Part shown: piece by piece, positions 1-64,000 of the stretch
How positions within the stretch are numbered: position 1 is the stretch's first letter
How the letters are laid out: every line of letters begins with the position of its first letter
Origin: Haematobia irritans
Lineage: Eukaryota; Arthropoda; Insecta; Diptera; Muscidae
Reading direction: 5' to 3'
Length of the DNA stretch: 64,000 nt
Assembly: GCF_050003625.1 (NCBI RefSeq)
Contig: NC_134397.1
Location: 268,516,070 to 268,580,069, forward strand
Position numbers and translations under genes: made by a program
Notes under the pieces: generated by a model
Database searches by the model: none
Seen by the model: the letters and a program-made list of their open reading frames with translations, nothing else
What the model was told of the DNA's origin: nothing

Positions 1-560
1 CTCCTTGTGCAAAATTTCAAGCTATTCGGGATAAAACTCTGGCTTCTGGGTCCATATAAGTGCATATCGGGCGAAAGATATATATGGGAGCTATATCTAA
101 ATCTGAATCGATTTCAATCAAATTTTGCACACTTGACTATACGACTAAGTGTTATGTTTGTACAAAATTTCAAGCAAATCGGTACAAAACTCTGGCTGCT
201 GGGTGCATATGAGTGCATATCGGGCGAATGATATATATGGGAGCTATATCTAAATCTGAACCGATTTCTTCCAAAATCAATAGGGTTCTATTCTGACCCA
301 AAACAGGAACTGGTGCCAAATTGGACTTAAATTGCGACCTAGACTTTGATCACAAAAATGTGTTCACAGACAGACGGACGGACGGAGGGACGGACGGACG
401 GAGGGACGGACGGACAGACGGATATGGTTATATCGACTCAGGGACCCACCCGGAACATTATTGCCAAAGACACCATGTGTATCTCGTCTACTTCTGGGTG
501 TTACAAACATATGCACTAACTTATAATACCCTGTTCCACAGTGTGGCGCAGGGTATAATT
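1..560 (+). repeat. mini-me/DINE-1-like repeat, type B, tail end
   Basis: Non-coding interspersed repeat. It holds units of about 150 bp around the phrase ATATATGGGAGCTATATC, a GGAC/GACA microsatellite at about 361-421, and an end built as a hairpin (ATAATACCCTG...CAGGGTATAA, about 526-556). The same parts in the same order occur at 29786-30205, 36206-38095 and 44758-46278. The TA-rich plus (GTCY)n layout is that of the dipteran mini-me/DINE-1 type elements, which are Helitron-like; the family name is an inference. The left end lies outside the window. The two short frames here are chance. Confidence 0.7.
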
Positions 561-888
561 ATCTGATTTACTTGAGATTTACAGATAACACGCCCTGAGG
601 TTATGAATTGATTATGGGGTACCTGATTTTTTAATATTTGGACGGGGTCACATCTCCCTTGAACGAATTTTTGAAAATTGGAACAAAATTATCCGATTTG
701 CTTGAAATGTTCAGGGAAGGTTGAAGGGGCGTCTAGGCAAAGAACAGCTACTTTATTTTTCGATATTTCGGGGGCCTCCCCTTTGAAAAAAACTAAAATT
801 TCTTGACTTACTGAAATTTTACGGAGAACTAAGTACATACCGTGAAACAATCACACTTTTCCAATTTACTTGAAATTTACAGAGGATG
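561..888. repeat. degenerate repeats of about 100 bp
   Basis: Old, badly decayed tandem-like copies sharing phrases such as ATATTTGGACGGGG, CTTGAAATTTACAGAG and CCTCCCCTTGAA. The same phrases recur at 7766-8760. The stretch between the two (889-7765) is made of identifiable insertions, so both parts may once have been one array. No coding capacity seen. Confidence 0.4.
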
Positions 889-1510
889 TCTTTACTTTAA
901 ACATTTTGGTATTGATTCCGAGCCAAAGAAGAAGCGGAGAATACAAGTAAGGATACTTTTAAGACACAATTCGCTTTTAAATTTGGGTTTTGTGTACTTG
1001 CTTCTAGGGAGCCAATTTTAATTTTTCGCTTTTCCACCTTTTTTTCTTCATAAGCCATCAAAGTCCCTTAAAAACGAGTTAACGACAACTTTATTTTCCA
1101 AATTCAGACTCGACTTCCAGTAACATTTTTGCAATGTTTCAAGTAAAAAACGTCTTTAAAATAAAGTTTTGTAAAACATGTCCTATATTTGAACGATTTT
1201 TTGCTTTGTAGTGAAGATGCAAAAAGACAACAAATTTAAAGACAATTTCATTAATTTTAAAGAAATTTTCTGAATTATTAAAGTCAAGTTGACCTTAGCC
1301 CAAACATTTTTTCTTTCATGTTATGATACCCATTTGTAATTGAAATCACTTAATTATAAGGACAATACGACTTCGTTGAAAAGTTTATCGACTTTTGGAG
1401 AAGGAAAAAATCTTTATATTAGAGAAATGCGTCTTCTATGCTAAGCAAAATTCGCATTCGTATTTTAAAGACATTAAATCTTTGACCTCACGACAATATT
1501 TTTTTCAGTG
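889..1510 (+). mobile_element. MITE, CACTGAAAAA family, 5' truncated
   Basis: Matches the full MITE at 6082-6738 from the phrase TGTCTTTACTTTAAA to the right terminus TTTTTTTCAGTG, followed by TA (1511-1512). The left terminal repeat is missing. Non-coding. The TA flank and the CACTG terminus are typical of Tc1/mariner-type MITEs. Confidence 0.7.
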
Positions 1511-1570
1511 TATATTGTTATTTTTTGTTTTCAATTCAATTATTCAATTTCTTTATTGTTTAATAATAGT

Positions 1571-4287
1571 AGGTCGGATGGAATTGCAAATGGACCATAT
1601 CGGTCCACTTTTACGTATAGCCCCCATATAAACGGACCTCCAAATTTGGCTTGCGAATCCTCTAAGAGAAGCAAATTTCATCCGATCCGGCTGAAATTTG
1701 GTACATGGTGTTAGTATATGGTCTCTAACAACCATGCAAAAATTGGTCCACATCGGTCCATAATTATATATAGCCCCCATATAAACCGATCCCCCGATTT
1801 GGCTTGCGGAGCCTCTAAGAGAAGCAAATTTCATCCGATATGGTCTCTAATGACCATGCAAAAATTGGTTCATATCGGTCCATAATTATATATAGCCCCC
1901 ATATAAACCGATCACCAGAGTTGACCTTCGGAGCCTCTTGGAAGATCAAAATTTATCTGATTCTGTTGAAATTTGGTACGTGGTGTTAATATATGGCTTT
2001 AAACACCCATGCAAAAATTGGTCGAAATCGGTCCATAATTGTATATAAAAACCCTATATAAACCGATCCCCAGATTTGACCTCCGGAGCCTCTTGGAAGA
2101 GCAAAATTCATCCGATTCGGTTGAAATTTGGTACCTGAAGTTAGTATATGGTATCCAACAACAATGCAGGAATTGGTTCCTATCAGTCCATAACTATATA
2201 TAGCCCCCATATAAATCGACCCCCAGATTTGACCTCCGGTGCCTTTTGGAGAAGCAAAATTCATTCGATCTGGTTGAAATTTGGTACGTGGTGGTAGTAT
2301 ATGATACTTAACAACATGTGCGTGAAGATAAATTGTAAATTTAACTAGTCGAGACACAAACCAGGTAGTTTTTGCCTGCGCGCCTAATGGGTTAATTACA
2401 ATTTGGGGAGATAAAATATTTAATGAAATTCAGCACTTTCCAACATATTTGCGCAAAATATTTTGGTATTAAACGAAAGATCTTGACAAGTACTATAAAT
2501 GCAAGTGGTTGTCATGTTCGAAAGCGTCCCATAAATGTTAGTTTTGCAGCTATATTTTAAAAGTCAGTTTGTCCAACTTGAAATAAAGTTAAACTACGCC
2601 CACTTTGCAATACCTGCTCTAGATTTTTTAGTATCAAATGAAAGCTCTTGATGAGTACTATAAATCCAAGTGGTTGTTATATTCGAAAGCATCATAAAAA
2701 TATCGATTTTTATCAAAAAGAAAATTACTTTTTTAGAATTTCAAAAAAAAAGTGCACATTGGCCCACTGTGCAACACCTGCTCTACAGTGTTTGGTATCA
2801 AATGAAAACTCTTGATGAGTACTATAAATGCAAGTGGTTTTTATTTTCGAAAGTTTCCCAAAAAAAATTGTTTTAAGCAAAAGTAAAATGAATTTGCGAA
2901 ATTTTAGAAAATATCGCACCAGCGCCCACTGTGCAAAACCTGCTCTAGGGCACGGGTGTCCTATATTGTAACTTCGTGCAAACTAAGTTTATTTTTGATA
3001 AAAATCGATATTTCTGTGATGCTTTCGAATATAACAACCACTTGGATTTGTAGTACTCATCAAGAGCTTTCATTTGATACCAAAAAATCTAGAGCAGGTA
3101 TTGCACAGTGGGCCCGCGTGCACTATATTTTAAATTCTGACATATTAATTATATTTTTGATAAAAATCGATATTTCTATGAAGCTTTCGAACATGAGAAC
3201 CACTTGCGTTTATAGTACTCGTCAAGAGCTTTCATTTGATACCAAACAATCTAGAGCAGGTTTTGCACAGTGGGCGCTGGTGCGATATTTTCTAAAATTT
3301 CGCAAATTAATTTTACTTTTGCTTACAACAATTTTTTTTGGGAAACTTTCGAAAATAAAAACCACTTGCATTTATAGTACTCATCAAGAGTTTTCATTTG
3401 ATACCAAACACTGTAGAGCAGGTGTTGCACAGTGGGCCAATGTGCACTTTTTTTTGAAATTCTAAAAAAGTAATTTTCTTTTTTATAAAAATCGATATTT
3501 TTATGATGCTTTCGAACATGACAACCACTTGCGTTTATAGTACTCGTCAAGAGCTTTCATTTGATACCAAAAAATCTAGAGCAGGTATTGCACAGTGAGC
3601 GTAGTTTAACTTTATCTCAAGTTGGACAAACTGACTTTTAAAATATAGCTGCAAAACTAACATTTATGGGACGCTTTCGAACATGACAACCACTTGCATT
3701 TATAGTACTTGTTAATATATTTCGTTTAATACCAAAATATTTTGCGCAAATATGTTGGAAAGTGCTGAATTTCATTAAATATTTTATCTCCCCAAATTGT
3801 AATTAACCCATTAGGTGCGCAGGCAAAAACTACCTGGTTTGTGTCTCGACTAGTTAAATTTACAATTTATCTTCACGCACATCTTAACAACTATGCCATA
3901 AGTGGTCCATATCAGTCCATAATCATATATAGCCCCCATATAAACCGATCCCGAGATTTGGTTTTGGAGCCTCTGGGAGGAGCAAATTGTGCTAGTATAT
4001 GGCCGTTAACAACCATGCCTAACTAGGTCCATATCGGTCTATAGTTATATATAGCCATCAGATAAATCGATCCCCAATCACACAAAAATTGGTCCATATC
4101 AAATTCATAATTGTTTATAGCCCCCATATAAGCGACCCCCATATTTCAATTTCCATGTCGATTCGTAATTATTTGTAGACTTACCTATACATAACTTTTT
4201 TGTCTAATATATACCACGTGTGGACTAACTCACAATTCAGAAAATGATGTTAAGAAGTTTTAAGATACCACAACCCAAGTAATTCGA
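1571..4287. repeat. mini-me/DINE-1-like repeat, type A, interrupted
   Basis: Units of about 150 bp with the phrases TATAGCCCCCATATAAACCG, GAAATTTGGTACATGGTG and ACCATGCAAAAATTGG. They are split by the Foldback-like element at 2316-3882 and resume at 3892. The repeat ends near 4287 at the phrase AATTCGATTGT, where LINE sequence begins; in other copies (47.5 kb) the repeat continues there to its ACTTGTTT terminus. Non-coding. Confidence 0.7.
2316..3882. mobile_element. Foldback-like element with long inverted arms
   Basis: The first 500-600 bases and the last 500-600 bases are near-identical inverted copies, beginning ATGTGCGTGAAG and ending CTTCACGCACAT. The arms contain repeated units of about 160-190 bp (phrases TCTAGAGCAGGT, GCACAGTGGGC, AACCACTTGC). 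The element is flanked by a perfect 9-bp direct repeat, CTTAACAAC, at 2307-2315 and 3883-3891, within a type A mini-me-like repeat. Long arms with internal repeats and a 9-bp duplication are the hallmarks of Drosophila Foldback (FB) elements, and 9 bp is also used by MULEs. No transposase is visible, so it would be non-autonomous. Confidence 0.85.
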
Positions 4288-6081
4288 TTGTAAAAAATTT
4301 TCCTTGTAAAAAATATAGCTTGACATTTGTCCGAATTAACAACTATTTTCCATTTGGCATAATAATTTAACAGTGTTTCTACAGATCTCTGTAAATTATA
4401 TATTATATGTGATGATTGTCTACCAGAACATAGTATACCTGTGTCATCAGAAAAAATGGATAATATAGAATTTTCCAGATTCGGAATATCAGCCGTATAT
4501 ATGTTATACAGTATTGGGGATAAACAAGATCAAGCTATTAGTTCATATAATTCCGACATCACAGAACCGATATGTACTCTAAATGATCTAGATTGTAAAA
4601 CACTTCTTATTATCCGCACTATTGACGACGGAAATCTAACCTTTTCAGCTTATAGACCAGTGCATCATGCCAGACAGAATCAAACGCAGCTTTAATATCG
4701 AGAAGTAGCATGCCTGTAGAGTTTTGTACATTAAAATTAGTCTTAAGAATTAGTCTTGACAATATTTCTAATTCGAACTAAGGGATGAACGGTGTTGTGT
4801 TCCCTTAGAAAGCCGATTTGCTCCGAAGCAAAATATTTTTTTTCGTTGACAAACTGTTCTATCTGATCCTTAACAACTCTCTCCAGAACTTTACTCATTG
4901 ACGATAATAAACTGATAGGTCGGTAAGAAGATGCAGAATCACGTGGCTTATTAGGTTTATTAATTGGAATCATATCCGAGCCTGAGACAGCTATTTATAA
5001 AAAAGGTTAAGAATTTTATACCCTTACTTGGTAGAGCTTTCAGGCATATATTATTAATACCGTCAATTCCTGGAGCTTTTTTCTTTCGAAGACTCTTAAC
5101 TATTTCATTAATCTTTCTACAAGAAATGTCGACGTGATTTTCAGGAGCCATGTTAGAATCGAATAATTGTAAACGATTTGTAACAACTTCCTCAATAATA
5201 GGGCTTCTTAAGTTGCAGGAAAAAAGAGTAATTTTCATAAAAAAAATCTTTCTTAAAATCTGACATTTATCAACAGTGGTAGAATAACGAATGTCGTCCT
5301 GGGTAATTGTGGGAATATTCTTGGATTTTTACGTATTATCTTTGTTAGGTTCCAAAATGGAGGGGATCCTTTATCCAAGGATGACAGCAGATTGTTCCAA
5401 GATCTGTTTCTAAAACTCTGAATCGCATCACATTTTAAACACATTGTAATCGTTGGTTTCTCTATAGCGTATCCATCTTCTACGAAAATGGTTTCTACAT
5501 CTCATGGGAAGCTTTATATTTTCAGGAAATTTTCTACCACGATTTTTCTTAACTTTACAGGGTACACTGTGAGCGATAGCTTCATTTAAAAATGTAGTAA
5601 AATGTTCAAGAGCTGAATCGACAAGTTCTGTTGACTACAATTCTACAGTGGGAAGATTAAGATTTTGATTTACAAAGTGAGCGAATCGATGCCAATTTGC
5701 AGATTTAAAATTACGATATGTGAGTAGGGTATTGCTATATTGAAAATTTAAACACAATTTCACTGGAAGATGGTCTGAACTCAATTCGTTTGTGACTATC
5801 GGTGTCTCCAAGAATTCTATCATGTTGCTGAGAAAGATATCAAGAGTAGAGCTCTGACAATTTAATTGTGATGGAATGTATGTACTATCATTAGGATATA
5901 ACAACCATACGAGTTTTGTTTCTCATAAATAATGTTTCCCCAGCAATTTGCCCTAGCGCAGCCCCATAATTGATTACGGCTGTTGAAATTGCCCCCCAGA
6001 ATATACTTCTTACACCTTGTCAGTTTATGAATATCATACGCAAATATCTTTTTACGTGAAACATCAGCGCCAACATTACCA

Positions 6082-6738
6082 CACTGAAAAAAAAGCATAC
6101 TCGGTTCCAAAGACTTTGTCTTTACTTTAAAAAATTTGGTATTGATTCCGTGCCAAAGAAGCGGAGAATACAAGTAAGGATACTTTTAAGACACAATTCT
6201 CTTTTAAATTTAGGTTTTGTGTACTTGCTTGTAGGAAGCAAATTTTAATTTTTCGCTTTCTCAGCTTTTTTTTCTTCATATGCTATCAAAGTCCTTTAAA
6301 AACGAGTTAACGGCAACTTTTTTTTTCCAAATTAGGACTCGACTTCCAGTAGAAATTATGCTACGTTTGAAGTAAAAAACTTCTGTAAAATAAAGTTTTG
6401 AAAAACATTTCCTATATTTGAACGATTTTTTGCTTTGTAGTCAAGATGCAAAAAGACAACAAATTTAAAGACAATTTCATTTAATTTAAAGAATTTTTCT
6501 GAATTAATAAAGTCAAGTTGACCTTAGCCTATAAATTTTTTCTTTCATGTTAAGATACCCATTTTTAAGTCAAATCACTTAATTATAAGGACAATACGAC
6601 TTCATTGAAAAGTTTATCGACTTTTGGACAAGGAAAATAACTTTATTTTAGAGAAATGCGTCTTCTATGCTAAGCAAAATTTGTATTCGTATTTTAAAGA
6701 CATGAAATCTTTGACCTCACGACAATATTTTTTCAGTG
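6082..6738 (-). mobile_element. MITE, CACTGAAAAA family, inserted in LINE
   Basis: Termini CACTGAAAAAAAA and TTTTTTCAGTG, 657 bp, non-coding. Flanked by CA at 6080-6081 and 6739-6740, a 2-bp duplication in place of the TA seen for other copies. It interrupts the LINE endonuclease codons for FPGGN; excision with one CA restores the frame. Related copies are at 889-1510 and 15212-15768. Confidence 0.85.
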
Positions 6739-6764
6739 CACCAGGAAAATAACAAGAGTAGATA

Positions 6765-7698
6765 AAGGGTGATTTGTTAAGAGCTTGATAACTTTTTAAA
6801 AAAAAAAAAACGCATAAAATTTGCAAAATCTCATCGGTTCTTTATTTGAAACGTTAGATTGGTCCATGACATTTACTTTTTGAAGATAATTTCATTTAAA
6901 TGTTGACCGCGGCTGCGTCTTAGGTGGTCCATTCGGAAAGTCCAATTTTGGGCAACTTTTTCGAGCATTTCGGCCGGAATAGCCCGAATTTCTTCGGAAA
7001 TGTTGTCTTCCAAAGCTGGAATAGTTGCTGGCTTATTTCTGTAGACTTTAGACTTGACGTAGCCCCACAAAAAATAGTCTAAAGGCGTCAAATCGCATGA
7101 TCTTGGTGGCCAACTTACCGGTCCATTTCTTGAGATGAATTGTTCTCCGAAGTTTTCCCTCAAAATGGCCATAGAATCGCGAGCTGTGTGGCATGTAGCG
7201 CCATCTTGTTGAAACCACATGTCAACCAAGTTCAGTTCTTCCATTTTTGGCAACAAAAAGTTTGTTAGCATCGAACGATAGCGATCGCCATTCACCGTAA
7301 CGTTGCGTCCAACAGCATCTTTGAAAAAATACGGTCCAATGATTCCACCAGCGTACAAACCACACCAAACAGTGCATTTTTCGGGATGCATGGGCAGTTC
7401 TTGAACGGCTTCTGGTTGCTCTTCACTCCAAATGCGGCAATTTTGCTTATTTACGTAGCCATTCAACCAGAAATGAGCCTCATCGCTGAACAAAATTTGT
7501 CGATAAAAAAGCGGATTTTCTGCCAACTTTTCTAGGGCCCATTCACTGAAAATTCGACGTTGTGGCAGATCGTTCGGCTATTCATGATGAAATGTCAAAG
7601 CATACTGAGCATCTTTCTCATTGACACCATGTCTGAAATCCCACGTGATCTGTCAAATACTAATGCATGAAAATCCTAACCTCAAAAGAATCACCCTT
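6765..7698 (-). mobile_element. DD41D Tc1/mariner-type transposon, internally deleted
   Basis: Terminal inverted repeats AAGGGTGATT and AATCACCCTT with TA target duplications at 6763-6764 and 7699-7700. Length is 934 bp, where relatives of about 1.3 kb are expected. It carries the catalytic part of a transposase (6873-7526). Directly upstream of the coding part an in-frame TAG (near 7578) abuts what looks like 5' leader sequence, so the region encoding the DNA-binding domain was removed by a clean internal deletion. Inserted in the jockey-like LINE 26 bp from the MITE. Confidence 0.9.
6873..7526 (-). CDS. DD41D transposase catalytic domain, N-terminally truncated
   Basis: 217 residues from the first Met; the frame reads on a further 20 or so codons upstream to a TAG. 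Members of this family cut and paste DNA at TA sites using three acidic residues in an RNase H-like fold. Visible are FSDEAHFWLNG (first D), WFQQDGATCHTA (second D) and SCDLTPLDYFLWG (third D), with 41 residues between the second and third Asp. This is the DD41D arrangement described for rosa-type elements. The helix-turn-helix DNA-binding half is absent (family about 340 residues), so it should not bind its own ends. No frameshift is seen in the remaining part, which suggests a fairly recent element. Whether it is expressed cannot be judged. Confidence 0.85.
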   Translation of the reverse strand: MAENPLFYRQILFSDEAHFWLNGYVNKQNCRIWSEEQPEAVQELPMHPEKCTVWCGLYAGGIIGPYFFKDAVGRNVTVNGDRYRSMLTNFLLPKMEELNLVDMWFQQDGATCHTARDSMAILRENFGEQFISRNGPVSWPPRSCDLTPLDYFLWGYVKSKVYRNKPATIPALEDNISEEIRAIPAEMLEKVAQNWTFRMDHLRRSRGQHLNEIIFKK

Positions 7699-7765
7699 TA
7701 TTAACGTTACCTATGTTCGTTTGAACTTGTATACCTATGTTCTCGATAAGGGATTCTGATTTTGT

Positions 7766-8760
7766 GATATTCGGAAGGGAAGAGGGTTCTCGCCTTGCCC
7801 TGCTGTTTAAAAATTTGGCTTATAGTTTGTTTGAGATATTCTGGGACGTCTACACAATATACGCTATATTATTTTTCGATATTTGGACGGGGAGGAAGAC
7901 CTCCTCTAAAACTAAAAAAAAAAGAATTCTCAAGTTTACTTTAAATTTACGAAGGTCGTAGGGGTTGGTTATGAAATCAATATGGTGTACTTGAGTTTTG
8001 GATATTTGGACGGTAACCTTCCCACACTATGAAACTAGAAGGAAAGTGTACAGATTTTCTTGCAATTTTCAGAGAAAGTAACGTCCTTAAAAAAAAATAG
8101 AGCAAAATCGAACCTTCTCCGACTTACTTGAAATTGGGAGAAGATGATTAAATTTATACAGGGTATATGATTTTTCGATGTCTGGTTGGGGAACTGGGAA
8201 TAGTGAAGTTGGGTAGTTTGTGCAATGAACATAGGGTACGTGAATTTACGATATCTGGTTTGGGGAGGAGCGAAGGAGGCGGGTTTCCTTTTGTCAGATT
8301 TTTTTGAAAATAGAAAGCAAAAGATTGTCGATAAATGAGAATTCGGTACATAATTTTATGATTTTTCCACAGGCTTCTGGCAGATTTTTTTAAGTGAAAA
8401 ACTTAAATTTACATGAAGTTGACAAACAACGTAGAAAGGTTCTTCAACCCTTTAACAAATGTTAATATGGTAAATTTGTAAGTACTTTTACTTTTTCCGA
8501 TTTATAAGACGGTATGTTGAGGAGAAGTATACCTCCCCTTGAAAAACCTCGCTTGAAATTCATAGGAAATGTAAAAGATTGTCCAACGATTTGAATACAT
8601 AACATTTAAAAAACAACAAATTGGTTGAAAGGGAGGACGCCCTACCCGACGTTTGTTAAGGCGGCCCGTTTTACATCTGTATAAGCGCCCTAGTTTTGTA
8701 TATAAAAGAAAAAGCAAGTAGTCCGATTTTTTTTTTTTTGAAATGTACGGGACACGTGCG
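7766..8760. repeat. degenerate repeats of about 100 bp
   Basis: Decayed units sharing GATATTTGGACGGGG, TTTTTCGATRTCTGG, ACTTGAAATT and GGTTGGTTATGAAATC, related to 561-888. No conserved reading frame. From 8761 to about 8915 I see nothing recognisable. Confidence 0.4.
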
Positions 8761-8915
8761 TGAAAACCATGGAGTGATTAATCAGTACTTCAGTTTTTGT
8801 GCCAGACTTCCCCTGACCCCACTTTTTAAAAAGAGTTCAAATCTTTTCGAATTTGTTTTCAGATCGAAGGATATGGTTATGGTTGACTAAGTTAACAAAA
8901 ATATGTTTCGGGAGG

Positions 8916-8985
8916 CGCAGCCAAGCGGGCCGGGTTATTCTAGTAATTTATACAATATGACGAAATATTATATATTTCAATAAAG
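8916..8985 (+). other. possible LINE 3'-end-like remnant
   Basis: The GC-rich phrase GCGCAGCCAAGCGGGCCGGG followed by TTATTCTAGTAATTTATA resembles the short GC-rich 3' ends of some RTE-type LINEs, and AATAAA lies nearby. This is recognition by style only; the rest of such an element is not visible. Confidence 0.2.
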
Positions 8986-9024
8986 TAAATCCCTGAGGAA
9001 AATAGAAATCCCCATCGAAACGTA

Positions 9025-9099
9025 GGATAACAATATGAAAGAGAAATAAAATTTTTCTCTTGAAACATGTTTGAGGTGATCATATTCCTTCTCTGGATG
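9025..9099 (+). mobile_element. half copy of palindromic GATCACCTC MITE
   Basis: Carries the right half of the MITE seen complete at 47164-47413, including GAGGTGATCATATTCCTTC, and ends at a TA (9100-9101). The left half is not recognisable. From 9100 to about 9310 there is no identifiable feature. Confidence 0.6.
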
Positions 9100-9316
9100 T
9101 ATACTTTGCTGAAAAGTTATTTGAAGACTTCAAAGTTTTATTGACAATACTACGATTAGTTGAAAACTTGGCTTTTGACTCTTGTAGTCCTAGTTTTCCA
9201 AACAATTATACGAAAAATTAGAAACCTAATTGTTTGAGGGTAATCTAACTCTTCAAAGTCTCAACCGGCGTGATTGCTTACTTTTTAAAATGCCATTTTG
9301 CTATTATTAATCCAAG

Positions 9317-9322
9317 TTTATT
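9317..9322 (-). terminator. poly(A) signal of the RS-rich secreted protein gene
   Basis: AATAAA on the minus strand, 38 bases beyond the stop codon at 9360-9362. Confidence 0.5.
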
Positions 9323-9359
9323 ATTTTTCCCCAAAGGGATCATTAGTATTTTTTTTTCA

Positions 9360-9977
9360 TTATTTGTGCGGTTGTCTTGTTGACCGTGGGCGGGAAGTAG
9401 ATCGTGAACGTATTCGACCATTTTGAGTGTTTGCACGCTCCTTTCCCTGCGACTGTCGTCGTTCTAACGGTTGAGAGTTTTGGCGTTCATATCCTTGTAG
9501 CGACGATCGAGGTTCCAATTGTTGTGAATTTGAGCGCATATGACCTTGTGACTTTCGCCTTTCGGTTTGTTGAGATTGTGATCGTTCAACTACTGGTCTG
9601 GAAGTAGATCGTGAACGTGCCCGATCCATTTGCTGTTGCATGGGGCGTTCATTTTGTAGAGAGTTTGAGCGGTGATAGCCTTGAGCCTTTTGCCATTCCA
9701 ATTGTTGGGAATATGACCGACCCACTACCTGTGAGTTTGAGCGTTCCAATTGTTGCGTGTACGGTAATTGCAATCCTTGTGATTTTGATTGTTGTAATAT
9801 TTGTGAGTTAGGGCGAACTGTTGGTAGTGGGCGTTGTGTACCACGTACTGCTCCACCCATAGCTGGTAAACCTTGATATTTATGATAATTTGTTTTACTT
9901 GTTGAGCCACCACATTCCATTGCAGTTGGTAAAAGGCATGTCACCGTAAATAACAAACCGTAAGTGAACAAATGCAT
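9360..9977 (-). CDS. secreted basic Gln/Ser/Arg-rich repeat protein, unknown function
   Basis: A single-exon gene of 205 codons. Residues 1-20 or so (MHLFTYGLLFTVTCLLPTAM) form a clear signal peptide, so the product should be secreted. The mature part is low-complexity and very basic, built from degenerate repeats of about 10 residues around RSNSQQLER and SQG. It contains two matching RSRSTSRP blocks, one mid-protein and one near the C-terminus. Only one Cys (near residue 22) remains after the predicted signal. The start is supported by a TATA box (10026-10034) about 50 bases upstream, and AATAAA follows the stop. It points away from the three Cys-pair genes on the plus strand. I do not recognise it; such proteins are often gland products (salivary, accessory gland, eggshell), which is inference only. 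The absence of stops in an AT-rich setting argues that it is real. Confidence 0.75.
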   Translation of the reverse strand: MHLFTYGLLFTVTCLLPTAMECGGSTSKTNYHKYQGLPAMGGAVRGTQRPLPTVRPNSQILQQSKSQGLQLPYTQQLERSNSQVVGRSYSQQLEWQKAQGYHRSNSLQNERPMQQQMDRARSRSTSRPVVERSQSQQTERRKSQGHMRSNSQQLEPRSSLQGYERQNSQPLERRQSQGKERANTQNGRIRSRSTSRPRSTRQPHK

Positions 9978-10025
9978 GTCTCCAATATTACTCTTTTCCG
10001 TAGAGAGATCTACTAAGAAATGTCA

Positions 10026-10034
10026 TTTTATATA
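10026..10034 (-). promoter_or_regulatory. TATA box of the RS-rich protein gene
   Basis: TATATAAAA on the minus strand, about 50 bases before the ATG at 9977. This predicts transcription from about 10000 and a leader of roughly 25 nt. Confidence 0.6.
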
Positions 10035-10290
10035 AGAATAAGCTATATATTGTGCTAAACTATCCTAATCCAGGATTGGTGTCTGTAGTAAAATTTGCTT
10101 TGGTTATGAGAAATCAAAAATGAGCAGTTTAATTATATATGCGTTAACACGTTTAGAATGATTATCTTTTATATTAACTATACGGAAAAAATATTTTGAA
10201 AGTTTTGAACAACTTGGCAAACTGTGGGTAAGTTGTTGAAATGAACAACTTGAATTTTGAGAATTGGTAAAACTGATGCTTTTGAAGGTG

Positions 10291-10530
10291 CACTCAAAAA
10301 AAAGCGTACTCCATTATTTTTCTTCTCACTACGAAATTGTCTTTAACGAGTGAAAAAATTAATAATAGCTAATACATTTTCTTGAATTTGTCGAAAAATA
10401 TTTACTTATATTTGTGAAATCAGCGTGATATCTGCGTTTGTAATACAATTTAATAGTTAAAATTTTCTAAAAATAACCTAATCTTGCTAAAATTAACCAA
10501 TATTTTCCTGACACCTGGTCACCAATACTG
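10291..10530 (+). mobile_element. MITE, GTGAACC family, internally reduced copy
   Basis: Starts CACTCAAAAAAAAGCG. It shares TTTTCTTGAATTTGTCGAAAA, GTTTGTAATAC and AGTTAAAATTTTCTA blocks with the MITEs at 36359-36873 and 57851-58368. The right terminus is degraded. The 200 bp before it (10090-10290) hold nothing recognisable. Confidence 0.55.
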
Positions 10531-10534
10531 TGGT

Positions 10535-10587
10535 ACAGGGTATAATAAGTTTGTGCATTTGTATGTAACACCGCGAATGAGCAGTCA
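10535..10587 (+). repeat. mini-me-like repeat, type C, head fragment
   Basis: Phrase GTGGTACAGGGTATAATAAG followed by TTTGTGCATTTGTATGTAAC, the same head as at about 25035. The composite mariner is inserted directly after it. Confidence 0.5.
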
Positions 10588-10776
10588 TAACAGGTTGGCT
10601 GATAAGTCCCCGGTCTAACAAAGAAAAACACATTTTTTTTGCCAAAATTCGTTTTTATTATTCAACATAGTTCCCTTCAAGAGCGATACAACGATTATAA
10701 CGACCTTCCAATTGTTTGATACCATTTTGGTAGTACTCCTTCGTTTTTGCCTCAAAATAGGCCTCAGTTTCGGCGA

Positions 10777-11515
10777 TCACCTCTTCATTGCAGCCATCCT
10801 TTTGAGGTCTGAGAACAAGAAAAAGTCCCTGGGGGCCAGATCTGGAGAATACGGTGGATGGGGAAGCAATTCGAAGCCCAATTCATGAATTTTTGCCATC
10901 GTTCTCAATGACTTGTGGCACCGTGCGTTGTCTTGGCGGAACAACACTTTTTTCTTCTTCATATGGGGCCGTTTTGCCGCGATTTCGACCTTCAAACGCT
11001 CCAATAATGCCATATAATAGTCACTGTTGATGGTTTTTTCCCTTCTTAAGATAATCGATAAAAATTATTCCAAGCGCATCCCAAAAAACAGAGGCCATTA
11101 CTTTGCCAGCGGATTTTTGAGTCTTTCCACGCTTCGGAGACGGTTCACCGGTCGCTGTCCACTCAGCCGACTGTCGTTTGGACTCAGGAGTGTAGTGATG
11201 GTGCCATGTTTCATCCATTGTCACATATCGACGGAAAAACTCGGGTGTATTATGAGTTAACAGCTGCAAACACCGCTCAGAAGTATCAACACGTTGTTGT
11301 TTTTGGTCAAATGTGAGCTCGCGCGGCACCCATTTTGCATAGAGCTTCCGCATATTCAAATATTGATGAATGATATGACCAACACGTTCCTTTGATGTCT
11401 TTAAGGCCTCTGCTATCTCGATCAACTTCATTTTACGGTCATTCAAAATCATTTTGTGGATTTTTTTTGATGTTTTCGTCGGTAACCACCTCTTTCGGGC
11501 GTCCACTGCGTTCAC
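10777..11515 (-). pseudogene. mariner transposase, central and C-terminal part
   Basis: DD34D transposase of the mariner family. Catalytic landmarks are VTMDETWHHHY (first D), LFRQDNARCHKS (second D) and PYSPDLAPRDFFLF (third D), with 34 residues between the second and third. A frameshift at about 11015-11025 breaks the frame after FIDYLKKGK. The C-terminus ends early at MKR. The N-terminal part lies beyond the insertion at 13551-13758. Closest relatives in this window are at 25569-26374 and 48368-49185. Confidence 0.85.
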
Positions 11516-11532
11516 CGTCCTCCGTGGTCATT

Positions 11533-11985
11533 TCACCAATAATTCATCAATATTTGGATATGCGGAAGCTCTGTGCAAAATGGGTGCCGCGCGAGCTCAC
11601 ATTTGACCAAAAACAACAACGTGTTTGCAGTTGTCAACTCGTAATACACACGAGTTTTTCCGTCGATATGTAACAATGGATGAAACATGGCTCCATCACT
11701 ACACTCCTGAGTCCAATCGACAGTCGGCTGAGTGGACAGCGACCGGTGAACCGTCTCCGAAGCGTGGAAAGACTCAAAAGTCCGCTGGCAAAGTAATGGC
11801 CTCTGTTTTTTGGGATGCGCATGGAATAATTTTTATCGATTATCTTGAGAAGGGAAAAACCATCAACAGTGACTATTATATGGCGTTATTGGAGCGTTTG
11901 AAGGTCGAAATCGCGTCAAAACGGCCCCATGTGAAGAGGAAAACAGTGTTGTTCCACCAAGACAACGCACCGTGCCACCACCACC
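11533..11985 (+). pseudogene. inverted partial mariner transposase inside the first
   Basis: Plus-strand coding segment of the same mariner family, from IHQYLDMRKLCAKWVPREL through MDETWLHHYTPES to LFHQDNAPCH, where mini-me-like sequence takes over. A small deletion removes the codons normally linking FDQKQQRV to CLQLL, shifting the frame near 11625. It lacks both terminal repeats and the N-terminus. Confidence 0.8.
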
Positions 11986-13550
11986 ATAGAATGGTGACGG
12001 GGGTATAATAAGTTTGTCATTCCGTTTGTAACACATCGAAATATCGATTGCCGACTATATAATGTATATATATTCTTGATCAGGGAGAAATTCTAAGACG
12101 ATATAACGATGTCCGTCTGTCCGTCTGTCCGGCTGTCTGTCTGTCTGTTGTAATCATGCTACAGTCTTCAATAAAGAAGCAATCGTGCTGAAATTTTGCA
12201 CAAACTCGTCGTTTGTCTGCAGGCAGGTCAAGTTCGTAGATGGGCTCTATCGGTCCAGGTTTTGATATAGTCCCCATATAAACCGACCTCCCGATTTGGA
12301 GTCTTTGGCTTATAGAAATCGTAGTTTTTATAACCATAAGGAGGTGTGCTAAAAATGGTGAGTATCGGTCTATGTTTTGGTATAGCCCCCATATAGAAAC
12401 CGCAGTTTTTATTCAATTCCCCATATAAAACGACCTCCCGATTTGGGGTCTTGGGCTTATAGAAACCGAAGTGTTTATCCAATTTGTCTGAAATTGGAAA
12501 TCTAGAGGTATTTTAGGACCATAAAGAGGTGTGCCGAAAATGGTGAGTATCGGTCCATAGTTTGATATAGCCCCCATATAGACCGATTTCCCGATTTTAT
12601 TCCCTGTAATGGCCTCTGTTTTTTGGGATGCGCATGGAATAATTTTTATCGATTATCTTGAGAAGGGACAAACCATCAACAGTGACTATTATATGGTGTT
12701 ATATGGTGAACGTTTGAAGGTCGAAATCGCGGCAAAACGGCGTATCGGTCCATGTTTTGGTATGGTCCCCATATAAAACGACTTCCCGATTTGGGGTCTT
12801 GGGCTTATAGAAACCGTAGGTTTTAACCAATTTTTCTGAAATTGGAAATCTAGAGGTATTTTAGGACCATAAAGAGGTGTGCCGAAAATCGGTCCATATT
12901 TTGGTATAGCCCACATATAGACCGATTTCCCGATTTTACTTCTTGAGCTTCTAGAATCCGAAGTTTTTATCCTATTTGCCTGAAATTGGAAATCTAGAGG
13001 TATTTTCGGGTCATAAAGAGGTGTGCCGAAAACGAAAACGAGGATCTCCCCATTCAACTCTTTGGGTTTCTAGAAACCGTAGTTTTTATCTGATTTGCCT
13101 GAAATTGTAAATATTCTGGTATTTTAGGCTCACAAAAACGTGTATCGGATTAAGTTTTTATCGGTCCATTTGGTAATGCCTCCAAATAGACCGACTTCAC
13201 TTCTTGAGGGTGTAGAAGGCGCACTGATCATGAAAATTGCTTAAAACTCAATGTAAAATTTCCAGATTTTACTTCTACAGATTTAAGATTTCAAATCAAG
13301 ACGTTATTTTATAATTTTCTTGCACACTTACAAGAGATGTTAATGATTCCTCTAAACCTCAAACAAAAATGGTTCTTATAAATCCAGAATCTGATATAGT
13401 CCTCATAGGTGAAATCTTTAAATTTATCTTCAGGAAGTGTCCTCAAGTCCTCAAGCCCTCCTGAAATTTCAAAGGAAACCCTAATATTTCGTTCATGGTG
13501 GTGGGTATTTAAGATTCGGCCCGGCCGAACTTACTGCTGTATATACTTGT
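11981..13550. repeat. mini-me/DINE-1-like repeat, type A, with captured mariner piece
   Basis: Begins with the ACCATAGAATGGTGACGGGG hairpin end and GTCCGTCTGTCC microsatellite (12109-12150). It continues with repeats containing CCCATATAGACCGATTTCCC and AATTGGAAATCTAGAGG, and ends GATTCGGCCCGGCCGAACTT then ACTTGTTTT. A mariner fragment lies inside it at 12607-12737. Confidence 0.7.
12607..12737 (+). mobile_element. mariner fragment within mini-me-like repeat
   Basis: About 130 bp matching the mariner segment at 11793-11920 (GTAATGGCCTCTGTTTTTTG to GTCGAAATCGCGGCAAAACG), with a small duplicated TATATGGTG. No terminal repeats. Confidence 0.75.
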
Positions 13551-13758
13551 TTTTTGATGTTTTCGTCGGTAACCACCTCTTTCGGGCGTCTACTGCGTTC
13601 ACCGTCCTCCGTGCTCATTTCACCACGCTTGAATTTTGCATACCAATCAATTATTGTTGATTTCCCTGGGGCAGAGTCCGGAAACTCATTATCAAGCCAA
13701 GTTTTTGCTTCCACCGTATTTTTTCCCGTCAGAAAACAGTATTTTATCAAAACACGAA
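13551..13758 (-). pseudogene. mariner transposase N-terminal part
   Basis: Minus-strand frame reading IKYCFLTGKNTVEAKTWL, FPDSAPGKSTIIDWYAKFKR and MSTEDGERSRRP, the paired helix-turn-helix DNA-binding half of the mariner transposase. It is cut off at the mini-me-like insertion; the catalytic half is at 10777-11515. Confidence 0.8.
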
Positions 13759-13970
13759 ATTCCTTTTTTCCATTTTTTTCACAATAACAAAAGTTGCAAA
13801 AGACGCTCTATCTCACAAACTAATTGACTTACAGATGTCAAATTTTGACACGAATCATTTGAAAGTTGGTACTATATAAAAATAATATGCATTTAATACT
13901 AGCGACGCCATCGATGTGTTAGACCAGGGACTTATCAGCCAACCTGTTATCTAATTTAGATAGATTAGTT

Positions 13971-14059
13971 CATCAAAGTTCACCAATGTGGTATCACAAT
14001 GAACTGAATGGTCTAAGTAAGTTTGATACATCGGGCTGCCACCTAACCTAACCTAACCG
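13971..14059 (+). mobile_element. 5'-truncated tRNA-derived SINE
   Basis: Only the 3' part of the SINE (GTTCACCAATGTGGTATCAC ... GGGCTGCCACCTAACCTAAC) is present. It is flanked by the 9-bp direct repeat AGATTAGTT at 13962-13970 and 14060-14068, as expected for target-primed reverse transcription with 5' truncation. Confidence 0.8.
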
Positions 14060-14145
14060 AGATTAGTTTATAGATTAGATTTATAGATTAGTTTCAAAAC
14101 AAAATATAATTTCTTTTTGTGTAGGAAATTTAATGAGTCTTCGTG

Positions 14146-14154
14146 TATAAAAAA
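14146..14154 (+). promoter_or_regulatory. TATA box of secreted Cys-pair gene A
   Basis: TATAAAAAA, 69 bases before the ATG at 14223; predicts a leader of about 45 nt. Confidence 0.5.
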
Positions 14155-14222
14155 TCATATTTGTTATTCATAAGAAGTATTCGAGATTTTGCAAGCTGTC
14201 CTAAAACCATAGTCAAGTCAAT

Positions 14223-14795
14223 ATGATCGGCATTAAAAGTGCATTTTTAGTTCTGAACGCATTTGCATTTGTCACAGTAAAGGGGGCCGCCATCGTTTAC
14301 GATTGTAGTTCAGGAGTAGTAAGATTTTTTAGAAAACAAACACCCCTACAAAATAATTCAAATTAAATCAAATATATTTATAGTGTATTCCTACCGATAG
14401 ACCTGCGCCCTCTTATGCACCGGCCGGGGCAACGTCTGTATATATAATGCCCCAGCATATAGACATGCGAAAATTACCGCAGCAAATCGAACCCTTAAGA
14501 AAAACACAAGTCTACGAATGTACTCCTGAAAAAGTAAGTTAGCAATAACTTAAGTCGTAAATATTTTCTAATATAATTTGTATTTTTTACAAAGTGCATA
14601 CCATCAGATAAACCTGTCCCTGAAGGGCTTCCTAAAGGATTACCATGGGTATCATATATGTCAACTTTAGATCATTTAATTAAGACTCCAGAAGCACAAA
14701 CCGATTACCACTTTGAAGAGCAAGAATTTGAACATGAACCAGAAGAATACCCTTATGAACAATATTCCAATGTGGATTATCCAACAGCAGAATAG
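14223..14795 (+). CDS. secreted Cys-pair peptide gene A (3 exons), unrecognised family
   Basis: Exons 14223-14318, 14384-14533 and 14595-14795; both introns are GT-AG, phase 0, of 65 and 61 bp. The product is 148 residues. Residues 1-22 are a signal peptide (MIGIKSAFLVLNAFAFVTVK then GA). Two Cys pairs follow, C28/C33 (YDCSSGV|C) and C78/C83 (YECTPEK|C), where the bar marks the intron. Exons 2 and 3 both open CIP-T/S-D-R/K-P, so they are duplicated modules. Exon 3 adds LPKGLPWVSYM (W100) and a very acidic Glu/Tyr-rich tail ending in PTAE. No known domain recognised. Genes B (23121) and C (30436) share the whole plan. The conserved splice sites, TATA box and ATTAAA about 20 bases after the stop make it a convincing gene. 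Role unknown; secretion suggests a gland, haemolymph or reproductive-tract peptide. Confidence 0.85.
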
Positions 14796-14989
14796 AACGG
14801 CTAAATAATTCTCTATTAAAGCGGAATGTCATACAATTTGCAAAAACTGCATATAGTAAAGATGAATTAATAAGCATTAAACTAAAATTTTGTATTCATT
14901 AGCTAATATTAAAAACTAGCCTACTATGTATCTTTATTAATAAACCGCGAAAAGAGAATGAAATTTTGATAAATGAGATCTGTATTCTA

Positions 14990-15132
14990 ATTTTAATTTT
15001 ATTGGTCCTAGATTTAAAGCCAGATAAAAAATTTCTTTATTTTAAAGAAGCCGCATCTTTGGCTCGGAATCAATACCGAAATCCTTAAGGGAAGGTCAAA
15101 ATCTTTGGATCCAAGTAACTTTTTTTTGAGTG
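14990..15132 (-). mobile_element. MITE end fragment (TTTGACC/GAGTG family)
   Basis: Shares GGCTCGGAATCAATACC, GTCAAAATCTTTGGATCC and the terminus TTTTTTTTGAGTG with the full element at 18658-19358, in reverse. TA follows at 15133-15134. Confidence 0.6.
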
Positions 15133-15211
15133 TAAACATACTCAGCCACAAACGTTATTGAACATGAAGTGTCTAATTCAATCCAGATGTTTGTGACGTA
15201 ATATAAAATTA

Positions 15212-15768
15212 CACTGAAAAAAATATTGCCGTGAGGTCAAAGATTTCATGTCTTTAAAATACGAATGCAAATTTTGCTTAGCATAGAAGACGCATTTCTC
15301 TAATATACAAAGTTTCTTTCCTTGTCCAAAAGTCAATAAACTTTTCAATGAAGTCGTATTGTCCTTATAATTAAGTGATTTGACTTAAAAATGGGTATCA
15401 TAACATATTTGTTGTATTTTTGTATCTTGACTACAAAGCAAAAAATCGTTCAAATATAGGACATGTTTTTCAACACTTTATTTTAAAGACGTTTTTTACT
15501 TGAAACATAGCATAATTTCTACTGGAAGTTGAGTCTGAATTTGGAATATAAAGTTGTTGTTATCTCGTTTTTAAAGTACTTTGATAGCATATGAAGAAAA
15601 AAGCTGAAAAAGCGAAAAATTAAAATTTGCTTCCTAGAAGCAAGTACACAAAACCCAAATTTAAAAGAACATTGTGTCATAAAAGTATCCATACTTGTAT
15701 TCTCTGCTTCTTTGGCTCGGAATCAATACCAACATCTTTGGAAACGGGCATGCTTTGTTTTTTCAGTG
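15212..15768 (-). mobile_element. MITE, CACTGAAAAA family, full copy
   Basis: Termini CACTGAAAAAAATATTG and GTTTTTTCAGTG, 557 bp, flanked by TA at 15210-15211 and 15769-15770. It is inverted relative to the copies at 889-1510 and 6082-6738, and non-coding. Confidence 0.85.
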
Positions 15769-15770
15769 TA

Positions 15771-15870
15771 AGACATAATATTCGAACTACTTCTCGAGTA
15801 GTTCCTTATGAACGAAAACGTAAAGAATGCAGTTTCAAATCACACAATTTAAACGCAAGAAAGAAATTTA
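15771..15870 (+). other. unassigned 100 bp between two elements
   Basis: An open, repeat-free stretch between the MITE and the mini-me-like repeat. It could encode TTSRVVPYERKRKECSFK, but there is no start or splice site of its own. It may be a host remnant or chance. Confidence 0.2.
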
Positions 15871-17470
15871 AAACAAGTATGTATGGCCGTAAATTCGGCC
15901 AGGCCGAATCTTATGTACCCTCCACCATGAATAGCGTAGAAACTTTTACGAAAGACTGTCATCCACAATCGAATTACTTGGGTTGTGATATCTTAAATCA
16001 TTTTCATGACATGGTTGTTAAATATCATCTACTACCACCACGTTCCAAATTTCAACCTGATCGGATGAATTTTGCTTTTCCAAAAGGCACCGGAGGTCAA
16101 ATCTGGGGATCGGTTTATATGGGGGTTATATATAATTATGGACTGATATGAACCAATTCCTGCATGGTTCTTGGATACCATATACTAACATCACGTACCA
16201 AATTTCAACCTAATCGGATGAATTTTGCTCTTCCAAGGGGTTCCGGAGGTCTAATCTGGGGATCGTTTTATATGGGGGATATATATAATTATGGACCGAT
16301 GTGGACCAATTTTTGCATAGTTGTTAGAGACCATATACCAAAACCATGTACCAAATTTCAGCCGGATCGGATGAAATTTCCTTCTCTTTGAGGCTCCGCA
16401 AGCCAAATCTGGGGATCAGTTTATATGGGGGCTATATATAATTATGCACCGATGTGGACCAGTATTTGTATGGTCATTAGAGACCATATACTAACACCAT
16501 GTACCAAATTTCAGCCGGATTGGATGAATTTTGCTTCTCTTAGAGGCTCCACAAGCCAAATCGGGGGATCGGTTTATATGGGGGATATATATAATTATTG
16601 GCCGATGTGGACCAATTTTTGCATAGTTGTTAGAGACCATATACTAACACCATGTACCAAATTTCAGCCGGATCGGATGAAATTTCCTTCTCTTGGAGGC
16701 TCCGCAAGCCAAATCTGGGGATCGGTTTATATGGGGGCTATATATAATTATTGGCCGATGTGGACCAATTTTTGCATAGTTGTTAGAGACCATATACTAA
16801 CACCATGTACCAAATTTCAGCCGGATCGGATGAATTTTGCTTCTCTTAGAGGCTTCGCAAGCCAAATTGGGGGATAGGTTTATATGGGGGCTATATATAA
16901 TTATTGGCCGATGTGGACCAATTTTTGCATAGTTGTTAGAGACCATATACTAACACCATGTACCAAATTTCAGCCGGATCGGATGAAATTTCCTTCTCTT
17001 GGAGGCTCCGCAAGCCAAATCGGGGGATCGAATTATATGGGGCTATATATAATTATGGACCGATGTGGACCAATTTTTGCATGGTTGTTAGAGACCATAT
17101 ACTAACACCATGTACCAAATTTCAGCCGGATCGGATGAAATTTGCTTCTCTTAGAGGATCGGCAAGCTAAATTTGGGGGTCCGTTTATATGGGGGCTATA
17201 CGTAAAAGTGGACCGATATGGCCCATTGGCAATACCATCCAACCTACATCAATAACAACTACTTGTGCCAAGTTTCAAGTCGATAGCTTGTTTCGTTCGG
17301 AAGTTAGCGTGATTTCAACAGACGGACGGACGGACATGCTTAGATCGACTCAGAATTTCACCACGACCCAGAATATATATATACTTTATGGGTTCTTAGA
17401 GCAATATTTCGATGTGTTACAAACGGAATGACAAAGTTAATATACCCCCATCCTATGGTGGAGAGTATAC
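15871..17470. repeat. mini-me/DINE-1-like repeat, type A, full length
   Basis: Runs from AAACAAGTATGTATGGCCGT and the palindrome ATTCGGCCAGGCCGAAT to the hairpin end TATACCCCCATCC...GGTGGAGAGTATA. It contains a tandem core of 153-bp units and a GACGGACGGACGG microsatellite (about 17320). No target-site duplication seen. Non-coding in my judgement, although the unit length is divisible by three and keeps frames open. Confidence 0.8.
16290..17200 (+). repeat. 153-bp tandem repeats
   Basis: Successive copies of GATGTGGACCAATTTTTGCA start at 16604, 16757 and 16910, a spacing of 153 bp (51 codons). Because the period is a multiple of three, a frame reading MGAIYNYWPMWTNFC stays open through several units. 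Older and younger copies carry frameshifts and internal stops, so this is not treated as a gene. Confidence 0.85.
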
Positions 17471-17502
17471 AAATCTCGTAATTTGAAAACCCTTTTCATA
17501 GG

Positions 17503-17640
17503 TTAGGTATAGTCGCAGTCTATTGTGATAGCACAGTGATGAACTTCTCTTATCACTGAGTGTTGCCCGATGGGTTTAATACACTTAGAAATGTCACCAG
17601 CATTACTGAAAGGGGATAATCCACCGCTGAAAAAACTTTG
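17503..17640 (-). mobile_element. SINE remnant without tRNA head
   Basis: Diverged 3' body of the tRNA-derived SINE in reverse (GGTTAGGTATAG...AACTTCTCTTATCACTGAGTG...GGATAATCCACCGCTGAAAA). From 17641 to 17860 I see only AT-rich sequence. Confidence 0.65.
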
Positions 17641-17863
17641 ATGTTTAATTCTTAAATTTATTTTTATTGTTTTTTTTTACTTTTTTATAGATTTTTTATT
17701 CTTTTTTGAAACATTTGCCAAAAAATTAAATGATGACTACGGCCAACTTTAGCTCCAAACTAACTTCATCGGAAGTGGAAAAAATTAATGGAGGATCTGG
17801 GGATATTCTTATAAAGAAATGTTCCAATTTTTTTGAAATCTAATTTTAATTCTATAATGCCTA

Positions 17864-18641
17864 CACCCTCAAACAAAAAAATCGCTTCTGTAACATATAC
17901 CCCAAACATATTTTGCTTCAAGCATATATATTCAGGATTGCTCGAAACAAAATATTGTTCGTATTGTTCAAACATATTATGTTTTACCTTAGTCCATACA
18001 CTGGTAGAAAAAAATTTAATGAAATTTTCTTTATGTGGATATATTTTTAATGCGCCAATTGGTTACTTCCATTGTTTTACTTGCAGCATACTCTCTAGGT
18101 CTCTCTTTCTAAACATATATATGTTTATAGGCTATTTGTAAATTAATATATGTTTGCACCTAAGCATATTATATTTACAAACATAGGTTAGGTTAGGTGG
18201 CAGCCCGATGCATCAGGCTCACTTAGACTATTCTGTGATACCACAATGGTGAACTTCTCTCTTACCACTGAGTGCTGCCCGATTCCATGTTAAGCTCAAT
18301 GACAAGGGACCTCCTTTTTATAGCCGAGTCCGAACGGCATTTCACATTGCAGTGAAACCACTTAGAGAAGCTTTGAAACCCTCAGAAATGTCACCAGCAT
18401 TACTGACGTGGGATAATCCACCGCTGAAAAACTTTTTGGTGTTCGGTCGAAGCAGGAATCGAACCCACGACCTTATGTATGCAAGGCGGGCATGCTAACC
18501 ATTGCACCACGGTGGCTCCCAAACATGTTATGCTAGTTTATGAACATTATGTGCTTGCACTTAAAAATATTGTGTTAAAAAAATTGAGTTCTAAACATAT
18601 AATTTTTACACCCAAACATATGAAAAAGTCTTTTTCGTCCG
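17864..18641. mobile_element. TIR element of the AAACATAT family, copy i
   Basis: Starts CACCCTCAAACAAAAAAATC, ends AAAGTCTTTTTCGTCCG, flanked by TA (17862-17863, 18642-18643). Rich in AAACATAT motifs shared with copies at 26524-27843 and 27981-29785. This copy lacks the internal tRNA-like modules and is interrupted by a SINE at 18186-18520. Confidence 0.75.
18186..18520 (-). mobile_element. tRNA-derived SINE, full length
   Basis: On the minus strand: a tRNA-like head with A box TGGTGCAATGG and B box GGTTCGATTCC, a body of about 230 bp (AAAAAGTTTTTCAGCGGTGG, AAAAAGGAGGTCCCTTGTC), and a CCTAACCTAACC tail. Flanked by the short direct repeat AAACAT. It uses a Pol III type internal promoter and needs a LINE's reverse transcriptase to move. 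Copies: 35469-35813, 56986-57289 and fragments. Confidence 0.9.
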
Positions 18642-18657
18642 TATAGGTTTAAAGCTA

Positions 18658-19358
18658 CACTCACAAAGAAAAGTTTACTTGGATCCAAAGATTTTGACCT
18701 TCTCTTAAGGATTTTGGTATTGATTTCGAGCCAAAGATACGGCTTCTTTAAAATAAAGACAATTTTTAGCGACCTATCTGGCCTTAAATCCAGAATCAAT
18801 AAAATTAAATTTGGGATTCAGATCACATTTATTGAATTTTCATTTTCTTTTCGCGGTATATTAATTTGGGTCAAATTTCGGGTCAGGGTCGATATTAACG
18901 TCATGGTGACGTTCCATGTGGACTGCGGGAGTCGGTAGCGCTGGGTCACGTACAAACAAATGCCAGTTTAAAAATCCAAATTATATCCACAAAAACTTTA
19001 AACCAAATATGCTTAATCCTCAAAATAAGTCTTAGCCTATATTCGAAGCTTTTTTATTTTAAATCTAAAGATTTAATATTTCAGTTAATTTAAGGACGAT
19101 TTCTTTAAATCAAAAAGGTGTTTCTTTATTTTAAGGAAATTTTTCCTTAGTTCATAGACATGAGACTTTAACGCAAATTTATAAAATTTATGTCCTAAAT
19201 TTAATAAAAAAAAATTGTTGAAGTCAAGATTATAAACTGTGTTTTAACTAAATTTAATTATTTTAAATAAATTTGTCCTTAATATTTTTTAAATTGCGCA
19301 TCCTAAAATTTAAATTGCATAATCTTTAATATCATGTAAATATTTTTTTTTTTCAGTG
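18658..19358 (+). mobile_element. MITE, CACTCACAAAG/TTTCAGTG family, full copy
   Basis: Left end CACTCACAAAGAAAAG, right end TTTTTTTTTTTCAGTG, 701 bp, TA at 18656-18657 and 19359-19360. Internal phrases GATTTTGACCTTC and GGCTTCTTTAAAATAAAG recur at 14990, 19370, 24790, 52853 and 54020. Non-coding. Confidence 0.8.
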
Positions 19359-19360
19359 TA

Positions 19361-20095
19361 GATAGCTCAATAAAAAATCTTTATTTTAAAGAAGCGGTAT
19401 TTTTAGCTAGAAATCAAAACCAAAATTCTTAAATGAATGTCAAAATCTTTGGGTCCATGTAAACTTTTTTTAATGAAAAAATATCAAGTATGCAAAACTT
19501 AAAATTAAAACATAATTTCGTCGTAATGTCAACCGTAGTGTAATTATCCACTTCTTTGAAAAAAGAAATTTCGCCAAAATCGTTCGCGTTATTATAAAAT
19601 CCAACGATGCAATTCTCCAAAATCCACAAAGGGTTAATACTCGATTTTTTCGTATCGTGTTATGAGCACGTAAATTTATAGAAATATATTTTTCTAAAAC
19701 AATTACTTGCATTTAAAATGGATATATTAATGTTTTGTACATGTGGGTTAATTTTTTTAATTATGCCATAAGGCATGCTCCAATTATCATATTATCAGAA
19801 TAAATTTGCAAGAAGATTTTGTCTGAAATAGAATTAGTTAAGCTTGGAACAAGGCAAGTTCAGTCCGAAATTCTTACACCCTTTACATTCTACTCCCCTT
19901 AGGAAAAAAATGTAGTAAAAGTGTATGCCCCATGTTCCCGATATTCGGAATCGTAAATCACAAAAATTCTAAAACATGCTTGGGATAAGAAAATATCGAA
20001 AAAAAAATAATAATAATAAAATTAAACTGAATATTGTTTTGCAATAAATACAAATTATATTTAGCATGGGTTTAATATTTTTATGTTCATGAAAG
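19361..20095. other. AT-rich stretch with a MITE remnant
   Basis: Bases 19370-19475 are an inverted fragment of the neighbouring MITE (TTATTTTAAAGAAGCGG...GTCAAAATCTTTGGGTCC). The rest is AT-rich sequence with no gene, repeat or signal that I can name. Confidence 0.4.
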
Positions 20096-20109
20096 GATGA
20101 CATATATCG

Positions 20110-21224
20110 ATGGGATACGACCATATAGATCCAAAATTTGTGAGAATTTTGCTGCCACTGATCCTGCCATATGTCACCCATGCTTTCAATTCTATTTTGA
20201 CAAGGAGTACTTTCCCCGGTCTTTGGAAACATGCTAAGGTCATACCCATACCTAAGGGTAAATCGGAGTTTCGGCCAATATCACTGCTTCCCTTCTTTTC
20301 CAAGGTGTTCGAGAGACTTTTGAATGGGCAAATGCAGGAATTTCTGAATCGATATTCCCTGTTATCTTCAAGGCAATCGGGTTTTCGTTCGGGCCACAGC
20401 TGCATAAGTGCTCTGGCTGATGTGTGTGAGGCTTTAAGATCTGATCAGGATGAGGGAAGAGTCAATTTTCTGGTGCTGCTGGACCATTCGAAAGCGTTTG
20501 ATTCGGTGGATCATTCCCTTTTATGTTTGAAGCTGAGGAACCTTTTTAATTTCTCGGCCAGTTCGGTACGTCTTCTGCATTCCTATCTCGTTGACAGGAG
20601 ACAGTCAGTATACACGGATATTGGTACTTCGGATCCCTTAATTGTTTCAAGAGGCGTACCGCAGGGTTCAACTCTTGGTCCTCTCCTTTTTTCTCTCTAT
20701 ATAAATGATTTGCCACATGTTTTGAGATATAGCAGGGTACAGATGTACGCTGATGATGTACAAATATATATGAGCAGCGATATCCGTTCTTTGAGCGCCG
20801 GTATAGACATGATCAATGACGACCTCCTTTCTGTGAACAACTGGGCTACAAGAAATGGATTGCTCCTGAATCCAAGGAAGTCTAAGTGCCTAGTGATACA
20901 TGGACGTGGTATTCAAGTCCCTAACGACATTGAGGTTAAGATTGACGGACAACAGGTGGAAATTGTTTCCACGGCCAAGAATCTTGGTGTAGTATTGAAT
21001 AGTAACTTGTCTTGGGGGGATCATATAAACTACATTGTTGGTCAGGCATATGCGAAATTAAGAACTTTATGGAACACTCAGCGATTTACGCCGCTCAAGA
21101 CAAGGGTTATATTAGCTAAGAGTTATGTCTTGCCAGGATTGTTGTATGGAAGTGAACTATTTTCGGGTTGCGATGCCGGAAGCAGACGGAAGTTGAATGT
21201 TGTTTACAATAATATTGTGAGATA
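20110..21224 (+). pseudogene. LINE reverse transcriptase, interrupted
   Basis: About 372 codons of RT before the MITE. Motifs in order: EFRPISLLPFFSKVFERL, SGFRSGHSC, FLVLLDHSKAFDSVDHSL, SRGVPQGSTLGPLLFSLYIN, the catalytic MYADDVQIYM, GLLLNPRKSKCLV and LGVVLNSNLSWGDHI. The protein would copy its own RNA at a chromosomal nick. The frame then runs into MITE sequence (TEKNITKIFPIKK) and stops at 21294. The missing C-terminal codons (YGLRRFDHITRYRELLYG) lie at 22408-22640. The segment is intact apart from the insertion, so the copy was fairly young when hit. The 5' truncation means it was already a dead-on-arrival insertion. Confidence 0.85.
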
Positions 21225-21980
21225 CACAGAAAAAAATATCACCAAAATATTTCCAATTAAAAAGTTAATTGAAGTTGAAAATGTTTTCAATTAATAAATT
21301 AATTGATACAATTAACTTTTTAATCATGATAGAAACATTAAGTTAATTAAGCCAGTGATTGAAAATTTTAAAAATATATATGAGCAGCGATATCCGTTCT
21401 TTGAGCGCCGGTATAGACATGATCAATGACGACCTCCTTTCTGTGAACAACTGGGCTACAAGAAATGGATTGCTCCTGAATCCAAGGAAGTCTAAGTGCC
21501 TAGTGATACATGGACGTGGTATTCAAGTCCCTAACGACATTGAGGTTAAGATTGACGGACAACAGGTGGAAATTGTTTCCACGGCCAAGAATCTTGGTGT
21601 AGTATTGAATAGTAACTTGTCTTGGGGGGATCATATAAACTACATTGTTGGTCAGGCATATGCGAAATTAAGAACTTTATGGAACACTCAGCGATTTACG
21701 CCGCTCAAGACAAGGGTTATATTAGCTAAGAGTTATGTCTTGCCAGGATTGTTGTATGGAAGTGAACTATTTTCGGGTTGCGATGCCGGAAGCAGACGGA
21801 AGTTGAATGTTGTTTACAATAATATTGTGAGATACACAGAAAAAAATATCACCAAAATATTTCCAATTAAAAAGTTAATTGAAGTTGAAAATGTTTTCAA
21901 TTAATAAATTAATTGATACAATTAACTTTTTAATCATGATAGAAACATTAAGTTAATTAAGCCAGTGATTGAAAATTTTA
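20761..21980 (+). repeat. 610-bp tandem duplication
   Basis: Bases 20761-21370 are repeated at 21371-21980 with no difference that I could find by eye (e.g. TGAGCAGCGATATCCGTTC at 20771 and 21381). Each copy holds the 3' part of the RT frame and the first 146 bp of the MITE, so the event is later than the MITE insertion. The junction shows short AAATATATA-like homology. Recent duplication or an assembly artefact. Confidence 0.9.
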
Positions 21981-22405
21981 AAATTTTTAATTAAAAAATT
22001 AATTGATAAAATTAACTTTTTAATCAAATTCGGAAGACTTATTCAGTTAAAAAAAGTGCTGATTTTTTTTTTAATTTTTAATTAAAAATGTATTTCAAAC
22101 AATGATTTGTTAATCCAAATAAAAACACTAAGTCAATTCAGAAAGTAATTAAAAATAGTTACCTTTTTTAATTAATTAATTAATTGAGTTTTGCAATCAA
22201 CATCAATTAAATTTTTAATTGAATCAATTAAAAAATTAATTGAAATTTGCTGAAAAAATCAATTAATTCTTTAATCAAGAATTTTTTCTATGCCCAATTA
22301 AAACTGTGATTGATACTATCATTTTCGTGATTGAACACATTTCAATTAAAAAATTAATTGGATCAATTAATTTGGTGATTGAATCAGAAAATTTTTTTTT
22401 GTGTG
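21225..22405 (+). mobile_element. MITE, CACAGAAAAAA/AATTAATT family, in LINE
   Basis: Termini CACAGAAAAAAATATC and TTTTTTTTTGTGTG, TA at 21223-21224 and 22406-22407. Packed with AATTAAAAAATTAATTG palindromes. Without the 610-bp duplication it is 571 bp, like the 580-bp copy at 53405-53984. Excision with one TA rejoins the LINE codons IVRY and VYGLRRF. Confidence 0.85.
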
Positions 22406-22407
22406 TA

Positions 22408-22640
22408 CGTTTATGGATTGAGGCGCTTTGACCATATCACCAGATACAGGGAACTTCTTTATGGCGTGTCATTCGATAACTTGTTGAGAATCCGACAACT
22501 TTTGTTCCTTCATAGAATTATTTATACACGCGAACCTAGGTACCTATATGAGAGGCTTCGGTTTGCGAGGTCTAACAGGGGTAAGAAATTAGTTCCTTTG
22601 CGGCATCGAAGTCTGGTTTCAACTTGGCATTTCTTCAATT
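22408..22640 (+). pseudogene. LINE ORF2 C-terminal part after the MITE
   Basis: Continues the RT protein with YGLRRFDHITRYRELLYG, LLRIRQLLFLHRIIYTREP and NRGKKLVPLRHRSL, then decays into AT-rich 3' sequence. Confidence 0.75.
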
Positions 22641-23073
22641 ATTTCATTATTCAAATTTATTATCAAACTAATCTTAACAGCATATGCTATATTTCTTTTC
22701 CTTTGTCTTAATAATTATAATCATTTAATAATTATTTTTGTAATTAATTTTTATAATTATTTTTGTTTCCTTTTAAATTATAATATTTTCTCTTAATTCT
22801 TTAATTGTATTTTTAGATTTTTTGTTTCGATTTTCTTTATTTATATGAACCTAACGTAACTTGTTATTAAATTACTAAGAGGAAATACTTTTTAATGAAA
22901 ATTCCTGTACAGTAAATATAAGTCGTAAGTCTTGTTGTGCAGGATAAATAAATGAATAAATATACAGTAGCCAAGTTGAGAAAAATTAACTGAATGCCTT
23001 TTTGACCAAGAGTAATATAGGGTATACACTAGTTGGCTTTTTCCAATTTTAGCCTTTTGTTTCTTGTATTTGC

Positions 23074-23081
23074 TATAAATA
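23074..23081 (+). promoter_or_regulatory. TATA box of secreted Cys-pair gene B
   Basis: TATAAATA, 40 bases before the ATG at 23121; predicts a very short leader. Confidence 0.55.
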
Positions 23082-23120
23082 ACTCTCACCTACATAAGGT
23101 CTGCTCGTGATTTATTCAAA

Positions 23121-23438
23121 ATGCGTGTGCTTGAATTCGCTTTAATTTTTCTAGCATTAGTTTCGATAGATACTACAGCGGCAACCAAAGCTTATGAATG
23201 TAATCCTGATGGAGTAAGATTTTTATTAATCGGATAAATTGCTGGCACTAGTTGACATAACTTTGTTTTTTGTTTTTATCTCCTCCAGTGTTCGCCTACT
23301 AAAGCCATACCAAATTATATTCCTGAAAAAGTGCCATGGTTACTTTATATGCCCTTCCGGAAGGATGTAGTGCAAAATGATCTACATTTACAGACAGATG
23401 GAGTAGATTGGATAATGTGTGTGCCTAAACAGAACTAA
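23121..23438 (+). CDS. secreted Cys-pair peptide gene B (2 exons), unrecognised family
   Basis: Exons 23121-23213 and 23289-23438, with one phase-0 GT-AG intron of 75 bp. The product is 80 residues, the shortest of the three paralogues. Residues 1-20 are a signal peptide (MRVLEFALIFLALVSIDTTA). The Cys pair is C27/C32 (YECNPDG|C), again split by the intron. Exon 2 begins CSPTKAIPNYIPEKVPW, carrying the Pro-Trp-Leu-x-Tyr-Met motif (W48), and ends with a further Cys (C75, WIMCVPKQN). It has a single module where A and C have two. A TATA box lies 40 bases upstream and AATAAA 66 bases after the stop. It sits between the 3' end of a LINE and old MITE debris. No known family recognised. Confidence 0.85.
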
Positions 23439-23503
23439 AAAATTAATTGATAAAAAAATTATCCAATAATTGGTAGACGGCCTTAATATGATTACCCGCA
23501 AAA

Positions 23504-23509
23504 AATAAA
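23504..23509 (+). terminator. poly(A) signal of gene B
   Basis: AATAAA about 66 bases after the TAA stop of gene B. Confidence 0.55.
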
Positions 23510-24009
23510 CAGTTTTTGTATCTCTTCAAAAAGTTTAAACTTTTAATGCAAAAAAAAATATGTTTGTAAAACATTTTTATTATAAAAACAGTTTACGACA
23601 CATATCATGGGATCATGGGATTTCTTGTTAAAAATTTTATACACTACTATGCAATGTCACGCGTTGTAAAGTGACCTTTTCGAAATTGTACCAACATTTT
23701 TGAAATATATAGGTGAACTACATTACATCAGATTTTGTTCCATCCAAAATTTGTAAGAAAGGTAGCATCAGAAGTTTGCAAAAAGCTTGTGTGTACATCA
23801 CACAGTGGTCTATAAATGCCAAAGTCAAAGACGGTTTCGTTTATATCAAGCGCTATTCTGAATGGCTATAGGCCGCAAATTTATTTCTTTCTTTCGTAGT
23901 AAAAATTTAATTTAATTTCATGACTTACATCCAATTTTGGAATATATTAAAAAAAATCTCGTTAACAAATTTTTAAAGAAAAAAATTGCAGCAAAAATGA
24001 ATAAATGCA
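23510..24009. other. intergenic, no recognisable feature
   Basis: AT-rich, with one TTTGTAAAACATTTTTATTA palindrome-like stretch reminiscent of the AAACATAT family. No gene or clear repeat. Confidence 0.3.
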
Positions 24010-24751
24010 AATTTGTTTCCTTACAGGATTTTTCCCCAAATGGGGGATATTTTTTCGTGGATGGGGACAAAATTTTTGAGTTGGGGACTTGGAGATTTGG
24101 TGGGGAATTTCCACAAATTTGGGAATTTTTGTGGGGAATTCTGGTCAGTATAACAAATCAGGTTTTGAGTTATGGTTTATATGAAATTCTTTACTTCTAC
24201 ATGCTTTAAAAGGGGCTTAAAGAAGTCCCGAGAATCTTCAAAATATGAAACAAAAATCTATTCCATGAGTTACTTTACAATTTGCTTTGTTTCTAAGAAA
24301 TTGTTTACTATTGTGAATTTATTTCGTAAGGACTTGGGTCGAAGTGTTGGCCTCTAAGTTTTGAATCATAACTACACATGTTGACCCAACTTCTATTTTT
24401 ATTTCTCGAGCATTTAGAAGATGAAGACACAAATTCGATGACTCTTTATACCAATAATTAATTCCGATGAGGGATTGTATCAGATTATATTTTGAGGACC
24501 CGTCTCATTTTTTGGATTCTAAAATCTTAATCTTATTGTATCTCGCAAACTGGTATAATAAAAATTGCATATTTGTACAATTTTTAGATTATGACGGATT
24601 TTTCACAGCAGAGCCTATTCCTTTTTTCAAAAAACTTGCCATAAACTGTATTGGGGATTTTTTGTGGAGAATTTTAAATTAAATTGGGGATTTTTGGGAA
24701 TGAAAGCGTCTTATTTTGGGGATAAGAGCCCGACAAAAACTGGCAACACTG
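24010..24751 (+). mobile_element. GGGGATTTTT-rich element ending in CAACACTG
   Basis: Repeated TTTTTGGGGATTTTT and TGGGGA phrases on both sides of about 400 bp, ending CGACAAAAACTGGCAACACTG. The inverse of that end (CAGTGTTGCCA) is a common hAT-like terminus, but no matching left end or target duplication is visible. A short fragment of the 18658-type MITE follows at about 24795-24890. Confidence 0.4.
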
Positions 24752-25024
24752 TTTCCTTATGTCAAGTACGCGAAACTAAAATTGAAACACTAATTATGTC
24801 CGCTTCTTTGACATGGAATCAATATCAATATGATTAGAGTAAAGACCAAATTTTTGGAGCTGAACATCCTTTTTTGTTTCGTGTAGAAAAAATGTTTGAC
24901 AAATAATTTTTGTTGGCTGCTCAAATTTTCATACGTGCATCCGATTTCTCTAGAAATGTTTCTACTCAGAGAAAACAAGGTTTGGAAATTTGATCGGTCG
25001 ACTTTAGCTTTTATGTGGCTGATT

Positions 25025-25566
25025 TTTATACCCTTCACCACTACTGTGGTACAGGGTTTAATAAGTTTGTGCATTTGGATGTAACGCCAAGAAGGCAAGG
25101 TGTGAGACCCATCGTTTAGTATACCGATCGTCTTAGAATTGAATTCTGAATCGATTTAGCGTTGTCCGTCCGTCTGCCTGTCTGTCCGTCCGTCTGTCTG
25201 TATATGTAATTTTGTGCACAAAGTACAGCTCGTAATTTAAGTCTGATCGTTCTCAAATTTGGTATAGGGTCGTTTTGTGGGACAGAGACAATCGCTATTG
25301 CTTTTGGAAAATATCGGTTCAGATTTAGATATAGCTACCATATATATTTATCCCCGATCTGGTCATAATTGGCGTTTTTATCAACCGATGTTCTTCAAAT
25401 TACGTACATCCGAATATTTTATGAGCCTCGAAAAGCTTGCAAAATATCAGCCAAATCGGTTCAGATTTAGATATAGCTTTCATATATATCTTTCGTTCGA
25501 TGTAGACTCATATGACCACAGAGGCCAAAGTTTACCACCGATTTTCGTGAAATTTTGCACAGAGAG
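25025..25566 (+). repeat. mini-me-like repeat, type C
   Basis: Head TACCCTTCACCACTACTGTG with GTACAGGGTTTAATAAG, microsatellite GTCCGTCCGTCTGCCTGTCT (25167-25200), then units with TCGGTTCAGATTTAGATATA. Interrupted by the mariner at 25569. Confidence 0.65.
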
Positions 25567-25568
25567 TA

Positions 25569-26374
25569 ACAGGTTGGCTGATAAGTCCCCAGTCTGACAC
25601 ACAGATGGCGTCGCTAGTATTAAATGCATATTATTTTTATATAGTATCAACCTTCAAATGATTCGTGTCACGTCGTTGACGTCTGTAAGTCAATTAGTTT
25701 GTGAGATAGAGCGTCTTTTGTGAAGCAACTTTTTTTATTGTGAAAAAAAAAATGGAAAAAAGGAATTTCGTGTTTTGATAAAATACTGTTTTATGAAGGG
25801 AAAAAATACGGCGGAAGCAAACACTTGGCTTGATAATGAGTTTCCGGACTCTGTCCCAGGGAAATCAACAATAATTGATTGGTATGCAAAATTCAAGCGT
25901 GGTGACATGAGCACGGAGGACGGTGAACGCAGTGGACGCCCGAAAGAGGCGGTTACCGACGAAAACATCAAAAAATCCACAAAATGATTTTGAATGACCG
26001 TAAAATGAAGTTGATCGAGAAAGCAGAGGCCTTAAAGATATCAAAAGAACGTGTTGGTCATATCATTCGTCAATATTTGGATATGCGGAAGCTCTGTGCA
26101 AAATGGGTGCCGCGCGAGCTCACATTTGACCAAAAAAAAACAACGTGTTGATGATTCTGAGCGGTGTTTGCAGCTGTTAACTCGTAATACACCCGAGTTT
26201 TTCCGTCGATATGTGACAATGGATGAAACATGGCTCCATCACTACACTCCTGAGTCCAATCGACAGTTGGCTGAGTGGAGAGCGACCGGTGAACCGTCTC
26301 CGAAGCGTGGAAAGGCTCAAAAGTTCGCTGGCAAAGTAATGGCCTCTGTTTTTGGCATGCGCATGGAATAATTT
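25569..26374 (+). mobile_element. mariner (DD34D), 3' truncated
   Basis: Left terminus ACAGGTTGGCTGATAAGTCC preceded by TA (25567-25568), then transposase. The sequence leaves mariner identity at about 26374, after the codons for MASVF, so the third catalytic Asp region and right terminus are missing. Confidence 0.85.
25752..26371 (+). pseudogene. mariner transposase, frameshifted and truncated
   Basis: N-terminal half MEKRNFRVLIKYCFMKGKNT...FPDSVPGKSTIIDWYAKFKR...STEDGERSGRP ends at a frameshift near 25970-25985 (IKKSTK stop). The frame resumes with ERVGHIIRQYLDMRKLC; an extra A in an A-run near 26140 shifts it again. It then reads VDDSERCLQLLTRNTPEFFR and MDETWLHHYTPES (first catalytic Asp). 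Nothing after MASVF. Confidence 0.85.
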
Positions 26375-27276
26375 CATATGACTATCATATAGCTACTATG
26401 GCTTCACCGGCCATATACAGTATGTCAAGAAAGTCTTTTGACATTGCCAAAGATTTCAAATTCTAGAAATAATTGAAATATTAAATATTTTATTAAATTT
26501 TTAATTCTGTGTACGTATGTATACACTGTTAGAAAAATATGTTTTTCATATGTTCCGATATAAAAAAAATGTGTTTCGGGCACAATTTTGAAACACAATA
26601 TATTTAAGTGCAAACATGTAATGTTCCTAAACTAACACTAAATGTTTGGGACATCTATGTTAATATGTTAGAATATATTATGTTTGGGGCATGAATGTTT
26701 CATAAAAATCATATGTGTGAATGCAAACTTATATATATTTACAAATTTCGACTAAACATACATATGTTGTGATATTTTATTCAAAGCGACAGAGAGAGTA
26801 TAGAGAAAGAAATAGAGATGGAAACCGGGAGAGTTGACGAAAGATATCAACATAACACAGCGAAAGAATCAAAAGAGAACAATTTCTGTGAAACCGCTTT
26901 TATGTTGTTTCGGAAAACTGTTTTATGATAAGGCCAAAAATTTGATATGCTTAAGTCTAAATATTATTTAATTTGAATAAAGAGAATAGACATTCGGAAT
27001 CAAGAGAATAGACATTTGAAAAACAAACAGCATATGTTTTCGCCTTGAGAGCAGCATTTTATGTATATGTGGACATGTGTTTTGTTTATCATTTTGGCAT
27101 TATGGGCACAATTTTTTTCTTGGCTCGTTAGGGGTCTCCATAAAAATAACGAAAGGGCACTGTACTCTTTTTAGAGTTGGGACAGTAAAATGATTAATAA
27201 CCCACATTTCGAAGTTTCATTATAAAAATTTAATATAGTATAAATATAAATGTGTAAATTAAAAAAAAACGTGTTC

Positions 27277-27347
27277 GGTCGGAGCAGGGATTGAACCCAC
27301 GACCCTCTGCATGCAAGGCAGACATGCTAACCACTGCTCCACGTGGC
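27277..27347 (-). ncRNA. tRNA-like module 1 (copy ii)
   Basis: Minus strand: A box GGAGCAGTGGTTAGC region, an anticodon-type stem-loop TCTGC-CTTGCAT-GCAGA, and B box GGGTTCAATCCC. It is followed after 7 bases by a run of nine T (27261-27269), a Pol III terminator. The acceptor stem does not pair well, so it is not a working tRNA gene. It is clearly related to the SINE head at 35469. Confidence 0.65.
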
Positions 27348-27461
27348 AAACAAATGTATGCTTCTGTTAAATAATGTTATGTTTGCATGGGCTCGTGGGC
27401 GCTGCAAACTATGCTATATAAATGTAACTTATAACGATAATTATGTACTGGTGACTATACC

Positions 27462-27532
27462 AGCTACGTAGTCCAGTGGATAGTGTGTTCGCTTACAAAC
27501 TGTATGGTCCTCGGTTCGATTCTCCGTGCAGG
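27462..27532 (+). ncRNA. tRNA-like module 2 (copy ii)
   Basis: A box TAGTCCAGTGG (27469-27479) and B box GGTTCGATTCT (27513-27523) at tRNA spacing. It reads away from module 1. No strong T-run follows closely. Confidence 0.6.
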
Positions 27533-28294
27533 CAAGGTAAAATGTAAAAAATTTATAAAAGTGAATAATTTCTTCAACATTATTTGTATTACAAAAAAAG
27601 GTGCCAAGAACTAAAATATTTCGTAGAATTGAAAATTACGAGTATGTTGAGCAATGAGCACAATCGTCTTTGGGAAAAATTCTTCCAAGCATATAATATT
27701 TTTGGGCTCAAAATGCTTCCAAACATATAATATGTTCACATAAAACAAACATATTAATGTTTCGGCAGTATCCAATAATATATGTGCTTCCTGCAAAATA
27801 TGTTTGGAACATATGTTAAAGAAACGATTTTTTTTTGAGGGTGTACTTTTCAAAATACATAATAAAATATTTTTTTAAAATTTCATTATATTTAATTTTG
27901 GAACAAAACATAATTTTTATCCCATTGTCAAAACACTTTCTTGACAAACTGTAAGTGCATAGAGGGCGAAAGATATATATGCACCCTCAAAAAAAATCGC
28001 TTCTTTAACATATGTTCCAAACATATTTTGCAGGAAGCACATATATTATTGGATACTGCCGAAACATTAATATGTTTGTTTTATGTGAACATATTATATG
28101 TTTGGAAGCATTTTGAGCCCAAAAATATTATATGCTTGGAAGAATTTTTCCCAAAGACGATTGTGCTCATTCCCTAACATACTCGTTATTTTCACTTCCA
28201 CGAAATATTTTAATTCTTGGCACCTTTTTCTGTAATACAAATAATGTTGAAGAAATTATTCACTTTTATACATTTTTTTAAATTTTACCTTTCG

Positions 28295-28365
28295 CCTGCA
28301 CGGAGAATCGAACCGAGTACCATACAGTTTGTAAGCCAACACACTATCCACTGGGCTACGTAGCT
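28295..28365 (-). ncRNA. tRNA-like module 2 (copy iii)
   Basis: Minus-strand counterpart of 27462-27532, with B box GGTTCGATTCT and a slightly altered A box TAGCCCAGTGG. Confidence 0.6.
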
Positions 28366-28479
28366 GTCATTGTCACCAGCAGATAATTATCGTTATAAGT
28401 TACATTTATATAGCATAGTTTGCAGCGCCCACGAGCCCATGCAAACATAACATTATTTAACAGAAACATACATTTGTTT

Positions 28480-28550
28480 GCCACGTGGAGCAGTGGTTAG
28501 CATGTCTGCCTTGCATGCAAAGGGTCGTGGGTTCAATCCCTGCTCCGACC
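28480..28550 (+). ncRNA. tRNA-like module 1 (copy iii)
   Basis: GCCACGTGGAGCAGTGGTTA at the 5' end, anticodon-type loop CTTGCAT, B box GGGTTCAATCCC, then GAACAC and a run of 15 T (28557-28571), a strong Pol III terminator. Same module as at 27277-27347. Confidence 0.65.
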
Positions 28551-29785
28551 GAACACTTTTTTTTTTTTTTTAATTTACACATTTATATTTATACAATATT
28601 AAATTTTTATAATGAAACTTCGAAATGTGGGTTATTAAAGATTTATAGTCATTAACAGTGTTTGATATAAACGAAATTGACTGATTTTTGGATAAAATAT
28701 TATTTTTTTATTGCAAAAATAACAATTTTGTAACAAAAAACTGTTTTTGGTACAAAACTTTAAAATGTGGAAGGAATTCAAAAACTAACAAAAGAAGAAC
28801 GTGGAGTCGAGTATAAACATACATAAATAATTTTATAATATAAACATAAATTTATTTAGGCGTAAACAGTTTTTTACTAGCATTTAACACCATCGCTCTA
28901 AAATGCCTTTTATTTTTCTTTAATAATTCATTTTAAAGAAAATAAACTTTTTAAATTGTTTTAGCTGCAAAACTCGAACTTAATGCCTGCTTTTATATTT
29001 GAAGGTGTCCGTTAACTCCTCTTGTACTACTTATTAATAAAGAGGAACTAAACTTTGTTTTTATACATTTTACTGTGTAATTTTTCACTATTTCCTCCTT
29101 ATTTCATTTTAATGTCCCCACTATAAAAAGAGTATAGTGCCCTTTCGTTATTTTTATGAAGACCCCTGATTTCTTGTAACGAACCAAGAAAAAAATTGTT
29201 CCCATAATGCCAAAATGATAAACAAAACACATGTCCACACATACATAAAATACTGCTCTCAAGGCGAAAATATATGCTGTTTGTTTTCCAAATGTCTATT
29301 CTATTGGTTCCGAATGTCTATTCTCTTTATTCAAATTAAATAATATTTAGACTTAAGCATATCAAATTTTTGGCCTTATCATAAAACAGTTTTCCGAAAC
29401 AACATACAAGCGGTTTCACAGAAATTGTTCTCTTTTGATTCTTTCGCTGTGTTATGTTGATATCTACGGTCAACTCTCTCTCCCGGTTTCCATCTCTATT
29501 TCTTTCTCTATACTCTCTCTGTGGCTTTGAAAAAATATCACAACATATGTATGTTTAGTCGAAATTTGTAAATTTATATATGTTTGCATTCACACATATG
29601 ATTTTTGTGAAACATTCATGCCCCGAACATAATATATTCTAACATATTAACATAGATGTCCCTAACATTTAGTGTTAGTTTAGGAACATTACATGTTTGT
29701 ACTTAAATATATTGTGTTTGAAAATTGTGCCCGAAACACATTTTGTTTATATCGGAACATATGAAAAACATATTTTTTAAGAGTG

Positions 29786-30205
29786 TGGGAGCTATATCTT
29801 AATCTGACCCGATTTCAATCAAATTTCGTACACTTAACTACACGACCAAGTGTTATGTTTGTACAAAATCTCAAGCAAATTAGGCTAAAACTATGGCTTC
29901 ATCGGGCGAAAGATAGGGAGCAATATCTAAATTGCAACCGATTTCTTCCAAAATCTATTCTATTGGGTTCTATTCTGACCCAAAACAGAAACTTGTGCCA
30001 AATTTGAAGTCCATTGTACTAAAACTGCGACCTAGACTTTGATCCCAAAAATGTGTTCACAGACAGACGGACATGGCTAGATCGACTCAGGGACCAACCC
30101 TGAGCATTATTGCCAAAGACACCATGTGTCGATCACGTCTACTTCTGGTTGTTGCAAACATATGCACTAACTTATAATACCCTGTTCCACAGTGTGGCGC
30201 AGGTA
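29786..30205 (+). repeat. mini-me-like repeat, type B, tail portion
   Basis: Continues the repeat interrupted by copy iii: GGGAGCTATATCTTAATCTG, the ACAGACAGACGGAC microsatellite, and the ATAATACCCTGTTCCACAGT end. Confidence 0.75.
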
Positions 30206-30435
30206 AAAAAAAAAAAATAAAATCATTACCGCGTATTGTCTGCATTATTATTCATCATTCTCTTTATGATGGGATTAAGAAGACAAATTCATTACTTTAA
30301 CTATTGCAATACAATTTCAAAGCATGTCCAAGATACATTATTTCAATGCATGACGAATTGTCTAATTCAAAAAATTTAGCAATTTCATTTCGATTACAAA
30401 TTGAGAATTTTAACTTTTCAACAAGCATTTGAAAA

Positions 30436-31127
30436 ATGAACGGGCTCAGGTGCTTCTTAATTTTTCTCATTCTATATATCTTTCACATTTCAAAGGCAAC
30501 CGATGTTTTGGATTGTAATTCTGAAGGAGTAAATATTATTCACAAAGTTTTTTTTTTATTTAGATTTACAATTACTATTTTGTGTTATCCAACAGTGTAC
30601 ACATTCAGATGAACCTGCCCCATTTAACATGCCTGAGGGACAACTTATAATGATGCCTATTCCAGACGAAGCGAAAGATAAAAAAATTTCGTCATTTGGT
30701 GCAGATCAAAAAGTTGTACTCAATTGTAGTACAGGAATACAGGTAAGTTTTCCACCAATACTACACTAATAGAAAAGGAATATGATCACCTCCTAGAGCA
30801 AAATGTTATTTTTGGATGGGGAGAAAACAAAACTTTTGTCGCAAAAATGTTGTTTTTATCGTCAAACATCAAATGTGGTTGTCGAAATCAGATACATAAT
30901 GTCTGTTACGCTGCGACATGTTACATACTCAGCGTCCCAAATCAAAATTTGTATCTAGGAGGTGATCATATTCCTTCTTAGGGTGCATTTTTAAGAAAAT
31001 ATTTAATTTAAAAATTCTTTTGTTTTAAAAGTGCAGAGTTTCAAATCAAGAAATACCTGATTATGTGCCCGAAGAATCACCATGGGTAATATTTATGCCT
31101 GCCCTGAATAAATTCAGGAATAAGTGA
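30436..31127 (+). CDS. secreted Cys-pair peptide gene C (3 exons), unrecognised family
   Basis: Exons 30436-30528, 30596-30742 and 31032-31127; phase-0 GT-AG introns of 67 and 289 bp. The product is 111 residues. Residues 1-20 are a signal peptide (MNGLRCFLIFLILYIFHISK). Cys pairs are C27/C32 (LDCNSEG|C) and C75/C81 (LNCSTGIQ|C), each split by an intron exactly before the second Cys. Exon 2 opens CTHSDEPAPF and has GQLIMMPIPDE. Exon 3 is CRVSNQEIPDYVPEESPW then VIFMP (W98), closely matching exon 2 of gene B. Intron 2 is long only because it holds a 222-bp MITE; without it, it would be about 65 bp. AATAAA is at 31223-31228. No TATA box obvious. Function unknown. Confidence 0.85.
30764..30985. 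mobile_element. palindromic GATCACCTC MITE inside intron 2 of gene C
   Basis: Left end CACTAATAGAAAAGGAATAT with GATCACC, right end the inverse GGTGATCATATTCC ending TTAGGGTG, 222 bp. Flanks are TA and CA. Same family as 47164-47413. Confidence 0.8.
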
Positions 31128-31222
31128 TGGTTGGATATACAAGACGACATGTAAAAGAATTTGTTTAATTTTTCCCTATATTTCAATTATTTTTATTTGT
31201 TATTCTTGGTCTCATATTCAAT

Positions 31223-31228
31223 AATAAA
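31223..31228 (+). terminator. poly(A) signal of gene C
   Basis: AATAAA about 95 bases after the TGA stop, just before the next TIR element. Confidence 0.5.
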
Positions 31229-31882
31229 AAGATTTTTCTATTTTAAGATTCAAGCCATACACCCAAAAAATTAAATGTTAGACCAACAAATAGCCTTAAC
31301 CATTTATTTTTCGTTGTAAAAAAGTTTATTTGAAAGAAAAGTTTAGGCTTTTTGTTACAAATAATGGCTTTTCTACAGGATGTGAAAACAATCCTGTATG
31401 TCTTTAAATAAAGATTAATTTTGGAATTTTCTGGCAAATGGTGCAATTTCATAGATTTCTCACTTACACGTAGTTTATTTAAATATCATCAATATTTTCT
31501 CTAATACAAATAATGTAGAAGAAATTATTTGATTTTATAAATTATTCAAAATTTACATTCCGTCCAGACCGAGAATTGAATCGCAAACTATACAGTTTGA
31601 AAGCACTATCCACCAGGGATTGAAAATACAGTACTATAGCTTTTTTCAATACTTTTCCACCTTGGTCAGTACCGTGGTACCCCCGAGAATGATTAGTACG
31701 TTTTGTGTATACAGTTTTGAGCCGATATCACATTTATGGAACAATGGTTTTGACAAAATATTTTAATATTTTGAGAAAGTCTTTAACAAACTTATTTACT
31801 AATGGTCTTTTAAAAATTTGTCAAAACATACAAGTTTATGCGGTAAGAAAGTCTCGATTTTGTAAAAGCCAGAGTAAAACAA

Positions 31883-34815
31883 ACGATTTTCTGTCAAAAT
31901 ATTATTTCTATAGAAAATTTTGTCAACATTTTATTTCTACAGAATATTTTGTCAAAATTTATTTCTATAGAAAATTTTGTCAAAATTTTATTTCGAGCGT
32001 GCTTCCTCTATCTTCATTCGTTTTGTTTGTTATTGTTGGCTTCTCTTCAATCGTTATTGTTTTTTTGATCTCAGCTTAAAGCCATGCATTGAGTAAACTA
32101 CAAGTGTAGCTTAACCAACAGAGGAAAAGTATGCTTGTCAAATTTATTTGGGCAAAGCCCTATAGACTGCAAGATGGTTGGATGTAAGCTGAGATCAAAA
32201 AAACAACAATAACGATTGAAGAGAAGCCAACAATAACAAACAAAACGAATGAAGATAGAGGAAGCACGCTAGTCAATGCATGGCAGTTTAGTCAATGCAT
32301 GGCTTTAAGCTGAGATCAAAAAAAAAAAACAACAATAAAATTTTATTTCTTTAGAAAATTTTGTCAAAATTTTATTTCTATAGAAAATTTTGTCAAAATT
32401 TTATTTCTATAGAAAATTTTGTGAAAATATTATTTTTATAGAAAATTTTGTCAAAATTTTATTTCTATAGAAAATTTTTTCAAAATTTTATTTCTATAGA
32501 AAATTTTGTCAAAATTTTATCACTATAGAAAATCTTGCCAAAATTTTATTTCTTTAAAAAATTCTGTCAAGATATTATTTCTATATAAAATTTTGTCAAC
32601 ATTTTATTTATACAGAAAATTTTGTCAAAATTTTATTTCTATGGAAAATTTTGTCAAATTTTATTTCTATAAAAAAATTTTGTCAAAATTTTATTTCTAT
32701 AGAAAATTTTGTCAAAATTTTATTTTTTATAGAAAATTTTATCAAAATTTTATTTCTATAGAAAATTTTGTCAAAATTTTATTTCTATAGAAAATTTTGT
32801 CAAAATTTTATTTCTATAGAAAATTTTGTCAAAATTTTATTTCTATAGAAAATTTTGTCAAAATTTTATTTCTATAGAAAATTTTGTCAAAATTTTATTT
32901 CTATAGAAAATTTTGTCAAAATTTTATTTCTTTAGAAAATTCTGTCAAGATGTTATTTCTATATGAAATTTTGTCAAAATTTGATTTCTTTAAAAAATTC
33001 TGTCAACATTTTATTTCTATCGAAAATTTTGTCAAAATTTTATTTCTATAGAAAATTTTATCAAAATTTTATTTCTATAGAAAATTTTGTTAAAATTTTA
33101 TTTCTATAGAAAATTTTATTTCTACAGAAAATTTTGTCAAAATTTTATTTCTATAGAAATTTGGTCAAAATTTTATTTCTATAGAAATTTCTGTCAACAT
33201 TTTATTTTTATCGAAATTTTTTTCAAAATTCTATTTTTGTCAAAATTTTATTTCTATATAAAATTTGGTTAAAATTTTATTTCTATATAAAATTTTGCCA
33301 AAATTTTGTCAAAATTTTATTTTTATAGAAAATTTTGTCAAAATTTTTTTTTCTATAGAAAATTTTGTCAAAATTTTATTTCTTTAAAAAATTCTGTCAA
33401 GATATTATTTCTATATAAAATTTTGTCAAAATTTTTTTTCTACAGAAAATTTTGTCAAAATTTTATTTCTATAGAAAATTTTGTCAACATTTTATTTCTA
33501 TAGAAAATTTTGTCAAAATTTTATTTCTATGAAAAATTTTGTCACATTTTATTCCTATAAAAAAATTTTGTCAAAATTTTATTTCTATAGAAAATTTTGT
33601 CAAAATTTTATTTTTTATAGAAAATTTTATCAAAATTTTATTTCTATAGAAAATTTTGTCAAAATTTTATTTCTATAGAAAACTTTGTCAACATTTTATT
33701 TCTATAGAAAATTTTGTCAAAATTTTATTTCTTTAGAAAATTCTGTCAAGATATTATTTCTATATAAAATTTTGTCAAAATTTTATTTCTTTAAAAAATT
33801 CTGTCAACATTTTATTTCTATCGAAAATTTTGTCAAAATTTTATTTCTATAGAAAATTTTATCAAAATTTTATTTCTATAGAAAATTTTGTTAAAATTTT
33901 AATTCTTTAGAAAATTTTATTTCTACAGAAAATTTTGTCAAAATTTTTTTCTATAGAAAATTTTGTCAAAATTTTATTTCTATAGAATATTTTGTCAAAA
34001 TTTTATTTCTATAGAAAATTTTGTCAAAATTTTATTTCTATGGAAAATTTTGTCAAATTTTATTTCTATAAAAAAAAAATTATCAAAATTTTATTTCTAT
34101 CGAAAATTTTGTAAAAATGTTATTTCTACAGAAAATTCTGTCAAAAATTTTTTTCTATAGAAAATTCTGTCAAGATATTATTTCTATATAAAATTTTGTC
34201 AAAAAATTTTATTTCTTTAAAAAATTCTGTCAACATTTTATTTCTATCGAAATTTTTTTCAAAATTTTATTTCTATAGAAAATTTTGTCAAAATTTTATT
34301 TCTATAGAAAATTTTGTTAAAATTTTATTTCTATACAAAAATTTTGTTAAAATTTTATTTCTTTAGAACATTTTGTCAAAATTTTATTTCTATAAAAATT
34401 TTGTCAAAATTTCATTTCTATAGATAATTTTGTCAAAAATTTAGTTCTATAGAAAATTTTGTTAAAATTTTATTTCTACTGAAAATTTTGTCAACATTTT
34501 ATTTCTATGGAGAGTTTTGTCAAAAATTTTTTTCTATAGAAAATTTTGTCACAATTTTATTTCTATATAAAATTTTGTCAAAATTTTATTTGTATAAAAA
34601 TTTTGTCAAAATTTTATTTCTATCGAATTTTTTTTTCAAAATTTTATTTCTAGAGAAGATTTAGTTAAAATTTTATTTCTACAGAAAATTTTGTCAAAAT
34701 TTTACTTCTATAGAAAAATTAGTTAAAACTTTATTTCTATACGAATTTTGTCAAAATTTTATTCTATAGAAAATTGTTTCAAAATTTAATTCTATAGAAA
34801 ATTGAGTCAAAAATG
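31883..34815 (+). repeat. 29-bp tandem array (about 2.6 kb of repeats)
   Basis: Unit GTCAAAATTTTATTTCTATA then GAAAATTTT, exactly 29 bp between successive GTCAAAA in the best-preserved parts (32700-32930), roughly 85-90 copies. It is split by a non-repeat insert at 31996-32335. Point changes and 1-2 bp indels are frequent elsewhere. The unit is itself palindromic (AAAATTTT, TATAGAAAA). The frames rich in Phe/Lys/Tyr that cross it are repeat artefacts. Confidence 0.95.
31996..32270. repeat. 83-bp inverted repeat inside the 29-bp array
   Basis: Arm 31996-32078 (AGCGTGCTTCCTCTATCTTC ...) is repeated inverted at 32185-32270 with one 3-bp difference. The spacer of 106 bp includes GGGCAAAGCCCTATAGACTG. 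A further short copy of the arm end lies at 32302-32335. It looks like a foldback insertion into the array; no target duplication could be read in the repetitive flanks. Confidence 0.85.
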
Positions 34816-35468
34816 TATTTTTATTTATAAATTTTTGAAGTACCATTTTTTGGAAAAATTCTACCAACTGTGGCAACCGCGATTACAATACTACTGTATT
34901 GTTTGTAAGCGGATATAAAACTGAAAAAAAAAATTTTAAATTATGGAGTTGACAATCAAACTGTCAACAACAGTCAATTATGGCCATCAGCGTACAAGCA
35001 ACGCATACAGTTAAGCAGTTCTATTTATAGGTCATATTGTTGGGCGCACACGAACCGATGTTAATAAACTTTATTCAATGAAATTAACCACTTTGTACTA
35101 AATATAACTTTTGGAAACGAGAATAATATAATTTTACATTATTTTTATTCCAAAAATGTTTGTGAGATTTCGCAAGGATGTTTGTCATTCTATAATTCTA
35201 AATAATTTTTTTACTATGAAACTTCAAAATATGAAATAAAAGAAATAAATTGTGATTTTAGAATAAAAAGTATTTTTTATTGCAAAAAATAAACATTTTA
35301 CAACTAAAGTTTATATGGTGATAAAGTTTTGAGATTTTCGATGTGGCTTAACTCAGCAACAGTACATCGATAAACTTATTTGTTAGTATTAAATTTCTGT
35401 CAAGAATCATGCGATTAAGACAAACCTAGGCATCAGTGGGAGCAGCATACATTCAATATACATGCACA

Positions 35469-35813
35469 GGAGCCACCGTGGTGCAATGTTTAGCATGTCC
35501 GCCTTACATACACAGGGTCGTGGGTTCGATTCCTGCTTCGACCGAACACCAAAAAGTTTTTCAGCGGTGGATTATCCCACCTCAGTAATGCTGGTGACAT
35601 TTCTCTAAGTGGTTTCACATTTCTCTAAGTGGTTTCACTGCTATGTGGAACGCCGTTCGGACTCGGCTATAAAAAGGAGGTCCTTTGTCATTGAGCTTAA
35701 CATGGAATCGGGCAGCACTCAGTGATAAGAGAGAAGTTCACCTATGTGATATCACAATGGACTGAATAGTCTAAGTGAGCCTGATACATCGGGCTGCCAC
35801 CTAACCTAACCTA
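35469..35813 (+). mobile_element. tRNA-derived SINE, full length
   Basis: Head GGAGCCACCGTGGTGCAATG with A box TGGTGCAATG(T), the CTTGCATACA-type loop region, B box GGTTCGATTCC, then CGACCGAACACCAAAAAG, the body and the tail CCACCTAACCTAACCTAA. A short internal duplication of CATTTCTCTAAGTGGTTTCA (about 35600-35640) is unique to this copy. Flanks AATATACATG and AATATTACATG look like a slightly changed target duplication. Confidence 0.9.
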
Positions 35814-35879
35814 ATATTACATGGTCATTTAACCTTCAAAAAAATGTGTTCGCTTTGGATCCCAGACAATTTTTCAATC

Positions 35880-36195
35880 GTTCAAAATAAGGCTCGTGTC
35901 GATTGATCGAAAGAAATGCTACCAATATACAATCGCGGTGAATTACTTCGAAATTTCGCAATAGTACCACTAGAAATCGTAGAGCTATAAATTCTGAATG
36001 GTACACAACTTTTTGTTTGCCAGTTGTCTTCCAAGAAATCAGGTAAACCAACAGACCAAGACAAATCACTCTTCACCACGACAATGAGAGCTGTCACACA
36101 TCGGTTCAAACATTGGTGCATTTTTGAGTACTCAAAACTTCAATTTGATGAGTTATCCGTCGTATAGTTCTGACTTGCCTCTGAATAACTTCTCT
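35880..36195 (+). pseudogene. old mariner transposase relic, different lineage
   Basis: Heavily mutated, in several frames. Readable pieces are CLPVVFQEIR, HDNESCHTS (second catalytic Asp), then NFNLMSYPSYSSDLPLNNF (third catalytic region, HPPYSPDLAPND in family members). No terminal repeats found. It differs from the three other mariner copies in the window. Confidence 0.6.
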
Positions 36196-36358
36196 TTATT
36201 CTCATAAGTAGAAAATAACATAAGTAAGGAAAGTCAAAAGTCAAGCTGACTATATCATATCATGCACCACTTTTTAGATCTACATTTTCGATACAACCTG
36301 AAATCCTTTAAATTTGATAGTTGCTATATATAAAGGTATATGTTCCCATATACACATA

Positions 36359-36873
36359 CACTGAAAAAAACAGTGAACCCACCAGGAAGAAAACTTTTGG
36401 TTAATTTTAGAAAATTTTGAATATTTTTTGACAATTTTAACTAAACACTATTACAAACGCTGGCATCACGCCGATATCACAAAAGTAGGTACATATTTTT
36501 CGACAAATTCAAGAAAATTTATTAGACATAATTAATTTTTTCACTTGTTAAAGAAAATTTTGTAGTTTGAAGGAAAAAATTGGAGTTCAAAATGGCAAGA
36601 ATATATTTAGTGGCATACGAAGTTCATGATAGACGCATCTGTAGTAAAATTTGCAAATTTAAGGAAATACTGAACCATTTTGTTGAAGACACGAATTTAG
36701 TTAATCTTTATGCTTCATTTGTGTATATTTTTTCCTAGGTTTTAGTTAATTTAACTAACGTACGCAAAAAATTATTAGAGTAAAGGAAACTTTCTCCAAA
36801 CATAATAATTCCATGAATTAAAACAAAGTTAAATTGGCTTTTGTGAAATAGAGAGTTCAAATTTGTTTGAGTG
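36359..36873 (-). mobile_element. MITE, GTGAACC family, full copy
   Basis: Termini CACTGAAAAAAACAGTGAAC and CAAATTTGTTTGAGTG, TA at 36357-36358 and 36874-36875, 515 bp. Same family as 57851-58368 and 10291-10530. Confidence 0.85.
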
Positions 36874-37621
36874 TATTTAAATCTGATCCGATTCGGGCAT
36901 ATCCTATATATGGGGGCGTTGTCTACATCTGAGGCGATTTAGACCAAATTCGGCACACATTGCAAAAGTGTTAATTGTACTCTCGGTGTGTCGAACGCAG
37001 TTTGGTCTTTTTGCATCTTGAACCGAAATTCCATTAAATTTTTCTATTGAATTTGAATTGTAAAGAACTGAATTGTAATGAACTGAATTGTATTGAATTG
37101 AATTGTAATGAATTTACTTCTAGTTTGTAAAGCAATGAATTAAGCTCAATACAACACTAAATTAAGAATTTGTAATGACGATTGGCAACTCCTTTTATCT
37201 TTTTTATCCGCTCTTAATTTATAAGAGGGTTCCTGTCATGTAAAACAGGAAATCTCCTTCTTCTTGCCGCTTGACTGTCAACCAGAACACATCGTTGCCT
37301 CTCGTCTCATCTCTCCCGTCTCTCAATCTCAATAAATGTAAGTGACACGAACTCCCACCTGTTTTATTTTGGGTTGCCGGGAATCTTTTGTTAAAGCAAT
37401 TTGGGAATTTCTAGAGTTCCCAACATCAATTTATTTTATCTATTGGAACCTAAGTTCCACTCAACAAACAAGAACTGGTATTTTGCATGAACCTAAGTTC
37501 CTTGTTATTGCAAATATTCGGTGTCTTGACGAACCTTAGTTCACCATTCATATACAAAGATAAGTATATTCTTCACGGTGCAAAATTTCAAAATTTTCGG
37601 AGTGAAACTTTGGCCTACGTG

Positions 37622-37847
37622 CACAGAAAAAATTTACGAAAATGTTTCCAATTAAAGTCTTAAATATTCAATTACAAATTTAATTGATTCAACAAGTTGT
37701 TAATTGAAATAAAAATCAATCACAAAAATTAATAGTATCAATTAATTTTTTTATTGATACTATCATTTCTGCGATTGAAGTCATTTAAATTAAAAATTAA
37801 TTGAATCAATTAATTTCATGATTGAACACAAAAAAATATTTTTTGTG
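37622..37847 (+). mobile_element. short MITE, CACAGAAAAAA/AATTAATT family
   Basis: Termini CACAGAAAAAATTTACG and AATATTTTTTGTG, 226 bp, with internal AATTAATTTT palindromes. A shortened relative of 53405-53984; flanks TG and TA. Confidence 0.7.
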
Positions 37848-38109
37848 TATGGTATATGGAAGATATGTCTAAATCTGACCAATACTTACTTACGCCAAAT
37901 TTGAAGATGATCGGACTAAAACTTTGACCCAAAAAATGCGTTCACAGACATAGCGACGTACGGACATGGCTCGATCGGCTTAGGGGCCGATCCTGAGCAT
38001 TACTGCCAAAGACAAGGCTCGATAGGCTCAGGGACCGGCCCTAAGCATTAGTGCCAAAGACATCAAAGATATGACAACTCTGAAAAACTTGGTATGTTCT
38101 ATGCCTCAC

Positions 38110-39653
38110 CAGGGATGGAAAATGCAGTACTATAGTACTTTTTTCAATACTTTTTCAGTACCGTAGTATCCCCGCGAATGATTTAGTACCTTTTGCATAG
38201 ACATTTTTGAGCCGATTTCAGATTTTTAGCACAATAGTTTTGACAAAATATTTTAATATTTTATCGATCGCTTACAAAAATAATGCGAACCAAAAATTTA
38301 TTTCTTCAGAAAATTTTGTTAAAATTTTATTTTATCTTTTGTCAAATTTTGCCAAAATTTTATTTCTATAAAAATTTTTGCTAAAATTATTCTATTTATT
38401 TATTTATTTCTATAGAAAATTTTGATAGAATTTTGATAGAAAATTTTCTATCGCAATTTTATTTTTATAGAAAATTTTGTCAAAATTTTATTTCTATAGA
38501 AAATTTTATTTTTATAGAAAATTTTGTCAAAATGTTATTTCTATAGAATATTTTGTCAAATTGTTATTTCTATAGAATATTTTGTCAAATTGTTATTTCT
38601 ATAGAATATTTTGTCAAACTTTTATTTCTATAGAAAATTTTGTCAAAATTTTATATCTATAGAATATTTTGCCAAACTTTTATTTCTATGGAAAATTTTG
38701 CCAAAAATTTTATATCTATAGAAATTTTTTTTATAGACAATTTTATCAAAATTTTATTTCTATATAAAATTTTATTTTTATAAAAAATTGTATAAAAATT
38801 TAATTTTTATAGACAATTTTTTCAAAATTGTATTTTTATAGAAAACTTTGCCAACAGTTTATTTCTATAGAAAATTTTGTCAAAATTTTATTTTTTAAAA
38901 ATTTTGTCAACATTCTAGTTTTTAAAAAATTTTGTCAAAATTTTATTTTTTAGAAACTTTTGTCTAAATTTTATTTATGAAGTACAACTGAGGCAACCGT
39001 GGTTACAATACTACGGTAGTCTTTGTAAGCGGTTATAAAACTAAAAAAATATTTAAAATTGAGGAGTTGACAAAGAAAATTTTATTTTCGTTGTCAATAG
39101 GAAATTTTGTCAAAATTTTATTTCAGTAGAAAATTCTGTAAAAATTTTATATCTATAGAAAATTTTGTCAAAATTTTATTTCTATAGAAAATTTTATCAA
39201 AATTTTATTTCTATATAAAATTTTATTTTTATAGAAAATTTTATAAAAAAATTAATTTTTATAGACAATTTTGTCAAAATTGTATTTTTATAGAAAACTT
39301 TGCCAACAGTTTATTCCTATAGAAAATTTTGTTAAAATTTTATTTTTTAAAAAATGTTGTCAAAATTGTATTTTTTTAGAAACTTTTGTCTAAATTTTAT
39401 TTATGAAGTACAACTGAGACAACCGTGGTTACAATACTACGGTAGTCTTTGTAAGCGGATATAAAACTAAAAAAAAATATTTTAAATTGAGGAGTTGACA
39501 AAGAAAATTTTATTTTCTTTAAAATTCAGTCTAAAAGAGCTCTTGACAATAATCTTCCAATGGAATTTTTGTTGAAATTTAGTGAAAAGTATTCTTTCGT
39601 TCAAAAAAAATACTTCTTTTGTACTTTCTTAAAAATTGTATTTTCCATCCCTG
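38110..39653 (+). mobile_element. non-autonomous hAT-like element carrying 29-bp repeats
   Basis: Terminal inverted repeats CAGGGATGGAAAAT and ATTTTCCATCCCTG, 1544 bp. The 8-bp flanks TGCCTCAC (38102-38109) and TGCCTCAT (39654-39661) are a near-perfect hAT-size duplication. Inside are two blocks of 29-bp repeats (about 38280-38990 and 39070-39405). Each is followed by the same 110-bp segment (AAGTACAACTGAGGCAACCG...GAGTTGACAAAG), so the element has an internal duplication. No transposase. Confidence 0.85.
38280..39405 (+). repeat. 29-bp repeat blocks in the hAT-like element
   Basis: Same unit as the 31.9-34.8 kb array (TTTTGTCAAAATTTTATTTC), more diverged, in two blocks separated by the 110-bp segment at about 38980-39080. 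Confidence 0.85.
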
Positions 39654-40121
39654 TGCCTCATCGATTACAGCAAGTTCTAATAAGCAAGGGCAATACTGTA
39701 TCGTATTCGTTAATCAAACTATCCTAATTTTATTTCGACATATAGCTAAAATATAATTTTGCACATATAAATATTTTCTATGACTAAAAATTTAAGTACA
39801 CGCAAAGAAAAAAAACGTTTGGAAAACGTGTACCGAAAACGTTTTTCTTTTGTTAGAGTTTTTTGAATTGCCTCGAAAATTTTAAACTTTTATCACCAAA
39901 AAAATTCGTTTGTTACAAAATTTTTATTTTTTCAATAAAAAAAGTTATTTTTGAAACAACAACACAGCCCATTTCGTTTATATCAAACATTGTTCTTTTC
40001 TGACTTTAGGTCTTTAATAAGACACATTTTACAGTTCAAAATTTAATATACTACAATGTAATGTTGAACATTTTTTCGGAATCTTCCGAACATATCTGGA
40101 ATATATGTAAAAAAAAACTTT

Positions 40122-40193
40122 GGTCGAAGCAGGGATCGAACCCACGACCCTTGGCATGCAAGTCAGACGTAGCAACCACTGCACCACGGCGCC
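40122..40193 (-). ncRNA. tRNA-like module 1 (copy v)
   Basis: Minus strand GCGCCGTGGTGCAGTGGTTG, loop region CTTGCATGC, B box GGGTTCGATCCC, then TTCGACC and a run of at least nine T (about 40109-40117), a Pol III terminator. Confidence 0.65.
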
Positions 40194-40305
40194 AAACTAA
40201 ATGTTTGTTTCTGTTAAATAAACTTTGTTTATTCGGTTCGTGGGCGCCGCAAGCTATGCTATATAAATATAACTTATAAGGATATTTATCTATTGATGAC
40301 CATAA

Positions 40306-40377
40306 CAGGTACATAGCTCAGTGGTTAGTGTGTTGGCTTACAAAGTGCATGGTCCGCGGTTCGATTCTCCGTCCAGG
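40306..40377 (+). ncRNA. tRNA-like module 2 (copy v)
   Basis: Perfect A box TAGCTCAGTGG (40314-40324) and B box GGTTCGATTCT (40358-40368) at tRNA spacing, reading away from module 1. Acceptor pairing is poor. Confidence 0.65.
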
Positions 40378-40910
40378 CGAAAGGTAAAAAAAAATTTTAA
40401 AAATGTATAAAATCGTATAATTTCTTCTACATTGTTGGTATTACAGGAAAAGGTGTTAAGAACTAAAAAACCTCGTGGATGTGAGAAAGATGTGAGGGAA
40501 AATGCAATTAGCAAGAAAACGATGTTTTTTTGAGTTTGTCCTTATGAAATTGTTTTTACATCCTGGAAAAGAATAAACGTTTATCACAAAAAGTATATAC
40601 TTTTCTCCCAAATACACTTCCTTACAGCGAAAAGCAAATGAGAAACGAACTTTGTTTGTCTAAAATTTCGTTTGGGAGGAAAGAATTATTTTTTTGCGTG
40701 TATGTATTTTCTGTCGAAGCAAACGTTAAGTAAAGATTTAGTTTATGTATTTTAGTAACGTACAAACGTGTAAATAAAATAAAAAAAATGTTTTCCATAA
40801 AAGTTTTTTATAAGACTAGAACATAAATTTACACGTTGCACATATAAGTTTTTATACGGGGGTATGTTTCGACAATTGGTTCAAACGCAGGCAATAGTGT
40901 ATAGATCTTA

Positions 40911-41189
40911 ATGGGGAATATTTTGAAATTAAAATCAAGCTATTTTCAATTCTTAATTTTATTTTCGATAATTAGTATTTGGTTTTGTTCTCTCATCCCG
41001 AGCTTCAAAACCCAAAACGTCTACTTTCCTGCCCTCGATTCGTGTCAGTTACCCTGTATTTATATTTTACATACAATCAATGATGATTTTAGTATCCAAT
41101 CTCTTTTTGCTATACCAAAATATATTTTTTTTCGAATGAATTTTAATGGCCCAACCATAACGAAAGAATGTGTAACACATGTTAGTTAA
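40911..41189 (+). CDS. possible small secreted protein, unrecognised
   Basis: An uninterrupted frame of 92 codons in otherwise single-copy DNA. The N-terminus has a strongly hydrophobic segment (FQFLILFSIISIWFC, residues 12-26) usable as a signal peptide. The remainder has mixed, protein-like composition with DSCQLPCIYILH, FAIPKYIFFRMNFNGP and a final Cys near the C-terminus. A TATA-like TTTTTATACGG lies about 65 bases upstream. There is no clear poly(A) signal and no paralogue in the window, and a chance frame of this length is possible in AT-rich DNA. It does not share the Cys-pair plan of genes A-C. Confidence 0.35.
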   Translation: MGNILKLKSSYFQFLILFSIISIWFCSLIPSFKTQNVYFPALDSCQLPCIYILHTINDDFSIQSLFAIPKYIFFRMNFNGPTITKECVTHVS

Positions 41190-43050
41190 TCCATGCTGAA
41201 TAATGCAATTGTCCAATTGATAGAATAGTGTGGACGACAATAAGAGTACGTGTCGGTCACTTTAAGGCCAGTTCACAAAAAAAGGATATACAAAAAATCC
41301 CACACTAAACACAACACAACACTAAATTTTTTTTGGACGTGCTGTGAAAGGATATAAGATTTACTGTGCTCTCAATGTTTATATTAGAAATCTCATCTCA
41401 TACCCCATGCATGGGCACATATTCCAAGCAAATTTTAGGCGGGATGTATGGTAGTCACGTTTAAAACCCAAATGGAATAAGGCCTCCCAGAGTTGAAGAG
41501 TTCCCGCCAAAACGGTTGTTCACACAATCATACCAGGAGCAATCACTAACGTACTGCCAGAGGAAGAGGCCCATCCAAGGCTATTTTCATATTTCGGACA
41601 ATGACTGGATAATGCAATCCGAAGACATGTGAAACACAAACACACAACTCTTTCATTGCTCATTTTTAGAATTTGTTTTTTTTCATTTTCTTTTGAGATT
41701 TTGTTTTGTTTGTCTGCCGAGCGGCCGCCAACAGGAAATGACTTTGTGAATGGAATTTATCATTGCAATGAGACTTTCGTCCAGAGTATGACAAAAGTCA
41801 TATATGCAAATGTTAACACAGAGAGAGAGGGAGGGGTTTCTATTCAATCCTTGAATCCTTGAAAATTGATCAATGAATTTTATGGACTCAATGTTATGCA
41901 ACATACTCTCAAGGCTAATTTGGGCAAGGCAATCCGTATTTGTTGCCTACGGTCTTATCTTTCAAGGCGACAACCACCAAAATACATTTTCCCCGAACTA
42001 AGGTCATGGCTTTTAAATTTTGAAAATGATCATGTTGGACAAGTGAGGAGAATCGCAGTGTTTAAAATGGCCAACATTTCTTTAACTCTTTAATATCAGT
42101 TCACACCTCTATAAAATTTTATTACCATGACCAGATTTATGTAAACTAAGGCGAGGGATATCAATGAAATTGAAGTAAGTAAATGCCTAGACACACACAC
42201 ACACACATCCATACACAGGATAGTTATCCTGTGCATGCTTAGCCTTTTATTGCCACGTAGTATGCGCTAAACTGACCTCATTGGCTAGACGATAAACTAA
42301 ACCTGCCGTGTCATTCATTGCTGATATGAGCTGCTTGCCATTACCATGATGAGGTGCAAAATTTCTGTCACCTGAGGTGTCATACAAATCATTTAGGTCT
42401 TCAATGAATTGTCACTCTGTTTTTTGGTCACCTTGGCTCATTTGTCATTCACTCTTTCCGGAGGTTCTCAATGAATGAATATTTGGGAAAATTTATATGG
42501 CAAGCGAAACCAATTTACAATAACCCCTTGAAATTGCCAAAACGTTTCAAATGAATGAAATTTTATGTGCAATTCAACCAGATTCTGGAAATTAAGTCCA
42601 TTGGGACGTGCTACCCATTGGAAATGTGTTAATCAGGAATACAATTTTTTTCTCACAAGTTTGAAGGATATTGTATTTACGAAATTGTTTTGCTATACAT
42701 TTTCAAACGTCATATCCGCTCTGCGTAAGCGTGAAATATCGAAATTTATATTTTAATGTAAATATCAACAGCTCAAGGATGTCCATGAGCATTGTGATTG
42801 ACAAAATGAAGGACTTTTGTAAGATATCTAGAATATGTTCAAAATTGCATACTAAGTTTTTCATAGTACAAACTGTTTTCAAAACTAAGTTTGAAGTTTA
42901 GTATAGACTGGATTGACTGCCGGTCAAATACGCTAATTATTTTTTGATGACCTTATTTTTTTATTTAATTAGTTTTAGGATCGAGATCAGTTAAGCGGAA
43001 TGGTCATTTGTGTGATTGAAGCAATTTCAAATAAAAAAATTAATGAGATT
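41190..43050. other. single-copy intergenic or intronic DNA
   Basis: More balanced base composition than the repeats, one CA microsatellite (about 42191-42207), and no repeat family, splice structure or frame that I can support. It could be a large intron or regulatory DNA. Confidence 0.35.
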
Positions 43051-43165
43051 ATACGGGGTGTGCCTAAAGAAACCAAGAGATGTAAAAGTTTCATAACTTT
43101 TTCGTTTATTATTTTTTTTTTTATTTTTTCTTTCAGATTATATAGTCAACACTTGGGGAGTTTAT

Positions 43166-43590
43166 AATGAAGAGGTTCTCAATTGAACAGAGATAGAATT
43201 TTATTATTTAAACAAGAGATCAAGTATTTTAACGCAAAGAGCATATCGTTGACATTTGTTAATAAGCAGAACTATAGGTTCTCGGGGCGGAGATGGAAGT
43301 CGCCGAGCCGCGCCGCTGATTTCAGTCGCCGCCAACCATTTTTTGCCAGTCGACGCCGCCGCCGAATATGTAGACTCATACTGTCCGAGACACAATTACA
43401 CTTTTAAGTTAATCGTCAGATTTGACAGCACCCGACTATTTTCTTTGGGGTTATTTGAAGGAGTGAGTGTATGTGAACAAGCCAGAGACAATCCTTGAAC
43501 TCAAGGCAAACATTGTTGCAGAAATTCGAACGCTACAGCCACAAGTTTTGAAAGGTGTTATGGAAAATGATTTTCATACTTAGTGTAAAA
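43166..43590 (+). pseudogene. transposase remnant of the DD41D-type relic
   Basis: Begins MKRFSIEQR with an immediate stop. After an internal deletion it has the catalytic-region codons around SRGGD...PSRA, an insert of about 100 bp flanked by GATTT, then APDYFLWGYLKE, a stop, and VYVNKPETILELKANIVAEI followed by RTLQPQVLKGVMEN. Similar in layout to the DD41D enzyme at 6873-7526 but a different lineage. Dead. Confidence 0.75.
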
Positions 43591-43627
43591 AAAAAATTCC
43601 TTTTGTTTATTATACAATCTGGGCAAT

Positions 43628-43676
43628 GGACGGAATAGTCTAAGTGAGCCTGAACCTTAATCGGACTGCCACTTTA
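43628..43676 (+). mobile_element. SINE 3' fragment
   Basis: ATGGACGGAATAGTCTAAGT followed by GAGCCTGA and CGGACTGCCAC, a diverged 3' end of the tRNA-derived SINE. Confidence 0.5.
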
Positions 43677-43962
43677 ACTTTTTTATACCCTCCACCATAG
43701 GATGGGGGTATATTAACTTTGTCATTCCGTTTTTAACACATCGAAATATTGCTCTAAGACCCCATAAAGTATACATATTCTGGGTCGTGGTGAAATTCTG
43801 AGTCGATCTGAGAATTTCCGTCCGTCCGTCTGTTGAAATCACGCTAACTTCCGAACGAAACAAGCTATCGACTTGAAACTTGGCACAAGTAGTTGTTATT
43901 GATGTAGGTCGGATGGTATTGCAAATGGACCATATCGGCCCACTTTTACGTATAGCCCCCAT

Positions 43963-46554
43963 CATAAGCGTAGGAAGGCCTCTGGGGAGGGGGCTTAGAC
44001 CCCCCCAGAAAAATTTTAGCCCCCCCCCAGAATTTGAAACTCTATTTATGATTTTCCATTTTTCAATAAATGTCAATAGTTTTTTTTTTTAATTTTTAGA
44101 AAAACAGGTATATACAATTGCTCAAAGTTCCGCTAATGACTTTCATGAACAATCGAATTACTTGGGTTGTGGTAGCAGTTACCGATGGCAATGTTTGAAG
44201 TCAGATATTTATGAAATAAAGCTGTGGTTGAACTTATGATTGATTTGGTTTAGTCAATTTAATTAAAAAAATAGTAATTGATATTAAAAAATTCTTTCAT
44301 AAATTAATATCTTAATAATGCTGCGAAAAAGCGTTGCCTAAAAAGTAGTGAAAATGTTCTTTTTGGGTCTAGAAGTGGTGCAAAATTGGCGGAGAAGCAA
44401 TGAATGTAATATGAGCTTGTCATAGGACTGATGTTCACCGTTTCAACAGCCGTTGCAATGAATTTGCATCACTTCTTAAGGTGAGATCCGAATTCAGTGT
44501 TTTGAATGTGAATTAAAAAATTTTGTGATATTTTCGCAAATAAATAATTTTTATATTGTTTTTATGATTTTTAATGCATTATGACGCTTGTTTGAAACGT
44601 TTTTCCTCGAATAATTTCCAAACTTATCGATTTTTCTATAATGGATTTAGCAGTTTTGTGGCAAAATTTGTATAATTTGTACCAATTTATTTATTCTTAC
44701 GCTTTTTTTTAACTATTTGAAAAAAAAGAAAACAAAAAAATACACATTAATATATGACAAACAAGTAAGGAAAGACTAAAGTCGGGCGGGACCGACTATA
44801 TTATACCCTGTACCACTTTGCAGATCTAAATTTTCGATACCATATCACATCCGTCAAATGTGTTGGGGGCTATATATAAAGGTTTGTCCCAAATACATAC
44901 ATTTAAATATCACTCGATTTGGACAGCATTTGATATACTTCTACAAAATCTATAGACTCATAATTTAAGTCGGCTAATGCACTAGGGTGGAACACAATGT
45001 TAGGAAAAAAATATGGGAAGCATTTAAATCTGAAGCAATTTTAAGGAAACTTCGCAAAAGTTTATTTATGATTTATCGCTCGATATATATGTATTAGAAA
45101 TTTAGGAAAATTAGAGTCATTTTTACAATTTTTGGACTAAGCAGTGGCGATTTTACAAGGAAAATGTTGGTATTTTGACCATTTTTGTCGAAACCAGAAA
45201 AACATATATATGGGAGCTAAATCTAAATCTGAACCGATTTCAATCAAATTTGGCACACATGACTATATTACTAATTGTACTCCTAGTGCAAAATTTCAAC
45301 CAAATTGGGCCAAAACTCTGGCTTCTGGGGCCATATAAGTCCATATCGGGCGAAAAATATATATGGAAGCTATATCTAAATCTGAACCGATTTCAATAAA
45401 ATTTGGTACACATGACTATATTGTGCTCCTTGCGCAAAATTTCAAGCTAATCGGGATAAAACTCTGACTTCTGGGTCCATATAAGTGCACATCGGGCGAA
45501 AGATATATATGGGAGCTATATCTAAATCTGAATCGATTTCAACCAAATTTGGCACGCATAGCTACAATGCTAAATCTACTCCCTGTACAAAGTTTCAACC
45601 AAATTGGGCAAAAACTCTGGCTTTTAGGACCATATTAGTCCATATCGGGCGAAAGATATATATGGGAGCTATATCTAAATCTGAACCGATTTCTATCAAA
45701 TTTTGCACACTTGGCTATACTACTGATTGTACTCCTAGTGCAAAATTTCAATCAAATTCGGCCAAAAATCTGGCTTCTGGGGCCATATAAGTCAATATCG
45801 GGCGAAATATATATGAGAGCTATATCTAAATCTGAATCGATTTCAATCATATTTTGCACACTTGACTATACGACTAAGTTTTATGTTTGTACAAAATTTC
45901 AAGCAACTCGGTATAAAAATCTGGCTGCTGGGTCCATATTAGTGCATATCGGGCGAAAGATATATATGGGAGCTATATCTAAATCTGAACCGATTTCTTC
46001 CAAAATCAATAGGGTTCTATTCTGACCCACATTAGGAACATGTGCCAAATTTGAAGGCGATTGGACTTAAATTGCGAACTAGACTTTGATCACAAAAATG
46101 TGTTCACAGACAGACGGACGGACGGACGGACAGACGGACATGGCTATATCGACTCAGGGACTCACCCTAAGCATTATTGCCAAAGACACCATGTGTCTAT
46201 CTCGTCTCCTTCTGGGTGTTACAAACATATGCACTAACTTATAATACCCTGTTCCACAGTGTGGCGCAGGGTATAAAAAAAAAGTAAAAAATGAAGTAGT
46301 TAAAATAATATAGGACATTTTTGGAAGTACTTTTAAAGTTGTGCCTTTAGAACAACTCACAATTTTCTTGCTGGGAAAAGTGTGGAACTACTTTTAGTTG
46401 CTTTATTATAAATTAATTGTCGAGTTATTTTGATGCCCAATTTTTTATTCAATTTTATGAAATAAAACATTAATTGAACCTATAAGTTCAGTCTATAAAT
46501 TTTTAGCTGGGGGGCTATAGCCCCCCCTAGGAAAATTGTCTAGCTACGCTAATG
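43963..46554 (+). mobile_element. hAT-like CATAAGCGTAG element, copy A
   Basis: Starts CATAAGCGTAGGAAGGCC, ends GGGGGGCTATAGCCCCCC then CTACGCTAATG. The perfect 8-bp duplication GCCCCCAT lies at 43955-43962 and 46555-46562. Interrupted by a type B repeat (44758-46278). Non-coding. Confidence 0.85.
44758..46278 (+). repeat. mini-me-like repeat, type B, full length
   Basis: Head AAACAAGTAAGGAAAGAC with GTCGGGCGGGACCGAC, six units of about 150 bp around GGAGCTATATCTAAATCTG, a GACGGACGGACGGAC microsatellite (about 46110-46135), and hairpin end ATAATACCCTGTTCC...GCAGGGTATAA. It is inserted in the hAT-like element with no target duplication that I can read. Confidence 0.8.
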
Positions 46555-47163
46555 GCCCCCATATAAACAGACCCCCCAATTTGGCTTGCGGAGCCTCTAA
46601 CATAAGCAAATTTCATCCGACCCGGCTGAAATTTTGTACATGGTGTTAATATATGGTCTCTAATAACCATGCAAAAATTGGTCCACATCGGTCCATAATT
46701 ATATATAGCCCCCATATAAACCGATCCACAGATTTGGTTTTGGAGCTTCTTGGAGAAGCAAAATTTATCCGATCTGGTTGAAATTTGGTACGTGGTGGTA
46801 GTATATGATATTTAACAACCATGCCAAAAGTGGTCCATATCAGTCCATAATCATATATAGCCCCCATATAAACCGATCCCGAGATTTGGTTTTGGAGCCA
46901 CTTGGAGGAGCAAATTTCATTCGAGTCAGTTGAAATTTAACGGCCATATAGGCCGTTAACAACCATGCCTAACTAGGTCCATATCGGTCTATAGTTATAT
47001 ATAGCCCTCAGATAAATAGATCGCCAATCACATAAAAATTGGTCCATATCAAGTTCATAATTGTATATAGCCCACATATAAGCGACCCCCTTATTTCAAT
47101 TCTGGCTCTCTACGTACCGTGCAAAAGTCCATATCGATTCATAATTATTTGTAGACTTACCTA

Positions 47164-47413
47164 CACCCAGAGAAGGAATATGATCACCTCAAACATATTT
47201 TAAGAGCAAAATGTTATTTTTGGGTGGTGACCATTTAACATGGTTTTCGCAACCATGTTCTTTTCTCGGAAATCATGTATCTGATTTCGGCAAGCAGGTT
47301 ATATTTGACGAGAAAATAACATTTTAGTGACAAACATGTTACATGGTCACCATACAAAAATAACATTTTGCTCTTGAAACATGTTTGAGGTGATCATATT
47401 CCTTCGCTAGTTG
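47164..47413. mobile_element. palindromic GATCACCTC MITE, full copy
   Basis: Ends contain AGAAGGAATATGATCACCTC and its inverse; TA at 47162-47163 and 47414-47415; 250 bp. Internal AAAATAACATTTTGCTC is also mirrored. Same family as 30764-30985. Confidence 0.85.
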
Positions 47414-47814
47414 TACACATACCTTTTTTGTCTAATATATACCACGTGTGGACTAACTCACAATTTAGAAAACGATGTTAAGAACTTTTAAGATACCACA
47501 ACTCAATTAATTCGATTGTGGATGAACATCTTTCGTAGAAGTTTCTACCCAATCCATGGTGGAGGGTACATAAGATTCGGCCTGGCCGAACTTACGGACG
47601 TATATACTTGTTTAACTTAATATAATCTGGAGGACAAAACAAAAAATAAAAATGTATAAACGAAAAAGTTATTCAACTTCTACACCCATTGGTTTCTTTA
47701 GGCCCACCCTGTACTGCAGCTTGACATAGCGAAGACATAACTGCGAGAGGCTAAGAATTGAATATGTAATCAAAGCTTTAAACTTAAGATTTCTCATCTA
47801 GAAAACGGGCATAG

Positions 47815-48049
47815 GCACAAAACAAAATTTTGTATAGTAATAAAATTTTGGCAAAATCTTGACAAGATTTTGTATAGTAATAAAATTTTGACAAAATTTT
47901 CTACAGAAATAAATTTTTTACACAATTTTCTATAGGAATAAAATCTTGACAAAATTTGGTATAGTAATAAAATGTTGACAAAATTTTCTATAGCAACAAA
48001 ATATTGACAAAATTTTCGATAGTAATAAAAGTTGAGACAATTTTCTATA
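47815..48049 (-). repeat. 29-bp repeat fragment
   Basis: About eight diverged units of the 29-bp repeat on the minus strand (AATAAAATTTTGACAAAATT). No hAT-like ends nearby. Confidence 0.75.
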
Positions 48050-48051
48050 CA

Positions 48052-48300
48052 CGGATGAAAAAGACTGTTTTTCATATGTTTGGCTATAAACATTATATGT
48101 TTGGGACACACATTTTTAAACACAATATTTTTGAGTGCAAGCATATAATGTTCATAAACTAGCATAACATGTTTGGGACATATATGTTAATATGTTAGAA
48201 CATATTATGTTTGGTACATAAAATGTTTGTAAATATAATATGCTTGGATGCAAACATATATTAATTTAGAAATAGCCTATAAACATATATGTGTTTAGTA
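48052..48300. mobile_element. TIR element of the AAACATAT family, end fragment (copy vi)
   Basis: Starts CACGGATGAAAAAGACTG after TA (48050-48051) and carries the AAACATAT-rich arm. It stops near GTGTTTAGTAGC. No tRNA-like module. Confidence 0.65.
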
Positions 48301-48367
48301 GCTTGGAGCGCTATTTAACAGGGAGCGATATTGAATTAAGTTGGTGGTTGTTGCTTATTATTACAAT

Positions 48368-49185
48368 AACGCCATATAATAGTCACTGTTGATGGTTTTT
48401 CCCTTCTCAAGATAATCGATAAAAATTATTCCATGCGCATCCCAAAAAACAGAGGTCATTACTTTGCAAGCGGACTTTTGAGTCTTTCCACGCTTCGGAG
48501 ACGGTTCACCGGTCTCTGTCCACTCAGCCGACAGTCGATTGGACTCAGGAGTGTAGTGATGGAGCCATGTTTCATCTCATGTCACATATCGACGGAAAAA
48601 CTCGGGTGTATTACGAGTTAACAGCTGCAAACACCGCTCAGAATCATCAACATGTTGTTGTTTTTGGTCAAATGTGAGCTCGCGCGGCACCCATTTTGCA
48701 CAGAACTTCCGCATATCCAAATATTGATGAATGATATGACCAACACGTTCCTTTGATATCTTTAAGACCTCTGCTATCTCGATCAACTTCATTTTACGGT
48801 CATTCAAAATCATTTTGTGGATTTTTTGATGTTTTCGTCACCTTCCTCCGTGCTCTTTTCACCACGCTTGAATTTTGCATACCAATCAATTATTGTTGAT
48901 TTCCCTGGGGCAGAGTCCGGAAACTCAATATCAAGTCAAGTTTTTGCTTCCACCGTATTTTTTCCCTTCAGAAAACAGTATTTTATCAAAACACGAAATT
49001 CCTTTTTTGCCATTTTTTTTCACAATAACAAAAGTTGCTTCACAAAAGACTCACAAACTAATTGACTTACAGATGCCAAATTTTGACACGAATCATTTGA
49101 AGGTTGGTACTATATAAAACTAATACGCATTTAATACTAGCGACGCCATCTATGTGTCAGACCGGGGACTTATCATCCAACCTGT
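48368..49185 (-). mobile_element. mariner (DD34D), one end lost
   Basis: Right terminus CCAACCTGT followed by TA (49186-49187); the opposite terminus and the third catalytic region are missing at 48368. Same family as 10590-13947 and 25569-26374. Confidence 0.85.
48577..49000 (-). pseudogene. mariner transposase fragment
   Basis: Minus strand: IKYCFLKGKNTVEA-type N-terminus, a deletion of about 40 bp after the CTCCGTGCTC codons, then MILNDRKMKLIEIAEVLKIS, HIIHQYLDMRKFCAKW and RNTPEFFRRYVT. A frameshift follows at the codons for MDETW. The downstream fragment (48433-48576) is in another frame. Confidence 0.8.
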
Positions 49186-49189
49186 TACT

Positions 49190-52100
49190 TCACCCCAGGA
49201 CCTGTTTTCGCCAAATCAAATGGGGATATTCTATATGACAAAAAATTCGTAAGAAAATTAATTTTCTTAAGAAACCTCATGTGAAACACCTTCATTTCCC
49301 AAAGCAACATTATATCTCAACAACTAAACCCAAATACACCCCCTCCCCCCAAAACAGATTTGCAGAATAGCCAAATAAATTGCAAAATACCACCATCATT
49401 CTCGGTAGGTGGCAATAATGCCAACACGTATATGACATTGCGACACAAGGACGAGTTAGACAATACCTACCTACAATGAAGTAATATCCTTGTGATTTTT
49501 TGTAACAAAATAGAAAAGTTCCTTTATGATTTTGCCGCCTACTTCTCTTCATGATGTCGGCAAATGTTCTTTCCTCAGAAGAACGCGCCCAAAAATTGTT
49601 ATATATGCAACTTGTTTAACCAATCAAACAATGAAGTACTTAGGAATTTTGCGGAAGTCCTTTTTTGCAGTTATTCACCTATTGTTTGCTACCACACATG
49701 AGGAGACAATGACCAAGGAGAGGTTGCTTCATTGATAACTTGTTAAACTATTACAGGTTTGCACTTGAAGTCTCAATTTCATTATTAAGAATTTCTGGCG
49801 AAAAATCCAGGTCCTTTCAAAGAAAAGGAGGGAAAAAGGAAGTTCTCCCACACACACACACACGCAAACACGCCGATAAAGGCACGTATGCTTAAGAGTA
49901 GGGTCTACCCTAGTTGCCGATAAGGATACACAGACAGGACAGACCACCTAGAATTGTCTATGGTTACATTATTGAGAAATTTGCGGCATAATCTATATTT
50001 GGCCTTTGTAGAATTGAGCGTGATTATCACTTGTTTTAAACGACTTACGAGAAAGTAAATTCCTTTCTTCCTTTCTACTAATGAGAGCAAAGGATGGATG
50101 AGAGGACAGACTTATAGATAGCCAAAAAATTATTCCCATCACCCAAATAACGGTCGTTGCTATAAACAGTCTGTTCGTCCGCTCGTTGTCCTTATTTTGC
50201 GTAATATGATGCCCAGGATTTTTTTTAGTTTTATATGGGATTTCAATGGAAGGACTCAAGTGTATTGAAATATTTTGCACCACACACACACGAGGATACT
50301 CAAACAATAAGACAATATAACTAACAACAAATTTGTAGAATAATCACACAACAAAGCCCTGAAAACAAGGACCTGTTTATGCTAAAGGCCCATTCATAAA
50401 TCTCTGAGCCCCCATAAAACAAAATGAATTTGTGTGAGTGTCCCTATTGAACTGTTTTTTAAATGGTTAACTGACAAAAGGAAAAGATTTTTATTACATC
50501 TCATTTCTTTTGGCAAGAAAATATTAAAGATACCCTCTCAAGTCACCACAAGTACTTACTTCCACTCTTAATCAAGGCAAGGATCTCTTTAGTTTGGTCG
50601 ATTGCTTGGTATATCCTTGAGTTGGGTGATAGCCAGTTCCGCCAAAAAATTGAAAAAAATCCCCTTCTCATTTGTCATATTTTCTTCGAATTAAATCGGC
50701 ATTTCTTTGAGATCGCCAAAAATTTTATTTGGCGCCCGTTTTTGTTTTTACTACTCTGGCTATTGTAGTGTAATTCGAAGGAATTTTAGAAACAAAGTTG
50801 TAAAGAATTTCTTTAAAACCCAATATAAATTGGACGTGAGAAAATTATGAAATTTTTTGTTATGGGAAAATGATTTGCTATTGATTGGGTTTTTTTTTCG
50901 GAAAAAAGATTATGATTTATAGCGATTTTGTGTCCTTGTGGAGTTTGGTAAGAACTGTGATGTTGGAAGGTTTTAATTAAACTCCATGGGTCCAAAGGAC
51001 ATCCACACCTCTTATACGTGCCTGTTTGCTTTTTATAAATGACGTGGCAAGACTCTGGGCAGCAAATGAAAAATTAGTATTAGATGGATCAAACCTCATG
51101 ATAGCCTATACCAACCCTATGGAATTAGTCCTCGGAATAGTATTATAAAGGAAGATATGATGACTAAATTTGTTTAGATTATTTGACTTACCCCCATTTT
51201 CATGAAGCTCCGTTAGTACTACGTTAGTTAACGAACCTTTAAACCGCTCTCTGAACATATCTGTCATCTTCCCTATATATTCCATATGTCAGTTAGGAAC
51301 TTAACTGTTGATAAATTTTCAGTTAAAGTTAACGGGAAAGAAGATATTTGCAATTTAAATTCTGTTTTGCTTATACCACCATCCTCTCTCTAGCGTCATC
51401 GAAGATATTTAAATAGCTTCATCTGCCATGCTGTAAAGCATCCAACCTTAACCCTTATTTTGATACATTTGAACTTCTATGAACTCTTTTTGAACCATGG
51501 CAAATAAGAGATTAAGGACAGATCTAGGTGATGCCACAAAGACAATAAAAAACTACACAAATCTTCTTTGGAGTACTTAAAATCCTCAGCATCCTGGCCG
51601 AAGGCTGTTGCCAAAGGGTGAAACTAACAACAGCAACAACTGAAGATGCTTAAAATATCTATTTTATTTACAAAAAATGTAAAAGAAAAGATCGTAAAAT
51701 ATTTATGTTTATTTTTCCACAAAAAAAAAGACAGTTGAATAGATTAACATTTTAGTTGAACCATGCAGAAAAAGAAAAATAACAAAAGATTTTGAAAGAA
51801 AGCTAAAACTGCATAACACATAAAATTTATGTAATTTTCCTTTTAATCATTTGGGTGTGTTTCTTTGTGGTGATAAAGGACTCGCCAACAGAGATAATAA
51901 AATGTCGTTTTCGTCCTTAAATTATTCCATTTTTGGTGAGTAGGGCTTTTGTTGCATGTTCGATGTGCCTTATAATCTTAAATGTTTATGCAACAATTTA
52001 GGGCCTTTGGAAAATTTATGGCTTTCATGCATTTGCCATCCTTCATTATTTGAAAAGTAATTAAAAGAAAGCGAAATTTCTTCAGCCACTATTTTGTGGA

Positions 52101-52610
52101 AGACTAATGACACTATCTGTAAAGAAAAGGGGTGTTTTATTTAACAACAGTCCTATGTATGTCCTGGGCCATCCGTTATTGAAGGAATTTTTAATGATGT
52201 TTTCTCCTTTATTTTCTAAGCAAAAAAAAAGTGTTGAAACTTTGTCTTAAGTTGGAAAATCTGGTGTTGTAAGTACAAGAATAAACATTTGTTTCAATTC
52301 AATATTCAACGGAATATTGGAAATACTGCGCACTTTGAAGAAATATATTTTGAAAAACAAAAGTGAGAATAAAAATCTTTTGTAGTCATGAAAATCTTTT
52401 CCTTGTTGAAATACGAATCTCACATATTGAAGTAATGATGAGCTTACCATTTGCAACAAATTCAATTAAAATAACTAACAGCACATACCTAAAAATAAAA
52501 AAAAAAATAAAATTTTGCTATTAGTGTCAATGATAAGATAAGAACGCATCACATATAGGCTAAAACTTATTTTAAAGATTTTTGGTTTAAAGTTCTTTTT
52601 TGTTGTTGTT
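49190..52610. other. single-copy intergenic or intronic DNA
   Basis: No transposon termini, no repeat families and no supportable gene over 3.4 kb, apart from a CA microsatellite at about 49852-49866. Several frames of 60-100 codons lack start context or protein-like composition. Could belong to a very large intron. Confidence 0.35.
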
Positions 52611-52618
52611 GTAATTAA

Positions 52619-52848
52619 CCCGAATCAGCCCAGTCGTACCATATGGTCACATGTAAAATAACTCGATTTTTTTTCGTGTTGTACGAACACAAATCGTACC
52701 CAATGTGACCCTATGGTCACACCCTATATCTTTTGATCTGAAAGGGCAAAATGAAAAAAAAAATCGATTTATAATCCCTAGGACCTACATAAATGCCCTA
52801 TGAAATATTTTCGAAAAATTAAAAAAAAAAGTTCTGGGTCGATTCGGG
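52619..52848. mobile_element. piggyBac-like MITE with TTAA flanks
   Basis: Ends CCCGAATCAGCCCAG and CTGGGTCGATTCGGG, 230 bp, flanked on both sides by TTAA (52615-52618, 52849-52852), the target-site signature of piggyBac. Inside, CCATATGGTCAC and CCTATGGTCACACC are imperfect repeats. Confidence 0.85.
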
Positions 52849-52852
52849 TTAA

Positions 52853-53080
52853 GAAAACATTTTGAAGTATCCATTATAATTTGGATTTTTAAACTGACAT
52901 TTATTTGCACATGAATAGCATTATTAATAGTCAGCGAAAAGCGAATGAAAATTTGATGAGAGATGTATCCTAATTTCAATATAATTGATCCTAGGTCGCT
53001 AAAAAAGTCTTTTTTTCTTAAGTAGCCGTATCTCTGGCTCGGAATCAATACCAAAATACTTAAAGGGAGATACTATGTTC
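52853..53080 (-). mobile_element. fragment of the 18658-type MITE
   Basis: Reverse copy sharing CCATTATAATTTGGATTTTT, GACATTTATTTGCAC and GGCTCGGAATCAATACC with 18658-19358. A further scrap lies at about 54020-54080. Confidence 0.6.
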
Positions 53081-53216
53081 GCTTTTCGTGTTGACATTTC
53101 CACGGTTAGTGAGATTAAAGCAGATAATTCAACTCAATTCATACGCGTTGTCTTTTTCATCTAGATTTGCAATTACAATTAAACATGAATATATTTGTTT
53201 TGATTTAAAATTTTGA

Positions 53217-53400
53217 TTGTTTTACACACAAAAACATTTTTTTTTTTGGATTCAATCACGAAATTGACCCAATTAATTTTAATTGAAATGTCTTTAATCA
53301 CAAAAATGATAGTTACTTTACTTAACTTTTGTCATTGATTTTTGTTTTAATTAAAGTATTTGTTGAATCAATAAACTTTTTAATAGACTATTTTTGAAAA
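53217..53400 (-). mobile_element. partial CACACAAAAA/AATTAATT MITE, inverted
   Basis: Starts CACACAAAAACATTTTTT and shares GGATTCAATCACGAAATTG and TCACAAAAATGATAG with the adjoining full copy in reverse, so the two form an imperfect inverted pair. Confidence 0.6.
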
Positions 53401-53404
53401 TTCA

Positions 53405-53984
53405 CACAGAAAAAATATCACCAAAATATTTCCAATTAAAAAGTTAATTGAAGTTGAAAATTTTTTCAATTAATAAATTAATTGATACAATTAACTTTTT
53501 AATCATGATAGAAACATTAAGTTAATTAAGTCAATGATTGAAATTTTTAAAATGTTTAATTAAAAAATTAATTGATACAATTAACTTTTTAATCAAATTC
53601 GGAAGACTAATTCAGTTAAAAAAGTGCTGATGTTTTTTTACTTTTTTAATTAAAAATGTATTTCAAACAATCATTTGTTAATCCAAATAAAAACTCTAAG
53701 CCAATCTAACTAAGCAATTAAAAATAGTTACCTTTTTAAAAATAGTTACCTTAATAAATTAATTGCGATTTGCAATCAACATCAATTAAATTTTTAATTG
53801 AATCAATTAAAAAATTAATTGAATTTTGCTGAAAAAATCAATTAATTTTTAATCAAGAATTTTTTCTATGTCCAATTAAAACTGTGATTGATACTATCAT
53901 TTTCGTGATTGAAGACATTTCAATTAAAAAATTAATTGGATCAATTAATTTGGTGATTGAATCAGAGAAAAAATTTTTTGTGTG
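53405..53984 (+). mobile_element. MITE, CACAGAAAAAA/AATTAATT family, full copy
   Basis: Termini CACAGAAAAAATATCACC and AAATTTTTTGTGTG, 580 bp, near-identical to the copy that interrupts the LINE at 21225. Internal (AATTAA) palindromes. Confidence 0.8.
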
Positions 53985-54079
53985 CAATTAAAATTTGAAA
54001 TATTTTGGTGAATTTTTTTTTATTTTTGTCTTAAGGGAAGGTCAAAATCTTTAGACCAATTAAACCTGTTTTTGAGTGC

Positions 54080-54402
54080 AGAAAAAAATCAGAAGTTGTT
54101 TTAAAGGCAAAACTTTAGAAGCACTTCCAAAAATGCCGTCCGAAAGATCTTCTGCATTTTAACTAACTGAATTTTTTTGGTTAAAAACAGTGTAAGAATT
54201 CATAAAATGGTACAAATCATTCACATTTTGTCGAAAAAAATGTTAAATCCAATCTGAAAAAATTGTGAATTTTTGAAAATATTTGAGATCAAACGTTTCC
54301 GACAAGCGTTAGAATCCATTAAAAATTATAAAAATTATTTATTTGACAAAATATCACAGAATTTTTTAATTTACATCCAAAACATTGAATTCGGATCACA
54401 CC
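54080..54402 (-). mobile_element. hAT-like CATAAGCGTAG element, inverted partial copy D
   Basis: Reverse-strand interior of the family (AGTTGTTTTAAAGGCAAAAC, AACATTGAATTCGGATCACAC). Copy B is inserted directly at GGATCACAC. Confidence 0.7.
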
Positions 54403-56575
54403 CATAAGCGTAGGAAGGCCTCTGGGGTGGGGGCTTATACCCCCCCCCCCCCCCCCCCAGAAAAATCTTAGCGCCCCCCAGAATTTGAAAACCTATTTAC
54501 GATATTACATTTTTATAAAAATTAAACAAGTATATACTCGTACAACGCACAAAGTTCCACTAAAGACTTTCATGCACAATCGAATTACTTGGGTTGTGGT
54601 AGAAGTCTGATATTTATGAAATAAAGCTGTGGTTTAACTTATGATTTAGTTCAATAAAAAATAGTAATTGATATTAAAACTATTCTTTCATAAATTAATA
54701 TCTTAATAATGCTGCAAAAAAGCGTCGCCAAAAAAGAAGTTAAAATGTTCTTTTTGGGTCTGGAAGTGGTACAAAATTGGCGGAGAAGCCATGAATGTAA
54801 TATGAACTTGTCATAGAACGAATGTCCACCGTTTCAACAACCGTTGCAATGAATTTGCATCACTTCTTAAGGTGTGATCCGAATTCAGTGTTTTGAATGT
54901 GTATTAAAAATTTTGTGATATTTTCCAAAATAAATAATTTTTATACTTTTTTTATTTTTAATGCATTCTAACGCTTGTTTGAAACGTTTTTTCATATATT
55001 ATCGATTTTTATACCCTCCACCATAGGATGGGGGGTATATCAACTTTGTCATTCCGTTTGTAACACATCGAAATATTGCTCTAAGACCCCATAAAGTATA
55101 TATATTCTGGGTCGTGGTGAAATTCTGAGTCGATCTGAGCATGTCCGTCCGTCCGTCCGTCTGTTGAAATCACGCTAACTTCCGAACGAAACAAGCTATC
55201 GACTTGAAACTTGGCACAAGTAGATGTTATTGATGTAGGTCGGATGGTATTGCAAATGGACCATATCGTTCCACTTTTACGTATAGCCCCCATATAAACG
55301 GACCCCCAAATTTGGCTTACGAGGCCTCTAAGAGAAGCAAATTTCATCCGATCCGGCTGAAATTTGGTACATGATGTTAGTATATGGTCTCTAACAACCA
55401 TGCAAAAATTGGTCCACATCGGTCCATAATTATATATAGCCCCCATATAAACCGATCCCCCGATTTGGCTTGCGAGCCCTCTAAGAGAAGCAAATTTCAT
55501 CCGATCCGGCTCAAATTTGGTACATGGTGTTAGTATATGGTCTTTAACAACCATGCAAAAATTGGACCATATCAGTCCATAATTATATATATATATCCCC
55601 CATATAAACCGATCCACATATTTGAACTCCGGAGCCTCTTAGAGGAGCAAAATTCATCCGATCCGGTTGAAATTTGGTACGTGGTGTTAGTATATGGTCT
55701 ATAACAACCATGTAAAAATTGGTCCATATCGGTCAATAATTTTATATAGCCCCCATATAAACCGATCTCCAGATTTGACTTCCGGAGCCTCTTGGAAGAC
55801 CAAAATTCATCTGATTCAGTTGAAATTTGGTACGTGGTGCTAGTATATGGCCTCAAACACTCATGCAAAAATTGGTCGAAATCGGTCCATAATTATATAT
55901 AGGCCCCATATAAACCGATCCCCAGATTTGACCTCCGGAGTCCCTAGGAAAGCAAAATTCATCCGATTCGGTTGAAATTTGGTAAGTGATGTTAGTATAT
56001 GGTATCCAACAACCATATTGGTTCATATCAGCCCATAATTATATATAGCCCCCATATAAACCGATCCCTAGATTTGACCTCTGGTGCCTTTTGGAAAAGC
56101 AAAATTCATCCGATCTGGTTGAAATTTGGTACGTGGTGGTAGTATATGATATTTAACAACCATGCCAAAAGTGGTCCATATCAGTCCATAATCGTATATA
56201 GCCCCCATATAAGCCGATCCCGAGATTTGGTTTTGGAGCCTTTTGGAGGAGCAAATTTCATCCGAGTCAGTTGAAATTTGGTACAATGTGCTAGCCGTTT
56301 ATACTTGTTCTATAATGGATTTAGAATTTTTGTGGCAAAATTTGAATAATTTGTACCATTTTATTTATTCTTACTCTTTTTTTAAACTATTTAAAAAAAA
56401 GAAAACAAAAAATTACGCATTAAAATATAAAAAAAAAATTAGGTAAAAAACTTCCTGTGTAGTTAAAATAGTTAACTTCTTTGTGAAGACATTTTTGGAA
56501 GCGCTTTTAAAGTTGTGCCTTTAGAACAACTCCCAATTTTTTGCTGGGAAAAGTGTGGAACTACCCTACGGGAAA
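54403..56575 (+). mobile_element. hAT-like CATAAGCGTAG element, copy B, interrupted and truncated
   Basis: Starts CATAAGCGTAGGAAGGCC and contains a run of 19 C (54440-54458). It is split at 55010/56310 by a mini-me-like repeat and ends at GTGTGGAACTAC without the right terminus. Confidence 0.8.
55011..56309. repeat. mini-me/DINE-1-like repeat, type A, clean insertion
   Basis: Runs from ATACCCTCCACCATAGGATG through GTCCGTCCGTCCGTCTG and about seven 150-bp units to TTTATACTTGTT. The host site is known from copies A and C of the hAT-like element (ATCGATTTTTCTATAATGG). Comparison shows that nothing is duplicated and nothing lost. Confidence 0.85.
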
Positions 56576-56880
56576 TGGATCAACCACAGAACTGGTACAG
56601 GACTAGTCCCTGGTGTGTATGGACTAGTCCCAGTTCTGATCAAAACGTATGGAAGGGACCGTCCACTTTAACATGGGTTTGTCATTGACGGAGTAAAGGA
56701 CGCGTCTTGGACTCCTTTGGGATGGACATGTCCTGGGACAATTTAGCAGGAGCAACCCATAAACAGGTCCTCAGGAACCAGTCTCGGACAAACTCTTAGA
56801 AATCTCTTTCAATTTGGGCTCCTAATCGAACCCGAAATGAAAAAAACAAAAGGCTATTCTGATAATTTTATTTCACTACT
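56576..56880. other. unassigned stretch with a GGACTAGTCC hairpin
   Basis: 56586-56638 can fold: CAGAACTGG...GGACTAGTCC pairs with the later GGACTAGTCCCAGTTCTG. Other phrases (GGGACCGTCC, TGTCCTGGGACA) are also palindromic. GC content is higher than around it. No gene; possibly the end of an unrecognised element. Confidence 0.35.
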
Positions 56881-56889
56881 CAGAACCCA

Positions 56890-57520
56890 TAAAATATTAA
56901 ATCACTTCCTGAGTCGATCTAGCCCTTGGTGCCCGCCCGTCTGTCCAAGCCCGATTTTCTTTTTTAATAATGGACTCCATATTAGGTTAGGTGGCAGCCC
57001 GATGTAGCAGGCTCACTTAGACTATTCAGTCCATTGTGATACCACATTGGTGAAATTCTCTCTTATCACTGAGTGCTGCCCGATTCCATGTTAAGCTCAA
57101 TGACAAGGGACCTCCTTTTTATAGCCGAGTCCGAACGGCGTTCCACATTATAGTGAAACCACTTAGAGAAGCTGAGGTGGGATAATCCACCGCTGAAAAA
57201 CTTTTTGGTGTTCGGTCGAAGCAGGAATCGAACCCCCGGCCTTGTGTATGCAAGGCGGGCAAGCTAACCATTGCACTACGGTGGCTCCCATGGACTCCAT
57301 ATTAGTGGCTTACTAACTCGGTAGCTATAGACTCAAGTATAGCTTCTAATATCGGATGTTTCTGTTCAGATTGAGATAAAGCTCCCATAAACATACACCC
57401 TTTACTTTTCTTAAATAAGGAAATTCGGTTCTTCCTCAACCTTTTTCGATGTTACCCTAGGGTATGATATAATCGGCCATGCCCAACTTTCTACTTTACT
57501 TACTTGTTTTAATGCGTAAT
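56890..57520. repeat. mini-me-like repeat, diverged, with SINE inside
   Basis: TTCCTGAGTCGATCTAGCCC with GCCCGCCCGTCTGTCC, resuming after the SINE with AGATTGAGATAAAGCTCCCA and ending at the hairpin-like TACCCTAGGGTATGATATAA then CTTACTTGTTTT. Confidence 0.55.
56986..57289 (-). mobile_element. tRNA-derived SINE with 16-bp target duplication
   Basis: Complete SINE on the minus strand, tail at the left (GTTAGGTGGC) and tRNA-like head at the right (GCACTACGGTGGCTCCC). Flanked by perfect direct repeats ATGGACTCCATATTAG at 56970-56985 and 57290-57305, the size expected for LINE-driven insertion. It lacks about 30 bp of the body present at 18186-18520. Confidence 0.95.
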
Positions 57521-57638
57521 TTTAAGTTTTTTATTTCAAATAGGTTAAAAGGAGAGTACGAATTAATAAAGTGGTATAAATTATTTAAATTTTGTCGAAA
57601 AAAATGCTAAATCCATTCTAGAAAAATTGCGAATTTTA

Positions 57639-57756
57639 CACTCAATAAAGAGTGAACTCTCTATTTCACAAAAGCCAATTTAATTTTATTTTAGTTCATG
57701 GAATTATTATGTTTAGAGAAAGTTTTCTTTACTCTAATAATTTTTTGTGTACGTTA
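57639..57756 (+). mobile_element. MITE, GTGAACC family, left-end fragment
   Basis: Starts CACTCAATAAAGAGTGAAC after TA and runs to TTTTTTGTGTACGTTA, where a 94-bp type A mini-me-like fragment (57757-57850) follows. Confidence 0.7.
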
Positions 57757-57850
57757 TATATAGCCCCCATATAAACCGATCCCCAGATTTGACTTGCGGA
57801 GTCTCTAAGAGAAGCAAATTTCATCCGATCCGGCTGAAATTTGGTACATG

Positions 57851-58368
57851 CACTCAAAAAAAAAAGTGAACTCTCTGTCTCACTAAAGCCAATTTAACTT
57901 TATTTTAGTTCATAGAATTATTACGTTTGGAGAAAGTTTTCTTTACTCTAATAATTTTTTGTGTACGTTAGTTAAATTAACTAAACCCGAGGAAAAAAAT
58001 ATACTCAAATGAAGCATAAAGATTAACTAAATTCGTATCTTCCACAAAATAGTTCAGAATTTCTTTAAATTTGTAAATTTTACCAAAAATGCGTCCATCA
58101 TGAACTTCGTATATCACTAAAGACATTCTTGCAATTTTGAACTCCAAGTTTTTCCTTGAAACTACAAAATTTTCTTTAACATGTGAAAAAACTTTGTTAT
58201 GTCAAATAAATTTTCTTGATTTTGTCGAAAAATATGTACTTATTTTTATGACATCGGCGTGATGCCAACGTTTGTATTACTGTTTAGTTAAAATTTTCTA
58301 CAAATATTCAAAATTTTCTAAAATTAACCGAAAGTTTTCTTCCTGGTGGGTTCACTGTTTTTCAGTGT
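57851..58368 (+). mobile_element. MITE, GTGAACC family, full copy
   Basis: Termini CACTCAAAAAAAAAAGTG and GGTTCACTGTTTTTCAGTG, 518 bp, TA on the right (58369-58370), TG on the left. Mirror orientation of 36359-36873. Confidence 0.8.
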
Positions 58369-58621
58369 AGAAAATATATGAGGTCAAGCAAGACTTCATT
58401 AAAAATTATAAAAAAAATCGTGCGATAATTTTTTACAACTTTCGTAGTAGATGAACTCAACAACACTGGATAGATGAACTTAATTCTATTTTTGGCCATG
58501 AACCACCGTCAAGCAGCAGTGCAAATGCAAACACTGAGTTAGAATACATTACCATTTGAAATCAATTAGAGTATTATACGAAAGTGGCTCCCATGATGAT
58601 GTATGGTATCCTATAATTCTA

Positions 58622-59130
58622 CACCCAGAAAAAGGGGCTCTAATGCCAACTAAACTTTATTTTAGTACATGAAGATTAGTTGATTTTAGTTAAATTTTGC
58701 ACAATATGAGTAAATGTTCCTTATTTGAATAATTTTTTGTTAACTTTTTGCTAATGACGTGAACTAAAAATAAGAAAAAAAAGTTGTATACAAATTTACT
58801 ATAAAATTTTACTAAAAAATAAAATAGTTCATATTTTCCTAAAATGACAGAAGTTTACTTAAACTGAGTTCATAAGTCTCTCAAATGAGTACATTTTACT
58901 AAAATTGTACCTGTCTCGAACTTCGTACAGCGCTAAAGACATTTTAACAATTTTTAAGTGCAATTTTTTCTTTCAACATATGAAATTTTCTTAAACAACA
59001 GCAAAAATTATTTTTTTTTTTTAATTTTCTTCAATTTGACCATAATTATTAACTTATTTGTAGCATGTTGCAATTAGAAAACTATTTTAGTTAAAATTTT
59101 CTAAATTAGTTAAAATTTTTCAAGAAATAT
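58622..59130 (+). mobile_element. diverged GTGAACC-family MITE relative
   Basis: Starts CACCCAGAAAAAGGGGCTC after TA. Shares TTTATTTTAGTACATGAA, CTTCGTACAGCGCTAAAGAC and TAGTTAAAATTTTCTAAA with the family. Right end not resolved. Confidence 0.4.
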
Positions 59131-61047
59131 TTTGTTTTTAGATATTTCATTCATGAAAATTTGTAATTGTTTTTACAGGCACTAAAGGCTCAATCATTAG
59201 CTCTGTAATGTAACAAATAAAAAATTTTAGTTTCCCACATTTCAATGCCGACAAAGGGAACGAGTTAAATTATTATATAATGGAGGATCTAACGCTGGAA
59301 CAAGAAGCTATATTTATAGACCAATCAAAAACCTAGAGTAGGAAATTATTCTTGTGTCAATTTTTTAAACATCACCAAAGTGTACCACTTGGTAGTTGAA
59401 TTAGTGTCCAATAATAAAGGACGAACCCTACGAAAAAGAGAACTATAATTAAATGCTACTTTTACACCAATTAAAGAGAAATTTGTAGACAGAAAAAAAA
59501 AAACAATCATCCAGAAAAAGAAAACCAGAATCATGGAGTTCTCAATCGTCCGAAGAGCACAATCCCAATTGAAGGATAGGGGTAGAATGAACTTAAATTT
59601 AGCCTGCTTTTCAACAACAAAAAGAAACACACATCAATGTTAACCGTGAGAATTAGTTTAGCGGTGTAAAATTCCGAGGATACCTTTATTTGAGGAATTT
59701 TATGTGAAGAAAAAAAATAAATAAAATCAAAACCCCGTTCACAATTAGTGTCCTAAATAAAAGTCTGGCCAAAGAAGAAGCCTTAGTAAAGTCTGGTGGT
59801 TGGCTTGCTGATTGCTAGGATTCTACTTCTCATCAGTCTTGTGCCATGAAATATTATGGTACTCTGTTGTCTTCTTTCTGTAAAAACGAACTGGTTTTTA
59901 TAGGATTTTTTTCCTTAATTTCGAAGGGCATGAAATTTCTCTACAACACAAAACAAAAAACAATCCCTACAAAATCTTTTCTTTGGTTAGCTCATTAAAT
60001 TTTGGGTTTATTCGAAATTTCTTGGGAAGAACAGAGTTCAATAACACCATGACATTATTGTATATCAATTGGGGAGGACCATAGCCACTTGTTACTTGAG
60101 GACCTCCCCTCTATCAATAAAAGGTCACACAAGGATCACACGTAAGAATGCCGAGTTACATAGGTTTTTCCACTTTTCTTTCAAATTTAACCAGCCTGAT
60201 TACTCTACTTCGGATAAATCCCAAGAAATCTCACCAATATTCTAGCTCTAAATCTATAGAATAAAATCAAAGAAAGGGTTCACACCTCATCCCCCATTTG
60301 AAACCAGTTTTTTTTGGTCACCATGATGTGGCGGTTTAACCAAACAAAAAAAAAAAATAAAGATCATCCAAATCTTGGATGGCTCATTTGGGTTTTCTTC
60401 TCAGTTTTTAATCAAAATTCGATTTTGATAGAATTTTTTTTTTATTTGATTCTTTTATGGCATGAACAACACAAAAGGATTGGAGTTTGTGTTTGTAACC
60501 ATGGTTTAGTCTCGCAACACAATGGAAAGCCACTTGATATGATAACAACAACAATCTCAGACACTTGTTAGAAGACCCCCACTTTGTTTGCTGCTCTATC
60601 ATTGTTTGTGTTATCCCAGAAAACCCTAAAGACAACTACTCCCCGATACTACCTCATCATTATAATACACACACACACACACACGGACTTATTCATTTTG
60701 ATTTTTCAAGTGTATCCATGCTCACTTGCATTTTAATATTGAGGGAATGCATCGAGGGAGACCCACTCTTGATAGAGCATTGAATTATTTAACATTTGTA
60801 AGTGAGAGAAAAAAAAAGACGCCATATCATCAATTCAAGTCATTATCAAACGATTTATCAATCACAGTAGTCCAAAGGAGTTTTACCGAAAATGAGGGGC
60901 TAACTCACATACAAGGAAGAAATTAAGAATTCCTTGAATTTCGTTGGGAAACCATCAGAAGAAAAGTGACTTCTTTATATTCTTTAGTATTGTTAATTTT
61001 CTTTGTGGTTGAAGTGATTTTTGGAGGAGTGGAGGTTTTTTGTAAAG
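59131..61047. other. single-copy intergenic or intronic DNA
   Basis: No transposon ends, repeats or supportable gene. CA microsatellite at about 60667-60685. The frames here (up to 94 codons) look like chance. Confidence 0.35.
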
Positions 61048-61245
61048 ACCATAAATGACCATAGGATGGGGGCATTCCTGCTTTGTCGTTCGAAATATTT
61101 GTCTAAGACCCCATAAAGTTAAGTATATCCTTAAAATACGAATGCAAATTGTTCTTAGCATAGACGACGTATTTCTCTGATATAGTTATTTTTCTTGTCC
61201 AAAAATCTATAAACTTGTTCAATGCATTCGTTTTGTCCTTATGAA
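61048..61245. repeat. fused scraps of mini-me-like repeat and MITE
   Basis: 61048-61127 carries ACCATAGGATGGGGGCATTC and CTAAGACCCCATAAAG (type A head). 61128-61245 carries TTAAAATACGAATGCAAATT and CTATAAACTTGTTCAATG (CACTGAAAAA MITE). Neither has an end. Bases 61250-61460 are plain AT-rich DNA. Confidence 0.6.
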
Positions 61246-61461
61246 AGAAAAAAATTAAAAATTATAACAAGTATATCGTTACCTTAATATACAAAGGCCC
61301 TACAAACATATTTAAAAAACAGTTTTTATTATTAACATCAGACAAATTCAAAATTATAATAATTTTTTTAATATTTACATTTTTAATTAATTTGTATGAC
61401 TTAGGGCTTTTTGGGTTTGAATTTTTGAAAAAAAATGATTTGGGGTTTTTTCTTGCACAAC

Positions 61462-62528
61462 CATAAGCGTAGGAAGGCCTCTGGGGAGGGGGCTTAGACC
61501 CCCCCAGAAAAAGTTTAGCCCCCCCCCAGAATTTGAAAACCTATTTACGATTTTCCATTTTTATAAAAATTAAACAAGTATATACAACCGCACAAAGTTA
61601 CGCTAAAGACTTTCATGCACAATCAAATTACTTGGGTTGTGGTAGCAGTTGCCGATGGCAATGTTTGAAGTGTGATATTTATGAAATAAAGCTGTGGTTG
61701 TGATTTAGTTTATTATTTATTATTTTGTTGATCTGATTTAGTCAATTTAATTAAAAAAATAGTAATTGATAATAAAACTATTCTTTCATAAATTAATATC
61801 TTAATAATGCCGCAAAAAAGCATCGCCAAAAAAGAAGCGAAAATGTTTTTTTGGGTCCGGGAGTGGTTGCAAAATTGGCGTAGAAGCGATGAATGTAATA
61901 TGAATTTGTCATAGGAGGGATGTCCATCGAACAGCCGTTGCAATTGATTTGCATCACTTCTTAAGGTGTGATCCGAATTCAGTGTTTTGCATGTGAATTC
62001 AAAAATTGTGTGATATTTTCCCAGCTAAATAATTTTTATATTTTTTATAATTTTTAATGCATTCCAAAGCTTGATTGAAACATTTTCCCTCGAATATTTT
62101 CAAAAAGTATTGATTTTTCTATAATAGATTTGTCATTTTTGTGGCAAAATTTTAATAATTTGTACTACTTTATTTATTCTTACTCTTTTTTAAACTATTT
62201 GAAAAAAAAGAAAACAAAAAATTACGCATTAAAATATGAAAAAAATGAAGTAAAAAAACTTCCTGTGTAGTTAAAATAATTAACTTCTTTGTGAAAGAGC
62301 TTTTAAAGTTGTGTCTTTAGAACAACTCCCATTTTTGTTTTTGCTGGGAAAAGTGTGGAACTACTTTAAGTTGCTTTATTATAAATTAATTGTCGAATTA
62401 TTTTGATGTCTAATTTTTTATTAATTTTTATGAAATAAAACATTAATTGAAGTTATAAGTTCAGTCTATAAATTTTTAGCTAGGGGGGCTATAGCCCCCC
62501 CTAGGAAGATTGCCTAGCTACGCTAATG
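61462..62528 (+). mobile_element. hAT-like CATAAGCGTAG element, copy C, uninterrupted
   Basis: The reference copy: starts CATAAGCGTAGGAAGGCC, ends TAGGAAGATTGCCTAGCTAC then GCTAATG, 1067 bp. Perfect 8-bp duplication TGCACAAC at 61454-61461 and 62529-62536. Subterminal G/C runs (GGGGGGCTATAGCCCCCC) can form a strong hairpin. No transposase frame. Confidence 0.9.
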
Positions 62529-62714
62529 TGCACAACTTAAAAGAAAACATATCAATTCATATTTAAGTAAAGCAAATGTTAGAATTGATAACACAGTTTA
62601 TATTTTAAGATAATATAAACTTAGGTTTTATAAGGTTATTGTTCATAAAAGTGAATCGTACAGACCGATATCCCTTCTCTCGTCAGTAGGCAAGACACTT
62701 GAGGCACTACTTCT

Positions 62715-63352
62715 CCCCAGCCTTGTGGAGAATTGTCTAGCTGCTCACCATCAACATGGATTCCGTAGGGTACACAGTACGACGACAGCCTTACATGCCA
62801 TTTCGACACATATCAATAGGGGACTTAATCAGCTTAAGCCGTGTCATAGGACGGTCCTGGTGGCGCTTGACCTATCGAAAGCATTGGATACGGTCAACCA
62901 TGCCACACTATTTGAGGACATCGAGAATACGTCCCTACCGGCAGGAACGAAGCGTTGGGTTGTGAATTATATGTGTGGACGCCAGTCGTACGTGGAATTC
63001 CCCAGCCTTGTGGAGAATTGTCTAGCTGCTCACCATCAACATGGATTTCGTAAGGTACACAGTACGACGACAGCCTTACATGCCATTTCGACACATATCA
63101 ATAGGGGACTTACTGCCTGTTCATGGAATTTTCGTTCGCCTCTTGACGAACGATTCGTAAAAAATCCCATATTGATATTTCGAAAACCAGAGTCTGTGGA
63201 ATACCAATTGTTTCGGTGTTCGATAGTAAATCATTAATAATGAGTTAATGACAAAATCCAGCATTTTCTAGCAAATATATCTAAAGTTTTTTTAGTTTCA
63301 ATCTAGACGAACGATTCGTCTCGAGTCGATTGTGTGTTTCGTGAACAGGCAG
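62715..63352 (+). repeat. 285-bp in-frame duplication in the LINE
   Basis: CCCCAGCCTTGTGGAGAATT begins at 62715 and again at 63000, 285 bp (95 codons) apart. The second copy has a few substitutions and contains the MITE; its remainder resumes at 63356 (ATCAACTCAAGCCGTGTC). Confidence 0.85.
63113..63352. mobile_element. MITE with TTA target duplication (Harbinger-like)
   Basis: Ends CTGCCTGTTCATGGAA and, inverted, CTGCCTGTTCACGAAA; 240 bp; TTA at 63110-63112 and 63353-63355. The empty site is visible in the first LINE copy (GGACTTAATCAG at about 62820). GACGAACGATTCGTC is a subterminal palindrome. A 3-bp TTA/TWA duplication is typical of PIF/Harbinger elements. Confidence 0.85.
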
Positions 63353-64000
63353 TTAATCAACTCAAGCCGTGTCATAGGACGGTCCTGGTGGCGCATGACC
63401 TATCGAAAGCATTCGATACGGTCAACCATGCCACACTATTTGAGGACATCGAGAATACGTCCCTACCGGCAGGAACGAAGCGTTGGGTTGTGAATTATAT
63501 GTGTGGACGCCAGTCGTACGTGGAATTCAGGGACAAGAAGTCAAAACCCCGTAGAGTTAAACAAGGAGTTCCCCAGTGCGGGGTGATATCTCCGGCACTG
63601 TTTAACCTCTACCTGTCCTCGATTCCACCCACTCCTGACGGCGTCGAGATTGTGTCTACGCAGTACACCCCTGGATCACCTTTATGCGGAGGCCAATATC
63701 ATCCCAGTGCGTCGACACAATTAGGTACATGTTGTCAAAGCAGTACCTCTTTGGTTGCCATCGAAGTTGGCATCCGAATCACCATCTTGTGGATAGACAA
63801 CCTCCACCCAGGAATGTAAGGGTTGATCTTCACCTTCTAGAGCCCGAGATCCAGGATTACAAAAGAAAGCCTCTAGATCAGGCGGCATACCAGACAGGTC
63901 TGAACAGGATTCATGAGGATACTGTAGCTGAAGCGGTGAGAAGCTACAAGGTTAATCCAGTTCTTTTCAACGCATCTCCGTAAATTTTTGTATGGAAGGT

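Follow-up and report, generated by a model that had tools for sequence, protein, structure and literature searches.

Bomanins are effectors of the Drosophila Toll pathway in which a short Cys-pair motif, a CXXC within 16 residues, occurs in one or two copies together with a variable tail or linker; 10 of the 12 genes sit in one cluster, and the part of the 2015 paper that we draw on places every orthologue known to it within Drosophila (PMC4411088). For thrombin inhibitors that act at exosite I, the relevant section of a second paper gives the motif E-x-I-P-x(0,1)-[ED]-x-[L] (PMC8573170). Hematobin is described as a 143-residue protein with a signal peptide, conserved cysteines and a mature pI of 8.47 (PMC6064106), and is said to be one of a large family found in insects (PMC6664567). 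In the horn fly, Haematobia irritans, three neighbouring genes resemble the Bomanins as described there: small secreted products, clustered genes, variable tails or linkers, and a narrow reported range. They differ from the Bomanins in that the cysteines are spaced C-x4/5-C instead of CXXC, in that the unit is about 31 residues long instead of 16 and proline-rich in its second half, and in coming from a muscid.

The genes lie in a window of 64,000 nucleotides (the whole stretch of DNA that was analysed), with all exons open and GT..AG borders throughout (Table 1). A preliminary description had proposed three spliced models of 148, 80 and 111 residues on one strand with common exon phases; recomputation gave the same lengths and exactly the same five splice junctions, with all three models intact on the + strand and 5/5 introns in phase 0. 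Each protein begins with a signal-peptide-like stretch, again as proposed, and codon-position GC drops from first to second to third position in all three genes. The models of genes 1 and 3 are identical to NCBI LOC142223195 and LOC142219728, both annotated "uncharacterized". Annotation often overlooks secreted peptides that are small and strongly diverged, and gene 2, which word-limited protein-database searches did not return, may have been missed there. ATTAAA variants at 14815, 14876 and 14908 stand closer to gene 1 than its AATAAA signal.

Table 1. Exons and flanking signals of the three horn-fly genes (window positions)
Feature	Position	Strand	Content	Remark
Gene 1 TATA-like box (TATAAAA), 5'	14146..14152	+		consensus match only
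Gene 1 exon 1	14223..14318	+	signal peptide + VYDCSSGV (first half, module 1)	found in own genome
Gene 1 exon 2	14384..14533	+	module 1 second half, linker with two RK pairs, VYECTPEK (module 2 first half)	
Gene 1 exon 3	14595..14795	+	module 2 second half with PWVSYM, then acidic 44-residue tail	
Gene 1 AATAAA poly(A) signal, 3'	14939..14944	+		
Gene 2 TATA-like box (TATAAAT), 5'	23074..23080	+		consensus match only
Gene 2 exon 1	23121..23213	+	signal peptide + AYECNPDG	
Gene 2 exon 2	23289..23438	+	single module's second half with PWLLYM; tail with third Cys	
Gene 2 AATAAA poly(A) signal, 3'	23504..23509	+		
Gene 3 exon 1	30436..30528	+	signal peptide + VLDCNSEG	
Gene 3 exon 2	30596..30742	+	module 1 second half, linker with KK, VLNCSTGIQ (module 2 first half)	
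Gene 3 exon 3	31032..31127	+	module 2 second half with PWVIFM	
Gene 3 AATAAA poly(A) signal, 3'	31223..31228	+		

What the preliminary description overlooked is the architecture: the family is built from a repeat, a module of about 31 residues that is present twice in genes 1 and 3 and once in gene 2, in which a hydrophobic stretch runs into Cys-x4/5-Cys and is followed by a proline-rich stretch and a last hydrophobic stretch. The cysteine motif reads [YL][DE]C-x4-C in four of the five copies, the second copy of gene 3 having LNC-x5-C instead. The final-exon signature PW[VL]x[YF]M is present in all three genes, as had been stated, and is confined to the C-terminal copies, the first copies of genes 1 and 3 lacking the PW signature. 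Every one of the five introns splits a Cys pair just before its second cysteine. Because phase-0 introns stand at exactly this point, the middle exon amounts to a cassette the size of one module, whose gain or skipping leaves the reading frame intact; it would add one whole module while keeping frame and Cys pairing, so that one- and two-module forms could come about through the gain, loss or skipping of an exon. An intron placed within the disulphide in this way is a simple, testable route to one- and two-headed peptides.

Within each module, the Cys pair would form a disulphide that closes a small loop joining two strands, with a third strand packed on the resulting hairpin; this proposal is drawn from general knowledge of secreted proteins. 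Structure prediction, which the preliminary description had called for, gave two AlphaFold2 models that both show every module with three short strands in corresponding places, at low confidence (mean pLDDT 57 and 45).

Judged by alignment, the five modules are related to one another. In nine of the ten module pairs none of 2000 shuffles reached the observed score, and the tenth gave p = 0.006; between mature proteins, the Smith-Waterman score exceeded all 5000 shuffles in each of the three gene pairs. A splice acceptor AG|TGY followed by P...PW[VIL].[YF]M occurs three times in the window and in none of 200 first-order Markov windows. The three genes almost certainly form one related family with a module structure. 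The divergence reported outside the motif is indeed strong, gene 3 sharing 26% identity with gene 1 and 36% with gene 2 when aligned. That these might be chance open frames or pseudogenes in a repeat-rich region is very improbable: the surroundings are, by eye, mostly transposable-element- and repeat-like, and gene 2 is absent from the protein-database returns, but genes 1 and 3 are exact NCBI models, the homologous modules have pS greater than pN in all ten pairs, the splice sites are intact and poly(A) signals are present.

The preliminary description had recognised no known family, and at the reach of our searches this stands. No Pfam family scored above cut-off for any of the three genes. 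The sub-threshold names for genes 1 and 3 (YdjO, Ldl_recept_a and Endopep_inhib, E 0.067 to 0.18) were rejected, and gene 2 had none at E <= 1. A Bomanin/DIM family exists in Pfam, and none of the three proteins matched this curated family above cut-off. Word-limited protein-database searches gave no match in other species at E <= 10, and PDB matches were at chance level only. Kelch-like PDB matches of gene 2 were rejected, each of the six stretches of the best match having an i-Evalue of 3.3 to 12; its low total E-value comes from summing the near-identical repeats of a designed protein, and the three-gene profile did not return the Kelch structures. Also rejected were elongation factor 2 for gene 1 (14 sequences, best E 0.038, one short stretch), two matches of gene 3 (both E 1.3), two of the three-gene profile (E 1.1 and 1.6), and the 15 Foldseek matches at E <= 10 of the low-confidence gene 1 model (none at E <= 0.001, best 1.1). 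The three genes look like a genuine family, strongly diverged and as yet without a name, whose transcripts may already be catalogued in a horn-fly salivary and midgut transcriptome (PMC6664567).

That transcriptome paper presents the horn fly as an obligate blood feeder and describes 11 transcript families of unknown function that it did not find beyond Stomoxyini or beyond Haematobia (PMC6664567). The three genes could encode salivary anti-haemostatic or immunomodulatory proteins, in which the acidic, Tyr-rich tail of gene 1 would bind a basic exosite of thrombin and the Cys-loop modules would serve as scaffold. That tail has a net charge of about -12 and contains, from residue 127, FEHEPEEYP, in which E, P and [ED] fall at the spacing of the exosite-I motif as given in the section cited (PMC8573170), so that gene 1 resembles XC-43, variegin and hirudin both in these positions and in having an acidic C-terminal tail. 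It departs from these exosite-I thrombin inhibitors in lacking the hydrophobic I and L, which are replaced by E and P. The full motif is present in none of the three proteins, the tail of gene 1 has no PDB match at E <= 10, and genes 2 and 3 lack such a tail altogether. The two salivary families highlighted among the 11 are named alkaline (PMC6664567), whereas the proteins here are acidic. By description, hematobin, of the 15.6 kDa salivary family, resembles gene 1 in length (143 versus 148 residues), signal peptide and cysteines, and is set apart by its mature pI (8.47 versus 4.58); it was not among the gene 1 matches at E <= 10 in a word-limited search. We regard a salivary role as possible but unlikely; if true, it would add a new candidate to the saliva proteins of the horn fly.

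Seminal-fluid peptides are often fast-evolving, clustered and without orthologues. The strong divergence among the paralogues and the lack of detected relatives outside the species would fit an origin in the male reproductive tract. A signal peptide is predicted for 165 of the 763 Stomoxys genes with male-tract bias, and Drosophila male-biased genes are said to be faster-evolving and without identifiable orthologues (PMC7944917). Against this we saw no feature specific to seminal proteins, and consider the assignment rather improbable. Less probable again is that the proteins are precursors of small Cys-loop signalling peptides, two loop peptides being freed by cleavage at basic pairs in the linker. 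Between their two modules, gene 1 has RK at 61 and 71 and gene 3 has KK at 60, but RK and KK are weak cleavage sites, a furin-type R-x-[KR]-R site occurs in none of the three proteins, and the tail of gene 1 is long.

Our leading guess, and the least certain part of this analysis, is that the peptides serve as defence effectors outside the cell, working as Drosophila Bomanins do without being Bomanins; we give it a probability of about 0.35. The layout would be Bomanin-like in that one Cys-loop motif occurs in short, tailed and two-headed forms: gene 2 has one copy and a tail, and genes 1 and 3 carry two copies each. Membership in the Bomanin family itself fails because the CXXC motif is absent, C-x2-C occurring in none of the three proteins, and the host is Haematobia irritans rather than a Drosophila, muscid Bomanins having been sought in the literature only. 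We counted in favour of a defence role a second secreted family that adjoins the three genes and has one member with a P/R-rich C-terminus. Against it are that this P/R-rich character is a matter of composition only; that the mature peptides are acidic (pI 4.5-5.6 at assumed cleavage points), unlike classical cationic antimicrobial peptides; that the structure models have low confidence; and that upstream NF-kB-like sites are few. Counted without a chance control in the 600 bases upstream, these amount to two for gene 1, of which the site at -296 is loose and that at -555 has a long spacing, one at -346 for gene 3 and none for gene 2. If true, a defence role would mean a Bomanin-like design outside Drosophila. 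More tentatively still, the genes may represent a new peptide family, specific to the horn fly or to Stomoxyini, that evolved by a plug-in exon through which a module is added, removed or skipped, perhaps yielding one- and two-headed effectors convergent with Drosophila Bomanins.

Within 100 kb on either side we found no convincing fourth family member, the best non-member in tblastn having E 0.38, and a splice-motif scan of 264 kb likewise gave none. A donor-like look-alike at window position 67217 (-) was rejected as repeat-like sequence with no matching acceptor in the stretch checked. A search of the horn fly's own genome, with gene 1 as the only query, gave three matches from four candidates, and these are its own three exons.

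The three plus-strand peptide genes (genes 1 to 3, coordinates tabulated below) had been called and spliced rightly in the preliminary description, a model's reading of the sequence alone. All five junctions proved correct when the three stretches were re-read and spliced, and two of the products have exact NCBI models: the gene 1 protein is identical over all 148 residues to LOC142223195 of Haematobia irritans, which places the window in the genome of the horn fly, and the gene 3 protein (111 aa) is LOC142219728. These exact models are an independent test that the genes are real. Gene 2, with a product of 80 aa, was absent from the protein-database results; because those searches depend on shared five-residue words they cannot prove absence, and gene 2 may be unannotated or carry a different annotation. 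All five introns are GT..AG and phase 0, with lengths of 65 and 61 bases in gene 1, 75 in gene 2, and 67 and 289 in gene 3. By simple hydropathy and -3/-1 rules (no trained predictor), each product has the strongly hydrophobic N-terminus expected of the proposed signal peptides, with plausible cleavage at about residues 20-24. An AATAAA signal follows each stop at 66-144 bases, and TATA-like boxes precede the ATG by 77 bases in gene 1 and 47 in gene 2, with none within 150 bases before the ATG of gene 3. In each gene G+C drops with codon position (1 > 2 > 3), the trend of coding sequence in an AT-rich genome.

The proteins are built from a repeat unit of about 31 residues, here termed the module: a short hydrophobic stretch, [YL][DEN]C, 4 or 5 residues, a second Cys, a proline-rich segment and a hydrophobic terminus, which in C-terminal copies reads PW[VL]x[YF]M. 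The exon design of the family is instructive. An intron lies directly before the second Cys of every module; gene 2 has one module and genes 1 and 3 have two, the second supplied by a middle exon that runs from the second Cys of one pair through the first half of the following module. Because every exon of genes 1 and 3 is divisible by three in length, skipping of the middle exon would preserve the frame and rebuild one Cys pair.

Relatedness was assessed by shuffling. In Smith-Waterman comparisons of mature proteins, all three gene pairs outscore all 5000 shuffles, and for 9 of the 10 module pairs none of 2000 shuffles reached the observed score; the tenth pair, gene 3's own two modules, gave p = 0.006. 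The final-exon pattern AG|TGY then P...PW[VIL].[YF]M has 3 matches in the window against none in 200 simulated windows, and the donor-side pattern has 4, one per C-x4 junction (simulated mean 0.2, maximum 2); at the first junction of gene 1 it matches a GT that lies 3 bases before the true donor. Both patterns were composed after the genes were seen, and describe rarity rather than providing an independent test. In 10 of 10 module pairs pS exceeds pN, which supports reading-frame constraint on the modules, at values near saturation over ~31 codons each that give no useful rate. The earlier 'fast-evolving' reading is based only on divergence between paralogues in one species.

AlphaFold2 models from two-sequence alignments (mean pLDDT 56.9 for gene 1, 45.3 for gene 3) both place three short strands per module at matching positions, weakly compatible with a hairpin capped by a disulphide and accompanied by a third strand. 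A Foldseek search of the PDB with the gene 1 model returned nothing significant, and PDB sequence searches gave chance-level matches only.

As far as the searches reach, this small gene family is real and unnamed, as had been proposed, and belongs among the lineage-specific secreted Cys peptides, a well-known kind. No Pfam family scored above cut-off for genes 1 to 3, a database of 5.8 billion proteins yielded nothing at E <= 10 beyond genes 1 and 3 themselves (candidates 4, 79 and 7), and our literature search found neither NCBI gene number named together with Haematobia irritans. The horn-fly genome, searched with gene 1, returned only its own three exons, and no additional member was seen within 100 kb on either side, so that the known members number three, with genome-wide paralogy assessed through gene 1 alone.

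A small, diverged, secreted and clustered family in a blood-feeding fly fits roles in defence, saliva or semen. Of the three we tentatively rank defence first, at a probability of roughly one in three. The Bomanins, Drosophila Toll effectors, present a single Cys-pair motif in short, tailed and two-headed proteins (PMC4411088, PMC12894722), and the layout of our family is alike. Bomanin membership was rejected because there is neither CXXC nor a Pfam match. Proteins of the saliva would also fit: the acidic tail of gene 1 is reminiscent of the exosite-I thrombin inhibitors, anticoagulants of blood feeders, although it departs from the exosite-I motif as published (PMC8573170), and the two salivary families highlighted among tribe- or genus-specific ones in PMC6664567 are alkaline, whereas our peptides are acidic. 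The same paper lists more than 300 secreted midgut transcripts of unknown function in the horn fly, among which those of genes 1 to 3 could fall. A seminal role is possible on general grounds (PMC7944917).

Coordinates of features (window positions unless stated)
Feature	Position	Remark
Genes 1, 2, 3	14223-14795; 23121-23438; 30436-31127	+ strand
Gene 1 model strands	residues 24-27, 34-36, 49-53; 73-78, 83-86, 100-104	AlphaFold2
Gene 3 model strands	residues 24-28, 31-35, 48-51; 71-75, 81-83, 98-103	AlphaFold2
Gene 2 tail, WIMCVPKQN	23409-23435	
Gene 3 intron 2	30743-31031	
Inverted ends of insert	30775-30797; 30954-30976	
Second secreted family	9363-9977; L011:7745-8029; L011:3504-3689	- strand
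Transposable-element remains	6873-7577; 11021-12008; 20101-21904; 62614-63819	translations judged by eye
Long arrays of 29-base AT-rich unit AAAATTTTATTTCTATAGAAAATTTTGTC	32337-34824; 38430-39402	

The gene 2 tail carries an odd third Cys, through which the protein could dimerise or bind some other partner. The second intron of gene 3, at 289 bases against 61-75 in the other four, carries a MITE-like insert with perfect 23-base inverted ends. A second secreted family lies on the opposite strand, its three loci sharing the signal peptide MxxxTYxLxFxxxCxLPTAxxC and encoding a repetitive S/Q/R-rich protein, a 94-aa protein that ends in a P/R-rich stretch, and a shorter copy of 61 aa; it had no Pfam match above cut-off. 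The transposable-element remains comprise mariner-like transposase and LINE-like reverse transcriptase frames, and the first of the AT-rich arrays holds about 86 copies of its unit.
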